Assembly: GCA_947458455.1 (NCBI GenBank)
Contig: CANGYJ010000001.1
Coordinates: forward strand, 248,001 to 312,000
Length of the DNA stretch: 64,000 nt
DNA from: Verrucomicrobiaceae bacterium
GTDB taxonomy: Bacteria; Verrucomicrobiota; Verrucomicrobiia; Verrucomicrobiales; Verrucomicrobiaceae
Direction of reading: 5' to 3'
Within the stretch, counting starts at the first letter, position 1, and each line of letters opens with the position of its first letter. Under the pieces are notes generated by a model, which did no database searches, was not told the DNA's origin, and saw nothing but the letters and a program-made list of their open reading frames with translations. Positions 1 through 64,000 of this stretch are shown piece after piece. Position numbers and translations under genes: made by a program.

Positions 1-1348
1 GCAGCGGAAATTTGGCCATCTGGCGGCCAAGCGAGGTGATGCGGCCGTGAGCGTCGGTGGCACCGAGGTCGTGGAGGAGGTCTTCGGCACGTTTGAGTGC
101 GGCTGGGGCGGGGGCTTCGAACCATTCGAGGTCGGATTTCGACAGGAGAATGGGGACAGAAGAATTTTCTGATTCATTCTTTTGTCCCCATTCTTTTGTC
201 GATGGATTGGAAAAGAGCACACGCAGCGCCAACAAAGCCTCGCTCAGGTCGAGGCGCTGCACTTCGGGGAGTTCGCATTCGGCGCGGAGGAGATGCTCGC
301 GTTGGGTCCAGAGGCGCACGGCGATGCCGGGGCCGAGACGACCGGCGCGGCCGGCTCGCTGCTCGGCGGAGGCGCGGCTGGTTTTCTGCACGGTGAGCGT
401 GTTGATGCCGCGACGGGCGTCGTAGTTGGCGATGCGGGCCGTGCCGCCGTCGATGACGGCTTTGACACCTTCGATGGTGAGGGAGGTTTCGGCGACGTTG
501 GTGCTGACGATGATTTTGGGCTGCTCACCGGGTGTGACGGCGGCGTCTTGGTCCTGCGGCGTGAGTTCGCCATGCAGTGGCACGACGCGGCGACCTCGGG
601 CAAAGGCGCGCCCTTGAATGGCGGCGATGGTTTTGCGGATTTCGTGGCCGCCGGGCATGAAGACGAGCATGTCGCCGCTGAAGCCAGGCGAGAGGGCGAG
701 TTCTTCGCAGGCGCGGGCGGCTTGGTCCCACACGGGCTCGGGGTAGCCGTTTTTTTGCGGCACGGGGGCTTGATAGCGAATCTCGACCGGGAAGGTGCGG
801 CCTTGGGACTCCAGCAGTTTGCTGGGCTGCATGAAATCGACGAGCGGACCCGGCACGAGCGTGGCGGACATGACAATGATCTTTAAATCGGGGCGGCGTG
901 TGCGCTGGAGTCGGCTTGCGAAGGCGAGGACAAGGTCGCCGTCGAGATGACGCTCGTGGAATTCGTCGATGCAGATGCAGCCGACGCGGTCGAGCTGCGG
1001 GTCTTCGAGCAGCATGCGCAGCATGACGCCTTCGGTGACGTAGGTGAGCCTCGTTTCGCGGCTGGTGACGTTTTCAAAACGCACCTGATAGCCGACTTCA
1101 CCGCCAAGTTTGGCATTTCGCTCACGAGCGACCCGCTGGGCGAGCATGCGTGCGGCGATGCGGCGCGGCTGAAGCACGACGCAGCGTTTGCCTTCGGCCA
1201 TGAGGCCGGAGTCGAGCACGAACTGCGGGATCTGCGTGGATTTGCCGCTGCCAGTGGGCGCTTTGATGAGCAGATTCGGCGTCGCCGGATCGAGCAGGGC
1301 GGCGGTGAAGGTCTGGCGGAGTTCGAAGATCGGCAGCGGGGCGGACAT
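1..1348 (-). CDS. hrpB: ATP-dependent helicase HrpB (partial, C-terminus beyond window)
   Basis: DExH-box superfamily 2 helicase of the HrpB family, an RNA-helicase-like protein of uncertain cellular role. The frame stays open to the window edge, so about 449 N-terminal residues are present. Visible motifs, in order, are Walker A APTGSGKST, motif II IDEFHERHLD, motif III VMSATL, and motif VI QRAGRAGRLG. The ATG at 1348 gives a short leader (MSAPLPIFELRQ) just before the RecA1 domain. The gene is divergent from the nitrilase at 1434. Oddity: around residues 383-403, between the winged-helix part and the ratchet domain, a 60-bp palindromic repeat (141-200) is read through in frame as extra residues. 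HrpB proteins normally run from LLALRVL almost directly into a D-x-x-L-E-W-type segment. The family call is firm; the role is not. Confidence 0.93.
   Translation of the reverse strand, partial: MSAPLPIFELRQTFTAALLDPATPNLLIKAPTGSGKSTQIPQFVLDSGLMAEGKRCVVLQPRRIAARMLAQRVARERNAKLGGEVGYQVRFENVTSRETRLTYVTEGVMLRMLLEDPQLDRVGCICIDEFHERHLDGDLVLAFASRLQRTRRPDLKIIVMSATLVPGPLVDFMQPSKLLESQGRTFPVEIRYQAPVPQKNGYPEPVWDQAARACEELALSPGFSGDMLVFMPGGHEIRKTIAAIQGRAFARGRRVVPLHGELTPQDQDAAVTPGEQPKIIVSTNVAETSLTIEGVKAVIDGGTARIANYDARRGINTLTVQKTSRASAEQRAGRAGRLGPGIAVRLWTQREHLLRAECELPEVQRLDLSEALLALRVLFSNPSTKEWGQKNESENSSVPILLSKSDLEWFEAPAPAALKRAEDLLHDLGATDAHGRITSLGRQMAKFPL
141..200. repeat. 60-bp REP-like palindrome inside hrpB
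   Basis: Two 25-nt arms (141-165 and 176-200) are inverted copies with three mismatches, separated by a 10-nt loop. The core of each arm is GAATGGGGACA followed by a purine-rich AGAAGAAT-type end. The unit is exactly 60 nt and has no stop in the hrpB frame, so it adds 20 codons. A half-arm-like copy lies at 48487-48512. It resembles REP-type elements mobilised by RAYT (Y1) transposases, but no such transposase is in the window. Confidence 0.8.
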
Positions 1349-1433
1349 GCGGGCGTTTCGTTGTCCAGCAACGCGGGGATGTCCACGAAGAAGGCGCTTG
1401 GCATTATAGAGGCTCCTGCGCCAGCATGCGCCC

Positions 1434-2285
1434 ATGCCGCTTCAGCTCGAACTCTGCACCTTTGATCCCGGAATCGCCGTCTCCTCGCCTGCGGCCTATG
1501 CTGCGGCCGTCGTCGAATGCGTGGAAACAGCCTGGGATGAGGGCGCGGATATCGTTTTGCTGCCGGAATTCATGTGGTTGGGCCTGGAGCCGCTGGTGGA
1601 GCCTTGCACGCTGAGACGCGTGGCGGAGGTGTTTTGGAGTGAAACGATGCCCACCCTGCAATCGCTGCTCCAGCGGCCCGGAAAGGCCGTGGTGCTGGGC
1701 ACCGCGCCATTTTGGGATGCGGAGCATGGCGAGCTACGAAACCGGGCACCGATCCTCGTCGAGGGTGTTTTGAGCTTTCAGGACAAGCTGCACCTCACCC
1801 CCTGGGAGAATGCTTTTGCGCCGGGGCGGGAGTTGCGTGTGTGGAAGTTCGGAGGGCTGAAGTTTGCCGTCATCATCTGCCTCGACATCGAGATCCCCGA
1901 GATCAGCGCCCGGCTGCGGGGTAGGGGAGTGGATGTCGTGCTCGTGCCGAGTGCCACGGAGACGATCCTCGGCGTGGAGCGGGTGGATCGCTGCGCCTCC
2001 GCCCGTGCGGTGGAGCTCGGGGCCATCGTCGGAGTCTCGCATCTCACCGGCGGCACCCGATCGAGTCTCATCGACGAAAATGTGGGCCGCACGGCGGTGT
2101 ATTTCCCCTCGCAGGCCGCCTTCCGTGAGGCGCCGCGCTGGATTGAGGGTGAGGTCGTGGATCGAGGCCTGCAAAAACAGCGTCTGGTGATCGACAAACA
2201 CGCTCTCGATTTGATGCGTCGCATGCGCCAGGAGACGAATCCGGCGCTGCTGACCTCACTGCCGACTTTTGAGGTCGTCGAGTGA
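1434..2285 (+). CDS. Carbon-nitrogen hydrolase (nitrilase superfamily)
   Basis: A 283-residue single-domain amidase or nitrilase-type enzyme, probably cytosolic since no signal peptide is visible. The Glu-Lys-Cys triad is present: Glu in LLPEFMW, Lys in FQDKLHLTPWE and Cys in AVIICLDIEIPE, followed by the conserved tail RCASARAVELGAIVGVSHLTGG. The Ile-Cys-Leu-Asp context resembles branches that act on small amides such as omega-amidases or carbamoyl-type substrates, but the substrate cannot be fixed from sequence. It is divergent from hrpB and precedes topB by about 95 bp on the same strand. No operon partner points to a pathway. Confidence 0.88.
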   Translation: MPLQLELCTFDPGIAVSSPAAYAAAVVECVETAWDEGADIVLLPEFMWLGLEPLVEPCTLRRVAEVFWSETMPTLQSLLQRPGKAVVLGTAPFWDAEHGELRNRAPILVEGVLSFQDKLHLTPWENAFAPGRELRVWKFGGLKFAVIICLDIEIPEISARLRGRGVDVVLVPSATETILGVERVDRCASARAVELGAIVGVSHLTGGTRSSLIDENVGRTAVYFPSQAAFREAPRWIEGEVVDRGLQKQRLVIDKHALDLMRRMRQETNPALLTSLPTFEVVE

Positions 2286-2380
2286 GGTCATGGTGGGTGA
2301 TGAAGGTCCGCCGCCTTGACATTCGACTGGTTCTCATGCCCTAGTCACGCCCCTTTCTCCCGCCAACTGTTCGCACGCAC

Positions 2381-4984
2381 ATGCCCAAAACCCTCATCAT
2401 CGCCGAGAAGCCCAGTGTCGCCGCCGATCTTGCCCGCGCTCTGGCCAAAGCCCCCGGCATGAAGTCCTTCACCAAGGAAAAAGACTGGTACGAGAGCGAG
2501 ACGCACGTCATCTCCAGTGCTGTCGGTCATTTGCTGGAACTTGGCATGCCGATGGTGGATGGCAAAAAGATCGGCTGGGGCTTCACCAGCCTGCCGATCC
2601 TGCCGGAAGTCTTCGAACTCAATCCCATCGAGCAAAGCGAGGACCGCTACAAGGTGCTGGCCCGCCTGCTGAAGCGCAAGGACGTGGACGCTGTGATCAA
2701 TGCCTGCGATGCCGGCCGCGAAGGGGAGCTCATCTTCCGCTACATCATGGATGCCACCGGCTGCAAAAAGCCGGTGCAGCGCCTGTGGATGCAATCCATG
2801 ACCCAAGGGGCCATCTTGGATGCCTTTAAAAAGCTGCGCAGCGATTCGGAGATGCAGCCGCTGGCTGATGCCGCCAAATGCCGCAGCGAGAGCGACTGGC
2901 TGATCGGCATCAATAGCACCCGCGCCCTCACCGCGCTGAATTCACGCCACGGTGGCTTCCGCCTCACCCCGGTGGGCCGCGTGCAGACGCCGACGCTTTC
3001 CATCCTCGCGAAACGCGAGCGCGAGATCGCCGCCTTTGTGCCGCGCACCTACTGGGAGGCCATCGCGCTCTTTGAAGTGCCCGGCGGTCGCTACCAAGGC
3101 CGCTGGATCGACGAATCGTTCAAGAAGGACGAAAACGACGAGCACAAGAAGCAGGAGCGCCTGTGGGATGAAAAGACCGCGCAGGCCATTGCTGACCGTT
3201 GCACGGGCAAACCGGGCAAAATCGAGCAGCAGACCAAACCGGCCCGCCAAGCCGCGCCGTTGCTCTATGACCTCACGAGCCTCCAGCGCGAGGCGAGCAA
3301 CCGTTTCGGCTTCTCCGCCCGCCGCACGCTGCAAATCGCGCAGGCTTTGTATGAGAAGTTCAAGGTGCTGACCTATCCGCGAACGGATTCCCGTCACCTG
3401 CCGGAGGATTACATCGGCACGGTGATCGATACGATGAAGACCTTTGCCAGCCACGACAGCCGCAAGCAGGACGCGCTGCCGCACGAGCTGGGCACGCACG
3501 CCGCCACGGTCGTCAGCAACCAGTGGGTGCGGCCGAACAAGCGCATTTTCGACAACAGCAAGGTGAGCGATCACTTTGCCATCATCCCCACCGGCCTCAT
3601 CCCGCCGAAGGAACTGCCGGAAGCCGAGCAGAAACTCTTCGACATGGTGGCGCGTCGCTTCGTGGCCGTGTTTTTCCCGGCGGCGGAGTTTGAAGTGACC
3701 ACCCGCATCACCCGTGTGGGCAGCGATGCCTTCAAGAGCGATGGCAAGGTGCTCAAATCCCCCGGTTGGCTCGGTGTTTACGGCAAAAAAGCCGCCGAAG
3801 AGACCGCCGAAAGCGGCGAAGACGCGGCAAAGCTGCTCGTGGCCGCCAACGATGGCGACCTCGCTAAGACGCTCGAAGTCGAGGTGAGCGAACTGCAAAC
3901 CAAGCCACCGCCCCGCTACACGGAAGCGACGCTGCTTTCCACCATGGAAGGCGCGGGCAAATTTGTGGAGGACGAAGAACTCGCGGAGGCGATGAGCGAA
4001 CGCGGTCTGGGCACTCCCGCCACGCGTGCGGCCATCATCGAAGGCCTCATCATGGACCGCTACATTGAGCGTGTTCAGCGTGACATGCATGTGACGCAGA
4101 AGGGTCTTGCCCTCACCGAGCAGATCGGTGAAATCGGCATTGAGGTGCTCTCTTCGCCCGAAATGACCGGCCAGTGGGAATACAAGCTGCGCCAGATGGA
4201 GCAGCGCCAGCTCGATCGAGGTGCCTTCATGAAGGACATCCGCTCGCTGACGAATCAAATCGTCGAAAAGACCCGCGCGGCATCCAAAGCGGCGAAGGAG
4301 AAGGTCTATCCCGAGTTCAAGGCTACCTGCGGCGTTTGCGGTAGCACGGAAGGCTTTAAACAGACCGAAGAATTCTACGGCTGCAAAAACCCGAAGTGCA
4401 AGGTGCGCGTGTATAAGACCGTGGCCTCCCGCCCGATGAGCGATGACGAGATTCGCACGCTGATGGAGAAACGCTTCTTGGGGCCGATGGAAGGCTTCCG
4501 CAGCAAGAAGGGCAAGGAATTCAGCGCCGGACTGGCCATCAAGGACGACATGAAGGTGGCCTTCGTCTTCGAGGGCAATGATCCCGATGCGATCAACTGG
4601 GACGAATGCCCCGTGATCACGAAATGCCCGGTCTGCGCCCTCAAAAAGCGCGAGAGTAGCATCTACGACACGCCGGATGGCTACGTCTGCAAGATCGCCG
4701 CCCTCGAAAGCGGCAAATGCAATGCCCGCCTGCCCAAAGTGCTCTGCAAAAAGGACATCACGCCGGAAAACGCCCGTGAGTTCTTCGAGAACGGCAAGAC
4801 CTCGTTGATCGTGAACATGATCAGCAAGCGCGGCCGCCCCTTCAGCTCCTTCCTCGTCTGCACCCCCGGTGAAAAACGCCTCCTCGGTTGGGAATTTCCG
4901 CCGCGTGAGCCGAAGCCCAAAGCCACGAAGAAGCCCGCTGGCGTGCGCGGCAGACAGTCGGCGAAGGTCGAGGACGGTTCTTGA
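2381..4984 (+). CDS. topB: Type IA DNA topoisomerase (topoisomerase III-like)
   Basis: An 867-residue enzyme that relaxes or decatenates single-stranded-containing DNA through a 5'-phosphotyrosine intermediate. It starts with the Toprim signature LIIAEKPSVAADLARAL, has the acidic Toprim motif ACDAGREGELIFR (residues 109-120), and carries the catalytic Tyr332 in LTYPRTDSRHLP. The strand-passage region GLGTPATRAAIIEGLI is present. After about residue 640 comes a C-terminal extension with Cys pairs (CGVCGSTEG, GCKNPKCKV, CPVCALKK). It ends in a repeat-like domain (RPFSSFLVCTPGEKRLLGWEF) typical of larger TopB forms. It is longer than E. coli TopB (653 aa) because of this tail. The call is firm. 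Confidence 0.93.
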   Translation: MPKTLIIAEKPSVAADLARALAKAPGMKSFTKEKDWYESETHVISSAVGHLLELGMPMVDGKKIGWGFTSLPILPEVFELNPIEQSEDRYKVLARLLKRKDVDAVINACDAGREGELIFRYIMDATGCKKPVQRLWMQSMTQGAILDAFKKLRSDSEMQPLADAAKCRSESDWLIGINSTRALTALNSRHGGFRLTPVGRVQTPTLSILAKREREIAAFVPRTYWEAIALFEVPGGRYQGRWIDESFKKDENDEHKKQERLWDEKTAQAIADRCTGKPGKIEQQTKPARQAAPLLYDLTSLQREASNRFGFSARRTLQIAQALYEKFKVLTYPRTDSRHLPEDYIGTVIDTMKTFASHDSRKQDALPHELGTHAATVVSNQWVRPNKRIFDNSKVSDHFAIIPTGLIPPKELPEAEQKLFDMVARRFVAVFFPAAEFEVTTRITRVGSDAFKSDGKVLKSPGWLGVYGKKAAEETAESGEDAAKLLVAANDGDLAKTLEVEVSELQTKPPPRYTEATLLSTMEGAGKFVEDEELAEAMSERGLGTPATRAAIIEGLIMDRYIERVQRDMHVTQKGLALTEQIGEIGIEVLSSPEMTGQWEYKLRQMEQRQLDRGAFMKDIRSLTNQIVEKTRAASKAAKEKVYPEFKATCGVCGSTEGFKQTEEFYGCKNPKCKVRVYKTVASRPMSDDEIRTLMEKRFLGPMEGFRSKKGKEFSAGLAIKDDMKVAFVFEGNDPDAINWDECPVITKCPVCALKKRESSIYDTPDGYVCKIAALESGKCNARLPKVLCKKDITPENAREFFENGKTSLIVNMISKRGRPFSSFLVCTPGEKRLLGWEFPPREPKPKATKKPAGVRGRQSAKVEDGS

Positions 4985-5083
4985 CCCGTTTTCGGCCAAA
5001 ACTTGGCCTGATCGCCTCTCGCTCTTGTGAAGTTGCAGAGGCAATCCTTGCCAATTTTACGAGAAAACGAACACTCCGAGTTC

Positions 5084-5189
5084 TTGAGTATCTACATGAC
5101 AATGTAAATACATGATAAATGCCTTGCGATTTCGAATCGAAATTCATAATCTCGCCCAAAATAGCGAAAAATAACCTTCGTCCCACTCT
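5084..5189 (+). promoter_or_regulatory. AT-rich leader with two palindromes upstream of the Verru_Chthon cassette
   Basis: The 205-bp gap after topB (4985-5189) becomes AT-rich, unlike the surrounding DNA. It contains tacat-N4-atgta at 5093-5106 and the 15-bp palindrome ATTTCGAATCGAAAT at 5129-5143, 46 bp before the start codon at 5190. A weak TTGAGT at 5084 could be a -35 element, but no convincing -10 box is paired with it. Operator function is only an inference. Confidence 0.3.
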
Positions 5190-8100
5190 ATGAAACTGTC
5201 GCTTCTCTCACGCCTCAAAAAGGATCGCCGAGGCTTGGCCCTTATCATCGTCGTCACCTCGATTGCCCTGATTTCGGTGCTCGTCGTGGCCATCTTCTCC
5301 GTCACCCGGACCGAGTTCCGCGCCACCCAAAGCTACGTCGCCGCCAAATCGGCCAAGCAGCTTGGGGACATTTCTGTCTCCATTGTCCAAGCGCAAATCC
5401 AAAACGGACAGGCGACGACTACTCAAGGAGCTTTTCATGCAACGCAGCCTGGCATGGTGCGGGTTTACAATTCCGACGGTTCCTTCAACTCGGCCTTAAA
5501 ACTGTATTCGAGCCAACAAATGAAAGTTACTGGGGAAGAGGATAATTTACTTTCAGCAGCCAATTTGGCACCCGCGGCATGGGATACTATGCCCGCGAGA
5601 TTCGTCGATCTCAACGAACCTGTGGTCCGCCCCGGTACGGTAACGACTGCGGAGGGGCAGAGTACCGGTTATTCGATCTACTTCCCGATCATTGACCCGC
5701 GCGCCGCATTTAACTCGGGCCGAGGTGAGCAGGACGCAGGGCAGAATGGAGTTCCCGGAACAACCCAGGTCGAGGGCTTTTCATACGAAGAGAGTAGTGC
5801 TTTGCTGGGAACGGCGGGTACGAGCTATGCTAAGCAAGTTGTGACTCCTGCGGAGTCTCCTAACGATGCCAAAAAGCTGAGACTTCCGATGCCTGTGGAG
5901 TGGATGTATGTACTCGAGGACGGGTCCGTAGGTGCGCTGAATGCGGCGAACACTTTCATCAGTGCTACGGGAGGCGCTGTGCCCAGCGCCACAAACCCAA
6001 TCGTGGGCCGGATAGCGTTCTGGACGGATGATGAATCGTGTAAAATTAACATCAATACGGCGTCAGAACCGACGTTCATGTCCACCCCTTTTTACTACCA
6101 CCAACGTGATGCGAAGTGGGCTCATTTCCCAGCGACTACAGGAGAGTATCAGCGGTATCCAGGGCATCCGGCAACGACTGCGCTAAGCGCGGTGCTAGCT
6201 CCTAACTATCTGCTCGATCCTTACCTACCAGGGCGCGATGGAGGAGGCCTGTCGCAAACGCAACTGGTGCAATTGAAGCAGCAAATCTATGATTTGATCC
6301 CCAAAATTGGGCGTGGGGGGTCGGAAGGAGGTACTCGTCCGTTTGTTCAGGATGACTTCTCTTCACAGAATGGAGAAGGCGAAGCCGCTATTAGCGTTAA
6401 TTTGACTGAGTCTTCCAGAGAACGGCTATTCGCGAGTGTGGATGAAATGCTGTTCCTGCAATCAGGTTACACACCAACCAATGGCCGTGCACCCGCACGG
6501 TTTGCGATGCCCGGCGCGGCCAATCAATTTCTCTTTGACCATGACACTCTTGAGCGGTCGAGGTTTTTCCTGACTGCACACAGCCGTTCGCCTGAATTTA
6601 CCCTCCATGGCCTCCCTCGCGTCTGCATGTGGCCCATCTCGGATGAATCTCTCGGGACTCAGCGCCGAACCACCTTCGACAACATGATCGCGCTTTGTGG
6701 CACCATCAAGCGCCTGGCATCGGATGACGTCAACGGCGGAAGCCCGGATCGGACCTACTACTTCCGCCGAGCGGTTTCTTATACGGATCCAAATGACTCC
6801 CGATCAGGTGGGCAATCAGGTTCGACTTTCGACCTCACTGGAAATACTACGCTAAGCCGTAACACAGCCCTTCTGCAGTATCTATCCACGCAAATGTCCG
6901 ACTTGGAATGGCCTGCGACTGGCGCTTCGGGGGCCGGATCAGCAGGGGGATTCGATGACAAGTATGGTCAGAACAATGTGTACCAGCTTGCGGTGCAGTT
7001 TTTCGATTACATCCGCTGCACCAATCTCTATGATGGCATCCTCGCTCGCGATAATGACGCAGGGGGTAAACCGGGGGGCTACATCAGTCGTGATAACCAG
7101 CGATCAGACAATTATACTTATACTTCCCAACGTATCTCTCGGTCTCCCAATACGGTGGACAACGTCACGGCTGAGCTCGGCGCTAACAAAGCACGTGCGA
7201 ACACATCCGGGGTGCTACCTGGGCATGGCCAAGTCTCCCCGGCAATGTGGGAGCAAGGAGGGACAACCTATAAAGGATTTGGCCGGATGCTCACCATCTC
7301 GGAAATTGGGTTTCAGTTCATCTGCACGGCAGATGGAAAACCTGATGACCGCAGTCTGACCACCTTTCCGGCTCCGACACCTGCCGGGCAGGGCGGTGGT
7401 ACGGCCATTCGTTACGATCCCGAGACTGACGCCTACACCAATTCAAATGGTGTTAATATTCCCAATCCGCAGGCATACACGGGATTTGCTGTCGATGATT
7501 TGACAGGGCCGGATGGCCGCTTTTCGGTTTGGTACTCCAATTTTCCGCCTATTTCCAACCCTCCGGGTGCTGAACCCGGGACTGCCGAGAAGGCCATGAT
7601 CGATTTTTACGGGTGCGACGCTGATCAAGTTGTCTCACCAACACACCCGGCCAAACACCCAGGTTTTTCACCTGCCAACTGGAACTACTCCCTCGCGGCA
7701 AATACACCTCTCGACGTAGATGAGAAAAGGGTGCAAATGGCCTTCTTGCTGGAGACTTTTTGCCCAAGTGTGGGGTGGACCAAATTTTATCCAGAGTTCA
7801 CCATCACGATATCTGGTGGCAGCGCTGCTCAAATGAGACTGAACGGTAAAGAATTGTTCCAGACTTCCGGGGAGATTCCGATCAAATCCAATAATGGAAA
7901 TATTTACGATGATAATAGTGGTCGTGCCTCTCCCATGGGGGGCCATGTGGGGCCTACACTGCTGATGGCTGGACGCAGAACGCGCACCATATCAGGCGGC
8001 GGTGGCAACGGAGGCCCTGCGGCGGCCTACGGGGCGACCGGAGGGACTGTGCTACTGCCCTCTGACACGGATTATGGCGATGATAATGCATCAGGCCATC

Positions 8101-10358
8101 AGGCATTGAACAATTACACATTCGTAAGTGATTATGTGACGGTGAAGCGTGATGAAAAAATGGTTTTTACTTTCCCACAGGAACCGCTGGTAATCAAAAT
8201 TTACGACACGCATAGCTGGCAGAGTGCCACAGCAATTCAAGAGATTCAGATTGATTTTAACCAGTTGAGTCTCCCCACCACTCTGCCCGTGCCACACCTC
8301 GTCGGCTCCACAAATCCGATTGATGGTTATCAACCAGATCCAACAGATCCAACAAAGTACCATGGGGGACCGCGTGTTAACACTGACAACGGGGTCATGA
8401 ACGGTCAGTATTTCAGTACTCTGGACGGCAATGGACGGAACCAGCATCGCCGCTCTCTGCAAGGGCCTCATTACTGGGGGTATTTATTTGATGGAGTGAT
8501 TGGGCGTGGCCGAGGCACCTTCAATGCTGGCTACTCCAAAACGAATGGTGAACCCCCTTGGAGCCTACAGCCCGAAGTGATCGCAAGTGGTGGAGATTCC
8601 GTGAGTCAACTCAAGCGCGGACGTCTCGATACCACGTCGGGTATCGTGGATCGACCATTACCCCCCGGAGACTACTACGCTGGAGTGGGCATTATTCCAG
8701 ACGCCACGAGTGATGTGATTCGCACCATCGTTCCTGCCGTGGGAGATTATCGAATCCTCGCAGCACGCCGTTTTGTGCCCACGGAAATGTGGACGCCGCA
8801 TCCTCTCTGGCAGAATGGACCGGAATTTGATCAAATACGCCAAGCCCATAGTTTCAGCGGCTACCAGGCGAACAATGAGCCGGGGGCTTCCTTTTCGATC
8901 CGGACCAACGACCCTTCTGCGGTGATTGAAAACTATGTGGGCAACTACTCAGCTCTTTATCGCCAAGACTTGCAGTTGGTGGGTGGCGCTGGGTATCAGA
9001 TGATTAACGACACCAATTTCAGAGAAGACCTCAATAATATGAGGGGTCGTCATCCTGACCTCCCCCCCCATGAGGACTGGGCGAAAGCTGCCAACGCTTT
9101 CGGTGATTTTGACACCGGCCTCTCTGGTGGTCGTGAAGGCCCCTACATTAACAAACCTGATGAAGGTAACTTCTTCGCGAACACCGAGATTCGCAATGGT
9201 GTGTCCCACTTTGAGCGTCAGGCCTATTTCCGGGAGTCCTGGGAAGATGCGGAGGATTGGCGCAGCGGCATTTACATGACGCCAAATCGCCTCATTGCCT
9301 CGCCAGTGATGTTTGGTTCCCTGCCGACGGGCGTCTGGCAAACTCCCGGTGGTTTGCCTTCCGCGCGGGATATGACAAATCTTGGCTCGCTGGAATACGC
9401 ACCGTGGCAAACTCTGCTCTTCCGCCCTCACTCGCAGGTCACCAGCCAGCAGCCAAACTCTCACTCGAGCCACCCAGGTGCTTATGATCCGGCGGATCAT
9501 TACCTGCTGGACCTTTTCTTCATGCCTGTGGTGGAGCCGTATGCGATCAGCGAGCCTCTCTCCATGGCCGGGCGTGTGAATATGAACTATCAGATGATGC
9601 CTTTCCCTCACATTCGCCGTGCCACCGGGCTACATGCCGTCATGAAGGGAGAATACGTCACCGCCATTCCTGCTAATGAGATTAACCGTGCCAAGGGGTA
9701 TCGTGCTCGAAATGGAGGAACAGCTTGGGACGATACCTTCTGGGACGACAGCACTGATGCCAAATACTGGCACCGCCCGATCGATGTTCGTGCCACTCTG
9801 CGTCAGTTTGACAATCGCTTCAGGCACACTGCCGGGATCGCTACCAATGCGATGGGGCTTTTCCGCTCTGCCACACAAATCTGTGAGACGCATTTGGTGC
9901 CTGTTGACGCTGCGGGCTCTGGCACGGTGGATGCGAATGCTCAATCCCTTAGAAACGCCAATTCCCAAGCCGATTTTGATTCGGCTATGAATGATTTCTG
10001 GTCTCATAATCGAGTCACCGGAGACAACGTCAGAGAGCGTGTTTACTCGAATATTTATGCTCGCCTCACCACCCGGACGAATACGTTCCGCATCCATATG
10101 CGCACTCAAACTTTAAAGAAGGCACGTTCTACAAGCCCTGCGACGTTTGATCCGGTAAAAGATGCTGTTACCAGCGAGTATCGTGGGTCAGCCTTACTTG
10201 AGCGTTACATCGACCCGAATGACGGTAGTGGCGGGACAGGAGGTGGTGCGGTCATTCCTGACTATGCGGACTCTACAGGGCCATTCGCAGGCGGACGCCC
10301 ACCACTAGACGCCTTTTACCGTTTTCGTATGATCGAATCGAAACGGTTCGCTCCATAA
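5190..10358 (+). CDS. Verru_Chthon cassette protein A
   Basis: A very large (1722 aa) envelope-associated protein, first gene of a four-gene cassette described in TIGRFAMs as Verru_Chthon A-B-C-D and of unknown function. The N-terminus is a type IV pilin/PilX-like membrane anchor: KKDRRGLALIIVVTSIALIS, then a long amphipathic helix. Near residue 285 is the string KININTASEPTF, which resembles the conserved NINTAS motif of the minor pseudopilin GspK. The body is rich in Gly, Asn, Asp and aromatic residues and reads like a secreted or surface beta-rich protein. Gene B follows after 24 bp. Base composition is less GC-biased than the flanking housekeeping genes. Inference: the membrane-proximal tip of a dedicated pseudopilus. 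Confidence 0.88.
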   Translation: MKLSLLSRLKKDRRGLALIIVVTSIALISVLVVAIFSVTRTEFRATQSYVAAKSAKQLGDISVSIVQAQIQNGQATTTQGAFHATQPGMVRVYNSDGSFNSALKLYSSQQMKVTGEEDNLLSAANLAPAAWDTMPARFVDLNEPVVRPGTVTTAEGQSTGYSIYFPIIDPRAAFNSGRGEQDAGQNGVPGTTQVEGFSYEESSALLGTAGTSYAKQVVTPAESPNDAKKLRLPMPVEWMYVLEDGSVGALNAANTFISATGGAVPSATNPIVGRIAFWTDDESCKININTASEPTFMSTPFYYHQRDAKWAHFPATTGEYQRYPGHPATTALSAVLAPNYLLDPYLPGRDGGGLSQTQLVQLKQQIYDLIPKIGRGGSEGGTRPFVQDDFSSQNGEGEAAISVNLTESSRERLFASVDEMLFLQSGYTPTNGRAPARFAMPGAANQFLFDHDTLERSRFFLTAHSRSPEFTLHGLPRVCMWPISDESLGTQRRTTFDNMIALCGTIKRLASDDVNGGSPDRTYYFRRAVSYTDPNDSRSGGQSGSTFDLTGNTTLSRNTALLQYLSTQMSDLEWPATGASGAGSAGGFDDKYGQNNVYQLAVQFFDYIRCTNLYDGILARDNDAGGKPGGYISRDNQRSDNYTYTSQRISRSPNTVDNVTAELGANKARANTSGVLPGHGQVSPAMWEQGGTTYKGFGRMLTISEIGFQFICTADGKPDDRSLTTFPAPTPAGQGGGTAIRYDPETDAYTNSNGVNIPNPQAYTGFAVDDLTGPDGRFSVWYSNFPPISNPPGAEPGTAEKAMIDFYGCDADQVVSPTHPAKHPGFSPANWNYSLAANTPLDVDEKRVQMAFLLETFCPSVGWTKFYPEFTITISGGSAAQMRLNGKELFQTSGEIPIKSNNGNIYDDNSGRASPMGGHVGPTLLMAGRRTRTISGGGGNGGPAAAYGATGGTVLLPSDTDYGDDNASGHQALNNYTFVSDYVTVKRDEKMVFTFPQEPLVIKIYDTHSWQSATAIQEIQIDFNQLSLPTTLPVPHLVGSTNPIDGYQPDPTDPTKYHGGPRVNTDNGVMNGQYFSTLDGNGRNQHRRSLQGPHYWGYLFDGVIGRGRGTFNAGYSKTNGEPPWSLQPEVIASGGDSVSQLKRGRLDTTSGIVDRPLPPGDYYAGVGIIPDATSDVIRTIVPAVGDYRILAARRFVPTEMWTPHPLWQNGPEFDQIRQAHSFSGYQANNEPGASFSIRTNDPSAVIENYVGNYSALYRQDLQLVGGAGYQMINDTNFREDLNNMRGRHPDLPPHEDWAKAANAFGDFDTGLSGGREGPYINKPDEGNFFANTEIRNGVSHFERQAYFRESWEDAEDWRSGIYMTPNRLIASPVMFGSLPTGVWQTPGGLPSARDMTNLGSLEYAPWQTLLFRPHSQVTSQQPNSHSSHPGAYDPADHYLLDLFFMPVVEPYAISEPLSMAGRVNMNYQMMPFPHIRRATGLHAVMKGEYVTAIPANEINRAKGYRARNGGTAWDDTFWDDSTDAKYWHRPIDVRATLRQFDNRFRHTAGIATNAMGLFRSATQICETHLVPVDAAGSGTVDANAQSLRNANSQADFDSAMNDFWSHNRVTGDNVRERVYSNIYARLTTRTNTFRIHMRTQTLKKARSTSPATFDPVKDAVTSEYRGSALLERYIDPNDGSGGTGGGAVIPDYADSTGPFAGGRPPLDAFYRFRMIESKRFAP

Positions 10359-10382
10359 TCTCAAACTCTAGCCTTTACTAAA

Positions 10383-10910
10383 ATGGTTCACCTCATCCGC
10401 CTTACAAATCGTTCAAGGGCTGCCGGTTTTTCACTTGTGGAGGTTGCTCTCGCAGTCGCAATTGCATCCCTGGGTATCATTACTTGCCTTGGGCTGCTTC
10501 CCGAAGGCATCGAAATGTCACGCAAAACAGGGCTTCTGGCCATCAATAGCAATGTGCTCGACCAGATCATCCGTGATGTCGAGAATGCGCGGGATTGGAA
10601 AGCCATAAAAGCTAATTATGTGGCCCACCCGGGATTCCCTTCCGGCGGAACTGTCGCAGCGCCGGAGGACCGGACAAAGTATTATGACTATCAGGGCACA
10701 GCCGTCACGGCAAGCTCGCCAAATATTGCCTTCGTGGCGCAAATTCAGTACAACCTACCCTGTCTGCTTCCAGGAGAGACGACTGACCAGAGGTACTTAG
10801 CTAGGCTGAGGATCAATATCGCTAATACTTCGAATCCAGCCTTTAATTTTCCAGTGCCGGCCAATGGTCTTTACACGACGTTTTATCATCTTGTTAGCAA
10901 GTCCAGCTAG
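10383..10910 (+). CDS. Verru_Chthon cassette protein B (prepilin-like)
   Basis: A 175-residue type IV pilin-like protein. The prepilin processing site is AAG|FSLVEVALAVAIASLG: Gly at -1, Phe at +1 and Glu at +5. A 20-residue hydrophobic helix follows, then a globular domain of about 130 residues. It sits 24 bp after gene A and about 10 bp before gene C, clearly one operon. Its +5 Glu would allow assembly into a fibre as a major or minor pseudopilin. No prepilin peptidase or assembly ATPase is encoded in the window, so processing must rely on genes elsewhere. The family placement follows from cassette order; the function is unknown. Confidence 0.87.
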   Translation: MVHLIRLTNRSRAAGFSLVEVALAVAIASLGIITCLGLLPEGIEMSRKTGLLAINSNVLDQIIRDVENARDWKAIKANYVAHPGFPSGGTVAAPEDRTKYYDYQGTAVTASSPNIAFVAQIQYNLPCLLPGETTDQRYLARLRINIANTSNPAFNFPVPANGLYTTFYHLVSKSS

Positions 10911-10919
10911 GTTTTTGTC

Positions 10920-12146
10920 ATGAATTCGCATCTTCAGAAAATCACATCCTCAGAACGGAATCGCTTAGGACGAGGGGCTTTTACCCTGGTTGAACTCATG
11001 GTGTCGGTTTCCATTTTGGTGATTCTCATGCTGGTAGTCTCCAGTTTTGTGAATCTCGTCCAACGAACTTGGGTGAGAACCAATTCGAACATTTCCCAGT
11101 TTCGCGAAGCTCGCCTAGCGTTTGACGCCATGACTCGCACCATCAGTCAGAGCACGCTCAACACTTACTGGCAGTCCGCACAGTCTATTTCGAGACAGCA
11201 GGGTAATAATATGGGAACAATCTTGAAAGGAACCTCATATCGTAGGCAATCTGAGCTACAGTTTAGCTGCGGTCCTACAGTCGGGGGTGCTACAGCGTTA
11301 TTCTCTACGGGCACAGCTGCCAATTATCCAGGTCATGGAGTATTTTTTCAGGCACCCCTTGGCGTGACTGGCCTCATCAGCCCCGCAGCCGGTGGCTCTG
11401 CTGTTATTGCTGACACACAAAACATGGTCAACCTTCTCTGTGGAAGAGGGTTTTTTGTCGCTTGGGGGGATGATGCCAGTTTCCGCCCCCAGTTTCTCAA
11501 CACTCGGAATGTGCCCAAACGCACTCGTTTTCGCCTAATGGAGTTCAGCCCCACCGCTGAAAAGAATCCAATTTACAGTGATGACTATCGCCTGACCTAT
11601 TCTGAGGATGGCCGCACGGTCGAAAACTCAAGGCTCTGGTTTCGAAATGCTACTGACAGCTCAGGCGGCACTTCGGCCGCCATTCAGCAGAACACGACAT
11701 CCCAAAACGAGGATGCTTCGAATCGCGAGTTCACTCGCCCAATTGCTGAGAATATTTTGGCGTTGGTCATTTCCCCACGGCTTGCAAAAGTGGGGCGGAA
11801 CGAGACTCAAACCTATAAAATCGCTCCTGATTATAGCTTTGATTCATCTTCTCTAGGAGCTGTGGGAGCCGGTGATGATGACTTTGGCCCTCAAGGAACC
11901 CAACACCTGCTGCCACCGCTTTTGCAGGTCACGATGGTCGCTTTGGATTCGCGAGGAGGGGAGCGCATTTCATTCGATGCCCAGCTTCAATCTCAGGTGG
12001 TACAAATGGTGACGAGCCGATTCAGCAGTGCTGCCCGCTACGCGGCAGATCTTCAGGCACTAGAAAGCGACCTTATTCAGAAACGTCTCGCATACAGGGT
12101 TTTCACCAGTTCGATTTCTCTTCGCCAGTCCCGCTGGAGCAAGTGA
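10920..12146 (+). CDS. Verru_Chthon cassette protein C (prepilin-like)
   Basis: A 408-residue prepilin-like protein, third gene of the cassette. A basic leader (to GRGA) is followed by FTLVELMVSVSILVILMLVV, with Glu at +5. The residue before the predicted cut is Ala, not the usual Gly. The large C-terminal domain (about 360 residues) is rich in Ser, Thr and Asn. The size and the FREARLAFDAMTRTISQ helix after the membrane segment recall the large minor pseudopilin GspJ/PilW (compare QFREAR..FD.M.R.I), which would match a tip-complex role. The ATG at 10920 is 10 bp after gene B. The function is unknown. Confidence 0.87.
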   Translation: MNSHLQKITSSERNRLGRGAFTLVELMVSVSILVILMLVVSSFVNLVQRTWVRTNSNISQFREARLAFDAMTRTISQSTLNTYWQSAQSISRQQGNNMGTILKGTSYRRQSELQFSCGPTVGGATALFSTGTAANYPGHGVFFQAPLGVTGLISPAAGGSAVIADTQNMVNLLCGRGFFVAWGDDASFRPQFLNTRNVPKRTRFRLMEFSPTAEKNPIYSDDYRLTYSEDGRTVENSRLWFRNATDSSGGTSAAIQQNTTSQNEDASNREFTRPIAENILALVISPRLAKVGRNETQTYKIAPDYSFDSSSLGAVGAGDDDFGPQGTQHLLPPLLQVTMVALDSRGGERISFDAQLQSQVVQMVTSRFSSAARYAADLQALESDLIQKRLAYRVFTSSISLRQSRWSK

Positions 12147-12185
12147 TGCCCAGCTCTTCAACGAATACGCTCAACTCTTTGTGCC

Positions 12186-12893
12186 ATGAAACTCTTTCGC
12201 GCATGCCGACAATCCTCCAAGGCTGCATTTACCCTTATCGAAACCTTGGTCGTCGTCTCGATCATCGTGCTTATTCTCGCCATGACAGGTCCATCCTTGC
12301 TTGGGACCATGCAGGCCAGTCGTTTATCTTCGGCTGGAGATACGGTAGTAGGCCTGCTAGCTGAGGCACAGCAAACTGCCATGGCACAAAATGTGCCTGT
12401 TGAAGTGCGCTTCTTTAAATATCAGACGCCCACAACCACCTACGAGAGCTATCACTCGTTGCAGGCGTTTAAAGTAACAAATGATCCGACGGTTGCCGTC
12501 GGGGAGGTTAAGGAGCTTCTAGTGCCAATTGGTACACTTACGCGCCTGCCTGATTCTGTTATCATCCCCTACGAGAAGATGCTGGCTCCTCTGCTAGACG
12601 CCAAAGGATTTGCAGACACTAAGCCAGACGGCACAAGCACTTACTCAGGTGTTCAAGCCGCTACTTACAACGCCATTCGATTTATGACTGACGGCACTTG
12701 CCGCAAGCTCTCAGATAATCCCACCACCGGGGTGGCCGCTATGACGTATCCCACTCTGCGCACCTCCTGCATCACGCTGAGCCCTGAGATTGGCCAGCAG
12801 GTCAATGAAACCAATCTGCCAAAAAACTTTTATTGTATCCAGGTTGACCCATATACGGGCAAGATTCGTACGTACCGGCCTGGAGAGTATTGA
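12186..12893 (+). CDS. Verru_Chthon cassette protein D (prepilin-like)
   Basis: A 235-residue prepilin-like protein, last gene of the cassette. The leader MKLFRACRQSSKAA ends at Ala before FTLIETLVVVSIIVLILAMT, with Glu at +5. The helix continues into SSAGDTVVGLLAEAQQTAMA, which resembles the GspH/FimT minor pseudopilin pattern in which the helix ends in an A-x-x-AR-Q-x-A-x-type segment. The C-terminal domain is small and beta-rich by appearance. It begins 39 bp after gene C. The end (12893) lies 49 bp before guaB, so read-through into guaB is possible. The specific role is unknown. Confidence 0.87.
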   Translation: MKLFRACRQSSKAAFTLIETLVVVSIIVLILAMTGPSLLGTMQASRLSSAGDTVVGLLAEAQQTAMAQNVPVEVRFFKYQTPTTTYESYHSLQAFKVTNDPTVAVGEVKELLVPIGTLTRLPDSVIIPYEKMLAPLLDAKGFADTKPDGTSTYSGVQAATYNAIRFMTDGTCRKLSDNPTTGVAAMTYPTLRTSCITLSPEIGQQVNETNLPKNFYCIQVDPYTGKIRTYRPGEY

Positions 12894-12942
12894 AGAGGCA
12901 AATTTCCGCATGACAGTGGCTTGAACGCCGCTTACCTGCGAC

Positions 12943-14397
12943 ATGGGTGAACCTCCTTCTATTGCTTTAAGTTTCGACGACGTCCTCCTCCTTCCGGCGC
13001 ATAGCGCTGTTTTACCTGGAGAAGTCAATGTGGGTACAAAACTGGCTTCTATTGGCCTCAATGTGCCGGTGCTTTCCTCGGCCATGGATACCGTCACGGA
13101 GTCCGAGTTAGCTATTGCGCTGGCTCGCGAGGGGGGGCTGGGAGTCGTTCATCGCAACATGCCGATTGACCTTCAAGTGGAGCAGGTGGCTAGGGTGAAG
13201 CGAAGTGAGAACACGGTGATTCAAAGCCCTCTCACGGTTAGCCCGGATGCTCGTTTGGGTGAGCTGCACAGGCTGATGGCAGAGAAGGGGGTTAGCGGGT
13301 TCCCAGTGGTGGACAAAGATGGGAAACTCGTCGGTATGGTGACGAGCCGGGACATGTGGTACATAGATGACGAGAGCACTCCCGTTTCTGCGGTGATGAC
13401 TCCCGGCACACGTCTCGCCACAGGAACTCCGCAGACTAGTTTTGAGGATGCGCTGAAGATCATCTACACGCATCGCATTGAAAAACTGCCTTTAGTTGAC
13501 TCTTCCGGTAGGCTGGCTGGTCTGATCACGAAACAGGACATCATCAAGCGTCAGACTTTCAAAAATGCCGCCAAGGACGGCAATGGGCAGCTTCGGGTCG
13601 GGGCGGCCGTGGGCGTGGGCGATGATTGTGTGGATCGCGGCCGTGCGGTGCTCGCTGCGGGCGCAGATGCCGTGTTCATTGATGCTGCCACGGGGCATAC
13701 GAGTCGTGTCATGCAGGTCATCGCTCGTCTTCGAGAGGCTCTGGGTGATATTCCCATTGTTGCTGGGAATGTGGTGACGGCTGATGGTGCCCATGATCTG
13801 ATTAAAGCAGGTGTTTCCGCTGTCAAAGTGGGCGTAGGACCAGGGTCGATCTGCACGACTCGCATCATTTCAGGCGTTGGTATGGCGCAGTTTACCGCCG
13901 TTCAGGAAGTGGCTGAGGTTTGTCGTCCGGCAGGTGTCTGCGTCATTGCTGATGGCGGGATTCGTTACTCAGGAGACATCGTCAAGGCTCTCGCAGGTGG
14001 CGCGGATGCGGTCATGCTGGGCTCGTTACTTGCCGGCACCAGCGAAAGTCCTGGCAATATGGTGAAATCACAGGGGCGCACCTTCAAAGAGTATCGTGGT
14101 ATGGGTAGCCTGAAAGCGATGCGAAAAGGGTCTGGGGATCGCTACGGCCAAAATAGCTCAGGCAAGCTGGTTCCGGAAGGTGTCGAAGCTCGCGTGCCAT
14201 ATAAAGGGCCGCTGGCTGATGTGGTCTTCCAATTGATCGGTGGGCTTCGCAGCGGCATGGGCTATGTGGGGGCAAATAACCTCGATGAGCTTCGTGCAAA
14301 GGCACGTTTCGTTCGAATCACGGCCGGTGGCTTGAAAGAAAGTCATCCACATGATGTCGTTATCACCGAGGAGCCGGTGAATTATGAGCCGCATTGA
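12943..14397 (+). CDS. guaB: IMP dehydrogenase
   Basis: A 484-residue enzyme that oxidises IMP to XMP with NAD+, the committed step of GTP synthesis. The N-terminus has the signature [11 protein letters not shown] and [10 protein letters not shown]. The catalytic loop [13 protein letters not shown] places the nucleophile at Cys304. Two CBS domains (about residues 90-205) lie between the barrel halves ([21 protein letters not shown] and [19 protein letters not shown]). The mobile-flap region ends in [22 protein letters not shown] with the catalytic Arg-Tyr context. Length is normal for bacterial IMPDH. It follows the cassette at a 49-bp distance but is an ordinary housekeeping gene. Confidence 0.97.
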
Positions 14398-14689
14398 GTG
14401 ATTTCAGAGACCTCAAAGGCATTCGATTGTGGTGGTGGGCTCGCGCATTCGACCAGGATTGAGTGAAATTAGTCATGTCTGGGGTAGGATTGGAGACCCA
14501 TTCGCCTCTCGCGCCCTTCCGGGGTGCGATGCGGTAGGGCGGTGGGAGGTTCGGGTGTCCGGTGGTTGACCACCGGCTAATGTCTTTCGAGCCTCCAGAT
14601 CGAAGGTTACGCGGAAACTTAGCGGAAGATGTGAGTCTTCCGCATTGCTTCGGAACGCGGACGCGTTTCGCGACGAGGGGAGGGCGTGA
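14398..14689. other. Intergenic region with strong hairpins between guaB and glyQS
   Basis: This 292-bp convergent gap holds no convincing gene. A GC-rich hairpin, CCGGTGG-TTGA-CCACCGG, lies at 14559-14576. A second, GCGGAAGA-N6-TCTTCCGC, lies at 14622-14643. A quasi-palindromic CGCGGACGCGTTTCGCG follows. No T-run follows either stem, so they are weak candidates for intrinsic terminators. A dispersed structured repeat or a non-coding RNA is as likely. Confidence 0.45.
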
Positions 14690-16471
14690 TCAAGAAACCA
14701 ACGGCAACAACTTCCCAAGCAACTCGCTGATCTTCACGCGTTCCTGCTCGCCGCTGTCGCGGTGGCGGAGGGTGACGGTGTCTTGGAGCTCGGGGCCTTT
14801 TTCGCCACAGGTTTCGAAGTCGATGGTGACGCCAAAGGGCGTGCCGACCTCGTCCTGGCGGGCGTAGCGGCGGCCGATGGAGGCGGTTTCGTCGTAGAAG
14901 CAGTTCAGGTGCTTCTTGAGCAGCGCATAGACCTCGCGGGCCTTGGCGACGAGTTCGGGCTTGTTCTTGAGCAGCGGGAAGACGCCGACCTTGATCGGGG
15001 CGACACGCGGATGCAGGCGCAGGACGGTGATGACTTCCTTTTTGCCCTTCTCATCGACCTTTTCGGTTTCGCTGAAGGCCTTGGCGATGACGGCGAGCGC
15101 CATGCGGTCGAGACCGGCGGAGGGTTCGATGACGTGCGGGACGTAGCTACCTTTGAAGAGACGCTCGAACCACGCACGCACGGCGGCCTCGGGCATCGGC
15201 TCGCCCTTGGTCTTCGCGGCTTCGGCGGCGAGGCGTTTCTGGATGAGGGCTTCCTTTTGCTCGTCGGTGAGCTTGGCGGCGGCGGTTTTGAGTTCTTCGT
15301 CGAAGATCTCCTGCGACTTCGTGCTGGCGGTCTGGTGCGCGGACAAATCGAAGTCGCCACGCGCGGCGATGCCTTCCAGCTCCTCGGTGCCGAAGGGGAA
15401 CTCGCAGAGGATGTCCACGCAGGCGCGTGCGTAGTGGGCGAGGTCGGCGGGCGTCTGCCAGTAGTATTCGAGCACGTCGCCAAGGCCGATGCCTTGGTAG
15501 AACTTCGTGCGCTGATCGACCCAATAGCGGTGCCACAGCTCCCAGCCCCAATTTGGCTGCGGTACGCTCAAATCAGCGCCTTCATGCCACGTGGCGACTT
15601 CGCCGCTGATGATCTCGACGGCTTCGTCCGGCTTGATGAAGAACTCGAGTTCCATCTGCTCAAACTCGCGGCTGCGGAAGGTGAAATTCTTCGGTGTGAC
15701 CTCGTTGCGGAAGGCCTTGCCGATCTGGCCGATGCCAAACGGCACCTTCACGCGGCTGGAGTCGAAGACATTCTTGAACTGCGCAAAGATGGCCTGCGCG
15801 GTTTCGGGGCGCAGGTAGGTCACGTCGTCCTCGGTCGCGGTGGGGCCGAGGTAGGTCTTGAGCATGAGATTGAAGGGGCGGGCCTCACCGAGAATGCCGC
15901 CGGTTTCGGGATGGAAATCGACGCTTCCATTCACGGCGTCGATCTTCTCTTCATTGAGCAATTCGATCTCCTCGGGCTTGCCGGCGGCTTCACCGGCGTT
16001 TTGCGCGATGAGGGCACGGATGCGTTTGCGGAAGCTCTCGATGTGCTCGCTATTTTTCAGCAAGGCGGAGATGGCACGGTCCCAGCGCCAGCCGTTCGGG
16101 GCCTTGGCACCGCTGTATTTCATGACGACGCCGTCCTGCGGATCGACGTGGTCGGCGCGGACGCGTTTGTTCGTCAGCGAGCACTCGCGCATGAGGTCGG
16201 CGAAGGTATCGACGTGGCCGCTGGCCTTCCAAATGGCGGGATTCATGAGGATGCTGGCATCCAGGCCGAGCACGTCCTCGCGTTCGCGGGTCATGGTGTT
16301 CCACCAGGCGGTGCGCAGGTTTCGCTTCAGCTCCGCGCCGAGCGGGCCGTAGTCCCACACGCCGCCGCAGCCGCCGTAGATCTCGCTGCTTTGAAAGATG
16401 AAGCCGCGGCGCTTGCAGAGGGAGACGATCTTCTCCATTTGAGCGATGGGGTTTTTGGCGTCGGTGGACAT
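14690..16471 (-). CDS. glyQS: Glycine--tRNA ligase (single-chain, dimeric class II type)
   Basis: A 593-residue class II aminoacyl-tRNA synthetase of the alpha2 (eukaryote-like) type, not the alpha/beta heterotetramer. The N-terminus FIFQSSEIYGGCGGVWDYGP contains the glycine-specific YGG..G.WDYGP signature. Motif 2 is in GIGQIGKAFRNEV, followed by RSREFEQMELEFF, and motif 3 is in EPSAGLDRMALAV. The C-terminal anticodon-binding domain begins at LRLHPRVAPIKVGVFPL and ends with TLRHRDSGEQERVKIS. Slightly longer than average because of charged insertions (around KTAAAKLTDEQKEALIQKRL). It converges on guaB. Confidence 0.96.
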   Translation of the reverse strand: MSTDAKNPIAQMEKIVSLCKRRGFIFQSSEIYGGCGGVWDYGPLGAELKRNLRTAWWNTMTREREDVLGLDASILMNPAIWKASGHVDTFADLMRECSLTNKRVRADHVDPQDGVVMKYSGAKAPNGWRWDRAISALLKNSEHIESFRKRIRALIAQNAGEAAGKPEEIELLNEEKIDAVNGSVDFHPETGGILGEARPFNLMLKTYLGPTATEDDVTYLRPETAQAIFAQFKNVFDSSRVKVPFGIGQIGKAFRNEVTPKNFTFRSREFEQMELEFFIKPDEAVEIISGEVATWHEGADLSVPQPNWGWELWHRYWVDQRTKFYQGIGLGDVLEYYWQTPADLAHYARACVDILCEFPFGTEELEGIAARGDFDLSAHQTASTKSQEIFDEELKTAAAKLTDEQKEALIQKRLAAEAAKTKGEPMPEAAVRAWFERLFKGSYVPHVIEPSAGLDRMALAVIAKAFSETEKVDEKGKKEVITVLRLHPRVAPIKVGVFPLLKNKPELVAKAREVYALLKKHLNCFYDETASIGRRYARQDEVGTPFGVTIDFETCGEKGPELQDTVTLRHRDSGEQERVKISELLGKLLPLVS

Positions 16472-16572
16472 GATGGATGGATTTAGGGTGAAAGTGGGCC
16501 GAAGGGCTGGAATGCTCCCGGCAAGGGGGGCGCGAAGGGAGCACCTCGGGGGCGTGCGGGCAAGCGGGGAAT

Positions 16573-16645
16573 GGAGGAAGCGATGGAGTGGTGGAGTTTT
16601 GGAGTATTGGCGGGCCAGTCTTCCATCACTCCATCACTCCATCAC
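16573..16645. repeat. Octamer repeat and imperfect inverted repeat between glyQS and fur
   Basis: CCATCACT is repeated three times at 16623-16645. A near-inverted copy, GATGGAGTGGTGGAG, lies at 16582-16596 and pairs with 16629-16643 with one mismatch. The rest of this 247-bp gap (16472-16718) holds no gene. It looks like a short dispersed tandem repeat related in style to those at 35-39.8 kb. Confidence 0.55.
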
Positions 16646-16718
16646 AGCGCTAGACCGAAGGGCGTGGAAGGCCTCTGCGTGGCTCTTTGCCCTTCGCCCT
16701 ATGCCCTACGCGTTCCTG

Positions 16719-17195
16719 TCACGCGCACTTGGGGCAGCGGCCGTAGAATTCGAGCTCGTGGTAGAGCTTGGTGAAGCCGCTGGACTTTTCGATGTCGCGT
16801 TCGAGGGCCTCGACGGGGCAGGAGATGTCGAGGCGCTGGATGCGGCCGCATTTGGTGCAGACGAGGTAGTCGTCGTGGTGACCCTCCTCGATGATGGTGT
16901 AGTAAGTACTGCGGTCGTGCAGACCGAGGCGGCGGATGATGCTGCGCTCTTCGAGCTTCACGAGCAGGCGGAAGACGGTGGCGCGGTCGGCCCCGGTTTT
17001 GAGTTCCTTCGATTCGGCGATGTCGGCGAGGCTGAGCGGCTCGTGGGCATGGATGAGGATCTCCAGCACGTTTTCGAGGGCGCGGGTGCGGCGCAGGCCG
17101 CCTTCGCGGGTTTTGGCCAGCGCCGCCTCCAGCATCTTCTGGGCGGATTTTTTGTCGTGGTGACGACAGGTGGCGGAATGGTGGTGGTGGAGCAT
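16719..17195 (-). CDS. Fur-family metalloregulator
   Basis: A 158-residue transcription regulator of the Fur/Zur/PerR superfamily. The winged helix covers about residues 15-95 (LRRTRALENVLEILIHAHEP, then GADRATVFRLLVKLEERSII). The dimerisation domain carries the His-rich metal site EEGHHDDYLVC. The structural zinc site is built from two Cys pairs, CTKC and the C-terminal CPKC. The N-terminus is unusually rich in His (MLHHHHSATCRHH) and may add a metal-sensing or metal-buffering site. It is divergent from the secreted FAD oxidoreductase at 17315 (120-bp gap). Iron versus zinc sensing cannot be decided from sequence. Confidence 0.9.
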   Translation of the reverse strand: MLHHHHSATCRHHDKKSAQKMLEAALAKTREGGLRRTRALENVLEILIHAHEPLSLADIAESKELKTGADRATVFRLLVKLEERSIIRRLGLHDRSTYYTIIEEGHHDDYLVCTKCGRIQRLDISCPVEALERDIEKSSGFTKLYHELEFYGRCPKCA

Positions 17196-17314
17196 GGGGC
17201 TGGGGCGGCCACCTATGACGAAAAGTGGCGTCCCGGCAAGGTGTCACACGAGGTGCATATTCTGATTGCCCAATGGCTGGCTGCGGCGATCAAAGATGCC
17301 CAACCTAGCCTGCC

Positions 17315-19396
<2,082 letters not shown>

Positions 19397-19583
19397 TTCG
19401 TTCTAGAACCTTTGACCACGGAATAAACGGTAGTCTCTGAGTTTAGACTTGTTTCCTTAGTGAGTTCCCGCAGCCTGACGGCCTGACGATATGAAAACGC
19501 CCCCCAAGGTTTTACATCTCACTGTTCATCACTCATGGCTCACTTTGCATGGAGGGGGAGTTTTGGGACGGTTGTTCTCGAGC

Positions 19584-22500
19584 ATGAAATGCCTGACCGG
19601 TATCATCACCGCCTCCGTTGTATTCGGCTCTGCTTCTTGGTGTCACGCAGCCGCGCCCGCAGGTGCCGATAAAGCCTTTTCGAAACGCTCCAGCAGTACC
19701 ATCACACTGACTCCGGCTGACTGGGGCTTTTCAGACTCGGACACACCGCCCGATATCTTCTCGGCGGTCAAAATCGCCACGCTGCCATCCACAGGCATCC
19801 TAAAGGTAGACGGTGTGAATGCGACGGCTGGGCAGATCGTTTCCATTTTGCCGAGTGTTCCGGCAGGTGAAACCTGGAACACGCTAGCGGCAGCTGGCAG
19901 CGGCATCTGGAGGTGCATTACATGCTCCGCAGATGGTACCAAACTCGCAGCCGCCAGGCAGGGGGATATCTATGTTTCAAACGATTCTGGGGCGAGCTGG
20001 ACACCCAGGTCTACTTTCGAATACTGGACTTCCATAGCGTCCTCAGCCGATGGGAGCAAACTCGCTGCCGTTGCAGGCATCAATGGTCTGATTTACATCT
20101 CATCTGACTATGGCGTGACGTGGACGTATCATGAATGGTACCGCAATTGGCAAGCCATCACTTCTTCTGCTGACGGCAGTAAGCTCGCTGCGGTGGATTT
20201 GGGTGGAAAAATCTACACATCGACCGATTCGGGGGAGAATTGGACGCCGCGAGAATCGAATCGTAATTGGAAATCAATCGTGTCTTCGTCTGATGGGACC
20301 AAGCTCGCTGCTGTCGTTTACGGCGGTCAAATCTACACTTCTAATGACTCAGGCGTAAGCTGGACTGCACGCGCATCGGACAAATCATGGTATTCAATCA
20401 CATCATCTGCAGATGGCAGTAAATTGGCTGCCGTGGTCATTGGTGGCCAAATCTACACTTCCATCGACTCAGGCATAAGCTGGACTGCACATGGATCAGA
20501 CAAATCATGGTATTCAATCACCTCATCTGCAGATGGCAGTAAGTTGGCAGCCGTTGAAAGTAGTGGGTATATCCACACCTCCACAGACTCGGGGATGAGT
20601 TGGACTATTCGGGATTACAACAGTTTCTGGCGAGGCATCACATCCTCAGCTGATGGCAGTCGGCTTTTTGCGGTGGCTGATTACGATGGCCTTATTCTCT
20701 CCTCAGCCGGTGCAGTGCCAGCTATCACCTACACCACCCCGGCAGGCACAGGCAGTGCCAGCTTCACCTTTCAGGTTCAAGACTCGTCCGCAACGAACAA
20801 TCTAGACCTCAGCGCAAACACACTGAGCTTTGACTATGTCACGCCCCCACCTCCCAAGCCACCAGAAGGCGAGGACAAATCCTTTTCCATGCTCGCCACC
20901 ACTACGGTCACGTTGGCTGAGACGGACTGGGGCTTTTCAGACTCGGACAACCCGGCGGATCGGTTTTCGGCCGTCAAGATTAACACCTTGCCTACAGTGG
21001 GGACTTTGAAGGTGGATGGTTTGAACGCCACGGCTGGCCAAAGCTTCAGCATTCAACCAAGCGGTACTCCTGGTGAGATATGGACAGCCCAATCGGCCTC
21101 TGGTAGTCGCAACTGGGGCCAAATCTCATCTTCTGCCGATGGTATTCAACTTATCGCAATTGGAGAGAATCAAATTTACATCTCAACTGACTCTGGCGTG
21201 ACCTGGACGCCTCGTGAGATTCCCCGTAACTGGAGGTCCGTCACGTCTTCTTCCGATGGCAGCAAACTCGCTGCTGCCGTCTACGATGGGCAAATTTACA
21301 CCTCGACCAATTCGGGGGTGAGCTGGGTGCCTCGGGATTCAAATCGTAAGTGGAATTCCATTACGTCTTCCGCAGATGGCAGTAAGCTCGCAGCGGTGGA
21401 CCAAATCGGCTACATCTACACTTCTGTCGATTCGGGAGTGAGCTGGACACCTCGACTATCAGCATCTCAAGCTAGCAGCCAATGGGGGTCCATAACATCC
21501 TCTGCTGATGGTGCCAAGCTCGCCGCTGCGACTGAATACGGCCCCATTTACACTTCGAGTGACTCAGGACAGACCTGGACAGTGCGAACCACGAAGCGCA
21601 ATTGGTCTGCCATTAGCAGCTCTGCTGACGGTAATATGCTAGCTGCAGTGGTTCGTGGCGGACAAATCTATACGTCCAACGACTCTGGACTTAGCTGGGT
21701 AGCTAGAGAATCAGCCCGCCTTTGGACATCTATCGCGTCCTCTGCGGATGGTAGCAGGCTCGCTTCAGTAGTCGATGGTGGTCAAATCTACATTTCCACC
21801 GATGCGGGCTTGAACTGGACGGCTAGGGAGGCTGATCGCTACTGGAGTAGCATCACTTGCTCCGCCGATGGCAATAAGTTCGTAGCGGGGGGATTATACG
21901 AGCACATATCCACCTCTGCAATCGCTGCCCCCACCATTACCTACACCGCGCCTGCTGGCATGGGCAGCGCCAGCTTCACCTTCCAAGTGCAGGACTCCGC
22001 CGCGACGGATAATCTCGACCTCAGCTCGAACACACTGAGCTTTAACTATTCCACCGCCTATCCGACGGTCACACTACCCGCCACGCCATCCGGCGGCTGG
22101 CCGATCAATCCTCTGACGGGGCTCTATGACATCGACGTGCCAGTGCAAAACACGACGGCTAATGTCATCAATGGCTTTCGTATCATAGTGGGTCTCACTG
22201 CTTATTCTAGCAGCCATCCCAGTCTCGTGCTCAGTAATGCCAGCAACATCGCGTTTTCCTACATCGACCATACCTGCCCACTCGCTGTTGGAGAAAGTGT
22301 CACACAGAGGCTGAGCTTTGGCCTGACTTCAAGCGGATTGCCAAATCCCTTCAATCCCATGTTGGTTGCCTTAACTTGGACGCCACCTGCCATGGGGGGG
22401 GCTTTGCCGAGTGGTCTGAGCTTCAGCAATGCAGGCATCCAGTCGAACAACGGCGGACCCTTTCAACTTAGTTGGCCCAGCACCGTGGGGCGCTGGTATC

Positions 22501-22661
22501 GCATCTACTACACACAGAACCTGAGCACTTGGTTCTCTGCCAGCACACCGATCCAAGCCACCACCACCCAAACGCAATGGAGCGACACTGGCCCGCCCCA
22601 CACCTCCGCAACTCCAGGCACGGCTCGCTTCTACAAAGTCAGCGAGATTGCGTCGCCGTGA
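19584..22661 (+). CDS. Secreted protein with two seven-repeat beta-propellers nested in cadherin-like domains
   Basis: I chose the ATG at 19584 because it begins a normal signal peptide (MKCLTGIITASVVFGSASWC, then HAA). The in-frame ATG at 19491 would add 31 residues before it. The mature protein has two homologous halves. Each opens with a cadherin-like segment (DWGFSDSD..FSAVKI..LP..G.LKVDG.NATAGQ). It continues with seven 40-residue blades of the pattern W.SITSSADGSKLAAV..GGQIYTS.DSG.SWT, and closes with ITYT.PAG.GSASFTFQVQDS. The C-terminal 75 residues match a domain common at the ends of verrucomicrobial secreted proteins (WPSTVGRWYRIYYTQNLSTW...ARFYKV). Likely extracellular; ligand unknown. 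Confidence 0.85.
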   Translation: MKCLTGIITASVVFGSASWCHAAAPAGADKAFSKRSSSTITLTPADWGFSDSDTPPDIFSAVKIATLPSTGILKVDGVNATAGQIVSILPSVPAGETWNTLAAAGSGIWRCITCSADGTKLAAARQGDIYVSNDSGASWTPRSTFEYWTSIASSADGSKLAAVAGINGLIYISSDYGVTWTYHEWYRNWQAITSSADGSKLAAVDLGGKIYTSTDSGENWTPRESNRNWKSIVSSSDGTKLAAVVYGGQIYTSNDSGVSWTARASDKSWYSITSSADGSKLAAVVIGGQIYTSIDSGISWTAHGSDKSWYSITSSADGSKLAAVESSGYIHTSTDSGMSWTIRDYNSFWRGITSSADGSRLFAVADYDGLILSSAGAVPAITYTTPAGTGSASFTFQVQDSSATNNLDLSANTLSFDYVTPPPPKPPEGEDKSFSMLATTTVTLAETDWGFSDSDNPADRFSAVKINTLPTVGTLKVDGLNATAGQSFSIQPSGTPGEIWTAQSASGSRNWGQISSSADGIQLIAIGENQIYISTDSGVTWTPREIPRNWRSVTSSSDGSKLAAAVYDGQIYTSTNSGVSWVPRDSNRKWNSITSSADGSKLAAVDQIGYIYTSVDSGVSWTPRLSASQASSQWGSITSSADGAKLAAATEYGPIYTSSDSGQTWTVRTTKRNWSAISSSADGNMLAAVVRGGQIYTSNDSGLSWVARESARLWTSIASSADGSRLASVVDGGQIYISTDAGLNWTAREADRYWSSITCSADGNKFVAGGLYEHISTSAIAAPTITYTAPAGMGSASFTFQVQDSAATDNLDLSSNTLSFNYSTAYPTVTLPATPSGGWPINPLTGLYDIDVPVQNTTANVINGFRIIVGLTAYSSSHPSLVLSNASNIAFSYIDHTCPLAVGESVTQRLSFGLTSSGLPNPFNPMLVALTWTPPAMGGALPSGLSFSNAGIQSNNGGPFQLSWPSTVGRWYRIYYTQNLSTWFSASTPIQATTTQTQWSDTGPPHTSATPGTARFYKVSEIASP

Positions 22662-25403
<2,742 letters not shown>

Positions 25404-25409
25404 CCCCTC

Positions 25410-26507
25410 GTGAAGCCCAAACGCTCCAGTTCAACCAAAGCCATCCAGCCCGCTCAGCGGAGCTTCGAGGACTTGGTGCGTGAACTGAAGACGTTCATCA
25501 CCGAAAGCCGACGGCAGATCATTCGTGCGGTGGATTTTGCTCAGGTGCAGACCTGTTGGGGCGTGGGGCGTTATATCGTGGAATACGAGCAAAAGGGGGC
25601 AGATAGAGCTAAGTATGGAGCCAAATTACTTCCCAAACTTTCAGAACGGCTCACCACCGATTTTGGACAGGGCTTTGATGAGCGAAACCTCCGAAACATG
25701 AGGCTGTTTTATCGCACTTTTCCAATTTGGAACGCACTGCGTCCCGAATTGAACTGGACCCAATACCGCACCCTTCTCCGAGTAGAAGACCCCAAAGCCC
25801 GCGAGTGGTATATCGAGGAGGCCATCACCCAAAACTGGAGTTCTCGTGCCCTTGATCGCCAGATCAACCGCCTCTACTACGAGCGGCTGCTTTCCAGCCG
25901 AGACAAAAAGGCGGTGAAGAAGGAAGCGGAGGAGAAAATAGCCGAGTTACCGCCATCGCCGAAGGACTTCATTCGCGATCCGGTGCTGCTAGAGTTTTTG
26001 GGGCTGCCGGAAACCGGACGGCTGCTGGAGTCGAACCTCGAACAACGGCTCATCGATCACTTGCAGAGTTTCCTGCTCGAGCTTGGCAAAGGCTTTGCGT
26101 TTATCGGTCGCCAGGTGCGGGTGAGTGCGGAGACGAAGGACTTCTATATCGATCTCGTCTTCTACAATTACCTCTTGAAATGCTTCGTGATCTTCGATTT
26201 GAAGCCCCGCGAGCTGCGGCACGAGGACATCGGCCAGATGGACATGTATGTGCGCATGTATGACGACTTGCATCGCGGCAAAGGAGACAACCCTACCGTC
26301 GGCATCATCCTCTGCGCTGCGAAAGACGCCTCCATCGCCAAGTATTCGATCCTCAACGGCAGTGAGAAGCTTTTCGCTTCTCGCTACACGCTTGTGCTGC
26401 CCAGCGAAGAGGTGCTGCGCCTCGAATTGATCCGCGAGCAGCAGATGCTGGAAGGCTTCAAGCCAGTTCGAGCCGCCAAAAAGCCGAAGCGCCAAATTTC
26501 TCGATAA
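25410..26507 (+). CDS. DUF1016 / YhcG-type PD-(D/E)XK nuclease domain protein
   Basis: A 365-residue protein with a GTG start 6 bp after gyrB. The N-terminal DUF1016_N region contains SRRQIIRAVDFAQVQTCWGV, VGRYIVEYEQ, LSERLTTDFGQGFDERNLRN and the helical LRVEDPKAREWYIEEA. The C-terminal nuclease fold shows AETKDFYIDLVFYNYLLKC then VIFDLKPREL, the D...D-x-K version of the PD-(D/E)XK active site where many relatives have E-L-K. Family members are usually scattered with mobile or restriction-modification loci, and their biochemical role is not settled. Here the gene splits the gyrase pair. Composition is somewhat lower in GC than gyrB. The domain call is firm; any link to gyrase is inference. 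Confidence 0.9.
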   Translation: MKPKRSSSTKAIQPAQRSFEDLVRELKTFITESRRQIIRAVDFAQVQTCWGVGRYIVEYEQKGADRAKYGAKLLPKLSERLTTDFGQGFDERNLRNMRLFYRTFPIWNALRPELNWTQYRTLLRVEDPKAREWYIEEAITQNWSSRALDRQINRLYYERLLSSRDKKAVKKEAEEKIAELPPSPKDFIRDPVLLEFLGLPETGRLLESNLEQRLIDHLQSFLLELGKGFAFIGRQVRVSAETKDFYIDLVFYNYLLKCFVIFDLKPRELRHEDIGQMDMYVRMYDDLHRGKGDNPTVGIILCAAKDASIAKYSILNGSEKLFASRYTLVLPSEEVLRLELIREQQMLEGFKPVRAAKKPKRQISR

Positions 26508-26534
26508 ACACCTCCCCTTTTCATTCCCTGTTTC

Positions 26535-29186
26535 ATGCAAGACTCCAACACACGCCCCATCTCCGTCGCTGACGAGGTCAAGAATTCGTTCTTGGACTAC
26601 TCCATGTCTGTGATCATCTCCCGCGCTCTGCCGGATGTCCGAGACGGCCTCAAACCCTCCCAGCGGCGCATCCTTTACGCGATGCATGAGCTCTCGCTCT
26701 ACCCGCCGAAGAAGCATGTGAAGTGCGCGAAGATCGCAGGTGATACGTCCGGTAACTACCATCCGCATGGTGAGGCGGTCATTTACCCGACGCTCGTCCA
26801 CATGGGGCAGGAATGGGCCATGCGGGAGACCTTGATCGACCCGCAGGGGAACTTCGGCAGCGTGGAAGGCGATCCTCCGGCGGCCATGCGATATACGGAA
26901 GCTCGCATGACGCACCTCGGCGGCGCTTTGATGCAGGACATGGACAAGGATACGGTCGATTTCGTCCCGAACTATGACGAACGACTCACCGAACCGACGG
27001 TCTTCCCGGCGGCGTTTCCGAACCTGCTCGTCAATGGCGGCACGGGCATCGCCGTCGGCATGGCGACGAACATGCCGCCGCACAACCTCGGCGAGGTCGT
27101 GGATGCCGTTTGTGCGCAGATTGATAATCCTGCGATCACCACGCCGGAGCTGATGGCGCATGTCAAAGGGCCGGATTTCCCCACGGGCTGCACCATCATG
27201 GGCACCACGGGCATCCGCGATTACATGGAAACCGGCCACGGTAGCGTGCGCATCCGTGGTCAGGCGGAAATCGTCGAAAACGGCAACCGCGAGCAGATCA
27301 TTATCACGGAGATCCCATATAACGTGAACCGCGCGGAGCTGGAAAAGAAGATCGCCGAGCTCGCGAACGAAAAAATCATCCCCGAGATCAGCGGCGTGCG
27401 AAACGAGTCCGATGAGAACTCGCGTCTCGTCGTCGATTTGAAGAAGGATGCGCGTGCGCAGGTGGTGCTGAACAATTTGTACAAGCACACCGAGCTGGAA
27501 GCTTCGTTCAGCGTCCACATGCTCGCCATTGATGGCAACAGGCCGCGTGTCTTTGGTATCAAGGACGCCATCGCCTGCTACATCGAGCACCGCCGTGAGG
27601 TCATCATCCGCCGCACGAAGTATCTGCTCGCCAAAGCCGAGGTGCAGGCCGAGAAGCTCGAAGCCTTCCTCCTCGCTCTCAGCCGCCTCGATGATTTCAT
27701 CAAGATCATCCGCGACAGCCGTAACCGCGACGAAGCCCGTGCCGGATTGAAGGCCTACACCTTCCCCGTCGCCACCGCCGAGCAACTCGGCCTGCTCATC
27801 CGCGGCCAGCCGAGCATCCAGGATGGTCGTTACGTCTTCACCGACAAGCAGGTCGATGACATCCTCGAACTCCGCCTCTATCAGCTCACCGGCATGGAGC
27901 GTGACAAGGTGAAAGCCGAATACGACGCCATACTCGCCACCATCAAGGACCTGCTCGACATCCTGGCTAGCGAGCAACGCGTGCTCACCATCATCAAAGA
28001 CGAGCTGCACGTCATCAAGGCCAAGCACGCCTCACCGCGCCTCACTCGCATCGAGGCCGTCTCTGGAGACATCGACAGCGTCGACCTCATCCCGAACGAG
28101 GCCGCGATCGTCACCATGACGCACATGGGCAGCATCAAACGCACGCCTACCGCCGAATACCGCCTGCAAGGCCGTGGCGGCAAAGGCCTCAAAGGCATGG
28201 AAACCCGCGAAGCACAGAGCGAGGAGGACACCGACGACTTCGTCGAGCATCTCTTCAGCGCCCAGCTCCACGACTTCCTGCTCTTCTTCACGAACACGGG
28301 CCGCATGTATGTCGAGCGCGTGTATCAGATCCCGCAGGCCACCCGCACCGGCAAAGGCCGCAGCATCAAAAACGTGCTCAACCTCCGCACGGAGGAGAAA
28401 ATCGCCAGTGTGCTCATCTTGAAGGCCCAAGGCGCTGAAGACGACGCCATGTGGGCCGCAGATCGCTATGTGCTCTTCGCGACAAAGGACGGCACAGTGA
28501 AGAAAACCGCCCTCGAAGAGTTCAAAAACTACCGCAAGGACGGCATCATCGCCATCAAGCTCGATGAAGGCAACGACCTCGTCGATGTGGTGCTCACCGA
28601 TGGCACGAAGGAAGTCTGCCTCGTCACGCATGAGGGCATGTTTGCTCGATTCCATGAGACGGGCGAAGACCTCGAATCACCGAACCTGCGCTCCATCGGC
28701 CGCAACACCGCGGGTGTGCGTGGCATCACCCTAGATGCCGACGACTTCCTGGTGAGCTGCCTCACGAACGAAGAAGGAGCCATGGTGCTCGTTGTTAGCG
28801 AAAACGGCCTCGGCAAACGTACCCCCTTTGTCGAATACCGTCTTCTCACCAATCGCGGCGGCAAAGGGGTCACGACGATGAATGTGACCGAGAAGACCGG
28901 CAAAGTCGTCGCTGCTCTCGCCGTGAAAGAAACGGACGAGCTCATGCTCATGACCAGCAAAGGTCAAAGCGTGCGCATTAAGGTCAGCCAGATCCGCGAA
29001 ACGGGCCGCAATGCTCAAGGCGTGAAGCTCATGTCGCTGAACGAAGGCGAAACCATCCAGGACGTGGCCACGGTGATCTCCGAGGAGGAGGAAGCCCCTG
29101 CTGCGGAGGGTGAAAGCACGGCCGAAGCTGCTCCCGAAGCCCCGGCTGAGGTGGCATCGGATGAGCCTTCGGCTCCTGAAGCCTGA
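26535..29186 (+). CDS. gyrA: DNA gyrase subunit A
   Basis: Breakage-reunion subunit, 883 residues. The N-terminal winged-helix region has [20 protein letters not shown], and the catalytic Tyr120 is in [14 protein letters not shown]. The quinolone pocket reads [12 protein letters not shown], so the positions equal to E. coli Ser83 and Asp87 are Ala81 and Pro85. The C-terminal beta-pinwheel has a GyrA-box-like [10 protein letters not shown] (about residue 548), which supports supercoiling gyrase rather than ParC. It ends in an acidic Ala/Glu/Pro-rich tail. It starts 27 bp after the DUF1016 gene. Confidence 0.96.
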
Positions 29187-29250
29187 TTTCGCTCCTTCAA
29201 AGGATTCGCTGAGTTGATAAGTCCTCGCCAGTGGCGGAGACATTCAGTTT

Positions 29251-31362
29251 ATGCGCCCGTTCGTCCTTCTCACCATGACTGTCACCGCCCTTGCTGCCGA
29301 CTCGTTGACCTATCCGACCACCCGCAAGGAGGAGGTCGTGGACACGCTGCACGGGGTGAAGATCGCCGATCCCTACCGCTGGCTGGAAGATGACAACTCG
29401 GAGAAGACCAAAAAATGGGTGAAGGCTCAAAACGAGGTCACGTTCGGCTATCTGGAGAAGCTGCCGCGTCGTGCGGAGATCCAATCGAGGCTCAAGGAGT
29501 TGTGGAATTACGAACGGGTGGGCATGCCCTTCGAACGCGGAGGGCGGTGGTTTTATTCGCACAACAGCGGGTTGCAGAACCAGCCTGTTTTGATGACGGC
29601 GGAGTCTCTGGAGGCGAAAGCGACGCTGCTGCTCGATCCGAATGCGATGTCGAAAGATGGCACCACCTCACTCAGCGACTACGAAGCCAGTGAGGATGGC
29701 AAACTCATCGCGTATGGCGTCTCGGAGGCGGGGAGCGATTGGAACACGATTCGCCTGCGTGACATCGCCAGTGGCAAGGATCTCGAGGATGTGATCCGCT
29801 GGGTGAAGTTCAGCGGCATTTCATGGCTCAAAGATGGCAGCGGCTTCTTTTATGCCCGTTACGATGAACCGAAGGCTGGAGCGGCTTTGACGGCCAAAAA
29901 CGAGTTTCATAAGCTCTACTTCCACAAGCTCGGCACGAGCCAGAAAGAGGATGTCTTGGTCTATGAACGCCAGGACGAGCCGAATTGGGGCTTTGGCGGT
30001 CATGTGACTGAGGATGGTCAATATCTCATCATTCCCGTGTGGCTCGGCACGGAGCCGAAGAACCGTCTCTTCTACAAAAAGATCGCTCCTGACGCCCCGG
30101 TGGTGGAACTGCTGAATGACTACGATGCCCGCTACGACTTCATCGACAACGTCGGTCCGATTTTTTACTTCCACACGGACCTGAATGCCACCTGCTACCA
30201 GGTCATTGCCATCGACATCCGCAAGCCGCAGCGTGGCAACTGGCGCGTGATCGTGCCCGAAGTGCCGAAGGTGCTGCTGGAAAACGTGAGCACTGTCGGC
30301 GGCAAGATGCTCTGCCAGTATCTCCGCGATGCGAAGACCGAGGTGAAGTGCTTCGACATGGATGGAAAGCTCATCCGCGAGGTGAAGCTGCCCGGCATCG
30401 GCTCGGCGGGTGGTTTTGGCGGTCATCGCACGGACAAGAGCACGTTTTACACCTTCACCAGCTTCACCGAGCCGGGAGCGATCTACCGCATGGACCTCGA
30501 AAGCGGTGAGAGCACGCTTTGGAGGAAACCGGAGGTGAAATTCGATGGAGCAGCCTTTGAGACGAAGCAGGTTTTTGTGACCAGCAAGGATGGCACGAAG
30601 GTGCCGATGTTCATCGTTCACAAGAAGGGGCTGAAGCTCGACGGCTCGAATCCTACGCTGCTGTATGGCTACGGTGGATTCAGCATCAGCCTCACGCCTT
30701 CGTTTTCCGTCTCACGAGCCGTGTGGCTGGAGATGGGCGGTGTCTTTGCCATGCCCAATCTGCGCGGCGGCGGCGAATACGGCCGCGACTGGCATCTCGC
30801 TGGGGTGAAGCTGGGTAAGCAAAACGTCTTCGATGACTTCATCGCCTCCGCCGAGTGGCTCATCGCGAACAAATACACCAGCAGCGCCAAGCTCGCGATC
30901 CAGGGCGGTAGCAATGGCGGACTGCTCGTGGGTGCCTGCATGACGCAGCGGCCTGAGCTCTATGCCGCCGCCTTGCCTGCGGTGGGCGTGCTCGACATGC
31001 TGCGCTTTGAGAAATTCACCATCGGCTGGGGCTGGCGCAGCGATTACGGCAGCGTGGAAAACGGCGCGGAGTTCAAGGCCCTCCTCAGCTACTCGCCCTA
31101 TCACAACCTGAAGCCAGGCACCCGCTATCCGGCCACCCTCGTGCTCACCGGCGATCACGACGACCGTGTGGTGCCTGCTCACAGCTTCAAATTCGGTTCC
31201 CGTCTTCAGGAAAGCCAGGCCAAGGACGGTCCGCCGGTGCTCATCCGCATCGAAACCAGCGCCGGTCATGGTGCTGGCACCGCCTTAAACAAGATGATCG
31301 AGAAGACCGCCGATGAGTGGGCCTTCCTCGTGAAGCATCTGGGCGTCGAAGCTACGCGATGA
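29251..31362 (+). CDS. Prolyl oligopeptidase (family S9A), probably exported
   Basis: A 703-residue serine peptidase that would cleave short peptides after proline. A short signal-like N-terminus ([16 protein letters not shown]) precedes [27 protein letters not shown], the S9A N-terminal signature. A seven-bladed propeller region spans about residues 75-420. The hydrolase domain has Ser554 in [12 protein letters not shown], the Asp in [16 protein letters not shown] and His673 in SAGHGAG. Length is typical of bacterial POPs. Its 3' end overlaps the convergent DUF1501 gene by 11 bp. Periplasmic location is inferred from the leader. Confidence 0.93.
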
Positions 31363-32758
31363 TGTCCCTCAAAACATTCCCATGCACGTCGGTGAGCCGC
31401 AGATCGCGGCCACTGAAGCGGTAGGTGAGCTGTTCGTGGTCGATGCCCATGAGGTGAAGCACGGTCGCCCACATGTCATAGACGGTGCAGGCGTTTTCGA
31501 TGGCATGGTAGCCGAAGTCGTCGGTGGCACCGTAGATGTGGCCGGGCTTGATGCCACCGCCGGCCATCCAGATGCTGAAACCGTAGGGGTTGTGGTCGCG
31601 ACCGTCGGTGCCTTGGGCGAAGGGCGTGCGGCCGAACTCGCCCGCCCAGACGACGAGGGTGCTATCGAGCAGGCCGCGTGATTTGAGGTCTTTAACAAGC
31701 GCGGCGATGGGCTGATCGACTTGACGGGCCATGTTGCCGTGGCCTTTTTTGATCTCGCCGTGCTGATCCCACGGGTTGGGGCCTTGTCCGGCTCCGATCT
31801 TCTGCGGCAGGCAGCTCAGCTCGATGAAACGCACGCCGCGCTCGACCAAACGACGCGCCAGCAGGCACTGCTGGCCGTAGGCGGCGGTGGTGGTGCCGGT
31901 TTGGTCGATACCGTAGAGCTTTCGCGTCGCGGCGGATTCGCCGGAGAGGTCGCAGAGCTCGGGGACGGCGGATTGCATGCGCCAGGCGAGTTCGTAGTTC
32001 GCGATGGCGGCTTCCACATGCGTGTCGTGCTGCGTGGTGGCGGCAAAGCGGCGGTCCATCGCGCGGATGAAGTCGAGACGCTTGCGCTGCGTGGCGAATG
32101 GCTCCTGCGGGCGGATGTTTTTCACGGCTTCGGCTTCATCAACCTTGATGATGGAGGCCTGATGCTGGGCGGGAAGGTATCCATTGCTGAACAAACCGAC
32201 GCCGCCATGCGGCACGTTGGCACCGCCGCTTTGCAGCACGATGTAGCCGGGGAGATCACGCGACTCGGTGCCGAGGCCGTAGCTGGCCCAGGCTCCGGCG
32301 CTGGGGTAGCCGACGAAGGGAAAGCCGCTGTGCATGAAGAAATTGCCCTGCGCATGCTCGCTGAACTTTGCCGTCATGCTACGGATCACGCACAGTTCGT
32401 CCGCCACCGTGGCCATGTGCGGAAAGAGGTCGCTCACCGGCATGCCGCACTGACCGTGGCGCTTGTAGGCCCAGTGCGCAGGCTGCACGGTGCCGTTGTT
32501 GTTGAACTGCGTCTTCTTCACCTCGCCTGGCATCGGTTTGCCCGCGTATTTTTCGAGCTGCGGCTTCGGATCAAACGAGTCGATATGCGAAACACCGCCG
32601 CTCATGTAGCAAAAGATCACGCTGCGTGCCCTCGGTGCAAAACGCTTCGCCCGATGGACCAGCGGCGTCTCCGCCTGCATCAAGCCTGCCAACGCCGCCA
32701 TCCCAAAGCCCGTGGAGGCGCTGGTGAGCATCTGGCGGCGGGTGAGCGAGTTATTCAT
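31352..32758 (-). CDS. DUF1501 domain protein (distal paralogue)
   Basis: A 468-residue DUF1501 protein, a sulfatase-like alkaline-phosphatase-fold family common in Planctomycetota and Verrucomicrobiota and usually paired with DUF1549/DUF1553 proteins. The ATG at 32758 overlaps the stop of the upstream paralogue (TGATG), which fixes the start and suggests coupled translation. The N-terminus [20 protein letters not shown] with a twin-Arg-like patch suggests export. Family landmarks are [38 protein letters not shown] and [20 protein letters not shown]. It is about the same length as its neighbour and highly similar at protein and 3' DNA level, so it is a tandem duplicate. The substrate is unknown. 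Confidence 0.9.
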
Positions 32759-34170
32759 CACGCAATGATGTCCCTCAGCACATTCCCATGCACATCGGTG
32801 AGCCGCAGGTCGCGGCCGCTGAAGCGGTAGGTGAGTTGTTCGTGGTCGATGCCCATCTGATGAAGCACGGTGGCCCACAGGTCATAGACGGTGCAGACGT
32901 TCTCGGTGGCGTTGTAGCCAAATTCATCGGTGGAGCCGTAAACGTGGCCGCCTTTGATGCCGCCGCCAGCCATCCAGACGGTGAAACCGTAGGGATTGTG
33001 GTCGCGGCCGTTGTTGCCTTGAGCGAAGGGCGTGCGGCCGAATTCGCCAGCCCAGACAATGAGCGTGCTGTCGAGCAGGCCGCATGAGCGGAGGTCTTTG
33101 ATGAGGGCGGCGATGGGTTGGTCGATCTGGTGGGCCATTTTGCCGTGGCCTTCTTTGATGGCTCCATGGTGATCCCAGGGATTGGCTCCGTTGCCACCGC
33201 CGAGGTTGTAGGCGAGCGTGCTGAGTTCGATGAAGCGCACGCCGCGTTCGACCAAACGCCGAGCGAGCAAGCATTGGCGGGCGTAGGCTGCTTTTTTCGG
33301 CTCGGGATCGTCGAGGCCGTAGAGTTTTTTGGTCGCCTCGGTTTCGCCGGAGATGTCGCAGAGGTCGGGCACGGCGGATTGCATGCGCCAGGCCATCTCG
33401 TAGTTCGAAATGGCGGCTTCGACGTGCATGTCGTGCTGCGTGGTGCTGGCGAATCGTTTGTCCATCGCGCCGATGAAGTCGAGTTGTCGCCGCTGCATGT
33501 CGTGCGATTGGCGCGGGCGAATATTGGTGACCGCTTCGGCTTCATCAGCCTTCACGACGCTGGCCTGATGCTGCGCGGGCAGGAAGCCGTTGCTGAACAG
33601 GCCGACGCCGCCATGCGGTGTCGCCGCGCCGCCGCTTTGCAGCACGACGTAGCCTGGGAGATCGCGTGACTCGGTGCCGAGGCCGTAGCTCGTCCACGCC
33701 CCGGCGCTGGGAAAGCCGAGGAAGGGAAAGCCGGTGTGCATGAAGAAGTTTCCCTGCGCATGCTCGCTGAACTTCGCGGTCATGCTGCGGATCATGCAGA
33801 GGTCGTCCGCCACGCCGCCGATTTGCGGGAAGAGATCGCTCACCTCAAGGCCCGACTGCCCGTAGCGTTTGAAGTCCCAGTGCGAGGGCTGAACGGTGCC
33901 GTTGTTGTTGAACTGCGTCTTTTTGACCGCCCCCGGCATCGGCACGCCCTCGAACTTCTTGAGCATCGGCTTGTGATCGAACGAATCGACGTGGGACACG
34001 CCGCCGCTCATGTAGAGGAAGATGACGCTGTGTGCCTTCGGCGCGAAACGCTTGGCTCGATTCACGAGGGCTGCTTGCGACTCCTCTTGCATCAAACCAG
34101 CAAGAGCGGCCATGCCAAAGCCGGTGGAAGCGCGGGAGAGGAGGTGGCGGCGGGAAAGGGTTGTATTCAT
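32758..34170 (-). CDS. DUF1501 domain protein (proximal paralogue)
   Basis: A 470-residue DUF1501 protein. The N-terminal [20 protein letters not shown] followed by a hydrophobic stretch is consistent with Tat-type export. Landmarks are [57 protein letters not shown] and a C-terminal [20 protein letters not shown] shared with the next gene. It lies 133 bp downstream of the PSD1 gene, a gap holding a GC-rich hairpin. Established context: PSD1/DUF1549/DUF1553 proteins and DUF1501 proteins are neighbours in many planctomycete and verrucomicrobial genomes, but no enzymatic activity has been assigned to the pair. Confidence 0.91.
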
Positions 34171-34199
34171 GAGCAGTGAAATTTGGCGCGTGAGCGTTT

Positions 34200-34290
34200 T
34201 GGACTGCTCCAGCCCTCTTGAGCTTTGCGGAGGCCTGGGGACGTTCGAAAGCGCCGGAGGTCCGGCGCATTCCAGGACGCTGTCGCGAGT
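34200..34290. repeat. Hairpin-bearing spacer between PSD1 and DUF1501 genes
   Basis: The 133-bp spacer contains GCGCCGG-AGGT-CCGGCGC at 34251-34268, a 7-bp all-GC stem with a 4-nt loop. It is not followed by a T-run on either strand. It may be a dispersed repeat or an mRNA-processing/stability element that sets different levels of the PSD1 and DUF1501 products. Confidence 0.45.
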
Positions 34291-34303
34291 TCTGAATGCG
34301 TGA

Positions 34304-37300
34304 TCATTGGAGATAGATGAACTCTTTCAGGTTGATGAGGCTCTGCGCGAGGCTCGCCCATGCTTGAATTTTTGGATCATCGCCGATCATCGAAGTTCGC
34401 GCGGCTTCGAGTGCTTGGTTCATTGCATCACGCTGCGATTGAAGGCGCGTGAGTTGCGTTCGCTGGGCATTCGAGAGCGTGGCAAGGATGTCGGCTTCGG
34501 TGATGGTGCTGGATTCGATGCGGGCGGTCTTGGCGATGTCTTCGGGCGTCAAAGCGCGGTCGTAGAGGCGGGCGCGGAAGATGCGTCCGGCGAGGCCTTT
34601 GTTGCCGGAAGGGGAGCCGTGGCGGCAGCCGAGGAGGACTTGGCTGGCGTCGGTTTCAAAGACGGCGGCGGGGGCTTTGCGGTAGGTGATGCCGTAGGGT
34701 TTGCCATCGCGGTAGCCGCTGATGGTGCCATCGGGTTGATAGACGACGGCGATGTGGACGGGGCGTGTGGCGGCTTCGGTCTCGGCGGGACCTTCGAAGA
34801 GTTCGCTACGATTGAAGTGGTCGCTTCCGGCGACCCAGTGGGCGGCTTGTTTTTCGCCGAAGACAAGGGAGTCGAAGATGCCGCCGTTTTTTTCCTGCAC
34901 AGTGAGGACGCCGCCGCCTTGCTGGGTGAGGTTGTCGAGCATGACCCAGGCTTCGAGGGTCTTGGCGGTGAGTTTTTTCGGCAATGAACCAGATTGGGCC
35001 ATGGATTTGCCATCGAGGATGAGGGCACCGTTTTCGAGGCGGGCTGTGTCGGTGAGGGTGAGCGGGAGTTTGCCTTTTGTGTCGTTGAGGTTGTCGAAGG
35101 TCCATTCGGCGAGGGGGGAGGGGACCGAATTGACGGGATTGATCGGATTGACAGCTTTGAGGAGTTTTTGGCGAGCGGGGGCTAGGATGGCGGTGATTTG
35201 GTGGTTGATAGCGGTGAGCTGGTTTTTTTGTTCAGTGAGCTTTTGGGCTTCCTGATTGGTTTGGGCTTGGAGTGTGGTGAGGTAGGCCTGGCTTTGAGTG
35301 ACTTCGTCGGCGGTGGCTTCGCGTGAGAAGGCTTCGCGGAACATCTGGCGGATGCGTTGGTCGTCGGGTGTAATGGTGGAGGTGCGCAGGGCCCAACTGC
35401 GGGCCCAATCGATGACGTTGGGATCGTTGAGCAGGGTGAGAGATTGGGCGGGGACGTTGGTTGCATCACGCTTGCCGCGAGTGGCGAAGGGCACGGGGGA
35501 GTCGAAGGTGGTAAGGAAGAGTGGGAGGGAGTTGCGGATGACTTTGATGTAGATGCTGCGGCGGTCGTCGCCGCTGCCGACGGATTCGCCGTAGAGCGTG
35601 GGGTCGAGCTTGCCGGACAGGGTGACGATGGAGTCGCGGATGGCCTCGGCTTCGAGGCGGCGGGTGCTCCAATGACTCAGTAACTTGTTCTCTGGGTCCA
35701 ACTGAGAACTGAGAACTGAGAACTGTGAACTCCGCTGAAACGCTTTCGATGACACCATGAGCTTCACCATGTCTTTGATGCTGCCGCCGCTGTCGATGAA
35801 GCGCTGGGCGAGGAAGTCGAGCAACTCAGGGTGCGTGGGGAGATCGCCGAGCTTGCCGAAGTTGTCGGTCGTGGCGACGATGCCGCGGCCGAAGACGTGA
35901 TGCCAGAGGCGGTTCACGATGACGCGTGCGGTAAGCGGGTTGCTCTTTATGTCCGCCATGCGCTCGGCGAGTTCGAGGCGGCCGCTTTGCTTTGTGGCGA
36001 AGGGCGTGGGATCGAGCGCGTCGAGGAATCGGCGCGGGACGATCTCGGCGGGCTGTTTGTGGTCACCACGGACGAAGAGCGCGGCGTCTTTGGCATCGGC
36101 TTCGATGACGCCGGGGACGCGAGTGGGAAGCGGGAGCTTGGCTTCGAGGTCGTGGTAGCGGCGGAGGAGTGGCGTGATGGAGTCGAGGGAGAGCTTTTGG
36201 GATTGGATGAGGGCGTCGAGGGCTTCGGCGTCGGCATCGGTGAGGGTGTTGGATTGCCAGGTGGAGATGAGTTGAGACGGGGATGCGGATGAGGGCGTCG
36301 GCGCTCCTGGTGGGGTCTTGTCTTTGGTGATGACGGCGTCGGTGAGGATGAACCACGATGGGGCGTTGGCTTTGTATTCCGCAGGCATGTCGGCGGCGGT
36401 GGTGAGCTGGAGGAAGATTTCGTCGTCCTTCCAGAAGTCGAGGTCGAGGCTGCGCCAAGCGAGTTTTTCGTCTTTGGGCTCTTTGAGTTCGACGGCTTTG
36501 TGGATGGTGCCGGTGCGCGGGTAGTTTTGGACGACGTATTTGGCCTTCACGCCGCCATTTCCGGCGACGCGGAACCAGAGGGTGCCACCAGGATTTTTGA
36601 AGCGGTCGGTGACGAGGACGGCGCGGTCTTTTTGAGTGAGGGGGCTGGAGAGGTAGCCGCTGGGGTGGATGCGGATGCCATTTTCGATGAGTGAAAACTC
36701 TCCCGGTTTGGAGTGGGGGAGGCCGTGGAAGGTGAAGGTTGGAGTTCTTTGTTCTTGGTTCTTCGTTCTTGGTTGTTCAGAGGTCGACGGGAGTTTGGAG
36801 AGCCAGTTGGTGATGAGGGTGGTTTTGATCTCGGTTTTGAGTTTTTGGAGTTCGGCGCGGATGGCGTCGCCGGTGCCGGGAGCATTGGCGTCGATGACGG
36901 CGGGGTGGGTGCTGGTGAAGATGCCGTAGAGGGCGTAGAAATCGGCCTGGGAGATGGCGTCGAACTTGTGGTTGTGGCAGCGGGCGCAGGAGACAGTGAG
37001 GCCTTGGAAGGCCTTGGTGACGGTGTCGATTTGGTTGTCGGTGAAGGTGACCATTTCATCGAGCGAATCGACCGGCGAGAAGCCGTGCAGCACCATGCGA
37101 AGCTGCGCGATGCCGATGGCGCTTTCGTTGAGGCCGTTCTTCAGCCGTGGCTTTAGCAGGAGGTCGCCTGCGATGGCTTCTTTGACGAGCTGGGGATAGG
37201 GAACGTCGTCGTTGAAGGCGCGGATGAGGTAGTCGCGGTAGCGCCACGCGTAAGGGATGGCGGGGTCTCCCTCGGAGCCGTAGGACTCGGCGTAGCGAAC

Positions 37301-37999
37301 CCAGTCCATGAAGTGGCGGGCCCATTTTTCGCCGAAGGAGGGGGAGTTTAAGAGGGCGTTGATTTGGTCTGACGGGTCGGACTTGTCGGACGAGTCCGAC
37401 GGAGGCAAACCGGTGAGGATGTAGCTGATGCGTCGGCGGAGGGTTTGGGCGTCAGCGGGAGGAGCGGCGGGGAGGTTTTGTTTTGTCAGCTCGGCGTCGA
37501 TGAAGTCATCGATGGTTTTGAGCTTTGAGTTTTCAGTTTTGATCTTTTGGAAGGCCCACCACTCCTTCCGGCGTGCGAGCGTGGCGGACCACGCGGTTTC
37601 TTTTTCGACCTGCTCTTTGCTCGGGGGAGCATCACGGGGATCGACAGCGCCTTCGCGAATCCATTGCTCGAAATCGGCGATGACCTTGGCGTCGAGTTTG
37701 GCGCCGTTTTTGGGCATCTTGAGGTCGTCGTGCTCGTGGCGGAGGGTTTGGAGGAGGAGGGAGTTTTTGGGATCGCCGGGCTTGATGGCATCGCCGGAGT
37801 CGCCGCCGGTTTGCCAGCCGGGTCGGGAGTCGAGCACGAGGCCGCCTTTCTGCTTCGTGGCGGTGCTGTGGCACTCGTAACACTCCTGCGCGAGGATGGG
37901 GCGGATGCGGGACTCGAAGAAGTCGAGTTGTTGAGGAGTCGGTGCGGCGAAGGAATAGCCGCAAAGAATCGCAGAGAACGCAAAGAGGAGTTTTTTCAT
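34304..37999 (-). CDS. PSD1/DUF1549/DUF1553 cytochrome c protein with LamG-like domain
   Basis: A 1231-residue exported multidomain protein. A signal peptide ([18 protein letters not shown]) is followed by the planctomycete cytochrome c domain with heme motif CYECH (Cys40-Cys43-His44) and the distal KMPKNG. DUF1549 follows, including the second CARCH motif in [18 protein letters not shown]1553 then runs from about residue 660 ([20 protein letters not shown]). A LamG/concanavalin-like domain lies about residues 960-1150 (AEWTFDNL...LEAWVMLDN), after the bulk of DUF1553. The ATG overlaps the iclR stop (ATGA). Five short tandem arrays, plus a sixth in the signal-peptide codons, are read through in frame. 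A role in polysaccharide oxidation is only inferred from the family context. Confidence 0.92.
35127..35153. repeat. 9-nt tandem array (3 units) inside PSD1 gene
   Basis: Three 9-nt units, GAATTGACG, GGATTGATC and GGATTGACA. On the coding strand they give a (V/I)-N-(P/S) repeat ([11 protein letters not shown]) in the linker before the LamG-like domain. The period is a multiple of three, so the frame is kept whatever the copy number. Confidence 0.65.
35700..35727. repeat. 7-nt tandem array (4 units) inside PSD1 gene
   Basis: AACTGAG is repeated three times, followed by the variant AACTGTG and a degenerate fifth unit. On the coding strand it encodes QFSVLSSQL within the DUF1553 region. The 7-nt period moves through all three frames without creating a stop. 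Confidence 0.7.
36751..36778. repeat. 7-nt tandem array (4 units) inside PSD1 gene
   Basis: Units GTTCTTG, GTTCTTC, GTTCTTG and GTTGTTC. On the coding strand they read [12 protein letters not shown] in the linker after DUF1549. The same unit recurs just upstream of hemB at 39805-39832, so this sequence is dispersed rather than gene-specific. Confidence 0.72.
37367..37402. repeat. 9-nt tandem array (4 units) inside PSD1 gene
   Basis: Units GTCTGACGG, GTCGGACTT, GTCGGACGA and GTCCGACGG. On the coding strand they encode [12 protein letters not shown], an acidic low-complexity insert at the start of DUF1549, between LTGLPP and QINALLN. Confidence 0.72.
37515..37542. repeat. 7-nt tandem array (4 units) inside PSD1 gene
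   Basis: Units GTTTTGA, GCTTTGA, GTTTTCA and GTTTTGA. On the coding strand they give [10 protein letters not shown] between the cytochrome domain and DUF1549. Confidence 0.7.
37958..37990. repeat. CGCAAAGAAC-type repeat forming the PSD1 signal-peptide codons
   Basis: Units of about 10 nt (CGCAAAGAAT, CGCAGAGAAC, then GCAAAGAGG) overlap codons 4-14 of the PSD1 gene. The same kind of sequence occurs twice, in inverted orientation, in the non-coding gap at 44997-45130. On the coding strand the repeat reads as hydrophobic [11 protein letters not shown], so here it supplies the signal-peptide core. Confidence 0.6.
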
Positions 38000-38781
38000 G
38001 CCAGGAGCCTCCGGGTGATGGTTTCGGCGGCCTGGATGCAGAGGTGGCCGAGTTTTTCGAATTGATCGCGTTTCAGGCGGAAGCTCGGGGCCATGACGGT
38101 GACGGCGGCGACGGGGTAACGGTATTCATCAAGCACCGCAGCGGCGGCGCAGTGGATGCCTTCGAGGCCTTCCGCGAGATCGGTGGAGTAACCACGCTTG
38201 CGCGTTTTGGTAAGATCGGCTTCGAGGGCGCTGCGGGTGGCGAGGGTGGTGGGCGTGTATTGCTTGAGCTTCACGCTGGCGAAGAAGGCATCGAGTTCAG
38301 CACGCGGCAGATGCGCGAGGACGGCCTTGCCGGGGGCACAGGAATACATCGGCACCTGAAGGCCGACGGTGCTGCTGACCTTGATGGGCTGGGAGGAAAT
38401 GCACTGCTCTAGCACGGTCATCTTGTGGTTCACGCTAGTGAGGAGCTGGGTGGTTTCGCCGGAGGCATCGCGCAGCCATTTGAGGGATTCGAGGGCGCAG
38501 ACGACGAGGCTTTTTTCTCGAACCTGCGGGCGGGAGAGGTCGAAGAGCTTGTTGGTGAGCACGAAGCGCTTGTCGTCCTCGCGGCGCTGGAGGTAGCCGC
38601 GATTGTGCAGCGTGCCAGTGATGCGAAAGACGGAGTTCACCGGCAGATCCAGCTCGCGGGCGATCTCGGTGAGGCTCAGTCCGGCGCGATGGCGACCGAG
38701 GAGTTCCAGGATGGCCAGCGTGCGCTCGGTGCCGGGCGCGGAGGAGGTGTCGTCGAGGGAGATGGTGGCTTCTTTGAGCAT
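37996..38781 (-). CDS. IclR-family transcriptional regulator
   Basis: A 261-residue regulator. The N-terminal winged helix has ERTLAILELLGRHRAGLSLT-EIARELDLPVNSVFRITGTL, and the C-terminal effector (GAF-like) domain contains PMYSCAPGKAVLAHLP and DLAEGLEGIHCAAAAVLDEY, both typical of IclR proteins that sense small organic acids or sugar derivatives. It is first in the minus-strand cluster, and its stop overlaps the PSD1 start by 4 nt. It is therefore probably both autoregulated and the regulator of the PSD1-DUF1501-DUF1501 genes. A perfect 9-bp inverted repeat sits 5 bp upstream of its ATG. The effector is unknown. Confidence 0.92.
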   Translation of the reverse strand: MLKEATISLDDTSSAPGTERTLAILELLGRHRAGLSLTEIARELDLPVNSVFRITGTLHNRGYLQRREDDKRFVLTNKLFDLSRPQVREKSLVVCALESLKWLRDASGETTQLLTSVNHKMTVLEQCISSQPIKVSSTVGLQVPMYSCAPGKAVLAHLPRAELDAFFASVKLKQYTPTTLATRSALEADLTKTRKRGYSTDLAEGLEGIHCAAAAVLDEYRYPVAAVTVMAPSFRLKRDQFEKLGHLCIQAAETITRRLLA

Positions 38782-38785
38782 TTCT

Positions 38786-38809
38786 AAATCCAGAAACGAT
38801 TCTGGATTT
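38786..38809. promoter_or_regulatory. Perfect inverted repeat upstream of iclR-type gene
   Basis: AAATCCAGA-N6-TCTGGATTT lies between the end of hemB (38819) and the regulator start (38781). The position and symmetry fit an operator for an IclR dimer. E. coli IclR sites are also A/T-flanked palindromes with TCCA/TGGA halves. It could instead be a hemB terminator stem, but no T-run follows on the minus strand. Confidence 0.45.
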
Positions 38810-38818
38810 GGAAATCTA

Positions 38819-39799
38819 TCAGGCCGATTGCCGGGCAGCGGACCATTGCTTGGCGAAGTAGGTGAGGATCATGTCGGCTCCGGCGCGGCGGATGCCGATG
38901 AGGGATTCGTGGACGATTTTGGCCTCGTCGAGCCAACCGGCGGCGACGGCGGATTTGATCATGAGATACTCGCCGCTGACCTGGTAAGCGGCGATAGGCA
39001 GGGGAGTGGTGCTGCGAATGCGGGTGATGATGTCGAGGTAAGGACCAGCGGGCTTGACCATGAGGATGTCGGCACCTTCGGCCTCATCGAGAGCGGCTTC
39101 GCGGAGGGCCTCGCGAAAGTTCGCGGGGTCCATCTGGTAGGTTTTCTTATCGCCCGCACGCGGGGCGGAATCGAGAGCGCCGCGGAAGGGGCCGTAGTAG
39201 GCGCTGGCATACTTGGCGGTGTAGCTCATGATGGAAACGGCTTCGTAACCAGCCCCATCGAGAGCGCTGCGAAGGGCGGCGACACGTCCGTCCATCATGT
39301 CGCTCGGCGCGACGATGTCGGCCCCGGCTCGAGCGTGGCAAAGCGCCTGCTGCTGGAGCACGGCGACGGTTTCATCATTCAAGATGCGACCGTCATCGGA
39401 GACGAGGCCGTCATGGCCGTCGCTGTTGTAGGGATCGAGAGCGACATCGGTGATGACGGTGAGGCTGGGGTGGGCTTTTTTCAAAGCGCGGATGGCTCGC
39501 GGCACGAGGCCGTCATCAGCGGTGCAGGCGGCGGCATCGCGGGTTTTGAGTTCATCGGGGATGCGTGGGAAAAGGACCACGGCAGGCACGCCGAGCGCGT
39601 GGGTTTCACCGGCTTCCTTCACGAGGCCATCAAGGCTCCAACGCGTGCAGCCTGGCATGGAGGCGATGGGCGTGTTGTCGCTGCCTTCCTGGAAAAAGAG
39701 CGGGTAGATGAGGTGGCCGGGATTCAAATCGGTCTCGCGCACGAGATCACGGATGGCGGGGGACTGGCGGTTGCGGCGCGGGCGGATGGGGAGGTTCAT
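38819..39799 (-). CDS. hemB: Delta-aminolevulinic acid dehydratase (porphobilinogen synthase)
   Basis: A 326-residue enzyme condensing two 5-aminolevulinate molecules to porphobilinogen in heme synthesis. The start ATG at 39799 gives MNLPIRPRRNRQSPAIRDLV, a normal N-terminus; the frame is open further upstream but those residues are not HemB-like. The Schiff-base lysines are Lys196 (SYTAKYASAYYGPFR) and Lys249 (MVKPAGPYLD). The segment DVALDPYNSDGHDG (118-131) has Asp/Asn in place of the three zinc-binding Cys, so this is the magnesium-type, zinc-independent form. The 5' leader carries a GTTCTTG tandem array. Confidence 0.96.
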   Translation of the reverse strand: MNLPIRPRRNRQSPAIRDLVRETDLNPGHLIYPLFFQEGSDNTPIASMPGCTRWSLDGLVKEAGETHALGVPAVVLFPRIPDELKTRDAAACTADDGLVPRAIRALKKAHPSLTVITDVALDPYNSDGHDGLVSDDGRILNDETVAVLQQQALCHARAGADIVAPSDMMDGRVAALRSALDGAGYEAVSIMSYTAKYASAYYGPFRGALDSAPRAGDKKTYQMDPANFREALREAALDEAEGADILMVKPAGPYLDIITRIRSTTPLPIAAYQVSGEYLMIKSAVAAGWLDEAKIVHESLIGIRRAGADMILTYFAKQWSAARQSA

Positions 39800-39804
39800 C
39801 TTCG

Positions 39805-39832
39805 GTTCTTGGTTCTTCGTTCCTGGTTGCTT
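39805..39832. repeat. 7-nt tandem array in hemB leader
   Basis: Units GTTCTTG, GTTCTTC, GTTCCTG and GTTGCTT, four in a row, ending 6 nt upstream of the hemB start codon. The unit is the same as the array inside the PSD1 gene at 36751-36778. Confidence 0.65.
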
Positions 39833-39904
39833 GGTTCTAGCACGCTTCGAGAGACATGAAAGTTGCGTGTGGCATGGAGAGAAGGGGCGTGGTAGGAGCC
39901 GGGG

Positions 39905-40294
39905 ATGGCTTTTCGATGCTTTTTGATCCTCGGCGCGGCTGTGTGCCTGAATGCTTGTTCGCTGGTGACGACGCCACTGGGCGTGGCGGGTGGTTTGGCG
40001 AGTGCCACGGTGAAGGCGACGGGTGGTGTGGCGGCCGCAGGTGTGAGAGCGATGGGGCGCGATGGCAAGCCTGCGCCACAACAACCGCCTCCTCAGCAGC
40101 TAGCGCCCGCGTATCCGCCGCCCCCGCAGGGATACTATTATCAGCAGCCGTATCCTCAGCAGGCCGCGTATCCGCCACCGGGCTATGCGCCGCCTTATCC
40201 GCAGCAGCAGCCGTATCCATATCCGGCGCAACAGCAGCAACCGCAGGGGCAATGGTATCAGGGGCGCTGGTATCCGTATGCGCCGCAGAGGTGA
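39905..40294 (+). CDS. Small lipoprotein with Pro/Gln/Tyr-rich tail
   Basis: A 129-residue predicted lipoprotein. The signal MAFRCFLILGAAVCLNAC ends in the lipobox LNAC. A Gly/Ala/Val-rich segment (about residues 20-50) may insert in or lie along the membrane. The rest is low complexity with PQ, YPPP and QQP motifs and a WYQGRWYPY end. Such tails are often flexible and may contact peptidoglycan or matrix. No known domain is visible. It lies divergent from hemB and convergent with the hydrolase at 40332. Composition and frame are coding-like; the function is unknown. Confidence 0.72.
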   Translation: MAFRCFLILGAAVCLNACSLVTTPLGVAGGLASATVKATGGVAAAGVRAMGRDGKPAPQQPPPQQLAPAYPPPPQGYYYQQPYPQQAAYPPPGYAPPYPQQQPYPYPAQQQQPQGQWYQGRWYPYAPQR

Positions 40295-40331
40295 GGGGGG
40301 ATAAAAAAGACCGTATTGACGGTGGACAGCT

Positions 40332-41279
40332 TTAGCTTCGCGAACGGAGCTTGTTCAGCCAAGCTTCGACATCGTGCACGACTTCCTCACGCTGCACGTC
40401 GTGAAGCAGAAGGTGGTAGGAGCGGGTGAACCAGAGGAGCTTTTTTTGCTCGCTGCGCATCTGGCCGAACCAGTTTTGAATCTGATCGGCGGAGGAGAGG
40501 ATGTCATGTGGCGAGGCGAGGAAGAGCACGGGCATTTTCAATCGTTTGGCGGCGTCGGGATTGGCGTCCAACATTTGGCCGATCTCGGTGAGCAGTCGCA
40601 GGCTGAAGGCGCTGATGTGATGCGGTGTTTTCGCCATCTGGCTGCCGTGGGTTGTGGTGGAGGTGACCTGAATGTCTTTTTCATTCACACCAGCGAGATC
40701 GCCGAGGGAATAACGTGTGCGTGGTGAGATGGCGGCGGCGGCTTCGAGCAGCCAGCGCTGAAAGCCGCTCATCGTCATGCGGAGTCCGGCGACGGGAGAG
40801 GCGAGGATGAGGCCATCGGGATCTCCCCAGCGCGGGCGATTGGCGGCGGTGTGGGCGGCGATGAGGCTGCCGAGGCTCTCGCCATACCAGATCACGGGCA
40901 CGCGAGGATGACGGCGCTTGATGAGCTTGTGAAAGGTGGTGAGGTCTTTTTGCCAAAGGCGACCGCTTTCGATGTCGCCACGAGCCGCGACATCGGGATC
41001 GTTTCCCTGGCCGCGAACTTCATAGGCATAGACGGCGATGCCGTGCTTCGCGAGATGCTCACCAAGCGGCCAAAAATCCGAGGTGGCTCCGCTGAGGCCG
41101 TGGATGGCGATGACGATGACCTTGGGTTTTTGATCGGCGGGAGTGCCCCAGGATTTCCAGGGCATCGCTTTGCCATCAAAGCTCACCCAATCGGTGGCGC
41201 AGAGAACTTCGGTGTCTTTTTTCGACTGGCTGGTGCAGGCCGCCAGCAGTACGCAGGCGATGATCACGTGCCATCTCAT
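40332..41279 (-). CDS. Alpha/beta hydrolase, predicted lipoprotein (monoacylglycerol lipase/lysophospholipase-like)
   Basis: A 315-residue hydrolase of the serine aminopeptidase S33/lysophospholipase-like group. The signal ends in the lipobox LAAC (MRWHVIIACVLLAAC), so it is probably membrane-anchored. The oxyanion region is VIAIHGLSGATSDFWPLGEH, the nucleophile elbow is WYGESLGSL, the Asp lies in VLFLASPHDILSSADQ and the His is probably in RSYHLLLHD. The ATG overlaps the stop of the M14 gene by 4 nt. It is the last gene of a three-gene minus-strand operon that begins with the NadD-NadK fusion. The substrate is not predictable. Confidence 0.85.
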   Translation of the reverse strand: MRWHVIIACVLLAACTSQSKKDTEVLCATDWVSFDGKAMPWKSWGTPADQKPKVIVIAIHGLSGATSDFWPLGEHLAKHGIAVYAYEVRGQGNDPDVAARGDIESGRLWQKDLTTFHKLIKRRHPRVPVIWYGESLGSLIAAHTAANRPRWGDPDGLILASPVAGLRMTMSGFQRWLLEAAAAISPRTRYSLGDLAGVNEKDIQVTSTTTHGSQMAKTPHHISAFSLRLLTEIGQMLDANPDAAKRLKMPVLFLASPHDILSSADQIQNWFGQMRSEQKKLLWFTRSYHLLLHDVQREEVVHDVEAWLNKLRSRS

Positions 41280-42031
41280 GCGACGATGACCTCCAAGGCC
41301 GTGCCGATGAAGCGCATCTGCGTGGCGACACGATCATCGAGCGAGAACTCGGACGGCGTTTCAAAGGTCATTGTCAGCCGGCAGCCGCGGCGGTGCAGCT
41401 CGACCGCCTCCGGCATACCTGGGAGGTTGGAGGGAAGCTTGCGGTGTAGAATGAGGCCGTCGCGGGCCTTTTCACCTTCGATGCGGCGGCGAGGATCGGG
41501 CCGGATGGGCCTGGCGCAGCGGGCAAGGATCTTTTCCCCGATGGCGGCGCGACCATGGGACAGCTCATACACATAACAGCCCTGGGCGTCATAATCCTCG
41601 TGAAGGCAGAGGCCGGCCTTAAGTTCGCGGCCGTCCAGCCACCTTTGCCAGGCGGTGCTGAGCGGATCATCGGCCAGATGAAAGCGGCGATTAAGGTCGA
41701 GGCCTCGATGATCCACCCGCGTGTTGAGGCGCATGCCAACGGGGTTGAGCAGCGGCAGCAGCAGAAACGAATCGCGCTGGAGCCTGGCGATGTTTTTCTC
41801 GGCCCACAGAAGCAGGCCCCACATTGAGCCGGGTTCATCGCCATGGACCCCGGTGGAAAGGTAGAAGGCCGGCACGCCTGTCCTGGCAGCCTGGGTTTCC
41901 AACGCGAGGACGGGGTGTCCATCCACGGTGAGGAGCGTGGTGGCCTTCATCCCGGCTGCTTTTTGCAGCGCCTTCCAGCGGCGCGTAACGAGGCGGATGT
42001 CGTGGGCGTGATGCAGCGGCAGGAGTTTCAT
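41276..42031 (-). CDS. M14-type zinc carboxypeptidase/aspartoacylase-like protein
   Basis: A 251-residue protein of the succinylglutamate desuccinylase/aspartoacylase and MpaA-like M14 group. The zinc motif is HGDE in STGVHGDEPGSMWG. The substrate-binding NTRVDHRGLDLNRRF, the third zinc ligand His in LCLHEDYDAQG and the catalytic Glu in MTFETPSEFS follow in order. No signal peptide is visible, which fits a cytosolic peptide amidase such as one recycling murein peptides. Both junctions overlap (TGATG with nadD-nadK upstream, ATGA with the hydrolase downstream), so the genes are translationally coupled. Confidence 0.84.
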   Translation of the reverse strand: MKLLPLHHAHDIRLVTRRWKALQKAAGMKATTLLTVDGHPVLALETQAARTGVPAFYLSTGVHGDEPGSMWGLLLWAEKNIARLQRDSFLLLPLLNPVGMRLNTRVDHRGLDLNRRFHLADDPLSTAWQRWLDGRELKAGLCLHEDYDAQGCYVYELSHGRAAIGEKILARCARPIRPDPRRRIEGEKARDGLILHRKLPSNLPGMPEAVELHRRGCRLTMTFETPSEFSLDDRVATQMRFIGTALEVIVA

Positions 42032-43410
42032 CAGGAGGCGAATTGAATGGCGGCGATCTTCTCTGCCATGTCATGACTAGCGCAGAAGACGAGCTCGGCG
42101 GCGGCGGCACGCGAAAGCCGTGCCCGCATGCTCACGACCTCGCCGATGCTTTGGCCATCCACAAAGGCCTCCACCGGGCGGTGAACCGGATCGAGGCTGC
42201 GAATCTCCACCGTGGTATCCGGTGAAAGCAGAGCGCTGCGCCAATGCGCAGGCTCCAGCACGTTCGAGCCGACGAGTAGCCACGCAGGCGTATCGGCGAG
42301 TAAGGGCGCGGCACCCATGCTACGGGCGTAGGCCGTGCTTCCAGCAGCGGTGGCGACGAGGGTGCCATCGCTGACGAGCTTCGGGATGCGCGAGACGCCG
42401 TTCACGATGACTTCAAGCCAGGCCGACTGGCTGGTGGAACGCTCGATCCAGGCATCGTTGAAGCCGTGCGCGGTGTGCGTCTTGCCTTCGCGATCTTCAA
42501 ACTCAAGGAAGAGCATCGGAAGCTGTCGGAAGATCACATCACGCGGCGGGAAGGCATGCTCAGCCACCTGATCGGGGCCATTGAGCAGGAAGCCGAGGTG
42601 GCCGGCATTGATGCCGAAGAAGGGCAAACGTGCCCGCCAGTGCTCGCGGATGCTGCGGAGCATCGCTCCATCACCGCCGATGACGGTGATGAAATCGGCG
42701 GCGCTGGCTTCGTGATGCTGTTTTTCGAGTGGAGCGGCCAGCTCGCGTGCTTTGGGGTTCCGGCCATCGGCTTGGAGGAAAAGCTTTGCTCCCTCCAGCG
42801 TGCCGCGAGCCCAGGTGCCGGGGATGGGAGCACGGTAAAGGCCGTAACGCTCGATGTAGGCGAGAGCGCGGGGATGCAGCAGATGCTCCACATTTTCACC
42901 ACGGCTCAAACGGTCGCGGATGGTGGTGCTGGCCCCTTCGACGAGGATTTCGATGATCTGCGCCTGCGGCGGAAGATCCTTTTCATCGAACTCAAAGCCG
43001 GGTCGCTTCATCACGGCGAAGTTCGCCCGCTGCCAAAGCTCCGTGCCATGCGCCCAGGTGCGCTGGATGGCCGATTCACCGCGTGCGCCGCCTGCGATGA
43101 GATCCGCGCCGACGACGTGCCAAAGCTCGTGATCCTTCTCGAAGCGTTCTTGAAGCTCAAAATTCCGCGAGAAGGTCTCCCGCTCGAAATCGCTGAGATC
43201 GACGACGACATTCGGGATGCCGCCGAAGACGATGTCCGCCAGTGTGGCGCGGTAAACGGGCGGCACGCTATCGGTGATCGGCTTATCCGGCCGTGGGCCG
43301 CAGGGGATGACACGCACCTCATCGAAATGCTGCGTCATCACGCGGGCGATTTGCGCGTGATGATGGCCGGGCGGGTTAAAACTGCCTCCGAAGATGGCAA
43401 GGCGATGCAT
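42031..43410 (-). CDS. nadD-nadK: Fused nicotinate-nucleotide adenylyltransferase / NAD kinase
   Basis: A 459-residue two-domain protein from the ATG at 43410. The N-terminal nucleotidyltransferase (residues 1 to about 195) has LAIFGGSFNPPGHHHAQ and the ISTTxIR-like GASTTIRDRL. It would make nicotinate adenine dinucleotide. The usual HxGH motif is altered to GHHH, so the first His is lost. The C-terminal NAD kinase domain (about 205-459) has GGDG (245-248), GINAGHLGFL, FNDAWIER (317-324) and VSDGTLVATAAGSTAY (347-361). It would phosphorylate NAD to NADP. The frame is continuous across the linker. The fusion puts the pre-amidation and the final step in one chain, leaving NadE elsewhere. Confidence 0.93.
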   Translation of the reverse strand: MHRLAIFGGSFNPPGHHHAQIARVMTQHFDEVRVIPCGPRPDKPITDSVPPVYRATLADIVFGGIPNVVVDLSDFERETFSRNFELQERFEKDHELWHVVGADLIAGGARGESAIQRTWAHGTELWQRANFAVMKRPGFEFDEKDLPPQAQIIEILVEGASTTIRDRLSRGENVEHLLHPRALAYIERYGLYRAPIPGTWARGTLEGAKLFLQADGRNPKARELAAPLEKQHHEASAADFITVIGGDGAMLRSIREHWRARLPFFGINAGHLGFLLNGPDQVAEHAFPPRDVIFRQLPMLFLEFEDREGKTHTAHGFNDAWIERSTSQSAWLEVIVNGVSRIPKLVSDGTLVATAAGSTAYARSMGAAPLLADTPAWLLVGSNVLEPAHWRSALLSPDTTVEIRSLDPVHRPVEAFVDGQSIGEVVSMRARLSRAAAAELVFCASHDMAEKIAAIQFAS

Positions 43411-43488
43411 GCGCCCATGTTGGCGGCGGTTCGCGAAAAGAGAAATTGGAAATTTGACGGCGGAGGCGCATGGCGGGAGCTTTTCCGC

Positions 43489-43899
43489 ATGAAACCTTCT
43501 CAACTGCCCTTGATCGCCGTCGCGCTGCTACTCGCCGGGATGGTCTTCATCGTGTTTGATAGGTCGCAGCCGGTGAAATCAGCGCATGGCTCCGCGGCAC
43601 CGGGGACGGTGGGAGCGGCGATTGCGCAGTCCACCACGGCCAAGCCGGTGATGGTGGAGTTTTACGCGGACTGGTGCGGGCCCTGCAAAGTCGTGGGGCC
43701 GCAGGTGGAGGAGTTTGCCAAGGAGGTGGCATCAAAGGCGAGGGTGATTCGCGTGAATGTGGATGAAGATTCCAGGCTGGGGCAGCAGCACGGCGTGCGC
43801 GGCATTCCGGCCTTCATCGTCTTTAAAAACGGCCAGGAGACGGCCCGGGATGTCGGGGCGATCTCGAAGGAGCGGATGCGTGAGTTGCTGGCGGAGTGA
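43489..43899 (+). CDS. Membrane-anchored thioredoxin-like protein
   Basis: A 136-residue protein. The ATG at 43489 begins a single N-terminal transmembrane anchor (QLPLIAVALLLAGMVFIVF), then a 30-residue linker and a thioredoxin fold with the active site FYADWCGPCKVVGPQ and cis-Pro loop GIPAFIVFKNG. It would reduce or exchange disulfides on the periplasmic face. It is divergent from nadD-nadK and followed 47 bp later by a ThuA protein. The frame is open far upstream but that part overlaps nadD-nadK antisense and is not used. Confidence 0.9.
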   Translation: MKPSQLPLIAVALLLAGMVFIVFDRSQPVKSAHGSAAPGTVGAAIAQSTTAKPVMVEFYADWCGPCKVVGPQVEEFAKEVASKARVIRVNVDEDSRLGQQHGVRGIPAFIVFKNGQETARDVGAISKERMRELLAE

Positions 43900-43946
43900 G
43901 TTTGCGGTTGCGGGAAAGGGGCGCGTGTCATTGTATCGCCGCCCGC

Positions 43947-44921
43947 ATGAAACCGCTCCTTTTACTCTGCTCTCTCGCTTTGACCGCACCGGTTGTGATG
44001 GCCGTGACACCGGATGGGAAACACAAGCTCGTGCTCATCGCCGGGAAGCCGTCGCATCCGCCGGGCATGCATGAGTTCCGCGCGGGCTCGATCCTGCTGG
44101 AAAACTGCCTCAAGAGCGTGCCGAACCTCGTCGTGGATCGTCACGAGATGGGCTGGGTGAAGGCCGAGGCCGCCTTTGCCGATGCGGATGCCGTGGTGAT
44201 CTACGCCGATGGTGGTGGTAAGCATCCCGCGGTCGTGGACGGGCATCTGGAGACGCTGCGCCAGCTCATCGCCAAAGGCATGGGCTTTGGCTGCATGCAC
44301 TACGGCGTGGAAGTGGTGGCGAATGAGGCCGGGAAGGAATTCCAGGAATGGCTCGGCGGGCACTATGAGAATTCCTTTTCCTGCAATCCCATCTGGTCGG
44401 CGAACTACACGAAGCTGCCGGAGCATGCGATCACTCGCGGTGTGCAGCCCTTCACCACCGAGGACGAGTGGTACTTCAACATGCGCTTCCGTCCGGCCTT
44501 CAAGGATGGCCTTGCCACCGCCGATGATGGCGCGGCCAAATTCGCCCCCATCCTCACCGCCACGCCCACCGATGCCACGCGTGACGGACCCTATGTGTAT
44601 CCGAAGGGACCGTATCCGCACATCCAGGCGGAGAAGGGCCAGCCCGAGACGATGATGTGGGCCATCGAGCGGGCTGATGGCGGTCGCGGCTTCGGCTTCA
44701 CCGGTGGACATTTTCACAACAACTGGGGCAATGACAACGTGCGCAAAGCCGTGCTGAACGCTTTGGCATGGGTGGCAAAGGTTGAAGTGCCTGCCAATGG
44801 CATCGAATCGAAAGTGTCCGACGAAGAACTCAAAGCCAACCTCGATCCGAAACCGGCTCCGAAGCCCAAAAAGACCGCCCTGGAGATGCCGAAGGTGTTT
44901 CAGCGCGTGGCGGCGAAGTGA
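43947..44921 (+). CDS. Secreted ThuA-domain protein
   Basis: A 324-residue exported protein; the signal peptide MKPLLLLCSLALTAPVVMA precedes the domain. The ThuA fold (class I glutamine-amidotransferase-like; trehalose-utilisation family) is seen in KLVLIAGKPSHPPGMHEF, DADAVVIYADGGGKHP, IAKGMGFGCMHYGVEV and GFTGGHFHNNWG. The tail is a Lys/Pro-rich linker. Members are abundant in Planctomycetota and Verrucomicrobiota next to sugar-processing genes, but the activity is unproved. It follows the thioredoxin gene on the same strand. No cytochrome domain is attached, as is seen in some relatives. Confidence 0.9.
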   Translation: MKPLLLLCSLALTAPVVMAVTPDGKHKLVLIAGKPSHPPGMHEFRAGSILLENCLKSVPNLVVDRHEMGWVKAEAAFADADAVVIYADGGGKHPAVVDGHLETLRQLIAKGMGFGCMHYGVEVVANEAGKEFQEWLGGHYENSFSCNPIWSANYTKLPEHAITRGVQPFTTEDEWYFNMRFRPAFKDGLATADDGAAKFAPILTATPTDATRDGPYVYPKGPYPHIQAEKGQPETMMWAIERADGGRGFGFTGGHFHNNWGNDNVRKAVLNALAWVAKVEVPANGIESKVSDEELKANLDPKPAPKPKKTALEMPKVFQRVAAK

Positions 44922-44996
44922 GTCTCACGACTTTGTGGTCTGCGTTTTCGCTGCTGTGCCTTGAGAACTCGGGGAGCCTGGAAATGGGAATGAACA

Positions 44997-45130
44997 GCCG
45001 CAAAAGATCGCAAGGAGCGCAAAACCAAAGCCTTGGAGAAGGAAGTCGATTCACCTTCCAAGCGAGTCCTTCGGCATGAGGTTTTGATCTCTTAATCCCT
45101 CTCATTGCGATCTCTGCGTTCTTTTGCGGC
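44997..45130. repeat. Inverted pair of GCCGCAAAAG-type repeats in non-coding gap
   Basis: GCCGCAAAAGATCGCAAGGA begins at 44997, and an inverted copy (GCCGCAAAAGAACGCAGAGA on the minus strand) ends at 45130, about 74 bp apart. The 374-bp gap 44922-45295 holds no gene. Related sequence forms part of the PSD1 signal-peptide codons (37958-37990). Confidence 0.6.
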
Positions 45131-45163
45131 GATTTCCGCCTTGGGATTTTGGGTGTACTCGTT

Positions 45164-45218
45164 CTCACACGAAGGCACAAAGGTTGTATTCCTTCGTGGC
45201 TTGGTGCCTCCGTGTGAG
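45164..45218. repeat. Imperfect palindrome in the same gap
   Basis: CTCACACGAAGGCAC (45164-45178) pairs with GTGCCTCCGTGTGAG (45204-45218), 15-bp arms with one mismatch. The inner sequence repeats the CACGAAGG theme. It could form an RNA hairpin, or be the remnant of a dispersed element. Confidence 0.6.
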
Positions 45219-45295
45219 CCTTTTCATCCCTTGATGTTATACGGGAGTTCACGACGGCACAGAGACGGGGTGGTTTTCTCCACTCACATTCGTAA

Positions 45296-46495
45296 TCATG
45301 GAGACGAAGGTTCGGTGGTCGCGAGGATGTCCTCGAAGCGTTGTTTCCAGGCGGTGGCGCTGGTTTCACGGAGGAGCCAGCGGCGGCCTTCGGCGCCGCA
45401 TTCGACGCGGATGGGCATGGGGAGGTTTTCCATGGTCAGGACATCGCGGAGGAGGCTTTCGGCGTTGCCGGGTTCGTGAAGGAGGCCGGTGACTTCGTGC
45501 TGGACGGTTTCGGCGAGGCCGCCGGAGCGGGCAGCGAGCACGGGCTTGGCGTAGTCGTAGGCTTCGTAGGCCACGAGGCCGAGGGGTTCCCACCAGACGG
45601 ATGGGGCGATGAGGGCGCGGCATTTGCGCAGCGTCTCGTGCTTTGTCTCGCCGCTGATCTGGCCGAGGTGGCCGATGAAGGGATTCGTGCGCAGGCGCTG
45701 CTGCACGAGGGATTCGAGCGGGCCTTCGCCCGCGATGAGGAGTTGTGGGGTCTTGTTGCCGAGCTGGGCTCGCAGCGCATCCCAGGCATCGAGCAGGGTG
45801 GCGATGCCTTTTTCCGGCACGAGTCGGCCGAGGAAGAGGTAGTAGCCGGCGTCTTCGGTGCGTGGTGCACTGGGCATAGCATCCCAGGAATGGCGCAGGG
45901 TGTGAATCTTCGATGGGTCGATGAGGCCGGCCTGCACGAGGCGATCCCGCATGAAATCGGAGATGGCGATCCAGGCTTTCACACTGCGCAGCCAGCCGCT
46001 GCGGCGGAGAAAGCGGAGCATGAGGGCAAAGACGGCGCTTTTGAGGGCGGAGTTTTGCCAGGCACCAGCTCGCACCTCGGCGAAATGGCGACCGTAAAGC
46101 CCGTCCGGGCACACCTGGCCCTTCACGAAGAGGGTGCCGCCGACGGAGAAGGGGCGGAAGTTGTGCAGATACTGGATGACGGGCACGCGATGCTGCAAGG
46201 CGGCATGGTAAAGCGAGGGCGAGCCGACGGGGTAGATGTTGTGAAACAGCGCGGCCTTGGCGCCGGTGGCATCGAGCGACTGCTCGAAGGCGGCGCGGCT
46301 CTCGCGATTGTAAAAGAGGCGCTTCAACTGGCCGACGGCGTTCGGTGCGTCCTCGCGCTTCCACGCGGCGCTGTCGAAGAAGCAGCGGTGCATCGGGTGC
46401 GTCTCGGCGAGATGATTGAAGATGCGGTCCACGCTCTTTTCCTCGCCACCGGGGAAAAGGTATTTGTTGAAGACCTGGAGGATGGCGGTGCTCAT
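45296..46495 (-). CDS. Glycosyltransferase family 4 (GT-B fold)
   Basis: A 399-residue retaining-type glycosyltransferase. The ATG at 46495 overlaps the asnB-type stop by 4 nt (ATGA), which decides the start. The N-terminus AILQVFNKYLFPGGEEKSVD has the GT4 loop. The C-terminal Rossmann domain has YLFLGRLVPEKGIATLLDAW, LLIAGEGPLESLV, and the EX7E motif in WEPLGLVAYE followed by AKPVLAARSGGLAETV. It would add a sugar to a surface polysaccharide or lipid-linked glycan, while the AsnB-type partner would amidate a sugar acid. The acceptor is unknown. Confidence 0.9.
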   Translation of the reverse strand: MSTAILQVFNKYLFPGGEEKSVDRIFNHLAETHPMHRCFFDSAAWKREDAPNAVGQLKRLFYNRESRAAFEQSLDATGAKAALFHNIYPVGSPSLYHAALQHRVPVIQYLHNFRPFSVGGTLFVKGQVCPDGLYGRHFAEVRAGAWQNSALKSAVFALMLRFLRRSGWLRSVKAWIAISDFMRDRLVQAGLIDPSKIHTLRHSWDAMPSAPRTEDAGYYLFLGRLVPEKGIATLLDAWDALRAQLGNKTPQLLIAGEGPLESLVQQRLRTNPFIGHLGQISGETKHETLRKCRALIAPSVWWEPLGLVAYEAYDYAKPVLAARSGGLAETVQHEVTGLLHEPGNAESLLRDVLTMENLPMPIRVECGAEGRRWLLRETSATAWKQRFEDILATTEPSSP

Positions 46496-48384
46496 GCGCG
46501 GTCGAGATGCCTCCGTGCCCATTCTTCAAAGACGTAGAGCTGCCACACACGCTGGCTCAGCGGCCAGGCGGCCTTCGAGTCGAGTCGGCTGGAGAAATAG
46601 GCGTCACACATCTGCGAGGTGAGCGCGGTATCGAAAAGGCCTCGCTCGCGGCTTTGGCGGCTTTCAAGGGTGTCGCGGATGCGCTGCTGCCACTTTGGAA
46701 GGCGCATCCACTTCATCAAAGGCAGCGTGAAGGTCTTCTTGTGGCGGTCATCGTAGATCCACGGCGGCAGCAGCTCGCGGAAGGCCTCGCGCAGGATGCG
46801 CTTGCCACCGCCGGGCGTGAGCTTGGCATCCGGCGGGATGAGGCCAGCGAGGGCGAAGACTTCCGCATCGACGAGCGGCACGCGGAGTTCGAGGCTGTGG
46901 GACATGCTCGTCCAGTCGTTGTCACGCAGGAGGGTGTTCGCGAGGTAGGTTTGCGTCTCGCGGAGCAGCAGCTCATGCAGCCACGAATCCGGGGCGTGAA
47001 TATCAAAACGGGGCGTGGCTGGCATGGGCAGCGATGGACGCAGAAGCCGTGCCACCTCCTCGGCGGGCAGAATGCTGCGGCCATGCGCCTGCCAGGCCTG
47101 CGGATCGTTTCCCGCACCGCCCAGCCCGTAAAACAGAGCCTTCCAGCTTGGTTTGCCCTTTAGCGAGGCGGGCAAGATCCGATTCATTTCGCGCATCAGC
47201 GGGCCAGCGAGCTTCAGCGGCGACTTCGCGGCCACAGCGGCGAGGCGATGGTAGTTGTAACCCGCCCACCATTCATCGGCGCCGAGGCCGCTGAGAGCGA
47301 CTTTGACCTCGCGAGCGGCGACTTGCGAAACGAGCCAGGTGTTGAGCGCATCGCCGGTGGGTTGATCCATGGCATCGAAGTAGGCATCGAGCTTGGATTC
47401 GAGCGAGGCAGCGCTCAATCGCTCACGGAAAAACGAGCAGCCGAGGTGCTTCGCGGTGCGTTCGGCCGCGTCGGTTTCATCCGGCACGCCGGCATCATCC
47501 TCGTAACCGATGGAAAAGGCCTTCACGACCTCCTGGCCGCTCGTTCGCATGCACGCCGCCAGCAGGGTGGAATCGAGTCCGCCGCTCAAAAACACACCCA
47601 CCGGCACATCGGCCACGAGATGCGCCTGCACGCTGCTCATCACGCCTTCCCGGACGCGACGCTGCTGCTCGGCGGGATCGATGATCCGAGCTTCACGACC
47701 CGGCCAGCGTGGCTCAAACCATCGCCGCAGTTCCACACGGCCTTCACGCCATTCGAGCAGATGCCCTGGCGGCAAGCAGTGAAGGCCTTCGAGCATCGTG
47801 TGCGGTGCCTGCACGGCTCCCCAGCGCAAAAAATCGGCCAAAGCCTCTGGCGAGAGTTTGGCATCCCCACGCAGATGCTTCACGCCGCGAAGCTCGGAGC
47901 CGTAGCAGAGGCTGCCGTCCTCGCTGGCGGACCAGTAGAGCGGTTTGATGCCGAAGTGATCGCGGGCCAGGGTGAGCGTGCCATTTTGCTCATCCCGCCA
48001 GGCGATGGCAAACATGCCGCGCAGCTTTGGCAGTACCGCGTCGATGCCATTGCGGGCGATGAGGGTGCCGAGCACGATGGTATCGCCGGTGGAATCGAGA
48101 TGGGCCTCGCCGAGCTCGCGACGCAGCTCACGGAAGTTGTAAATCTCGCCATTGAAGGTGAGCGTGTAGCGACCGCCGCCGAAGCGCATAGGCTGTCGGC
48201 CATGCTCGCTCAAATCGAGGATCGAAAGCCTGCGAAAGCCCATCCACCAGCCATCACCGAGTGCCTCCGAGCCATCGTCGGGGCCACGATGCGTGATGCT
48301 TTTCAACGCCGTTGATTGACGGGTGCGCTCCTCCTCACGCCAAGGCGTGCGAGAGGAGCGAAACCAACCGAGAAAGCCACACAT
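46492..48384 (-). CDS. asnB: Asparagine synthetase B-type glutamine-dependent amidotransferase
   Basis: A 630-residue enzyme. Cys2 (MCGFLGWF) is the glutaminase nucleophile, with RGPDDGSEA and LTFNGEIYNFREL completing the N-terminal class II amidotransferase domain. The synthetase domain has the PP-loop VFLSGGLDSTLLAACM and KVALSGLGADEWWAGY. It is about 75 residues longer than E. coli AsnB (554 aa). It is translationally coupled to a glycosyltransferase, a context in which AsnB-family (WbpS/AsnO-like) proteins amidate uronic acids in polysaccharide synthesis. Free asparagine synthesis is the alternative. Confidence 0.93.
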   Translation of the reverse strand: MCGFLGWFRSSRTPWREEERTRQSTALKSITHRGPDDGSEALGDGWWMGFRRLSILDLSEHGRQPMRFGGGRYTLTFNGEIYNFRELRRELGEAHLDSTGDTIVLGTLIARNGIDAVLPKLRGMFAIAWRDEQNGTLTLARDHFGIKPLYWSASEDGSLCYGSELRGVKHLRGDAKLSPEALADFLRWGAVQAPHTMLEGLHCLPPGHLLEWREGRVELRRWFEPRWPGREARIIDPAEQQRRVREGVMSSVQAHLVADVPVGVFLSGGLDSTLLAACMRTSGQEVVKAFSIGYEDDAGVPDETDAAERTAKHLGCSFFRERLSAASLESKLDAYFDAMDQPTGDALNTWLVSQVAAREVKVALSGLGADEWWAGYNYHRLAAVAAKSPLKLAGPLMREMNRILPASLKGKPSWKALFYGLGGAGNDPQAWQAHGRSILPAEEVARLLRPSLPMPATPRFDIHAPDSWLHELLLRETQTYLANTLLRDNDWTSMSHSLELRVPLVDAEVFALAGLIPPDAKLTPGGGKRILREAFRELLPPWIYDDRHKKTFTLPLMKWMRLPKWQQRIRDTLESRQSRERGLFDTALTSQMCDAYFSSRLDSKAAWPLSQRVWQLYVFEEWARRHLDRA

Positions 48385-48486
48385 AAGAATGAAAACGGAA
48401 CATTACGCCTTCACGAAGGGGCAATCAAGTACCGTGGCAGGTTCTGGCAGCCTGACCTCGCTGGAAAACAGATCAAACAGAAATAG

Positions 48487-48512
48487 GCAACAGAATGGGG
48501 GCAATAGAATGA
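48487..48512. repeat. Half-element related to the hrpB palindrome
   Basis: GCAACAGAATGGGGGCAATAG followed by AATGA matches one arm of the 141-200 palindrome (GAATGGGGACA...AGAATGA) with a few changes. The gap 48385-48626 holds no gene. It shows that the hrpB element is a dispersed sequence, not part of hrpB ancestry. Confidence 0.45.
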
Positions 48513-48626
48513 GCTGATGGCAAAACCATACTGAACCTCAGTGCCTTGTATGTGATGAAACCAACTGGCCTACCAGAGAGGTCACCGAGGAACATCGAGG
48601 TTTTGCAAGAGGCTCATAGAAGCACC

Positions 48627-49259
48627 TCAACGGTGCTCGATCATGGCCGCGAGCGGGTAACGCACCTTCGGCAGCGAGGCGTAGCGGTCATCGGCGCTGC
48701 GGTAGCCGACGGGGCAGAGCACGGCGCAGGTGAGGCCCTGGGCTTCGAGGCTGAGGATTTCATCGAATTTGGCCGCCACGAAGCCTTCCATCGGGCAGGT
48801 GTCGATTTGAAGCAGCGCACAGGCGGTCATGAGCTGGCCAAGGGCGATGTAGGCCTGCTTCTTGGCCCATTCGGTGGACATGTAACCCTGCGAGTGGGAG
48901 CCCATGATCATCTGGCGGTAGCCCGCGAGCGCATCCGCAGTGCCGCCACGCACCTCCACGATGCTGGCCATGAAGGCGTCGATGTCCGCCTCGCTCAGCG
49001 CCTTTTTCACGACCATGACGACGAGGTGGGAGGCATCGGCAACCTGACGCTGGTTCCAGGCGTGGGGCACCAATTGCTCACGGAGGGCGGGATCGGTGAT
49101 GACGAGGAATTTCCAGGGCTGGAGGCCGAAGCTCGAGGGGGTGAGCACAAGACTCTGTTCCAGGGTCGCCCAGGTCTCAGCGGGGATTTTTTGGGCGGGA
49201 TCAAAGACTTTGGTGGCGTAGCGCCATTCGAGGGCGGTCAGAAGTTCGGAGGTGGTCAT
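48627..49259 (-). CDS. Nitroreductase-family NAD(P)H-dependent oxidoreductase
   Basis: A 210-residue FMN-binding protein; start chosen at the ATG at 49259 (MTTSELLTALEWRYATKVFD). FMN contacts are suggested by RYATKVFD and SLVLTPSSFGLQPWKFLVITDP. The C-terminal part has QLMTACALLQIDTCPMEGF, typical of the NfsB/DrgA-like group that reduces quinones or nitro compounds. Length is normal. It is divergent from the acyl-ACP synthetase at 49379 with a 119-bp gap. The physiological substrate is unknown. Confidence 0.93.
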   Translation of the reverse strand: MTTSELLTALEWRYATKVFDPAQKIPAETWATLEQSLVLTPSSFGLQPWKFLVITDPALREQLVPHAWNQRQVADASHLVVMVVKKALSEADIDAFMASIVEVRGGTADALAGYRQMIMGSHSQGYMSTEWAKKQAYIALGQLMTACALLQIDTCPMEGFVAAKFDEILSLEAQGLTCAVLCPVGYRSADDRYASLPKVRYPLAAMIEHR

Positions 49260-49378
49260 GCGGCGTCCGGTTTGCATGGCGGTGGAGCTTTGCGCAAGGG
49301 CAATCTGAGCCGGAGGGGCCATGCTCCTTGCAAAGAAGGGCAGGGGCCGCTTAGTTCGTGGCTCCCCGTTTTCCCGCT

Positions 49379-51571
49379 ATGGCCCAGGCAACTCCCGTCT
49401 CACTGAAACATCTCACCGTTCTCGGCAAAGAGCATCTCCCCACCGGCGGAGGCTTCATGGTTTTGCCCGCTCGGCTCGGCTACCCTGATCTCATGCGCCT
49501 GGAGGCGCTGCTGGGCGGGCGGGAGTTGGTCTATCTCATCGAGCAAGGCGCAGCGCATGACCCGGAGTTGAAGGCCCATTTGGAAAAAGAGAGTGTGCAG
49601 GCCATGGCCATCGTGCCGCATGCCACGGAGCCTGCGGCCTACCGCTCGGCGGTGCGTGAGGCGCTGAAAAGCGGCGCGGTGATCATTTACCTGCCTGCCA
49701 CGGCGGCGAGTGTCTGCGCCCCGATTACCACGGTGCCGGGAAACCGGCTGGAGTTTCTTCTCAAAGCCGATGTGCCGGTGCTGCCGATGCAGGTGATGCA
49801 GCGCCAGGAGGCGGCGATGCCGATTGAACGCCGTTATCGCGATGACGAGACGATTTTCGCCTTTGGCGCCCTGCTGCAAGGCGAGGACGTGAACCTTTCC
49901 ACCTATCAAGAGCGCATGCTGGAGCTCTCCGAGCAGGCTTTTGGTACCTGCGAGGGGCTGAACATGCATTTGGCCTACGCGGTGCTGCTGGGCTTGAAGA
50001 AGCATGGCACGGGCAATTACGTCGTCGATGGCAAGGACGAGAAAACGCTGCGCTACGACAAGATCCTCGGCGCGGCGCTGGCGCTTTCGCGAGTGGTGCG
50101 GCGTGAGACCACGAAGTCTCGCGTGGCCGTGATCCTGCCGCCGGGCATTGGCGGACTGATTAGCAATCTGGCGGTGCTCTTCGCGGGCAAGGTGCCGGTG
50201 AATTTGAACTTCACCGCCGGCCGCGCCGCCATCGACAGCGCCATTCGCCGTGGCGAGATCGACCGCTTTCTCACCGCAGACATCTTTGTGCGGAAGATGC
50301 AGAGCTTTCCCTGGCCGCCGAGCAAGCAGCTCATCCTCATCGAGCGCATCATGCCGAAGATGAAGGTCTCCATCGCTCTCTGGCTGGTGCTCAGCAAGCT
50401 GCTGCCTTCCGCGCTGCTCGCTCTGGTGGCTGGCATTCCTAAAAAAGGCGGACGCAGCGAAGCGACGCTGCTTTTCACCAGCGGCAGCTCCGGTGAGCCC
50501 AAGGGCGTGGCGCTCACGCATCGCAATCTGATGGCGAACGTGACGCAGTTCGGCAACCGCCTCGCGCTCGACCGCTCTGATAGCATCCTCGGCAGTTTGC
50601 CGCTGTTTCACAGCTTTGGCTGCACGGTCACGCTTTGGTATCCGATCATCTATGGTCTCCATCTGGTGACGTATCCCACGCCGCTGGAGGTGAAAAAACT
50701 GGCCGAGCTCATCGAGAAGCATCGCGTGAGTCTCCTCATTGCCACGCCCACTTTCCTGCGTGGCTACCTGCGCGGCGTGAACCGCGAGCAACTCGCCTCC
50801 ATCAAGCTGGTGGTCACCGGAGCTGAAAAACTGCCCGCGACCGTTTCGGAGGCTTTCGAGACCAAATTCGGCAAGCGAGTGCTCGAAGGCTACGGCCTTA
50901 CCGAAACCTCCCCGGTTTCCAACGTGAACCTGCCTGACCCCGCCCCCATCGGCGACGAGGAAAAAGGCTACGTCTGGCTGCCGAGCCATCGTCAGGGCAG
51001 TGTGGGCCAGCTTTTGCACGGCCTGGCGCTGCGCATCACGAATCCTGACAGCGGTGCGCGGCAGTCCTTGCATCAGAGCGGCATGATCTGGTTCAAAGGC
51101 CCGAACGTCTTTGATGGCTATCTGAACGATCCCAAGCGCACGGCGGATGTCATTCAAGATGGCTGGTTCCGCACCGGAGACATCGGCCGGCTCGATTTGG
51201 ATGGATTCCTCTACATCGAAGGCCGTCTCAGCCGCTTCTCCAAGATCGCGGGTGAAATGGTGCCGCATGAAACCGTCGAAGAAGCCATGGTGAAATGCAT
51301 GGGCCTGGAGAATGAGGCCAGCCGCAAGATCGCCATCGTCGGCGTGCCCGATGTGGATCGTGGCGAGGCGCTCATCCTGCTCACCGCACTGCCTGGCGGC
51401 CCCGAGCATCAGGAGATCCTCGACCTGCGCTACCGCCTCCTCGACAAGGGCGTGCCGCCCCTTTGGATTCCCAAGAAGATGATCCGCGTGGCCGAAATCC
51501 CCGTGCTCGCCTCCGGCAAGCTCGATGTGCAAGGCTGCGAAAAGATCGCCCGAGCGGCTGCTGGCGTTTGA
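49379..51571 (+). CDS. Acyl-[ACP] synthetase with degenerate PlsC-like N-terminus (Aas-like)
   Basis: A 730-residue protein (ATG at 49379) resembling Aas, which reacylates lysophospholipids with activated fatty acid. The C-terminal part is an AMP-binding adenylation domain: P-loop LLFTSGSSGEPKGVALTH, YGLTETSP, GWFRTGDIGRLDLDGFLYI and SRFSKIAGEMVP. The N-terminal 200 residues look like a PlsC acyltransferase, but the HX4D catalytic motif reads RLGYPD (residues 32-37): the His is replaced by Arg and the Asp is kept. No transmembrane transporter domain is fused. Either the acyltransferase half is inactive or it uses another chemistry. The adenylation half appears intact. Confidence 0.88.
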   Translation: MAQATPVSLKHLTVLGKEHLPTGGGFMVLPARLGYPDLMRLEALLGGRELVYLIEQGAAHDPELKAHLEKESVQAMAIVPHATEPAAYRSAVREALKSGAVIIYLPATAASVCAPITTVPGNRLEFLLKADVPVLPMQVMQRQEAAMPIERRYRDDETIFAFGALLQGEDVNLSTYQERMLELSEQAFGTCEGLNMHLAYAVLLGLKKHGTGNYVVDGKDEKTLRYDKILGAALALSRVVRRETTKSRVAVILPPGIGGLISNLAVLFAGKVPVNLNFTAGRAAIDSAIRRGEIDRFLTADIFVRKMQSFPWPPSKQLILIERIMPKMKVSIALWLVLSKLLPSALLALVAGIPKKGGRSEATLLFTSGSSGEPKGVALTHRNLMANVTQFGNRLALDRSDSILGSLPLFHSFGCTVTLWYPIIYGLHLVTYPTPLEVKKLAELIEKHRVSLLIATPTFLRGYLRGVNREQLASIKLVVTGAEKLPATVSEAFETKFGKRVLEGYGLTETSPVSNVNLPDPAPIGDEEKGYVWLPSHRQGSVGQLLHGLALRITNPDSGARQSLHQSGMIWFKGPNVFDGYLNDPKRTADVIQDGWFRTGDIGRLDLDGFLYIEGRLSRFSKIAGEMVPHETVEEAMVKCMGLENEASRKIAIVGVPDVDRGEALILLTALPGGPEHQEILDLRYRLLDKGVPPLWIPKKMIRVAEIPVLASGKLDVQGCEKIARAAAGV

Positions 51572-51663
51572 TTGGAGGTGCGGCTTCGGAGTCCTTGTCG
51601 GAAGCCATTCATCCCGCCAAACCGGCGCTTGTCTCGCTTATCCAGGCCGGATACTTTGACTTC

Positions 51664-51927
51664 ATGAGCGTCGCCACTCTTCAACAATTCGGCCAAGACC
51701 TGGCTTCATGGATGGCCCGCGTCCAGCGTGGCGGGAGCATCGTCATCACAAAGGCCGGACGTGTCGCGGCTCGACTTCTGCCGCCGGAGACAAACCTTGA
51801 AAAAAGTGCCGATGCAGTGCCCGTGCACTGGCCGGATTTCGCCGCACGCCGCCGTGCGGTGTTCGGAGATAAGGTCCTTCCAGCAGGCACCGCAGCGATG
51901 CTGGTGAATGAAGATCGCGGCGCATGA
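51664..51927 (+). CDS. Phd/YefM-type antitoxin-like protein
   Basis: An 87-residue protein starting at the ATG at 51664. The N-terminus MSVATLQQFGQDLASWMARV and GGSIVITKAGRVAARLLPP match the Phd/YefM fold (N-terminal DNA-binding antitoxin; R-V-A-A-R-L-L-P core). The tail HWPDFAARRRAVFGDKVLP is short for toxin binding. No PIN, Doc or RelE toxin is next to it. The downstream gene is another antitoxin (HigA) that starts 38 bp after the stop. It may be a solitary regulator or a relic. Confidence 0.74.
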   Translation: MSVATLQQFGQDLASWMARVQRGGSIVITKAGRVAARLLPPETNLEKSADAVPVHWPDFAARRRAVFGDKVLPAGTAAMLVNEDRGA

Positions 51928-51964
51928 AGTCGAAATCGACGATTACCATGAACCCTCTCACGCC

Positions 51965-52261
51965 ATGAAAAAACACGCCCCCATTCATCCCGGTGAAGTC
52001 CTCCGCGAGGATTTCATTCTGCCCCTTGGCCTGTCTGAATACCGCCTCGCCCATGACATCGGCGTTCCACCTCGTCGCATTAATGAAATCGTGAAGGGTA
52101 AACGCTCTATCACGGCGGACACCGCTTTGCGTCTCGCACGCTATTTTCAATGGCCTGCGGAAGTCTGGCTGAATCTGCAAGCCCACTATGATCGCCAAGT
52201 GACAGAAGACGAGATGCGCCCAGTTCTGGCACGCATCAAGCCTTGTGCGCTGGCTGCGTAA
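51965..52261 (+). CDS. higA: HigA-family antitoxin (XRE helix-turn-helix)
   Basis: A 98-residue protein (ATG at 51965; the frame is open from 51908, but the natural HigA start is KKHAPIHPGEVLREDFI). The helix-turn-helix lies in LSEYRLAHDIGVPPRRINEI with VKGKRSITADTALRLARYF, and the C-terminus EVWLNLQAHYDRQV is HigA-typical. In a standard module HigB lies just upstream; here the upstream gene is a Phd-type antitoxin and no RelE-like toxin fits between. It therefore looks like an orphan antitoxin or a regulator. Confidence 0.9.
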   Translation: MKKHAPIHPGEVLREDFILPLGLSEYRLAHDIGVPPRRINEIVKGKRSITADTALRLARYFQWPAEVWLNLQAHYDRQVTEDEMRPVLARIKPCALAA

Positions 52262-52263
52262 AC

Positions 52264-52291
52264 AAAAACCGTGTCAGCCGGTTTCCGGCTG
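52264..52291 (-). terminator. Probable intrinsic terminator of tRNA-Arg
   Basis: On the minus strand CAGCCGG-AAA-CCGGCTG is followed, after a 6-nt gap (ACACGG), by TTTTTGTTT. The stem begins within the tRNA CCA end and lies 3' of it, so it fits tRNA-Arg termination. Confidence 0.6.
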
Positions 52292-52364
52292 GTGCGCCCG
52301 CCAGGAATCGAACCTGGATATGCGGCTTCGGAGACCACCATTCTATCCGTTGAACTACGGGCGC
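52290..52364 (-). tRNA. tRNA-Arg (CCG anticodon)
   Basis: The minus strand folds as a cloverleaf: acceptor GCGCCCG with CGGGCGC, D-stem GTTC/GAAT, anticodon loop CTCCGAA giving anticodon CCG (codon CGG), T-arm CCAGG-TTCGATT-CCTGG, discriminator A. CCA is encoded (52290-52292). The body is 72 nt. Confidence 0.95.
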
Positions 52365-52413
52365 GTCGCGGAACCATGGATTCGCACGCGGCGGGAGTGG
52401 CGGCAAGTGGTTT

Positions 52414-53283
52414 TCAGTCGCGGTTCATCGCCAGCTCAAGAAGCAAGGTGGCGGCAGGTGATAGTCCGCCGCCTTTCTTCCACACTGCGGCGATCTGACG
52501 TTGAAGTCCCGGCTGTTTCAGCGGCACGGCACGGACGTTTTTGGGCAAAAGGTTGGCTGCAAGCTCGGGCACAATGGCGATGCCGACCCGCGCCGCGACG
52601 AGGGCGCGGATGGTTTCGAGTTCGCCGCTTTCACAGGCGATGTGCGGCTCAAATCCAGCCTTTCGGCAGGCTTCGAGAGCGGAATCCCGGGCGCGGCCTT
52701 TGTAGAAGATGAAGGACTCGCTCGCGAGCTGCTTGAGCGGGATTTCCTTTTCATCCGCGAGGGCATGAGAAGCCGCCACGAGGGCCACGAATGGCTCGGT
52801 GATGAGCACGCGGCTCTCGAAGGCGGCTTTGCTGGCGGGAAGCTGGAGGAAGCCGAGGTCGGCGTGGCCGGATTCCACGCTGATGGCGACGCGTTCGGAG
52901 CTGTCTTCGATGAGCTGGAGTTTCACGCCGGGATGTTTGCGGCCAAAAGCATGCAATAGCTCCGGTAGCAGGCCGGCGCACACGCTGGGGATGGCCGCGA
53001 CGATCAATTTTCCGCCACGCACCTGCGCCACATCGGTCACGGCAGCTCTCGCGGCTTCGGCCTGGGCGAGCAAGGCCTCCGCACGCGGCAGTAGGGCTTT
53101 TCCTGCGGCGGTGAGATGGGTTTCTTTTTTGCCGCGAATGAAGAGCGGCGTGCCGAGCTCGGCTTCGAGGTTCTTCATCTGCTGACTGAGCGCGGGCTGC
53201 GCCATGTGCAGGCGCTCCGCGGCGCGGGTGAAGTGCCGCTGGCGGGCGATTTCGATGAAGTAGCCGAGTTGGTAGAGTTCCAT
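52414..53283 (-). CDS. LysR-family transcriptional regulator
   Basis: A 289-residue regulator. The N-terminal winged helix contains MELYQLGYFIEIARQRHFTR-AAERLHMAQPALSQQMKNLE, standard for LysR proteins. The C-terminal periplasmic-binding-like effector domain runs from GGKLIVAAIPSVCAGLLPEL. The AERLHMAQPALSQQMKNLE pattern recalls the OxyR/CynR/CysB-like branch, but no effector residues decide it. No divergent target gene is adjacent: the upstream neighbour on the minus strand is the DUF1460 gene, and between them lies a strong 13-bp hairpin. Its own regulon is unknown. Confidence 0.93.
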   Translation of the reverse strand: MELYQLGYFIEIARQRHFTRAAERLHMAQPALSQQMKNLEAELGTPLFIRGKKETHLTAAGKALLPRAEALLAQAEAARAAVTDVAQVRGGKLIVAAIPSVCAGLLPELLHAFGRKHPGVKLQLIEDSSERVAISVESGHADLGFLQLPASKAAFESRVLITEPFVALVAASHALADEKEIPLKQLASESFIFYKGRARDSALEACRKAGFEPHIACESGELETIRALVAARVGIAIVPELAANLLPKNVRAVPLKQPGLQRQIAAVWKKGGGLSPAATLLLELAMNRD

Positions 53284-53341
53284 GGCGAACCGTTTCTACA
53301 TGCCTTGCGATATCATGACCATGAAGAAAACCCAAAGTGAG

Positions 53342-53383
53342 GCGGGCACTCCTGGCCGCCCCAGTGCGGGCAGGAGTGCCCGC
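53342..53383. repeat. 13-bp perfect stem-loop between DUF1460 and LysR genes
   Basis: GCGGGCACTCCTG (53342-53354) and CAGGAGTGCCCGC (53371-53383) are exact inverted copies with a 16-nt loop. It lies immediately 3' of the DUF1460 stop (53385) and 5' of the LysR start (53283). It may act as a terminator or RNA-stability stem. No T-run follows on the minus strand. It may also be a dispersed repeat. Confidence 0.55.
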
Positions 53384-53384
53384 A

Positions 53385-54257
53385 TCACACCGGTCTGGCC
53401 ACGACGATGCCCGCGTGCGATTTGATGCTGGCGAGGTAGTCGTGAACGGGTTTGTCGATGAGCACCTTTTTTGCGGTCAAAGAGGCGTGCATGAAGTGGC
53501 AGCGGCCGTCCGCCATCTGGAGGGCGAGGCCGACGTGCGAGCAGAAAACATGATCCCGATGGGTGACGATGCCGATGATGTCGCCGTTTTGCAGGCGTGG
53601 CTCGCAGGCGGCTACCTGGGCCTTCGGGATGTAGTCAAAGGGCATGCGTTCGAGGCGTTGCTCGATCTGGCTCAAGGCGGGCACGAGGGCTGGGTTGGCC
53701 TTCAGGTAGCGGTAGAGCCGTGGATTGAGGGACATCTCGTCGTTGGCGCGGCCTTGGAGGCGCACGACGGGGCCGATTTTGGAGGTGATGTAGCGCACAT
53801 GGCCGCGGGCGGCGTTGTCGGTGAACCATTCATCGAGGTAGTGAATGCGGTCGAGGTAGTTTCCATGGCACACGCCGCCGCGATAACGGGTGATCTCGAT
53901 CTCGCGGAGGAGATCGGAAGGTGTGTAAGCCGCTTTGGTCCTCGAAATCATGCGGGCGAGTCCGAGGGCGGTCTCGAAGAATGTCCAGCAATCGAGGCCG
54001 AGGAAGTTCACCGAGGGCGATTCGATGTGGTCATCGATCTCCAGCGTCCAGCCGACATATTTCGTGCCGAGCATGGCCTGGCCGAAAAGGGCCACACGCT
54101 GGCCCATCGGCTGCGCCCGCCAGTTTCCAGCGATGGCGAGGGCTACGAGGCGCTGAAAGCGATCCACGCCAAGGAAGCTGCGTTTTTGCGGCAGATGCTC
54201 GGCGGCGCTGGCGAGCGAGGTGGCGAGGAGGGAGTGGAGCCAGTGGCGACGCTTCAT
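53385..54257 (-). CDS. DUF1460 family amidase-like protein
   Basis: A 290-residue protein from the ATG at 54257 (MKRRHWLHSLLATSLASA, a signal-like start). The ATG at 54272 would overlap the upstream stop by 4 nt and is possible. DUF1460 belongs to the NlpC/P60-like thiol hydrolase group. The Cys nucleophile is probably in SVNFLGLDCWTFFETALGLA, and a His in DHVFCSHVGLALQ. Landmarks GTKYVGWTLE and CHGNYLDRIHYLDEWFTDN are strongly conserved in the family. It would act on murein-like substrates in the periplasm. It follows the TPM gene on the same strand. Confidence 0.88.
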   Translation of the reverse strand: MKRRHWLHSLLATSLASAAEHLPQKRSFLGVDRFQRLVALAIAGNWRAQPMGQRVALFGQAMLGTKYVGWTLEIDDHIESPSVNFLGLDCWTFFETALGLARMISRTKAAYTPSDLLREIEITRYRGGVCHGNYLDRIHYLDEWFTDNAARGHVRYITSKIGPVVRLQGRANDEMSLNPRLYRYLKANPALVPALSQIEQRLERMPFDYIPKAQVAACEPRLQNGDIIGIVTHRDHVFCSHVGLALQMADGRCHFMHASLTAKKVLIDKPVHDYLASIKSHAGIVVARPV

Positions 54258-54268
54258 GAGGCAGAGGA

Positions 54269-54853
54269 TCAAAAACTGCCGTCAGCCTCATCCGCACTCG
54301 TTTTGAGGCCAAAGAGACGCGGAATCTGGAGGTGGACCTTGGTGAGCTGGGCATCGAGTTCGTTCCAAAAGGCCGTGATACCTGCGGCGAGGCCGTTTTG
54401 GGCGCTGGTCTGCGCATAGACATTGAGGCAGATTTGAAGCTGTGCCTCGGGCAGGAAGGGTTCGAGGCCGTAGCCAGCCATCGCGGCGGCGCGGTGACCT
54501 GCGGTGTCGATGCAGAAGAGCACGAGACGGTTTGCCCCGCCGCTTTCGGAGGCGCTGGAGAGCAGTCCACGGTTGAAGAGCCAGAAGGCATACACGCCCA
54601 GTGGGATCTGCGGCGGCACGGCGGCGAGAACGACGGCCAGATCGACCTGAGGAAAGCGATTCAGGAGGCGCTGAGAGGCACGTTCGAGCCTCCGCTTTTC
54701 GGAAGCGGAGAGCACCTGGGCGAGATCGGTAATCGGTTTCGTCATCGTCGGAGCGATGCCGAAGTGTCGATCTGCCGCCTCCAGCGTGAAGGCGCAGTGG
54801 CGGCACACGGCGTCATTTTCGATCACGGGATTTTGGCAGGCAGGACAGCGCAC
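54269..54853 (-). CDS. TPM-domain protein with N-terminal zinc ribbon
   Basis: A 194-residue protein if a GTG at 54853 is the start (giving MRCPACQNPVIENDAVCRHC); an ATG at 54925 would overlap the chagasin-like gene by 20 bp. The first 20 residues form a C-x2-C...C-x2-C zinc ribbon. The rest is a TPM-type domain (DLAQVLSASEKRRLERASQR, VDLAVVLAAVPP, NRLVLFCIDTAGHRAAAMAGYGLEPFLP). Unlike membrane-anchored TPM proteins there is no signal peptide or C-terminal transmembrane helix. The role is unknown; the family is linked to photosystem repair or phosphatase activity in other organisms. Confidence 0.78.
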   Translation of the reverse strand: MRCPACQNPVIENDAVCRHCAFTLEAADRHFGIAPTMTKPITDLAQVLSASEKRRLERASQRLLNRFPQVDLAVVLAAVPPQIPLGVYAFWLFNRGLLSSASESGGANRLVLFCIDTAGHRAAAMAGYGLEPFLPEAQLQICLNVYAQTSAQNGLAAGITAFWNELDAQLTKVHLQIPRLFGLKTSADEADGSF

Positions 54854-54905
54854 GGCGCATCGTAGAGCCGCGATGGCGGGCTGCCAAATGAAAGGAGGAG
54901 GTGCT

Positions 54906-55349
54906 TCACTCCTCCTTCGGCGCATCCTTCGTCACGACAAAGCGGATGCTGAGCTTCTGATCGGTCTCCTGCGGTTCCTCCCAGCCGCGACGGTAGATCA
55001 GGTCGAGCGCCGTTTTCCCTTCGGCTACCGCGAGGAACTTCCAATGCTCCACACCGCCTGCGCCGACGACCAGGTGCGTCTGCCCGGATTCGGAGGGGCC
55101 TTGGTAGGCGTGGTGCGTCTGCTTCACGATCTTGCCGTCCGGCAGTTGCAGGCTGTTCCAAGAGTAGCCGGTGGTGGGGTTCGATTCGAGATGGAGGTCC
55201 ACCGTCTCGCCGATGATGAGGTTGACGGTCTTGTCGTGATCGGCGGCGGTAAGCAAGGGCTGCGGCGGACGCGGTTTGGGCGGCTCGGGGGCGACGCAGG
55301 AGGGCAGCAGGCAGGTGGCGGCGAGAATGAGAGCGGCAGTCAGCTTCAT
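54906..55349 (-). CDS. Chagasin-like (I42) protease-inhibitor lipoprotein
   Basis: A 147-residue predicted lipoprotein (ATG at 55349; lipobox LPSC in AATCLLPSCVAPE), giving an outer-membrane or periplasmic anchor. A Pro-rich linker precedes the chagasin fold. The three inhibitory loops are visible: NPTTGYSW, VGAGGVEHW (GxGG-like) and YRRGWEE (R-x-W-like). Family members block papain-like cysteine peptidases, so it could protect the cell or regulate its own peptidases. It starts 25 nt downstream of the tRNA-Gln CCA end, so both could share a transcript. Confidence 0.88.
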   Translation of the reverse strand: MKLTAALILAATCLLPSCVAPEPPKPRPPQPLLTAADHDKTVNLIIGETVDLHLESNPTTGYSWNSLQLPDGKIVKQTHHAYQGPSESGQTHLVVGAGGVEHWKFLAVAEGKTALDLIYRRGWEEPQETDQKLSIRFVVTKDAPKEE

Positions 55350-55374
55350 GGCGAGAATTGTGCTTCGCCAAAGG

Positions 55375-55448
55375 TGGTTACCCCGCAAGGATTCGAACCT
55401 TGAACGAGAGAATCAAAATCTCCTGTGTTACCATTACACCACGGGGTA
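55375..55448 (-). tRNA. tRNA-Gln (TTG anticodon)
   Basis: Minus-strand cloverleaf: acceptor TACCCCG/CGGGGTA, anticodon stem-loop GGAGA-TTTTGAT-TCTCT with anticodon TTG, T-arm CAAGG-TTCGAAT-CCTTG, discriminator A, and CCA encoded at 55375-55377. The first pair is U-A, as often in glutamine tRNAs. Confidence 0.95.
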
Positions 55449-55533
55449 GTGGCTGTGCCGGCTCGATAGTAGTGCGATGATGCCACCGCGCAAGGAGCGA
55501 GTGCGATTTGCCATGTCGTCCGGCTCAAAAAAA

Positions 55534-56610
55534 TCAGCGCTGCACCTTGGCATCGCCGCCGGAGGCCAGCTTTTCCACTTCGGGCAGCGTGGCCATGCTG
55601 GTGTCTCCGGGCGTGGTCATGGCGAGTGCCCCATGCGCCGCACCGAGATCGACGGCCTTTTGCGGGTCGTTGGCGACCAGCAGACCATGCACGAGGCCGG
55701 CGACGAAGCTATCACCCGCGCCGATGCGGTCGAGGATGTCAAAGCGCGGGTAGTTGCGGCTGCGGAAGTAACTGCCGCGATGCCAGCAGAGAGAGCCCCA
55801 ATCATTCACGGAGGCGGTGTGAACGCGGCGCAGCGTGGCGGCGATGGTGCTCAGATTTGGAAACTCGGCCACGAGCCGCTCGATCTGCGGACGCAGCGCG
55901 GCATCCTCGGCGGCGAAGATGTCATCGGTGCCCGCTTTGACCGCACCAGCCGTCGGCGGCTCGTCGCTGAGCACACCGATCATCACATCAATGAAGGGCG
56001 CGAGGCGGCGATTCAGTGCCTGAGCGGCGGGGAAGCCGCCACGCTCCTGCCAGAGCGAGGGGCGGTAGTTCAGATCATAGGAAACGGTCACGCCGTGGCG
56101 CTTTGCGGCCTCGCAGGCTTCGATGGTGACCTGTGCGGCGCTTTCACTGAGACCGGCGAAGATGCCGCCGGTGTGCAGCCAGCGGCAGCCGAGCGTGCCG
56201 AAGAGGTGATCGAAATCGAAATCGCCCGGTTTGATCTGCGAGGCGGCGCTGTGACCGCGATCGACGCTGCCTTTGGCTCCGCGAACGCCGAAGCCGCGCT
56301 CGGTGAAGTTGATCGGATTGCGCACGCGTTTGCCCATGCCGTCGTAAGGCACCCATTTGACCAGCGAGGCATCGACGCCGCCCTGGAGGATGAGATCTTC
56401 GATCAGGCGACCGATCTCATTGTCGGCAAAGGCGGTCAGGATGCCAGTGCGCTGGCCAAAGCAACGGCGCAGGCCGCGAGCCACGTTGTATTCGCCACCG
56501 CCCTCCCAGGTGGTGAACTGGCGGGAGGTGCGCACGCGTCCCTCGCCGGGATCGAGGCGCAGGAGGACTTCACCGAGGGAGAGCAGGTCGTAGGCAGGCT
56601 GGCTGGACAT
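55534..56610 (-). CDS. PfkB-family sugar kinase (KDG kinase-like)
   Basis: A 358-residue ribokinase-fold enzyme that would phosphorylate a sugar or sugar acid. The N-terminus YDLLSLGEVLLRLDPGEGRV and TWEGGGEYNVARGLRRCFG is characteristic of 2-keto-3-deoxygluconate-kinase-like PfkB members. The C-terminal motif IDRIGAGDSFVAGLVHG carries the catalytic Asp in GAGDSF. The segment VSYDLNYRPSLW is typical. No KDPG aldolase or other pathway gene is adjacent, so the substrate is inferred only from motif similarity. It is divergent from the cytochrome lipoprotein at 56703. Confidence 0.9.
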   Translation of the reverse strand: MSSQPAYDLLSLGEVLLRLDPGEGRVRTSRQFTTWEGGGEYNVARGLRRCFGQRTGILTAFADNEIGRLIEDLILQGGVDASLVKWVPYDGMGKRVRNPINFTERGFGVRGAKGSVDRGHSAASQIKPGDFDFDHLFGTLGCRWLHTGGIFAGLSESAAQVTIEACEAAKRHGVTVSYDLNYRPSLWQERGGFPAAQALNRRLAPFIDVMIGVLSDEPPTAGAVKAGTDDIFAAEDAALRPQIERLVAEFPNLSTIAATLRRVHTASVNDWGSLCWHRGSYFRSRNYPRFDILDRIGAGDSFVAGLVHGLLVANDPQKAVDLGAAHGALAMTTPGDTSMATLPEVEKLASGGDAKVQR

Positions 56611-56702
56611 GGGGCGGGAGCTATGAAGCCGGGAGCGCCCTCGTGCAAATGCCGCATCACGCCGATTGCATGCCCATGCTGCCCGCGTTTATAAACGGAA
56701 CC

Positions 56703-57149
56703 ATGAAACGTCTCGCCTTTGCCCTGCTGCTCGCCTCCTGCACCGCGCCCGTGGATTCAGAAACCAAGCCGATCGGTGAAAACGTGCTCTCCAAAGAGCA
56801 GATCCACGCGGCGAAGCACGGCCCGGTGGACTTCATCACGCAGGTGAAGCCCGTTTTGGAGGCGAAATGCGTCATGTGCCACAATCGTCAGGCCCTGCCC
56901 GGCCACATGAGCCTCGTAAACCGCAGCGAGGCCATGCGCTCCGGTGCTCTCGGCACCTTCATCGTGCCCGGCAGCCCGGAGAACAGCCTGCTCGTGTCCC
57001 ACACCCACAGCGCTCATTCCAAAATGAGCGTCATGCCCGCCGTGGGCGAACGCCTCACGGATGACGAGTATGCGATCCTCAAAGAATGGGTCAAAGAAGG
57101 TGCCCGCTGGCCCGCCGGGACGGCCGGAACGCTGAAGGTGCTCCGCTGA
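56703..57149 (+). CDS. Small c-type cytochrome lipoprotein
   Basis: A 148-residue predicted lipoprotein (lipobox LASC in FALLLASCTAP; ATG at 56703). A single heme c site is in LEAKCVMCHNRQALPGHMSL, and Met distal ligands are possible in HSKMSVMPAVGERL. The fold looks like the planctomycete cytochrome c (PSD1 type) domain as a stand-alone unit, compare PGSPENSLLV with PGDPKNSLL of the large PSD1 protein. It could pass electrons to an envelope oxidase or accept them from a dehydrogenase. It starts 92 bp from the PfkB gene and lies 13 bp before the Rpn-type nuclease gene. Confidence 0.86.
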   Translation: MKRLAFALLLASCTAPVDSETKPIGENVLSKEQIHAAKHGPVDFITQVKPVLEAKCVMCHNRQALPGHMSLVNRSEAMRSGALGTFIVPGSPENSLLVSHTHSAHSKMSVMPAVGERLTDDEYAILKEWVKEGARWPAGTAGTLKVLR

Positions 57150-57162
57150 TGAGGATCACGCC

Positions 57163-58026
57163 ATGACCTTCCTCGATCCGTGCAACGACTGGGCATTCAA
57201 GCGCATCTTCGGCTCGCGTGAGAGTGCTCCCGTGCTCATCGGCTTCCTCAATGACCTTTTGCACGGTGGTAGGCCGGTGGTCGAAAAAGTCCACATCATC
57301 GATCCCTACCTGCCATCTCAGATCAAGAACCTCAAGGACTCCGCCGTCGATGTGAGGGCGACGCTCCAAGACGGCAGCGAGGTGCTCATCGAGATGCAGA
57401 TGCTGCCTGTGGCCGGGTTTTGCGAGCGGGTGCTCTACAATGGCGCGAAGTGCATTTCGTCGCAGTTAGGGCGAGGCATGAATTACACCCGCATCCGGCC
57501 GGTGACGGTCATCACCGTGGCGGATTGTGTTTTGCTGCCGGAGACGGATGCCTGGCTGAATCACTACACCATGCGGGAGAAGCGCCGGAACAGCCCATGG
57601 CCGGTCAGCGGAATCGAAATCGTCTTCATCGAGCTTCCAAAGATCAAACTCGACGAAATGCCTGCCTCCGAGCCGCTGCATGACTGGCTTGAGTTCTTGA
57701 AAAACGCCACGCAATGGCACACCATGCCGCGTAAAGTCACCAATACCGCTGTTCGCGAGGCCCTGCGTCTCGCCAAGCAGGATAACCTCTCCACCTCCGA
57801 AGCCCACATCATGACACGTCGCCAACTTTACCGTCACGATCAGAAGAACATGATTCTGCATGCGCGCAATGAAGGCCGCATGGACATCGCTCGTGCCTTG
57901 CTGGCTCGTGGGATGTCAGAGGCCGAGGTGATGGAGCTCACAGGCCTGTCGAAGCTTGAGCTAAGCAGAGCCGCTCCGCCCAAAGTGGCACCTCGCGTCA
58001 AACGCAAGCGTTCCACCAAAGCCTGA
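57163..58026 (+). CDS. Rpn-family PD-(D/E)XK nuclease
   Basis: A 287-residue protein of the Rpn/PDDEXK_2 family (once annotated as a transposase). The N-terminus is FLDPCNDWAFKRIFGSRESA with the family D-x-A-F-K-x-(I/L)-F-G pattern. The nuclease core is VDVRATLQDGSEVLIEMQM, the D...E-x-Q active site. The C-terminal region has LLARGMSEAEVMELTGLS, a helix pair that recalls a DNA-binding or protein-interaction motif. Members can promote RecA-independent recombination in E. coli; the role here is unknown. It is placed 13 bp after the cytochrome lipoprotein gene and 63 bp before a DinG-type helicase. Confidence 0.9.
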   Translation: MTFLDPCNDWAFKRIFGSRESAPVLIGFLNDLLHGGRPVVEKVHIIDPYLPSQIKNLKDSAVDVRATLQDGSEVLIEMQMLPVAGFCERVLYNGAKCISSQLGRGMNYTRIRPVTVITVADCVLLPETDAWLNHYTMREKRRNSPWPVSGIEIVFIELPKIKLDEMPASEPLHDWLEFLKNATQWHTMPRKVTNTAVREALRLAKQDNLSTSEAHIMTRRQLYRHDQKNMILHARNEGRMDIARALLARGMSEAEVMELTGLSKLELSRAAPPKVAPRVKRKRSTKA

Positions 58027-58089
58027 CCTCCTCCGACCTCTTGATGCGCCTGATTTTGATCTTCCTGCTGCTCCGCTGATCGCGCCCAC

Positions 58090-60111
58090 ATGTTTTACGT
58101 CGCCGAAGATCACGAGGAGGGCAGGCCGTTTGCGATGCCGAAAAGGCCGCCGCTGGCGCCGCGCATGCGCATCGCCTTCTCGGAGGATGGGAAGCTCTCG
58201 GAATCACCGCAGTTTGAGTATCGCCCGCAGCAGCAACAGATGGCGGAGCTGGTGAGCGAGGCGCTGGATGAGAGCCACGCGCTGGTTTGTGAAGCCGCCA
58301 CGGGTGTCGGCAAATCGCTCGCCTACCTCGTGCCTGCGGTGACCTTTGCGCTGGAGCAGAAGCGGAAGGCCATCATCTGCACGCACACCATCAACCTTCA
58401 GGAGCAGCTCATCAGCAAAGACATCCCGCTGGTGCAAAAGATTGTCGGCACCTTCCACGCGGAGATTTTAAAAGGGCGCGGCAATTACCTCTGCCCCACA
58501 CGGCTTCAGCGGGCCATGAGCGAAAGCGGCGATCTATTCAGCTCGTCCGAAGCGTCCGAGCTCGGCATGATCGCCGACTGGGCGGCGACAACGGAGGACG
58601 GCACGCTGAGTGATCTCGATTTCACACCCAGTGCCCGCGTGTGGTCGCTTGTATGCAGCGAGCCGCATGCCTGCACACCGCGCCGCTGCCCGCCGGGTAG
58701 CCGTTGCTGGTATCAGGACACCCGCCGCCGCATGGAAAAGGCGGATGTGATCGTGTTGAACCACACGCTCTTCTTCACGCTGCTCGCCTCCGCCGATGAG
58801 ACGACCACGGAGGACGCGAATTTCCTCTTCCCGCGTGACTTCGTGATCATTGATGAGGCGCACACCATCGAAAACGTGGCCGCAAAGGCCTTCGGGCTGC
58901 ACATCAGCGAGACGAACCTCAAATTCGACCTCGGCAGGCTGCACAATCCGAAATCGCGAAAAGGCTTCTTCCAGCTCGTGGGCGACAAAGACGGCATCCG
59001 CGAGGTTTTGAGCTCCATCGAACTCGTGAACAGCTTTTTCCGCAGCGTGGAAGCCGCGTGCAAATTCAATGCCCTGGGTCGCGAGTTCCGCGTGCGGGAG
59101 CCTGAACTCGTCGAGAACACGCTGGCTCTCCCGCTCGAACGTCTGGCCAAACGAGCCGACAAAGCGGGCGACGCCGCGCACAAGGAGCACACCAAGCTCG
59201 AGCTGCACGATCTCGCGAAGCGCCTGCGGGCCGTGGGAGCCGGTTTGAAGATGTTTTTGGACCAGGAGCAGGAGGATCACGTCCACTGGGTGGAGCGCAC
59301 GGGGCCTGAAAAGAACATCATTTCGCTGCACACCGCGCCGGTGGATGTCTCGCCGAAGCTAAGGCAGATCTTTTTCGCCAGCCGCAAGGCCTGCGTCTTC
59401 ACCAGCGCCACGCTTGGCATCGGTCATGACGAGGAATTGCGCTACTTCCGCAACCGCGTGGGCGCTGATGAAGCCCGCGCCGCCTGCATCGAGAGCCCCT
59501 TCGATTTCAAGCGGCAGATGACGCTCTACCTGCTGCAAAAAATGCCGCAGCCGAGTGATCCGGGTTATCTCGACCGCCTGCTGCACTGGATCTGCCACTT
59601 CCTCGATCTGAGCAAAGGCCGCGCCTTCGTGCTCTTCACCAGCTACAGCCAGATGACCGCGCTGGCGGATAAGCTGGAGGCGCACTGCGCCCGTCAAGGC
59701 TGGCGCTTGCTGGTGCAAGGTCGCGGCATGCCACGGCATCAAATGCTCGCCGAATTCAAGAACGACACGAACAGCGTCCTCTGCGGCACCGATAGCTTCT
59801 GGACCGGCGTGGACGTGCCCGGCGAATCGCTCAGCAATGTCATCATCACGCGACTGCCCTTTGCCGTGCCCGATCATCCGCTCACCGCGTCTCGCATTGA
59901 GCACCTGGAGGCGCAGGGCATGAACGCCTTCACCGAATACAGCGTGCCCGAGGCCATCCTCAAACTCCGCCAAGGCATCGGCCGCCTGATCCGCAACGCC
60001 ACCGACACCGGCATCTGCGCCATCCTCGACAACCGCATCCTCACCAAGCCCTACGGACGCGCCTTTCTCGCCTCGTTGCCCGAGTGTCCGACGGAGGTGA
60101 TGAGGGAGTAG
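58090..60111 (+). CDS. DinG/XPD-family iron-sulfur DNA helicase
   Basis: A 673-residue superfamily 2 helicase. Walker A ATGVGKS (70-76), the DEAH box (255-258) in VIIDEAHTIEN, and a likely 4Fe-4S cluster ligated by Cys135 and Cys189/195/200/206 in CPTRLQRAM and VCSEPHACTPRRCPPGSRCW. C-terminal helicase motifs lie in FCGTDSFWTGVDVPG-like CGTDSFWTGVDVPGESLSNV and RQGIGRLIRN. The start at 58090 gives about 25 residues before the first motifs. It would unwind R-loops or forked DNA. The Rpn nuclease gene lies 63 bp upstream, but a shared role is unproved. Confidence 0.92.
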   Translation: MFYVAEDHEEGRPFAMPKRPPLAPRMRIAFSEDGKLSESPQFEYRPQQQQMAELVSEALDESHALVCEAATGVGKSLAYLVPAVTFALEQKRKAIICTHTINLQEQLISKDIPLVQKIVGTFHAEILKGRGNYLCPTRLQRAMSESGDLFSSSEASELGMIADWAATTEDGTLSDLDFTPSARVWSLVCSEPHACTPRRCPPGSRCWYQDTRRRMEKADVIVLNHTLFFTLLASADETTTEDANFLFPRDFVIIDEAHTIENVAAKAFGLHISETNLKFDLGRLHNPKSRKGFFQLVGDKDGIREVLSSIELVNSFFRSVEAACKFNALGREFRVREPELVENTLALPLERLAKRADKAGDAAHKEHTKLELHDLAKRLRAVGAGLKMFLDQEQEDHVHWVERTGPEKNIISLHTAPVDVSPKLRQIFFASRKACVFTSATLGIGHDEELRYFRNRVGADEARAACIESPFDFKRQMTLYLLQKMPQPSDPGYLDRLLHWICHFLDLSKGRAFVLFTSYSQMTALADKLEAHCARQGWRLLVQGRGMPRHQMLAEFKNDTNSVLCGTDSFWTGVDVPGESLSNVIITRLPFAVPDHPLTASRIEHLEAQGMNAFTEYSVPEAILKLRQGIGRLIRNATDTGICAILDNRILTKPYGRAFLASLPECPTEVMRE

Positions 60112-60122
60112 GGCAGGGGAGT

Positions 60123-62801
60123 CTACTTCTCATCCAGCGCCCGGCGGATGCGGTATTTGATGGCGAGCTGGTGGGCGGGGGTGTTGGCGAAGGGGAGGGC
60201 TTTGATGCTCTCGATTTGAAGGAGGGCGCTGCTTTGGGTGGCGTGGGCAAAGCTGCCGCTGTGGGCGAGGCTGAGTAGGCGGGTGAGGTAATCGAGCTGG
60301 AGGTTCTGCCGCATGGTGCTGACGGGCTTGGCGGGATCATCGCCGGTGCAGATGGCGGTGGTGAGGGAGGTGAGCACTTCATCGACGCTGACTTCGTTGC
60401 CATAGAGCGAGCTGTCCTGGAGGCGCTGAAGGGTGGCGGGATGAAGGATGTGGGCGAGGAGGGAGGTCTGGAGGCGGAAGGCGATGTCGTGGAGCTTGGG
60501 GTCTTCGCTCTCATCGCCGTGGTCAAAGCCTCGGCGCTGCTGCTGAAGGTGGGCATAGAGCTCCGGTGGAGCGGAGAGGGCATCGGGGGCGAAGGCATGC
60601 TTCGCGAGGGCGGCGAGGGCGCGGCGTTGTTTCTCGGCTTCGACGGGCTTGAAGGGGGCCACGCCTTGTGCCTGGCCTTGCACGGCTCGTTCGACGTACA
60701 CGCCGCCGATGAAGCGTGAGATGGCGGTGAGGGCATTGCCGGCCTCTTTGGTGAGCGACATGTAGGCTTGCGAGACTTCCTGCCAGCTCTTGCCAGGCTC
60801 GGCGAGGTCTTTGAGGACGTTTTTGAGTTCGCCCTTGGCCATGTCACAACGCTGCTCGCCGTAGGCGATGGGATCGCTGCTCATGTCGAAGAGCATCGCA
60901 CGAGGGTCGATGGCTTTGCCAATGCCGCGCATGTCGTCGGCGTCGTTGGCAAAGGCCAGCTCGGGCTTATGAGACTGGCTGGCGATACCTTCGAGGCGCT
61001 TGGCTTCCTCGACGGGGTCTTCCAAGGATTCGCTGTAGCCGTAGCTGATGGCCCAGTGGTCATACGGGCCGGGCTTGGTGGTGAAGTACTGGCCTTGTTT
61101 GATGCCTTTCGGCGCGAGATTCACCGGCGGGTAATCCATCACGGAGCCGGTGAGGCCGGACTTTTCGGTGATCTCGGCATTGTGGATGTTTTCGGGGCTG
61201 TGGAGGTGGCTGGAGCGGAAGTTGTGGTTCAAGCCGAGCGTGTGTCCGACCTCGTGCAGGGCGAGGTAATAGAGCGATTCTTTGACGAGGCGGTCCACCT
61301 CGACGCGGTCGCTCTTTTGCAGGCGGAGCATCGTCTGGCCAAACTGAATGCCTTGGCGGGCGCAGTTGCAGGCGAGGCAGGCGTGTGGGTTGGCCTTGCT
61401 GGCGCCTTCGGCGGGCTGCTCGGTGGCGAGACCGAGATCGTCGAAGAGCTTCTTCGTGAGCAGGCGCTTCGTGATGTAACTGTATTCGAGCATGATGTCG
61501 GCCCCGAGGATCTGGCCGGTGCGAGGATTGGCAAAGCTGGGGCCGTAACCACCGAAAGGAGGATTCACGCTGCTGGTCCAGCGGAGTACGTTGTGATCGA
61601 TGTCGCCCGCATCCCACTTCGCGTCATCAGGCTGCTGTTTGACGACGACGGCGTCTTTGAAGCCGGCGGTTTCGAAAGCCTCATTCCACTTCAGCACAGC
61701 GGCGCGGATGGTATCGCGGAATTCGACGGGTGTGGTGTTTTCGATCCAGAAGACGATGGGCTCCACCGGCTCGCTGAGGGCGGTACCGGGCTTTTGCTTC
61801 ACGAGGCTCCAGCGGTGGATGGCATCGCGGTAGGGCGCGGCATCGAGGCTGGTCATGTCGGTGATCTGGTGGGTGAAATAGCCGATGCGGGGATCGTCGA
61901 GGCGAGGTTTGAAATCGGTCTCCGGCATGGCGATGAGGGTGTGCTGGACCTGCACGCTGATGTAGCGGCCATCGGTGATGTCCTCATCGTGCTCGTGAGG
62001 CGGGTTTTGATTCTCAAACACATACTCGGCGATGACGGCGGTGTTCTTCGGGTAGCCGTTGATGCGCAGGACTTTGGTCTTCGGTTCGGAGAGGCGGCCG
62101 AGCAGGGACTTCTCGCCAAATTTCACCATGGTGAGTGCCTCGCGGAGGAAGAGATTCGTGGCGGAGATGAGCACGCCTTCGCCATCTTCGGCGACGATGC
62201 TTTCGCTGGCGAGCACGGCGGGGCTGATGTTCGCATTCCGAGCGCGGGCCAGGGGGCTTTGAGGATCAAAGTAGATGGAAGTGTTGCTTTCGATAAACTC
62301 AACGCGGTCAAAGATCTTCCGAAGGACCACGATGGTCTCCTCACCATAGCGGCCGCGGTTGTGACCGGCATCCACGGGGCCATCGACGCTGTGGTTGAAG
62401 TAAATGAACTCGGGGCCGAGCTGCGATTTCGCGATGTAGAGCCACGGGGCACCCTTTTCCATGTCCAGATACATGCGGAAGAGGCCGTCGATGCGCTTGA
62501 AGTCCTTCGTGAAGTCCGCCACGGACTTTCTCTTCGGCTTGCTGTCCTCGGCGGGCTTTGCGGCGGTCTGCGGAGCTGGAGCAGGCTGGGGCTTGGCTTC
62601 GGGTTTGGGTTCCTGTTTTGGCTCCGGCTTCGGTTCTGGCTTCGGCTCGGGTTTGGGTTCCGGTTTGGCAGGATCGGGTTTTGGCTCGGGTTTGGAGGGC
62701 GCGGGCTTCGGCTGCGGTTTGGGTTCGGGCTTCGGATCAGCCGCATGACTGCCCAGGGCAAGAAAGAGGAGGGTGAGGGAGGTCAGAGTGCGGCGAAGCA
62801 T
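60123..62801 (-). CDS. Secreted zinc metalloprotease (DUF5117/DUF4953 type)
   Basis: An 892-residue exported metallopeptidase; the ATG at 62801 begins a signal peptide (MLRRTLTSLTLLFLALGSHA). A Lys-Pro-Glu-Pro low-complexity linker of about 55 residues follows. The catalytic zinc motif is LHEVGHTLGLNHNF (HExxHxxGxxH), placed after the DUF5117-like region. Near the C-terminus are FIGGVYVERAVQGQAQGVAPF and further conserved motifs of the family that is common in Bacteroidota and Verrucomicrobiota. Its substrates are unknown. Converges on the DinG-type gene. Confidence 0.91.
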   Translation of the reverse strand: MLRRTLTSLTLLFLALGSHAADPKPEPKPQPKPAPSKPEPKPDPAKPEPKPEPKPEPKPEPKQEPKPEAKPQPAPAPQTAAKPAEDSKPKRKSVADFTKDFKRIDGLFRMYLDMEKGAPWLYIAKSQLGPEFIYFNHSVDGPVDAGHNRGRYGEETIVVLRKIFDRVEFIESNTSIYFDPQSPLARARNANISPAVLASESIVAEDGEGVLISATNLFLREALTMVKFGEKSLLGRLSEPKTKVLRINGYPKNTAVIAEYVFENQNPPHEHDEDITDGRYISVQVQHTLIAMPETDFKPRLDDPRIGYFTHQITDMTSLDAAPYRDAIHRWSLVKQKPGTALSEPVEPIVFWIENTTPVEFRDTIRAAVLKWNEAFETAGFKDAVVVKQQPDDAKWDAGDIDHNVLRWTSSVNPPFGGYGPSFANPRTGQILGADIMLEYSYITKRLLTKKLFDDLGLATEQPAEGASKANPHACLACNCARQGIQFGQTMLRLQKSDRVEVDRLVKESLYYLALHEVGHTLGLNHNFRSSHLHSPENIHNAEITEKSGLTGSVMDYPPVNLAPKGIKQGQYFTTKPGPYDHWAISYGYSESLEDPVEEAKRLEGIASQSHKPELAFANDADDMRGIGKAIDPRAMLFDMSSDPIAYGEQRCDMAKGELKNVLKDLAEPGKSWQEVSQAYMSLTKEAGNALTAISRFIGGVYVERAVQGQAQGVAPFKPVEAEKQRRALAALAKHAFAPDALSAPPELYAHLQQQRRGFDHGDESEDPKLHDIAFRLQTSLLAHILHPATLQRLQDSSLYGNEVSVDEVLTSLTTAICTGDDPAKPVSTMRQNLQLDYLTRLLSLAHSGSFAHATQSSALLQIESIKALPFANTPAHQLAIKYRIRRALDEK

Positions 62802-62865
62802 GGTGGGGGGGGAAGTCTGAAAATCTATGGGACAACGCCTTGAGATGCACGGCTTTGTGCGAAAA

Positions 62866-63993
62866 TTATTTGGGAGGGCGTTTGCTGTCGATGGTGCTCT
62901 GAGCTTGGTCACGCTCAATGCAGGGGCCGCACAGGGAGAGTAAATCCTGTGCTTCGGTGATCGAGTGATCGGTGTAGGCCCATTGACCCGCTGCGCGGGC
63001 CGCAAAGGCATCTCGCAGCGGCCCGGCGGGGAGTTGGTGAGCCATCGCACACAGTTCGGCGAAGCTCTTCATCGTCGCTCCGAGATAACCGCCGACCTCA
63101 TTGGCTGACTTTTGAAGGTCGGGACGGTCGGAGTGACCGAGGAGCCATTGAAAGGCATCCTGCGGATGATCATTCACATAGGCGCTAAGCCATTCCTCGC
63201 TGAGCCGGCTGCGTTCCGCATGAGTGGGCAGTTGGGAGACGATTTCCAGCCCAGAGGCGTGATCGATGCCGTCGCGGTGGCAAACCCGAGACAGCAGATA
63301 GTCCCGCAGTCGCTTCGGCTCGACGTTCGTGAGGGCAGCGAGAGCTCCATTGGCATCTTTGATCATCCAACTGTGAGCGATCTGGATGAGAGCCTTCTCT
63401 CGCAGGAAGACATCCTCGATTTGATCCGCCCAAGCGGCACTGGCGAGCGGGTCTTTGTTTGCGCTGAGGGACAGCAAGTGCTCGATGCCGGTTTCTTGAA
63501 GCACGCTGTCGTCTTCGAGGGCATTGACCCACTTCCAAGCGGCCTCCGTGTCTGATTTTGTCCAGAGATCGAGAACTGCCCACAGAGCACGCTCCTTGAG
63601 CTGCGGTGAAGAAAGGCCACGCAGGGCTATGAGTGCGCCGTTGAGGTCCAAGGCGGCCCAGCGTTCGAAAAGGCAGCGCAGCAAGCGCCGACGCACCTCG
63701 GGGAAAGGATTGCGCAAGAGGCCGCGCAGCCTCGCGGGCAGTTCCTCCAGACTCATCTGCGAGATGGGATGAATGGCTTCCGCCCAGTTCTCGCAGGTCA
63801 GCAGGGCGAGTCCCGCCTCCGAAGCGGCTTGGGGCGGCGGCTGGTATGCCCGCACCTCGATGGAGCTTATCGATTCCGCTTGCTGGGTGCCTGCGACGGT
63901 CTTTTCAGAGGGTTCGAACGTGTTTTCGCTCGCGAGCCAGATGCCCGCGAAGGCGCACAGCGCATGCAAAAGCATCTGGAGCATGAGTTTCAT
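62866..63993 (-). CDS. Secreted helical-repeat protein of unknown function
   Basis: A 375-residue protein. The N-terminus (MKLMLQMLLHALCAFAGIWLASENTF) is a likely signal peptide or membrane anchor. The rest is built of alpha-helical units with a recurring W-x(n)-A...A pattern (ERWAALDLNGALIALRGLSS, LWTKSDTEAAWKWVNALEDD, AWADQIEDVFLREKALIQIA, SWMIKDANGALAALTNVEPK). Such repeat proteins are common in Verrucomicrobiota and resemble HEAT or TPR-like scaffolds. No enzymatic motif is visible. It lies upstream of the secreted metalloprotease (64-bp gap) and may be cotranscribed with it. The start codon is near the window edge, and upstream signals are not seen. Confidence 0.7.
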   Translation of the reverse strand: MKLMLQMLLHALCAFAGIWLASENTFEPSEKTVAGTQQAESISSIEVRAYQPPPQAASEAGLALLTCENWAEAIHPISQMSLEELPARLRGLLRNPFPEVRRRLLRCLFERWAALDLNGALIALRGLSSPQLKERALWAVLDLWTKSDTEAAWKWVNALEDDSVLQETGIEHLLSLSANKDPLASAAWADQIEDVFLREKALIQIAHSWMIKDANGALAALTNVEPKRLRDYLLSRVCHRDGIDHASGLEIVSQLPTHAERSRLSEEWLSAYVNDHPQDAFQWLLGHSDRPDLQKSANEVGGYLGATMKSFAELCAMAHQLPAGPLRDAFAARAAGQWAYTDHSITEAQDLLSLCGPCIERDQAQSTIDSKRPPK

Positions 63994-64000
63994 CGAGCTG

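Follow-up and report, generated by a model that had tools for sequence, protein, structure and literature searches.

A Verru_Chthon gene cassette with minor-pseudopilin-like proteins and its partial linkage with giant PEP-CTERM genes

The window analyzed here, a stretch of 64,000 nt from a Verrucomicrobiaceae bacterium, contains a Verru_Chthon cassette, in which four adjacent genes in the order A-B-C-D each exceeded the curated cut-off of the corresponding NCBIfam family. Structural models showed protein A to be similar to GspK, C to GspJ, and D to GspH, all of them minor pseudopilins, and in part of the relatives a gene for a giant PEP-CTERM protein is linked to the A gene. We propose that A-D form a dedicated minor-pseudopilin tip, which works on a shared type II engine and exports one giant PEP-CTERM protein; we give this reading a probability of about 45%.

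The cassette and its distribution

All four genes were found as open reading frames on the forward strand: A at 5190..10358 (1722 aa), B at 10383..10910 (175 aa), C at 10920..12146 (408 aa), and D at 12186..12893 (235 aa). Protein A scored 1131.1 bits against TIGR02600 (cut-off, 332.3) and covered the profile from position 1 to 1296 of 1296. The scores of B against TIGR02598, C against TIGR02599, and D against TIGR02596 were 66.4, 344.2, and 99.4 bits, respectively, with cut-offs of 51.4, 256.5, and 70. An earlier note on this DNA had described a complete Verru_Chthon cassette of four adjacent genes with prepilin-type N-termini, and our data bear out both the coordinates and the starts. The intergenic gaps between A and B, B and C, and C and D are 24, 9, and 39 bases, respectively, and the downstream gene for IMP dehydrogenase (12943..14397, forward strand; TIGR01302 over cut-off) starts 49 bases past D. 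These short gaps make it likely that A-D and the IMP dehydrogenase gene share one transcript. The upstream neighbor of A encodes topoisomerase III (2381..4984, forward strand; PRK08173 over cut-off).

The prepilin-type starts, identified by eye, are RRG/LALIIVV in A, AAG/FSLVE in B, RGA/FTLVE in C, and KAA/FTLIE in D. Glu5 is present in B, C, and D and absent in A only. From the sequence and by analogy with GspK, the leader of A is predicted to comprise 15 residues (5190..5234, forward strand), with cleavage expected after G15. The short prepilin model TIGR02532 (cut-off, 16.3) was exceeded by C (18.7) and D (17.3), while B (15.0) fell under it and no match was listed for A. In a Pfam scan of the four proteins, N_methyl was the only entry of note: C scored 23.4 against a cut-off of 21.2, B and D were just below it, and A had no match.

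To describe the cassette among relatives, we used 80 named contigs with relatives of A, the best 80 of 274 candidates that passed. Of the named loci whose A frame has 900 aa or more, 75 in all, 37 showed the complete order A-B-C-D, from which we conclude that the grouping of the four genes exceeds chance. The other arrangements at these loci were A alone (16), B-C-A-D (8), A-C-D (5), B-C-D-A (3), and B-A-C-D, A-B-C, and D-B-C-A (2 each), the incomplete cassettes being partly due to contig ends and the gene finder. This genome yielded one match with TIGR02600 and one with the shorter A N-terminal profile (A3; 16 of 16 candidates scored), and it therefore appears to have a single A. Across the phylum, TIGR02600 matched 156 of 288 genomes, 8 of them over the cut-off, when the best two candidates per genome were scored, and A3 matched 221 of 288 when the best eight were scored. 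The listed matches from families other than f1 and f12 span little beyond the N-terminal helix region and may represent any K-type prepilin. A KININTA-type block was absent from the ten short loci checked, for some of which the inspected frame differed from the matching frame.

Likeness to minor pseudopilins

The fold of A was taken from a homologue, the mature part of the A protein at locus L107 (1195 aa, 36% identical to the window protein), in place of window A itself. The model, based on a 45-sequence alignment, had a mean pLDDT of 81.8 and a pTM of 0.85. Re-alignment with VIA-align 2, which covered 998 chains, gave as the best chain 3ci0_K, which is GspK in the GspK-GspI-GspJ complex of enterotoxigenic E. 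coli (Z 9.3, 3.3 Å, 260 of 280 GspK residues), aligned within residues 29-1195 of the model; the runner-up chain had a Z of 3.8. Foldseek alone placed GspK at rank 4 (E 0.78), with no separation from noise, so that the argument for GspK depends on the re-alignment and on its lead over the next chain. A PDB sequence search with the A N-terminal profile matched no solved structure. On this modeling the resemblance of A to GspK is well supported, and A seems to be GspK nearly whole, broken up by insertions. Relative to the L107 protein, window A carries 12 extra insertions of 17-58 residues each.

Chains of other kinds, including C2 and FN3-like ones, also aligned with the L107 model at Z values of up to 3.8; we did not accept them as domains of A. 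The earlier note had pointed to a NINTAS-like motif in A, and we located KININTAS at residues 285-292 (6042..6065, forward strand), where K285, N287, N289, T290, and A291 were invariant in all 8 aligned A proteins. We propose that A is an oversized GspK-like minor pseudopilin that acts as both cap and cargo receptor.

Proteins B, C, and D were folded as one chain (window 10383-12890, a single frame, with the two internal stops read as glycine) using an alignment of 27 like stretches from relatives, each containing two or three of the genes. A previous alignment built on a chain of B, C, and D homologues was discarded, as its B rows were 10-18% identical to the chain and apparently misplaced. 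The model (mean pLDDT 69.5, pTM 0.62) predicted a helix of approximately 50 residues near the start of each of the three parts. The C part matched chains from GspJ-bearing entries, namely 3cfi_H (Z 10.3), 9a1f_S (Z 10.3), and 5vtm_W (Z 10.1). The D part matched FimU (4ipu_C, Z 11.3) and EpsH, which is GspH (2qv8_B, Z 10.8), and with tied Z values GspH and FimU are inseparable by fold in this model. The resemblance of C to J and of D to H is thus well supported at the level of the modeled folds. The sole fold match of the B part was a weak one to FimA (3sok_A, Z 4.7), and B showed a weak sequence match to PilV (E 0.031). By elimination, and from its PilV/GspI-type start, B would be the I-like subunit.

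The equivalog models gave 21.2 bits for A against GspK (cut-off, 130), 21.1 bits for C against GspJ (cut-off, 64.85), and 20.9 bits for D against GspH (cut-off, 80). Because these scores lie far under the cut-offs, A, C, and D are better regarded as distant relatives of GspK, GspJ, and GspH than as the standard proteins; for the same reason, although the cassette would work like a type II secretion system (T2SS) tip, we do not class it as a standard T2SS member.

Engine genes and giant PEP-CTERM genes

The earlier note had reported no other pilus or secretion genes nearby. In agreement with this, none was recognized by eye among the window ORFs of at least 100 aa in positions 1-22000 and at least 330 aa in positions 22000-64000; the family scans covered eleven window genes, and a short secretion gene could escape notice. 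Genes of this kind lie elsewhere in the genome, where we found 12 T2SSE-domain matches. Contig C13 carries consecutive GspK-, GspJ-, GspH-, GspF-, and GspE-like genes of ordinary size (locus L011), and contig C9 a GspE-GspF pair (locus L014). All of these are under their equivalog cut-offs, GspE closely (565 versus 630 bits) and GspK by far (45 versus 130 bits), and a PilT-type gene at locus L012 is over its cut-off. The genome also contains one prepilin peptidase frame and two exosortase matches (PF09721), and eight secretin matches are spread over seven frames and five contigs. The view that the cassette has no possible partners was rejected, since engine-, peptidase-, and exosortase-like genes all occur in the genome. 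The reading of the four proteins as the tip complex of a dedicated pseudopilus, put forward in the earlier note, stands in part: the folds of A, C, and D agree with it, but with no gene for a major pilin, ATPase, platform protein, or secretin seen beside the cassette, a complete pseudopilus of its own is not supported. A shared engine encoded elsewhere is likelier than a self-contained pseudopilus, and in the cassette the genome would have a further K-I-J-H set besides that on C13.

Among 65 named loci with at least 1 kb of upstream sequence, a large gene with a product rich in Gly, Asn, Ser, and Thr lies directly before the cassette on the same strand at 25 and is lacking at 40. By motif, 20 of the 25 end in PEP-CTERM, so that the large upstream genes fall into two classes, with and without this signal; 24 of the 25 extend past the fetched stretch. 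A profile of the final 230 residues of the giants (A2; 18 rows, mostly giants adjoining A) matched all 68 genomes searched within the family, and A3 matched 63 of the 68. A comparison of the 67 best listed A2 places with the 95 best listed for A3 showed that 37 of the former end within 2.5 kb upstream of a same-strand A and that 30 are unlinked. A-linked giant C-termini accounted for 22 of the 24 best-scoring A2 places, a ranking that leans to A-linked giants because the profile was built mainly from giants beside A. Frames of more than 8000 residues numbered 17 among the best 67 places, and 16 of them were A-linked, the exception being this genome's own. The 16 linked giants have frames of 8,915 to 14,256 residues, and their profile matches lie 123-301 bases from those of A. 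Lower in the A2 list there are at least eight more frames of more than 8000 residues without a listed A on the same contig, and many PEP-CTERM proteins are located away from cassettes.

For a survey with less bias we turned to genome G353, which has 33 A matches, and read the upstream sequence of all 19 that were listed. A PEP-CTERM protein is adjacent to A at 9 of these 19 genes; five of the nine are on the same strand by motif, one is on the same strand by eye (locus L176), and three are divergent. The binomial tail is 1e-7 at an assumed background of 5% per neighbor and 4e-5 at 10%. Counts of A and A2 matches per genome (the latter from the best 46 candidates scored) correlated across the 68 genomes, with a Spearman coefficient of 0.55; given genome size, the partial rank correlation was 0.42 (0 of 10,000 permutations, kinship uncorrected). 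The distances among A proteins and among giants also correlated in 20 pairs (Mantel r 0.87, 0 of 5000 permutations); we set this result aside as evidence for a link, since common descent alone yields it. The giant and A are thus linked in part of the relatives. Where a cassette has no giant neighbor, its cargo may be unlinked; alternatively, the family may have acquired the link as a specialization.

In this genome the giant and the cassette lie apart. A 12,432-residue frame on C13 holds 19 of the 38 listed matches to TIGR02601 (autotransporter-associated beta strand repeat); another 12 of the 38 fall in a 4,638-residue frame on contig C8. Both frames end in PEP-CTERM, that of the C13 giant matching TIGR02595 at C13:94276-94347 (31.5 bits; cut-off, 16), and 19 PEP-CTERM matches were found genome-wide at E up to 0.1. 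The start of the C13 giant resembles a signal peptide by eye; Pfam placed a PA14 domain within the N-terminal 1000 residues and a passenger-associated repeat in its C-terminal piece. At the C-terminus the C13 giant shares 55% identity with the giant at locus L054, whose A is also the closest to window A. A DUF7133/HEAT-type gene (1132-1245 residues) precedes the giant in all 13 relatives with sequence there (the stretch of a fourteenth ended within the giant and is outside this count), and these genes are 81-94% identical to the gene preceding the C13 giant. These relatives therefore show the order DUF7133-giant-A, which in this genome is split between C13 (DUF7133-giant) and C1 (topoisomerase III-A-B-C-D), indicating a break between the giant and A. 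Topoisomerase III, which stands upstream of A where relatives have the giant gene, was found beside A at none of 19 other loci in the 1.5 kb fetched beside the gene (three of them partial genes). The separation might be a mis-assembly, but the two contigs have considerable lengths, 667 and 118 kb. The earlier suggestion of an exporter of one giant protein thus gains from the linkage in relatives, but the giant is neither in the window nor beside this genome's cassette.

Proposed function, alternatives, and known systems

Tip assembly, use of a shared engine, cargo binding, and export might proceed as follows. In the tip complex, A would be K, as an oversized cap, with B as I, C as J, and D as H. 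A prepilin peptidase encoded elsewhere would remove the leaders of A-D, whose N-terminal helices would come together in the inner membrane. The tip would then prime a short pseudopilus built by the shared type II engine, with GspE, GspF, the major pseudopilin, and the secretin supplied from elsewhere. The enlarged K may be the receptor of one giant, as its linkage with giant exported proteins suggests: the parts inserted into A would bind a single cargo, a giant exported PEP-CTERM repeat protein, for which the candidate in this genome is the 12,432-residue frame. Its PEP-CTERM anchor would keep the giant in the inner membrane until engagement, and the growing pseudopilus would move it through the secretin to the surface. 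The general role of exosortase is the release of PEP-CTERM-anchored proteins; here it would remove the anchor and free the giant. A counterpoint to a dedicated tip is that the genome already has the ordinary-size T2SS-like H-J-K set on C13. A broader form of the proposal, which we consider doubtful as it stands, is one type II engine with exchangeable tips, in which each cassette would be a cargo-specific cap for its own giant of up to about 14,000 residues. The oversized GspK would again be the receptor, genomes with about 30 cassettes would pick their cargo by swapping tips, and the same molecule would be handled by both pseudopilus export and exosortase sorting.

The evidence also has to be set against other explanations. 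The cassette could cap an extended type IV pilus, with A as the tip adhesin and the giant as a separate, merely co-regulated protein, both serving attachment. D is as much like the type IV minor pilin FimU as it is like GspH, PilT-type ATPase genes are present, and A, like tip adhesins, is large and variable. Minor pilin sets of type IV pili have a small PilX where GspK would be, whereas GspK was the sole good match of the A model; together with the giants linked in part of the relatives, this leads us to regard a pilus cap as unlikely.

A little less probable again, in our judgment, is that the cassette serves general type II secretion as an alternative tip without any single cargo, the adjacency to giants in Verrucomicrobiaceae reflecting shared regulation or late specialization. 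Such a tip would agree with the 40 of 65 named loci that have no giant neighbor, with the 10 of 19 examined G353 cassettes that have no PEP-CTERM neighbor, and with the separation of giant and cassette in this genome. It accords poorly with the close spacing of giant and A in 16 genomes and with the two classes of large upstream gene. That A-D are prepilin-like membrane proteins that never enter a pseudopilus, for example structural proteins bound to the envelope, would fit the fact that no major pilin or engine gene was seen beside the cassette. We consider this very improbable, given that Glu5 follows the pattern of I, J, and H on the one hand and K on the other, that the K, J, and H folds were recovered, and that the genome has a prepilin peptidase. 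The dedicated tip on a shared engine is the explanation we prefer.

As all four families carry names already, the system does not count as a new kind. Searches for the cassette and its four families found no paper in the literature covered, with most subscription journals and bioRxiv outside its scope. In the abstracts and passages covered, we met neither the GspK identity of A nor the link with giant PEP-CTERM proteins. A named cassette for which the literature searched held no published function now receives a testable one, a pseudopilus tip with a candidate cargo. If the proposal is true, it would explain the export route of some very large bacterial surface proteins, GspK would be the cargo-selecting, evolvable part of type II secretion, and pseudopili and PEP-CTERM sorting, which have been studied apart, would become joined.

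The Verru_Chthon family names carry no function; to these names our analysis adds structural identities of A, C, and D, as well as the giants, which are linked genes in part of the relatives. The giants share the PEP-CTERM end with the PEP-CTERM/exosortase system, for which this genome has its two exosortase matches. A study of that system gives 65 PEP-CTERM proteins for Verrucomicrobium spinosum and ties the system to exopolysaccharide genes; in the passages covered, pilin-like signals figure as further examples of sorting signals and not as partners of PEP-CTERM (PMC1569441). With the FimU-PilV-PilW-PilX set of type IVa pili, the cassette shares the likeness of D to FimU and the weak match of B to PilV, but A, at 1722 aa and with a homologue matching GspK, is unlike the small PilX-type cap. 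GspK has an inserted domain, which PilX is not known to have. The GspK-GspI-GspJ-GspH tip of the T2SS has in common with the cassette the K, J, and H folds, the Glu5 pattern, and four adjacent genes; it differs in size, the GspK chain 3ci0_K having 280 residues, and the cassette stands without engine genes alongside and scores under the GspK, GspJ, and GspH equivalog cut-offs. Published T2SS work describes the minor-pseudopilin tip as critical in substrate recognition and binding (PMC6211770), the function that we propose for the cassette with a giant PEP-CTERM protein as its cargo.

Giant frame and type II secretion genes

In the window genome, the giant PEP-CTERM repeat protein is encoded on contig C13 (about 57,136-94,362), where its uninterrupted reading frame spans 12,432 residues; loci L137 and L136 each cover a piece of it. 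Family matches revealed PATR/TIGR02601 repeats, a PA14 domain near its start and PEP-CTERM at its end. A run of GspE-F-H-J-K-like genes was located on the opposite strand of C13, approximately 8 kb away from this frame. Comparison of two profile searches showed that, in five relatives, a same-strand GspE-type ATPase match lies at most about 6 kb from topoisomerase III (G011:C75, G008:C30, G001:C33, G012:C39 and G002:C136); in the window genome, however, this kind of ATPase is on C13. Because of this difference, the type II secretion locus may also have been caught up in the rearrangement that apparently separated the giant gene from A, the GspK-like gene of the cassette.

Other genes of the window

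The domain family scan identified a plus-strand gene for a 1056-residue protein with Sortilin/BNR-type repeats (19491-22661), which is likely exported, and a plus-strand DUF1016_N/YhcG_C (PDDEXK) nuclease gene (25410-26507). The nuclease gene is flanked by frames that, by eye, are gyrB-like and gyrA-like. On the minus strand, two adjacent DUF1501 genes (31352-32878 and 32758-34170), which overlap in the ORF listing, are apparently a tandem duplication, and one joined frame (42031-43503) carries a NadD-type cytidylyltransferase-like domain and an NAD kinase domain.

A genes, their possible upstream partners and related long frames

The A profile search detected 21-33 A genes per genome in some relatives (G083, G234, G351 and G353), whereas the window genome has one. 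At four loci (L050, L065, L066 and L079), A is preceded by a large repeat-like gene that lacks a PEP-CTERM end and closes with a C-terminal sequence of another kind; these genes are perhaps a second class of partner. Profile searches also revealed frames of about 700-1500 residues in many Verrucomicrobiota genomes, in which the match to A was limited to the N-terminal helix region (e.g., L022, L024, L025, L027 and L028). These frames could encode further oversized K-type prepilins.
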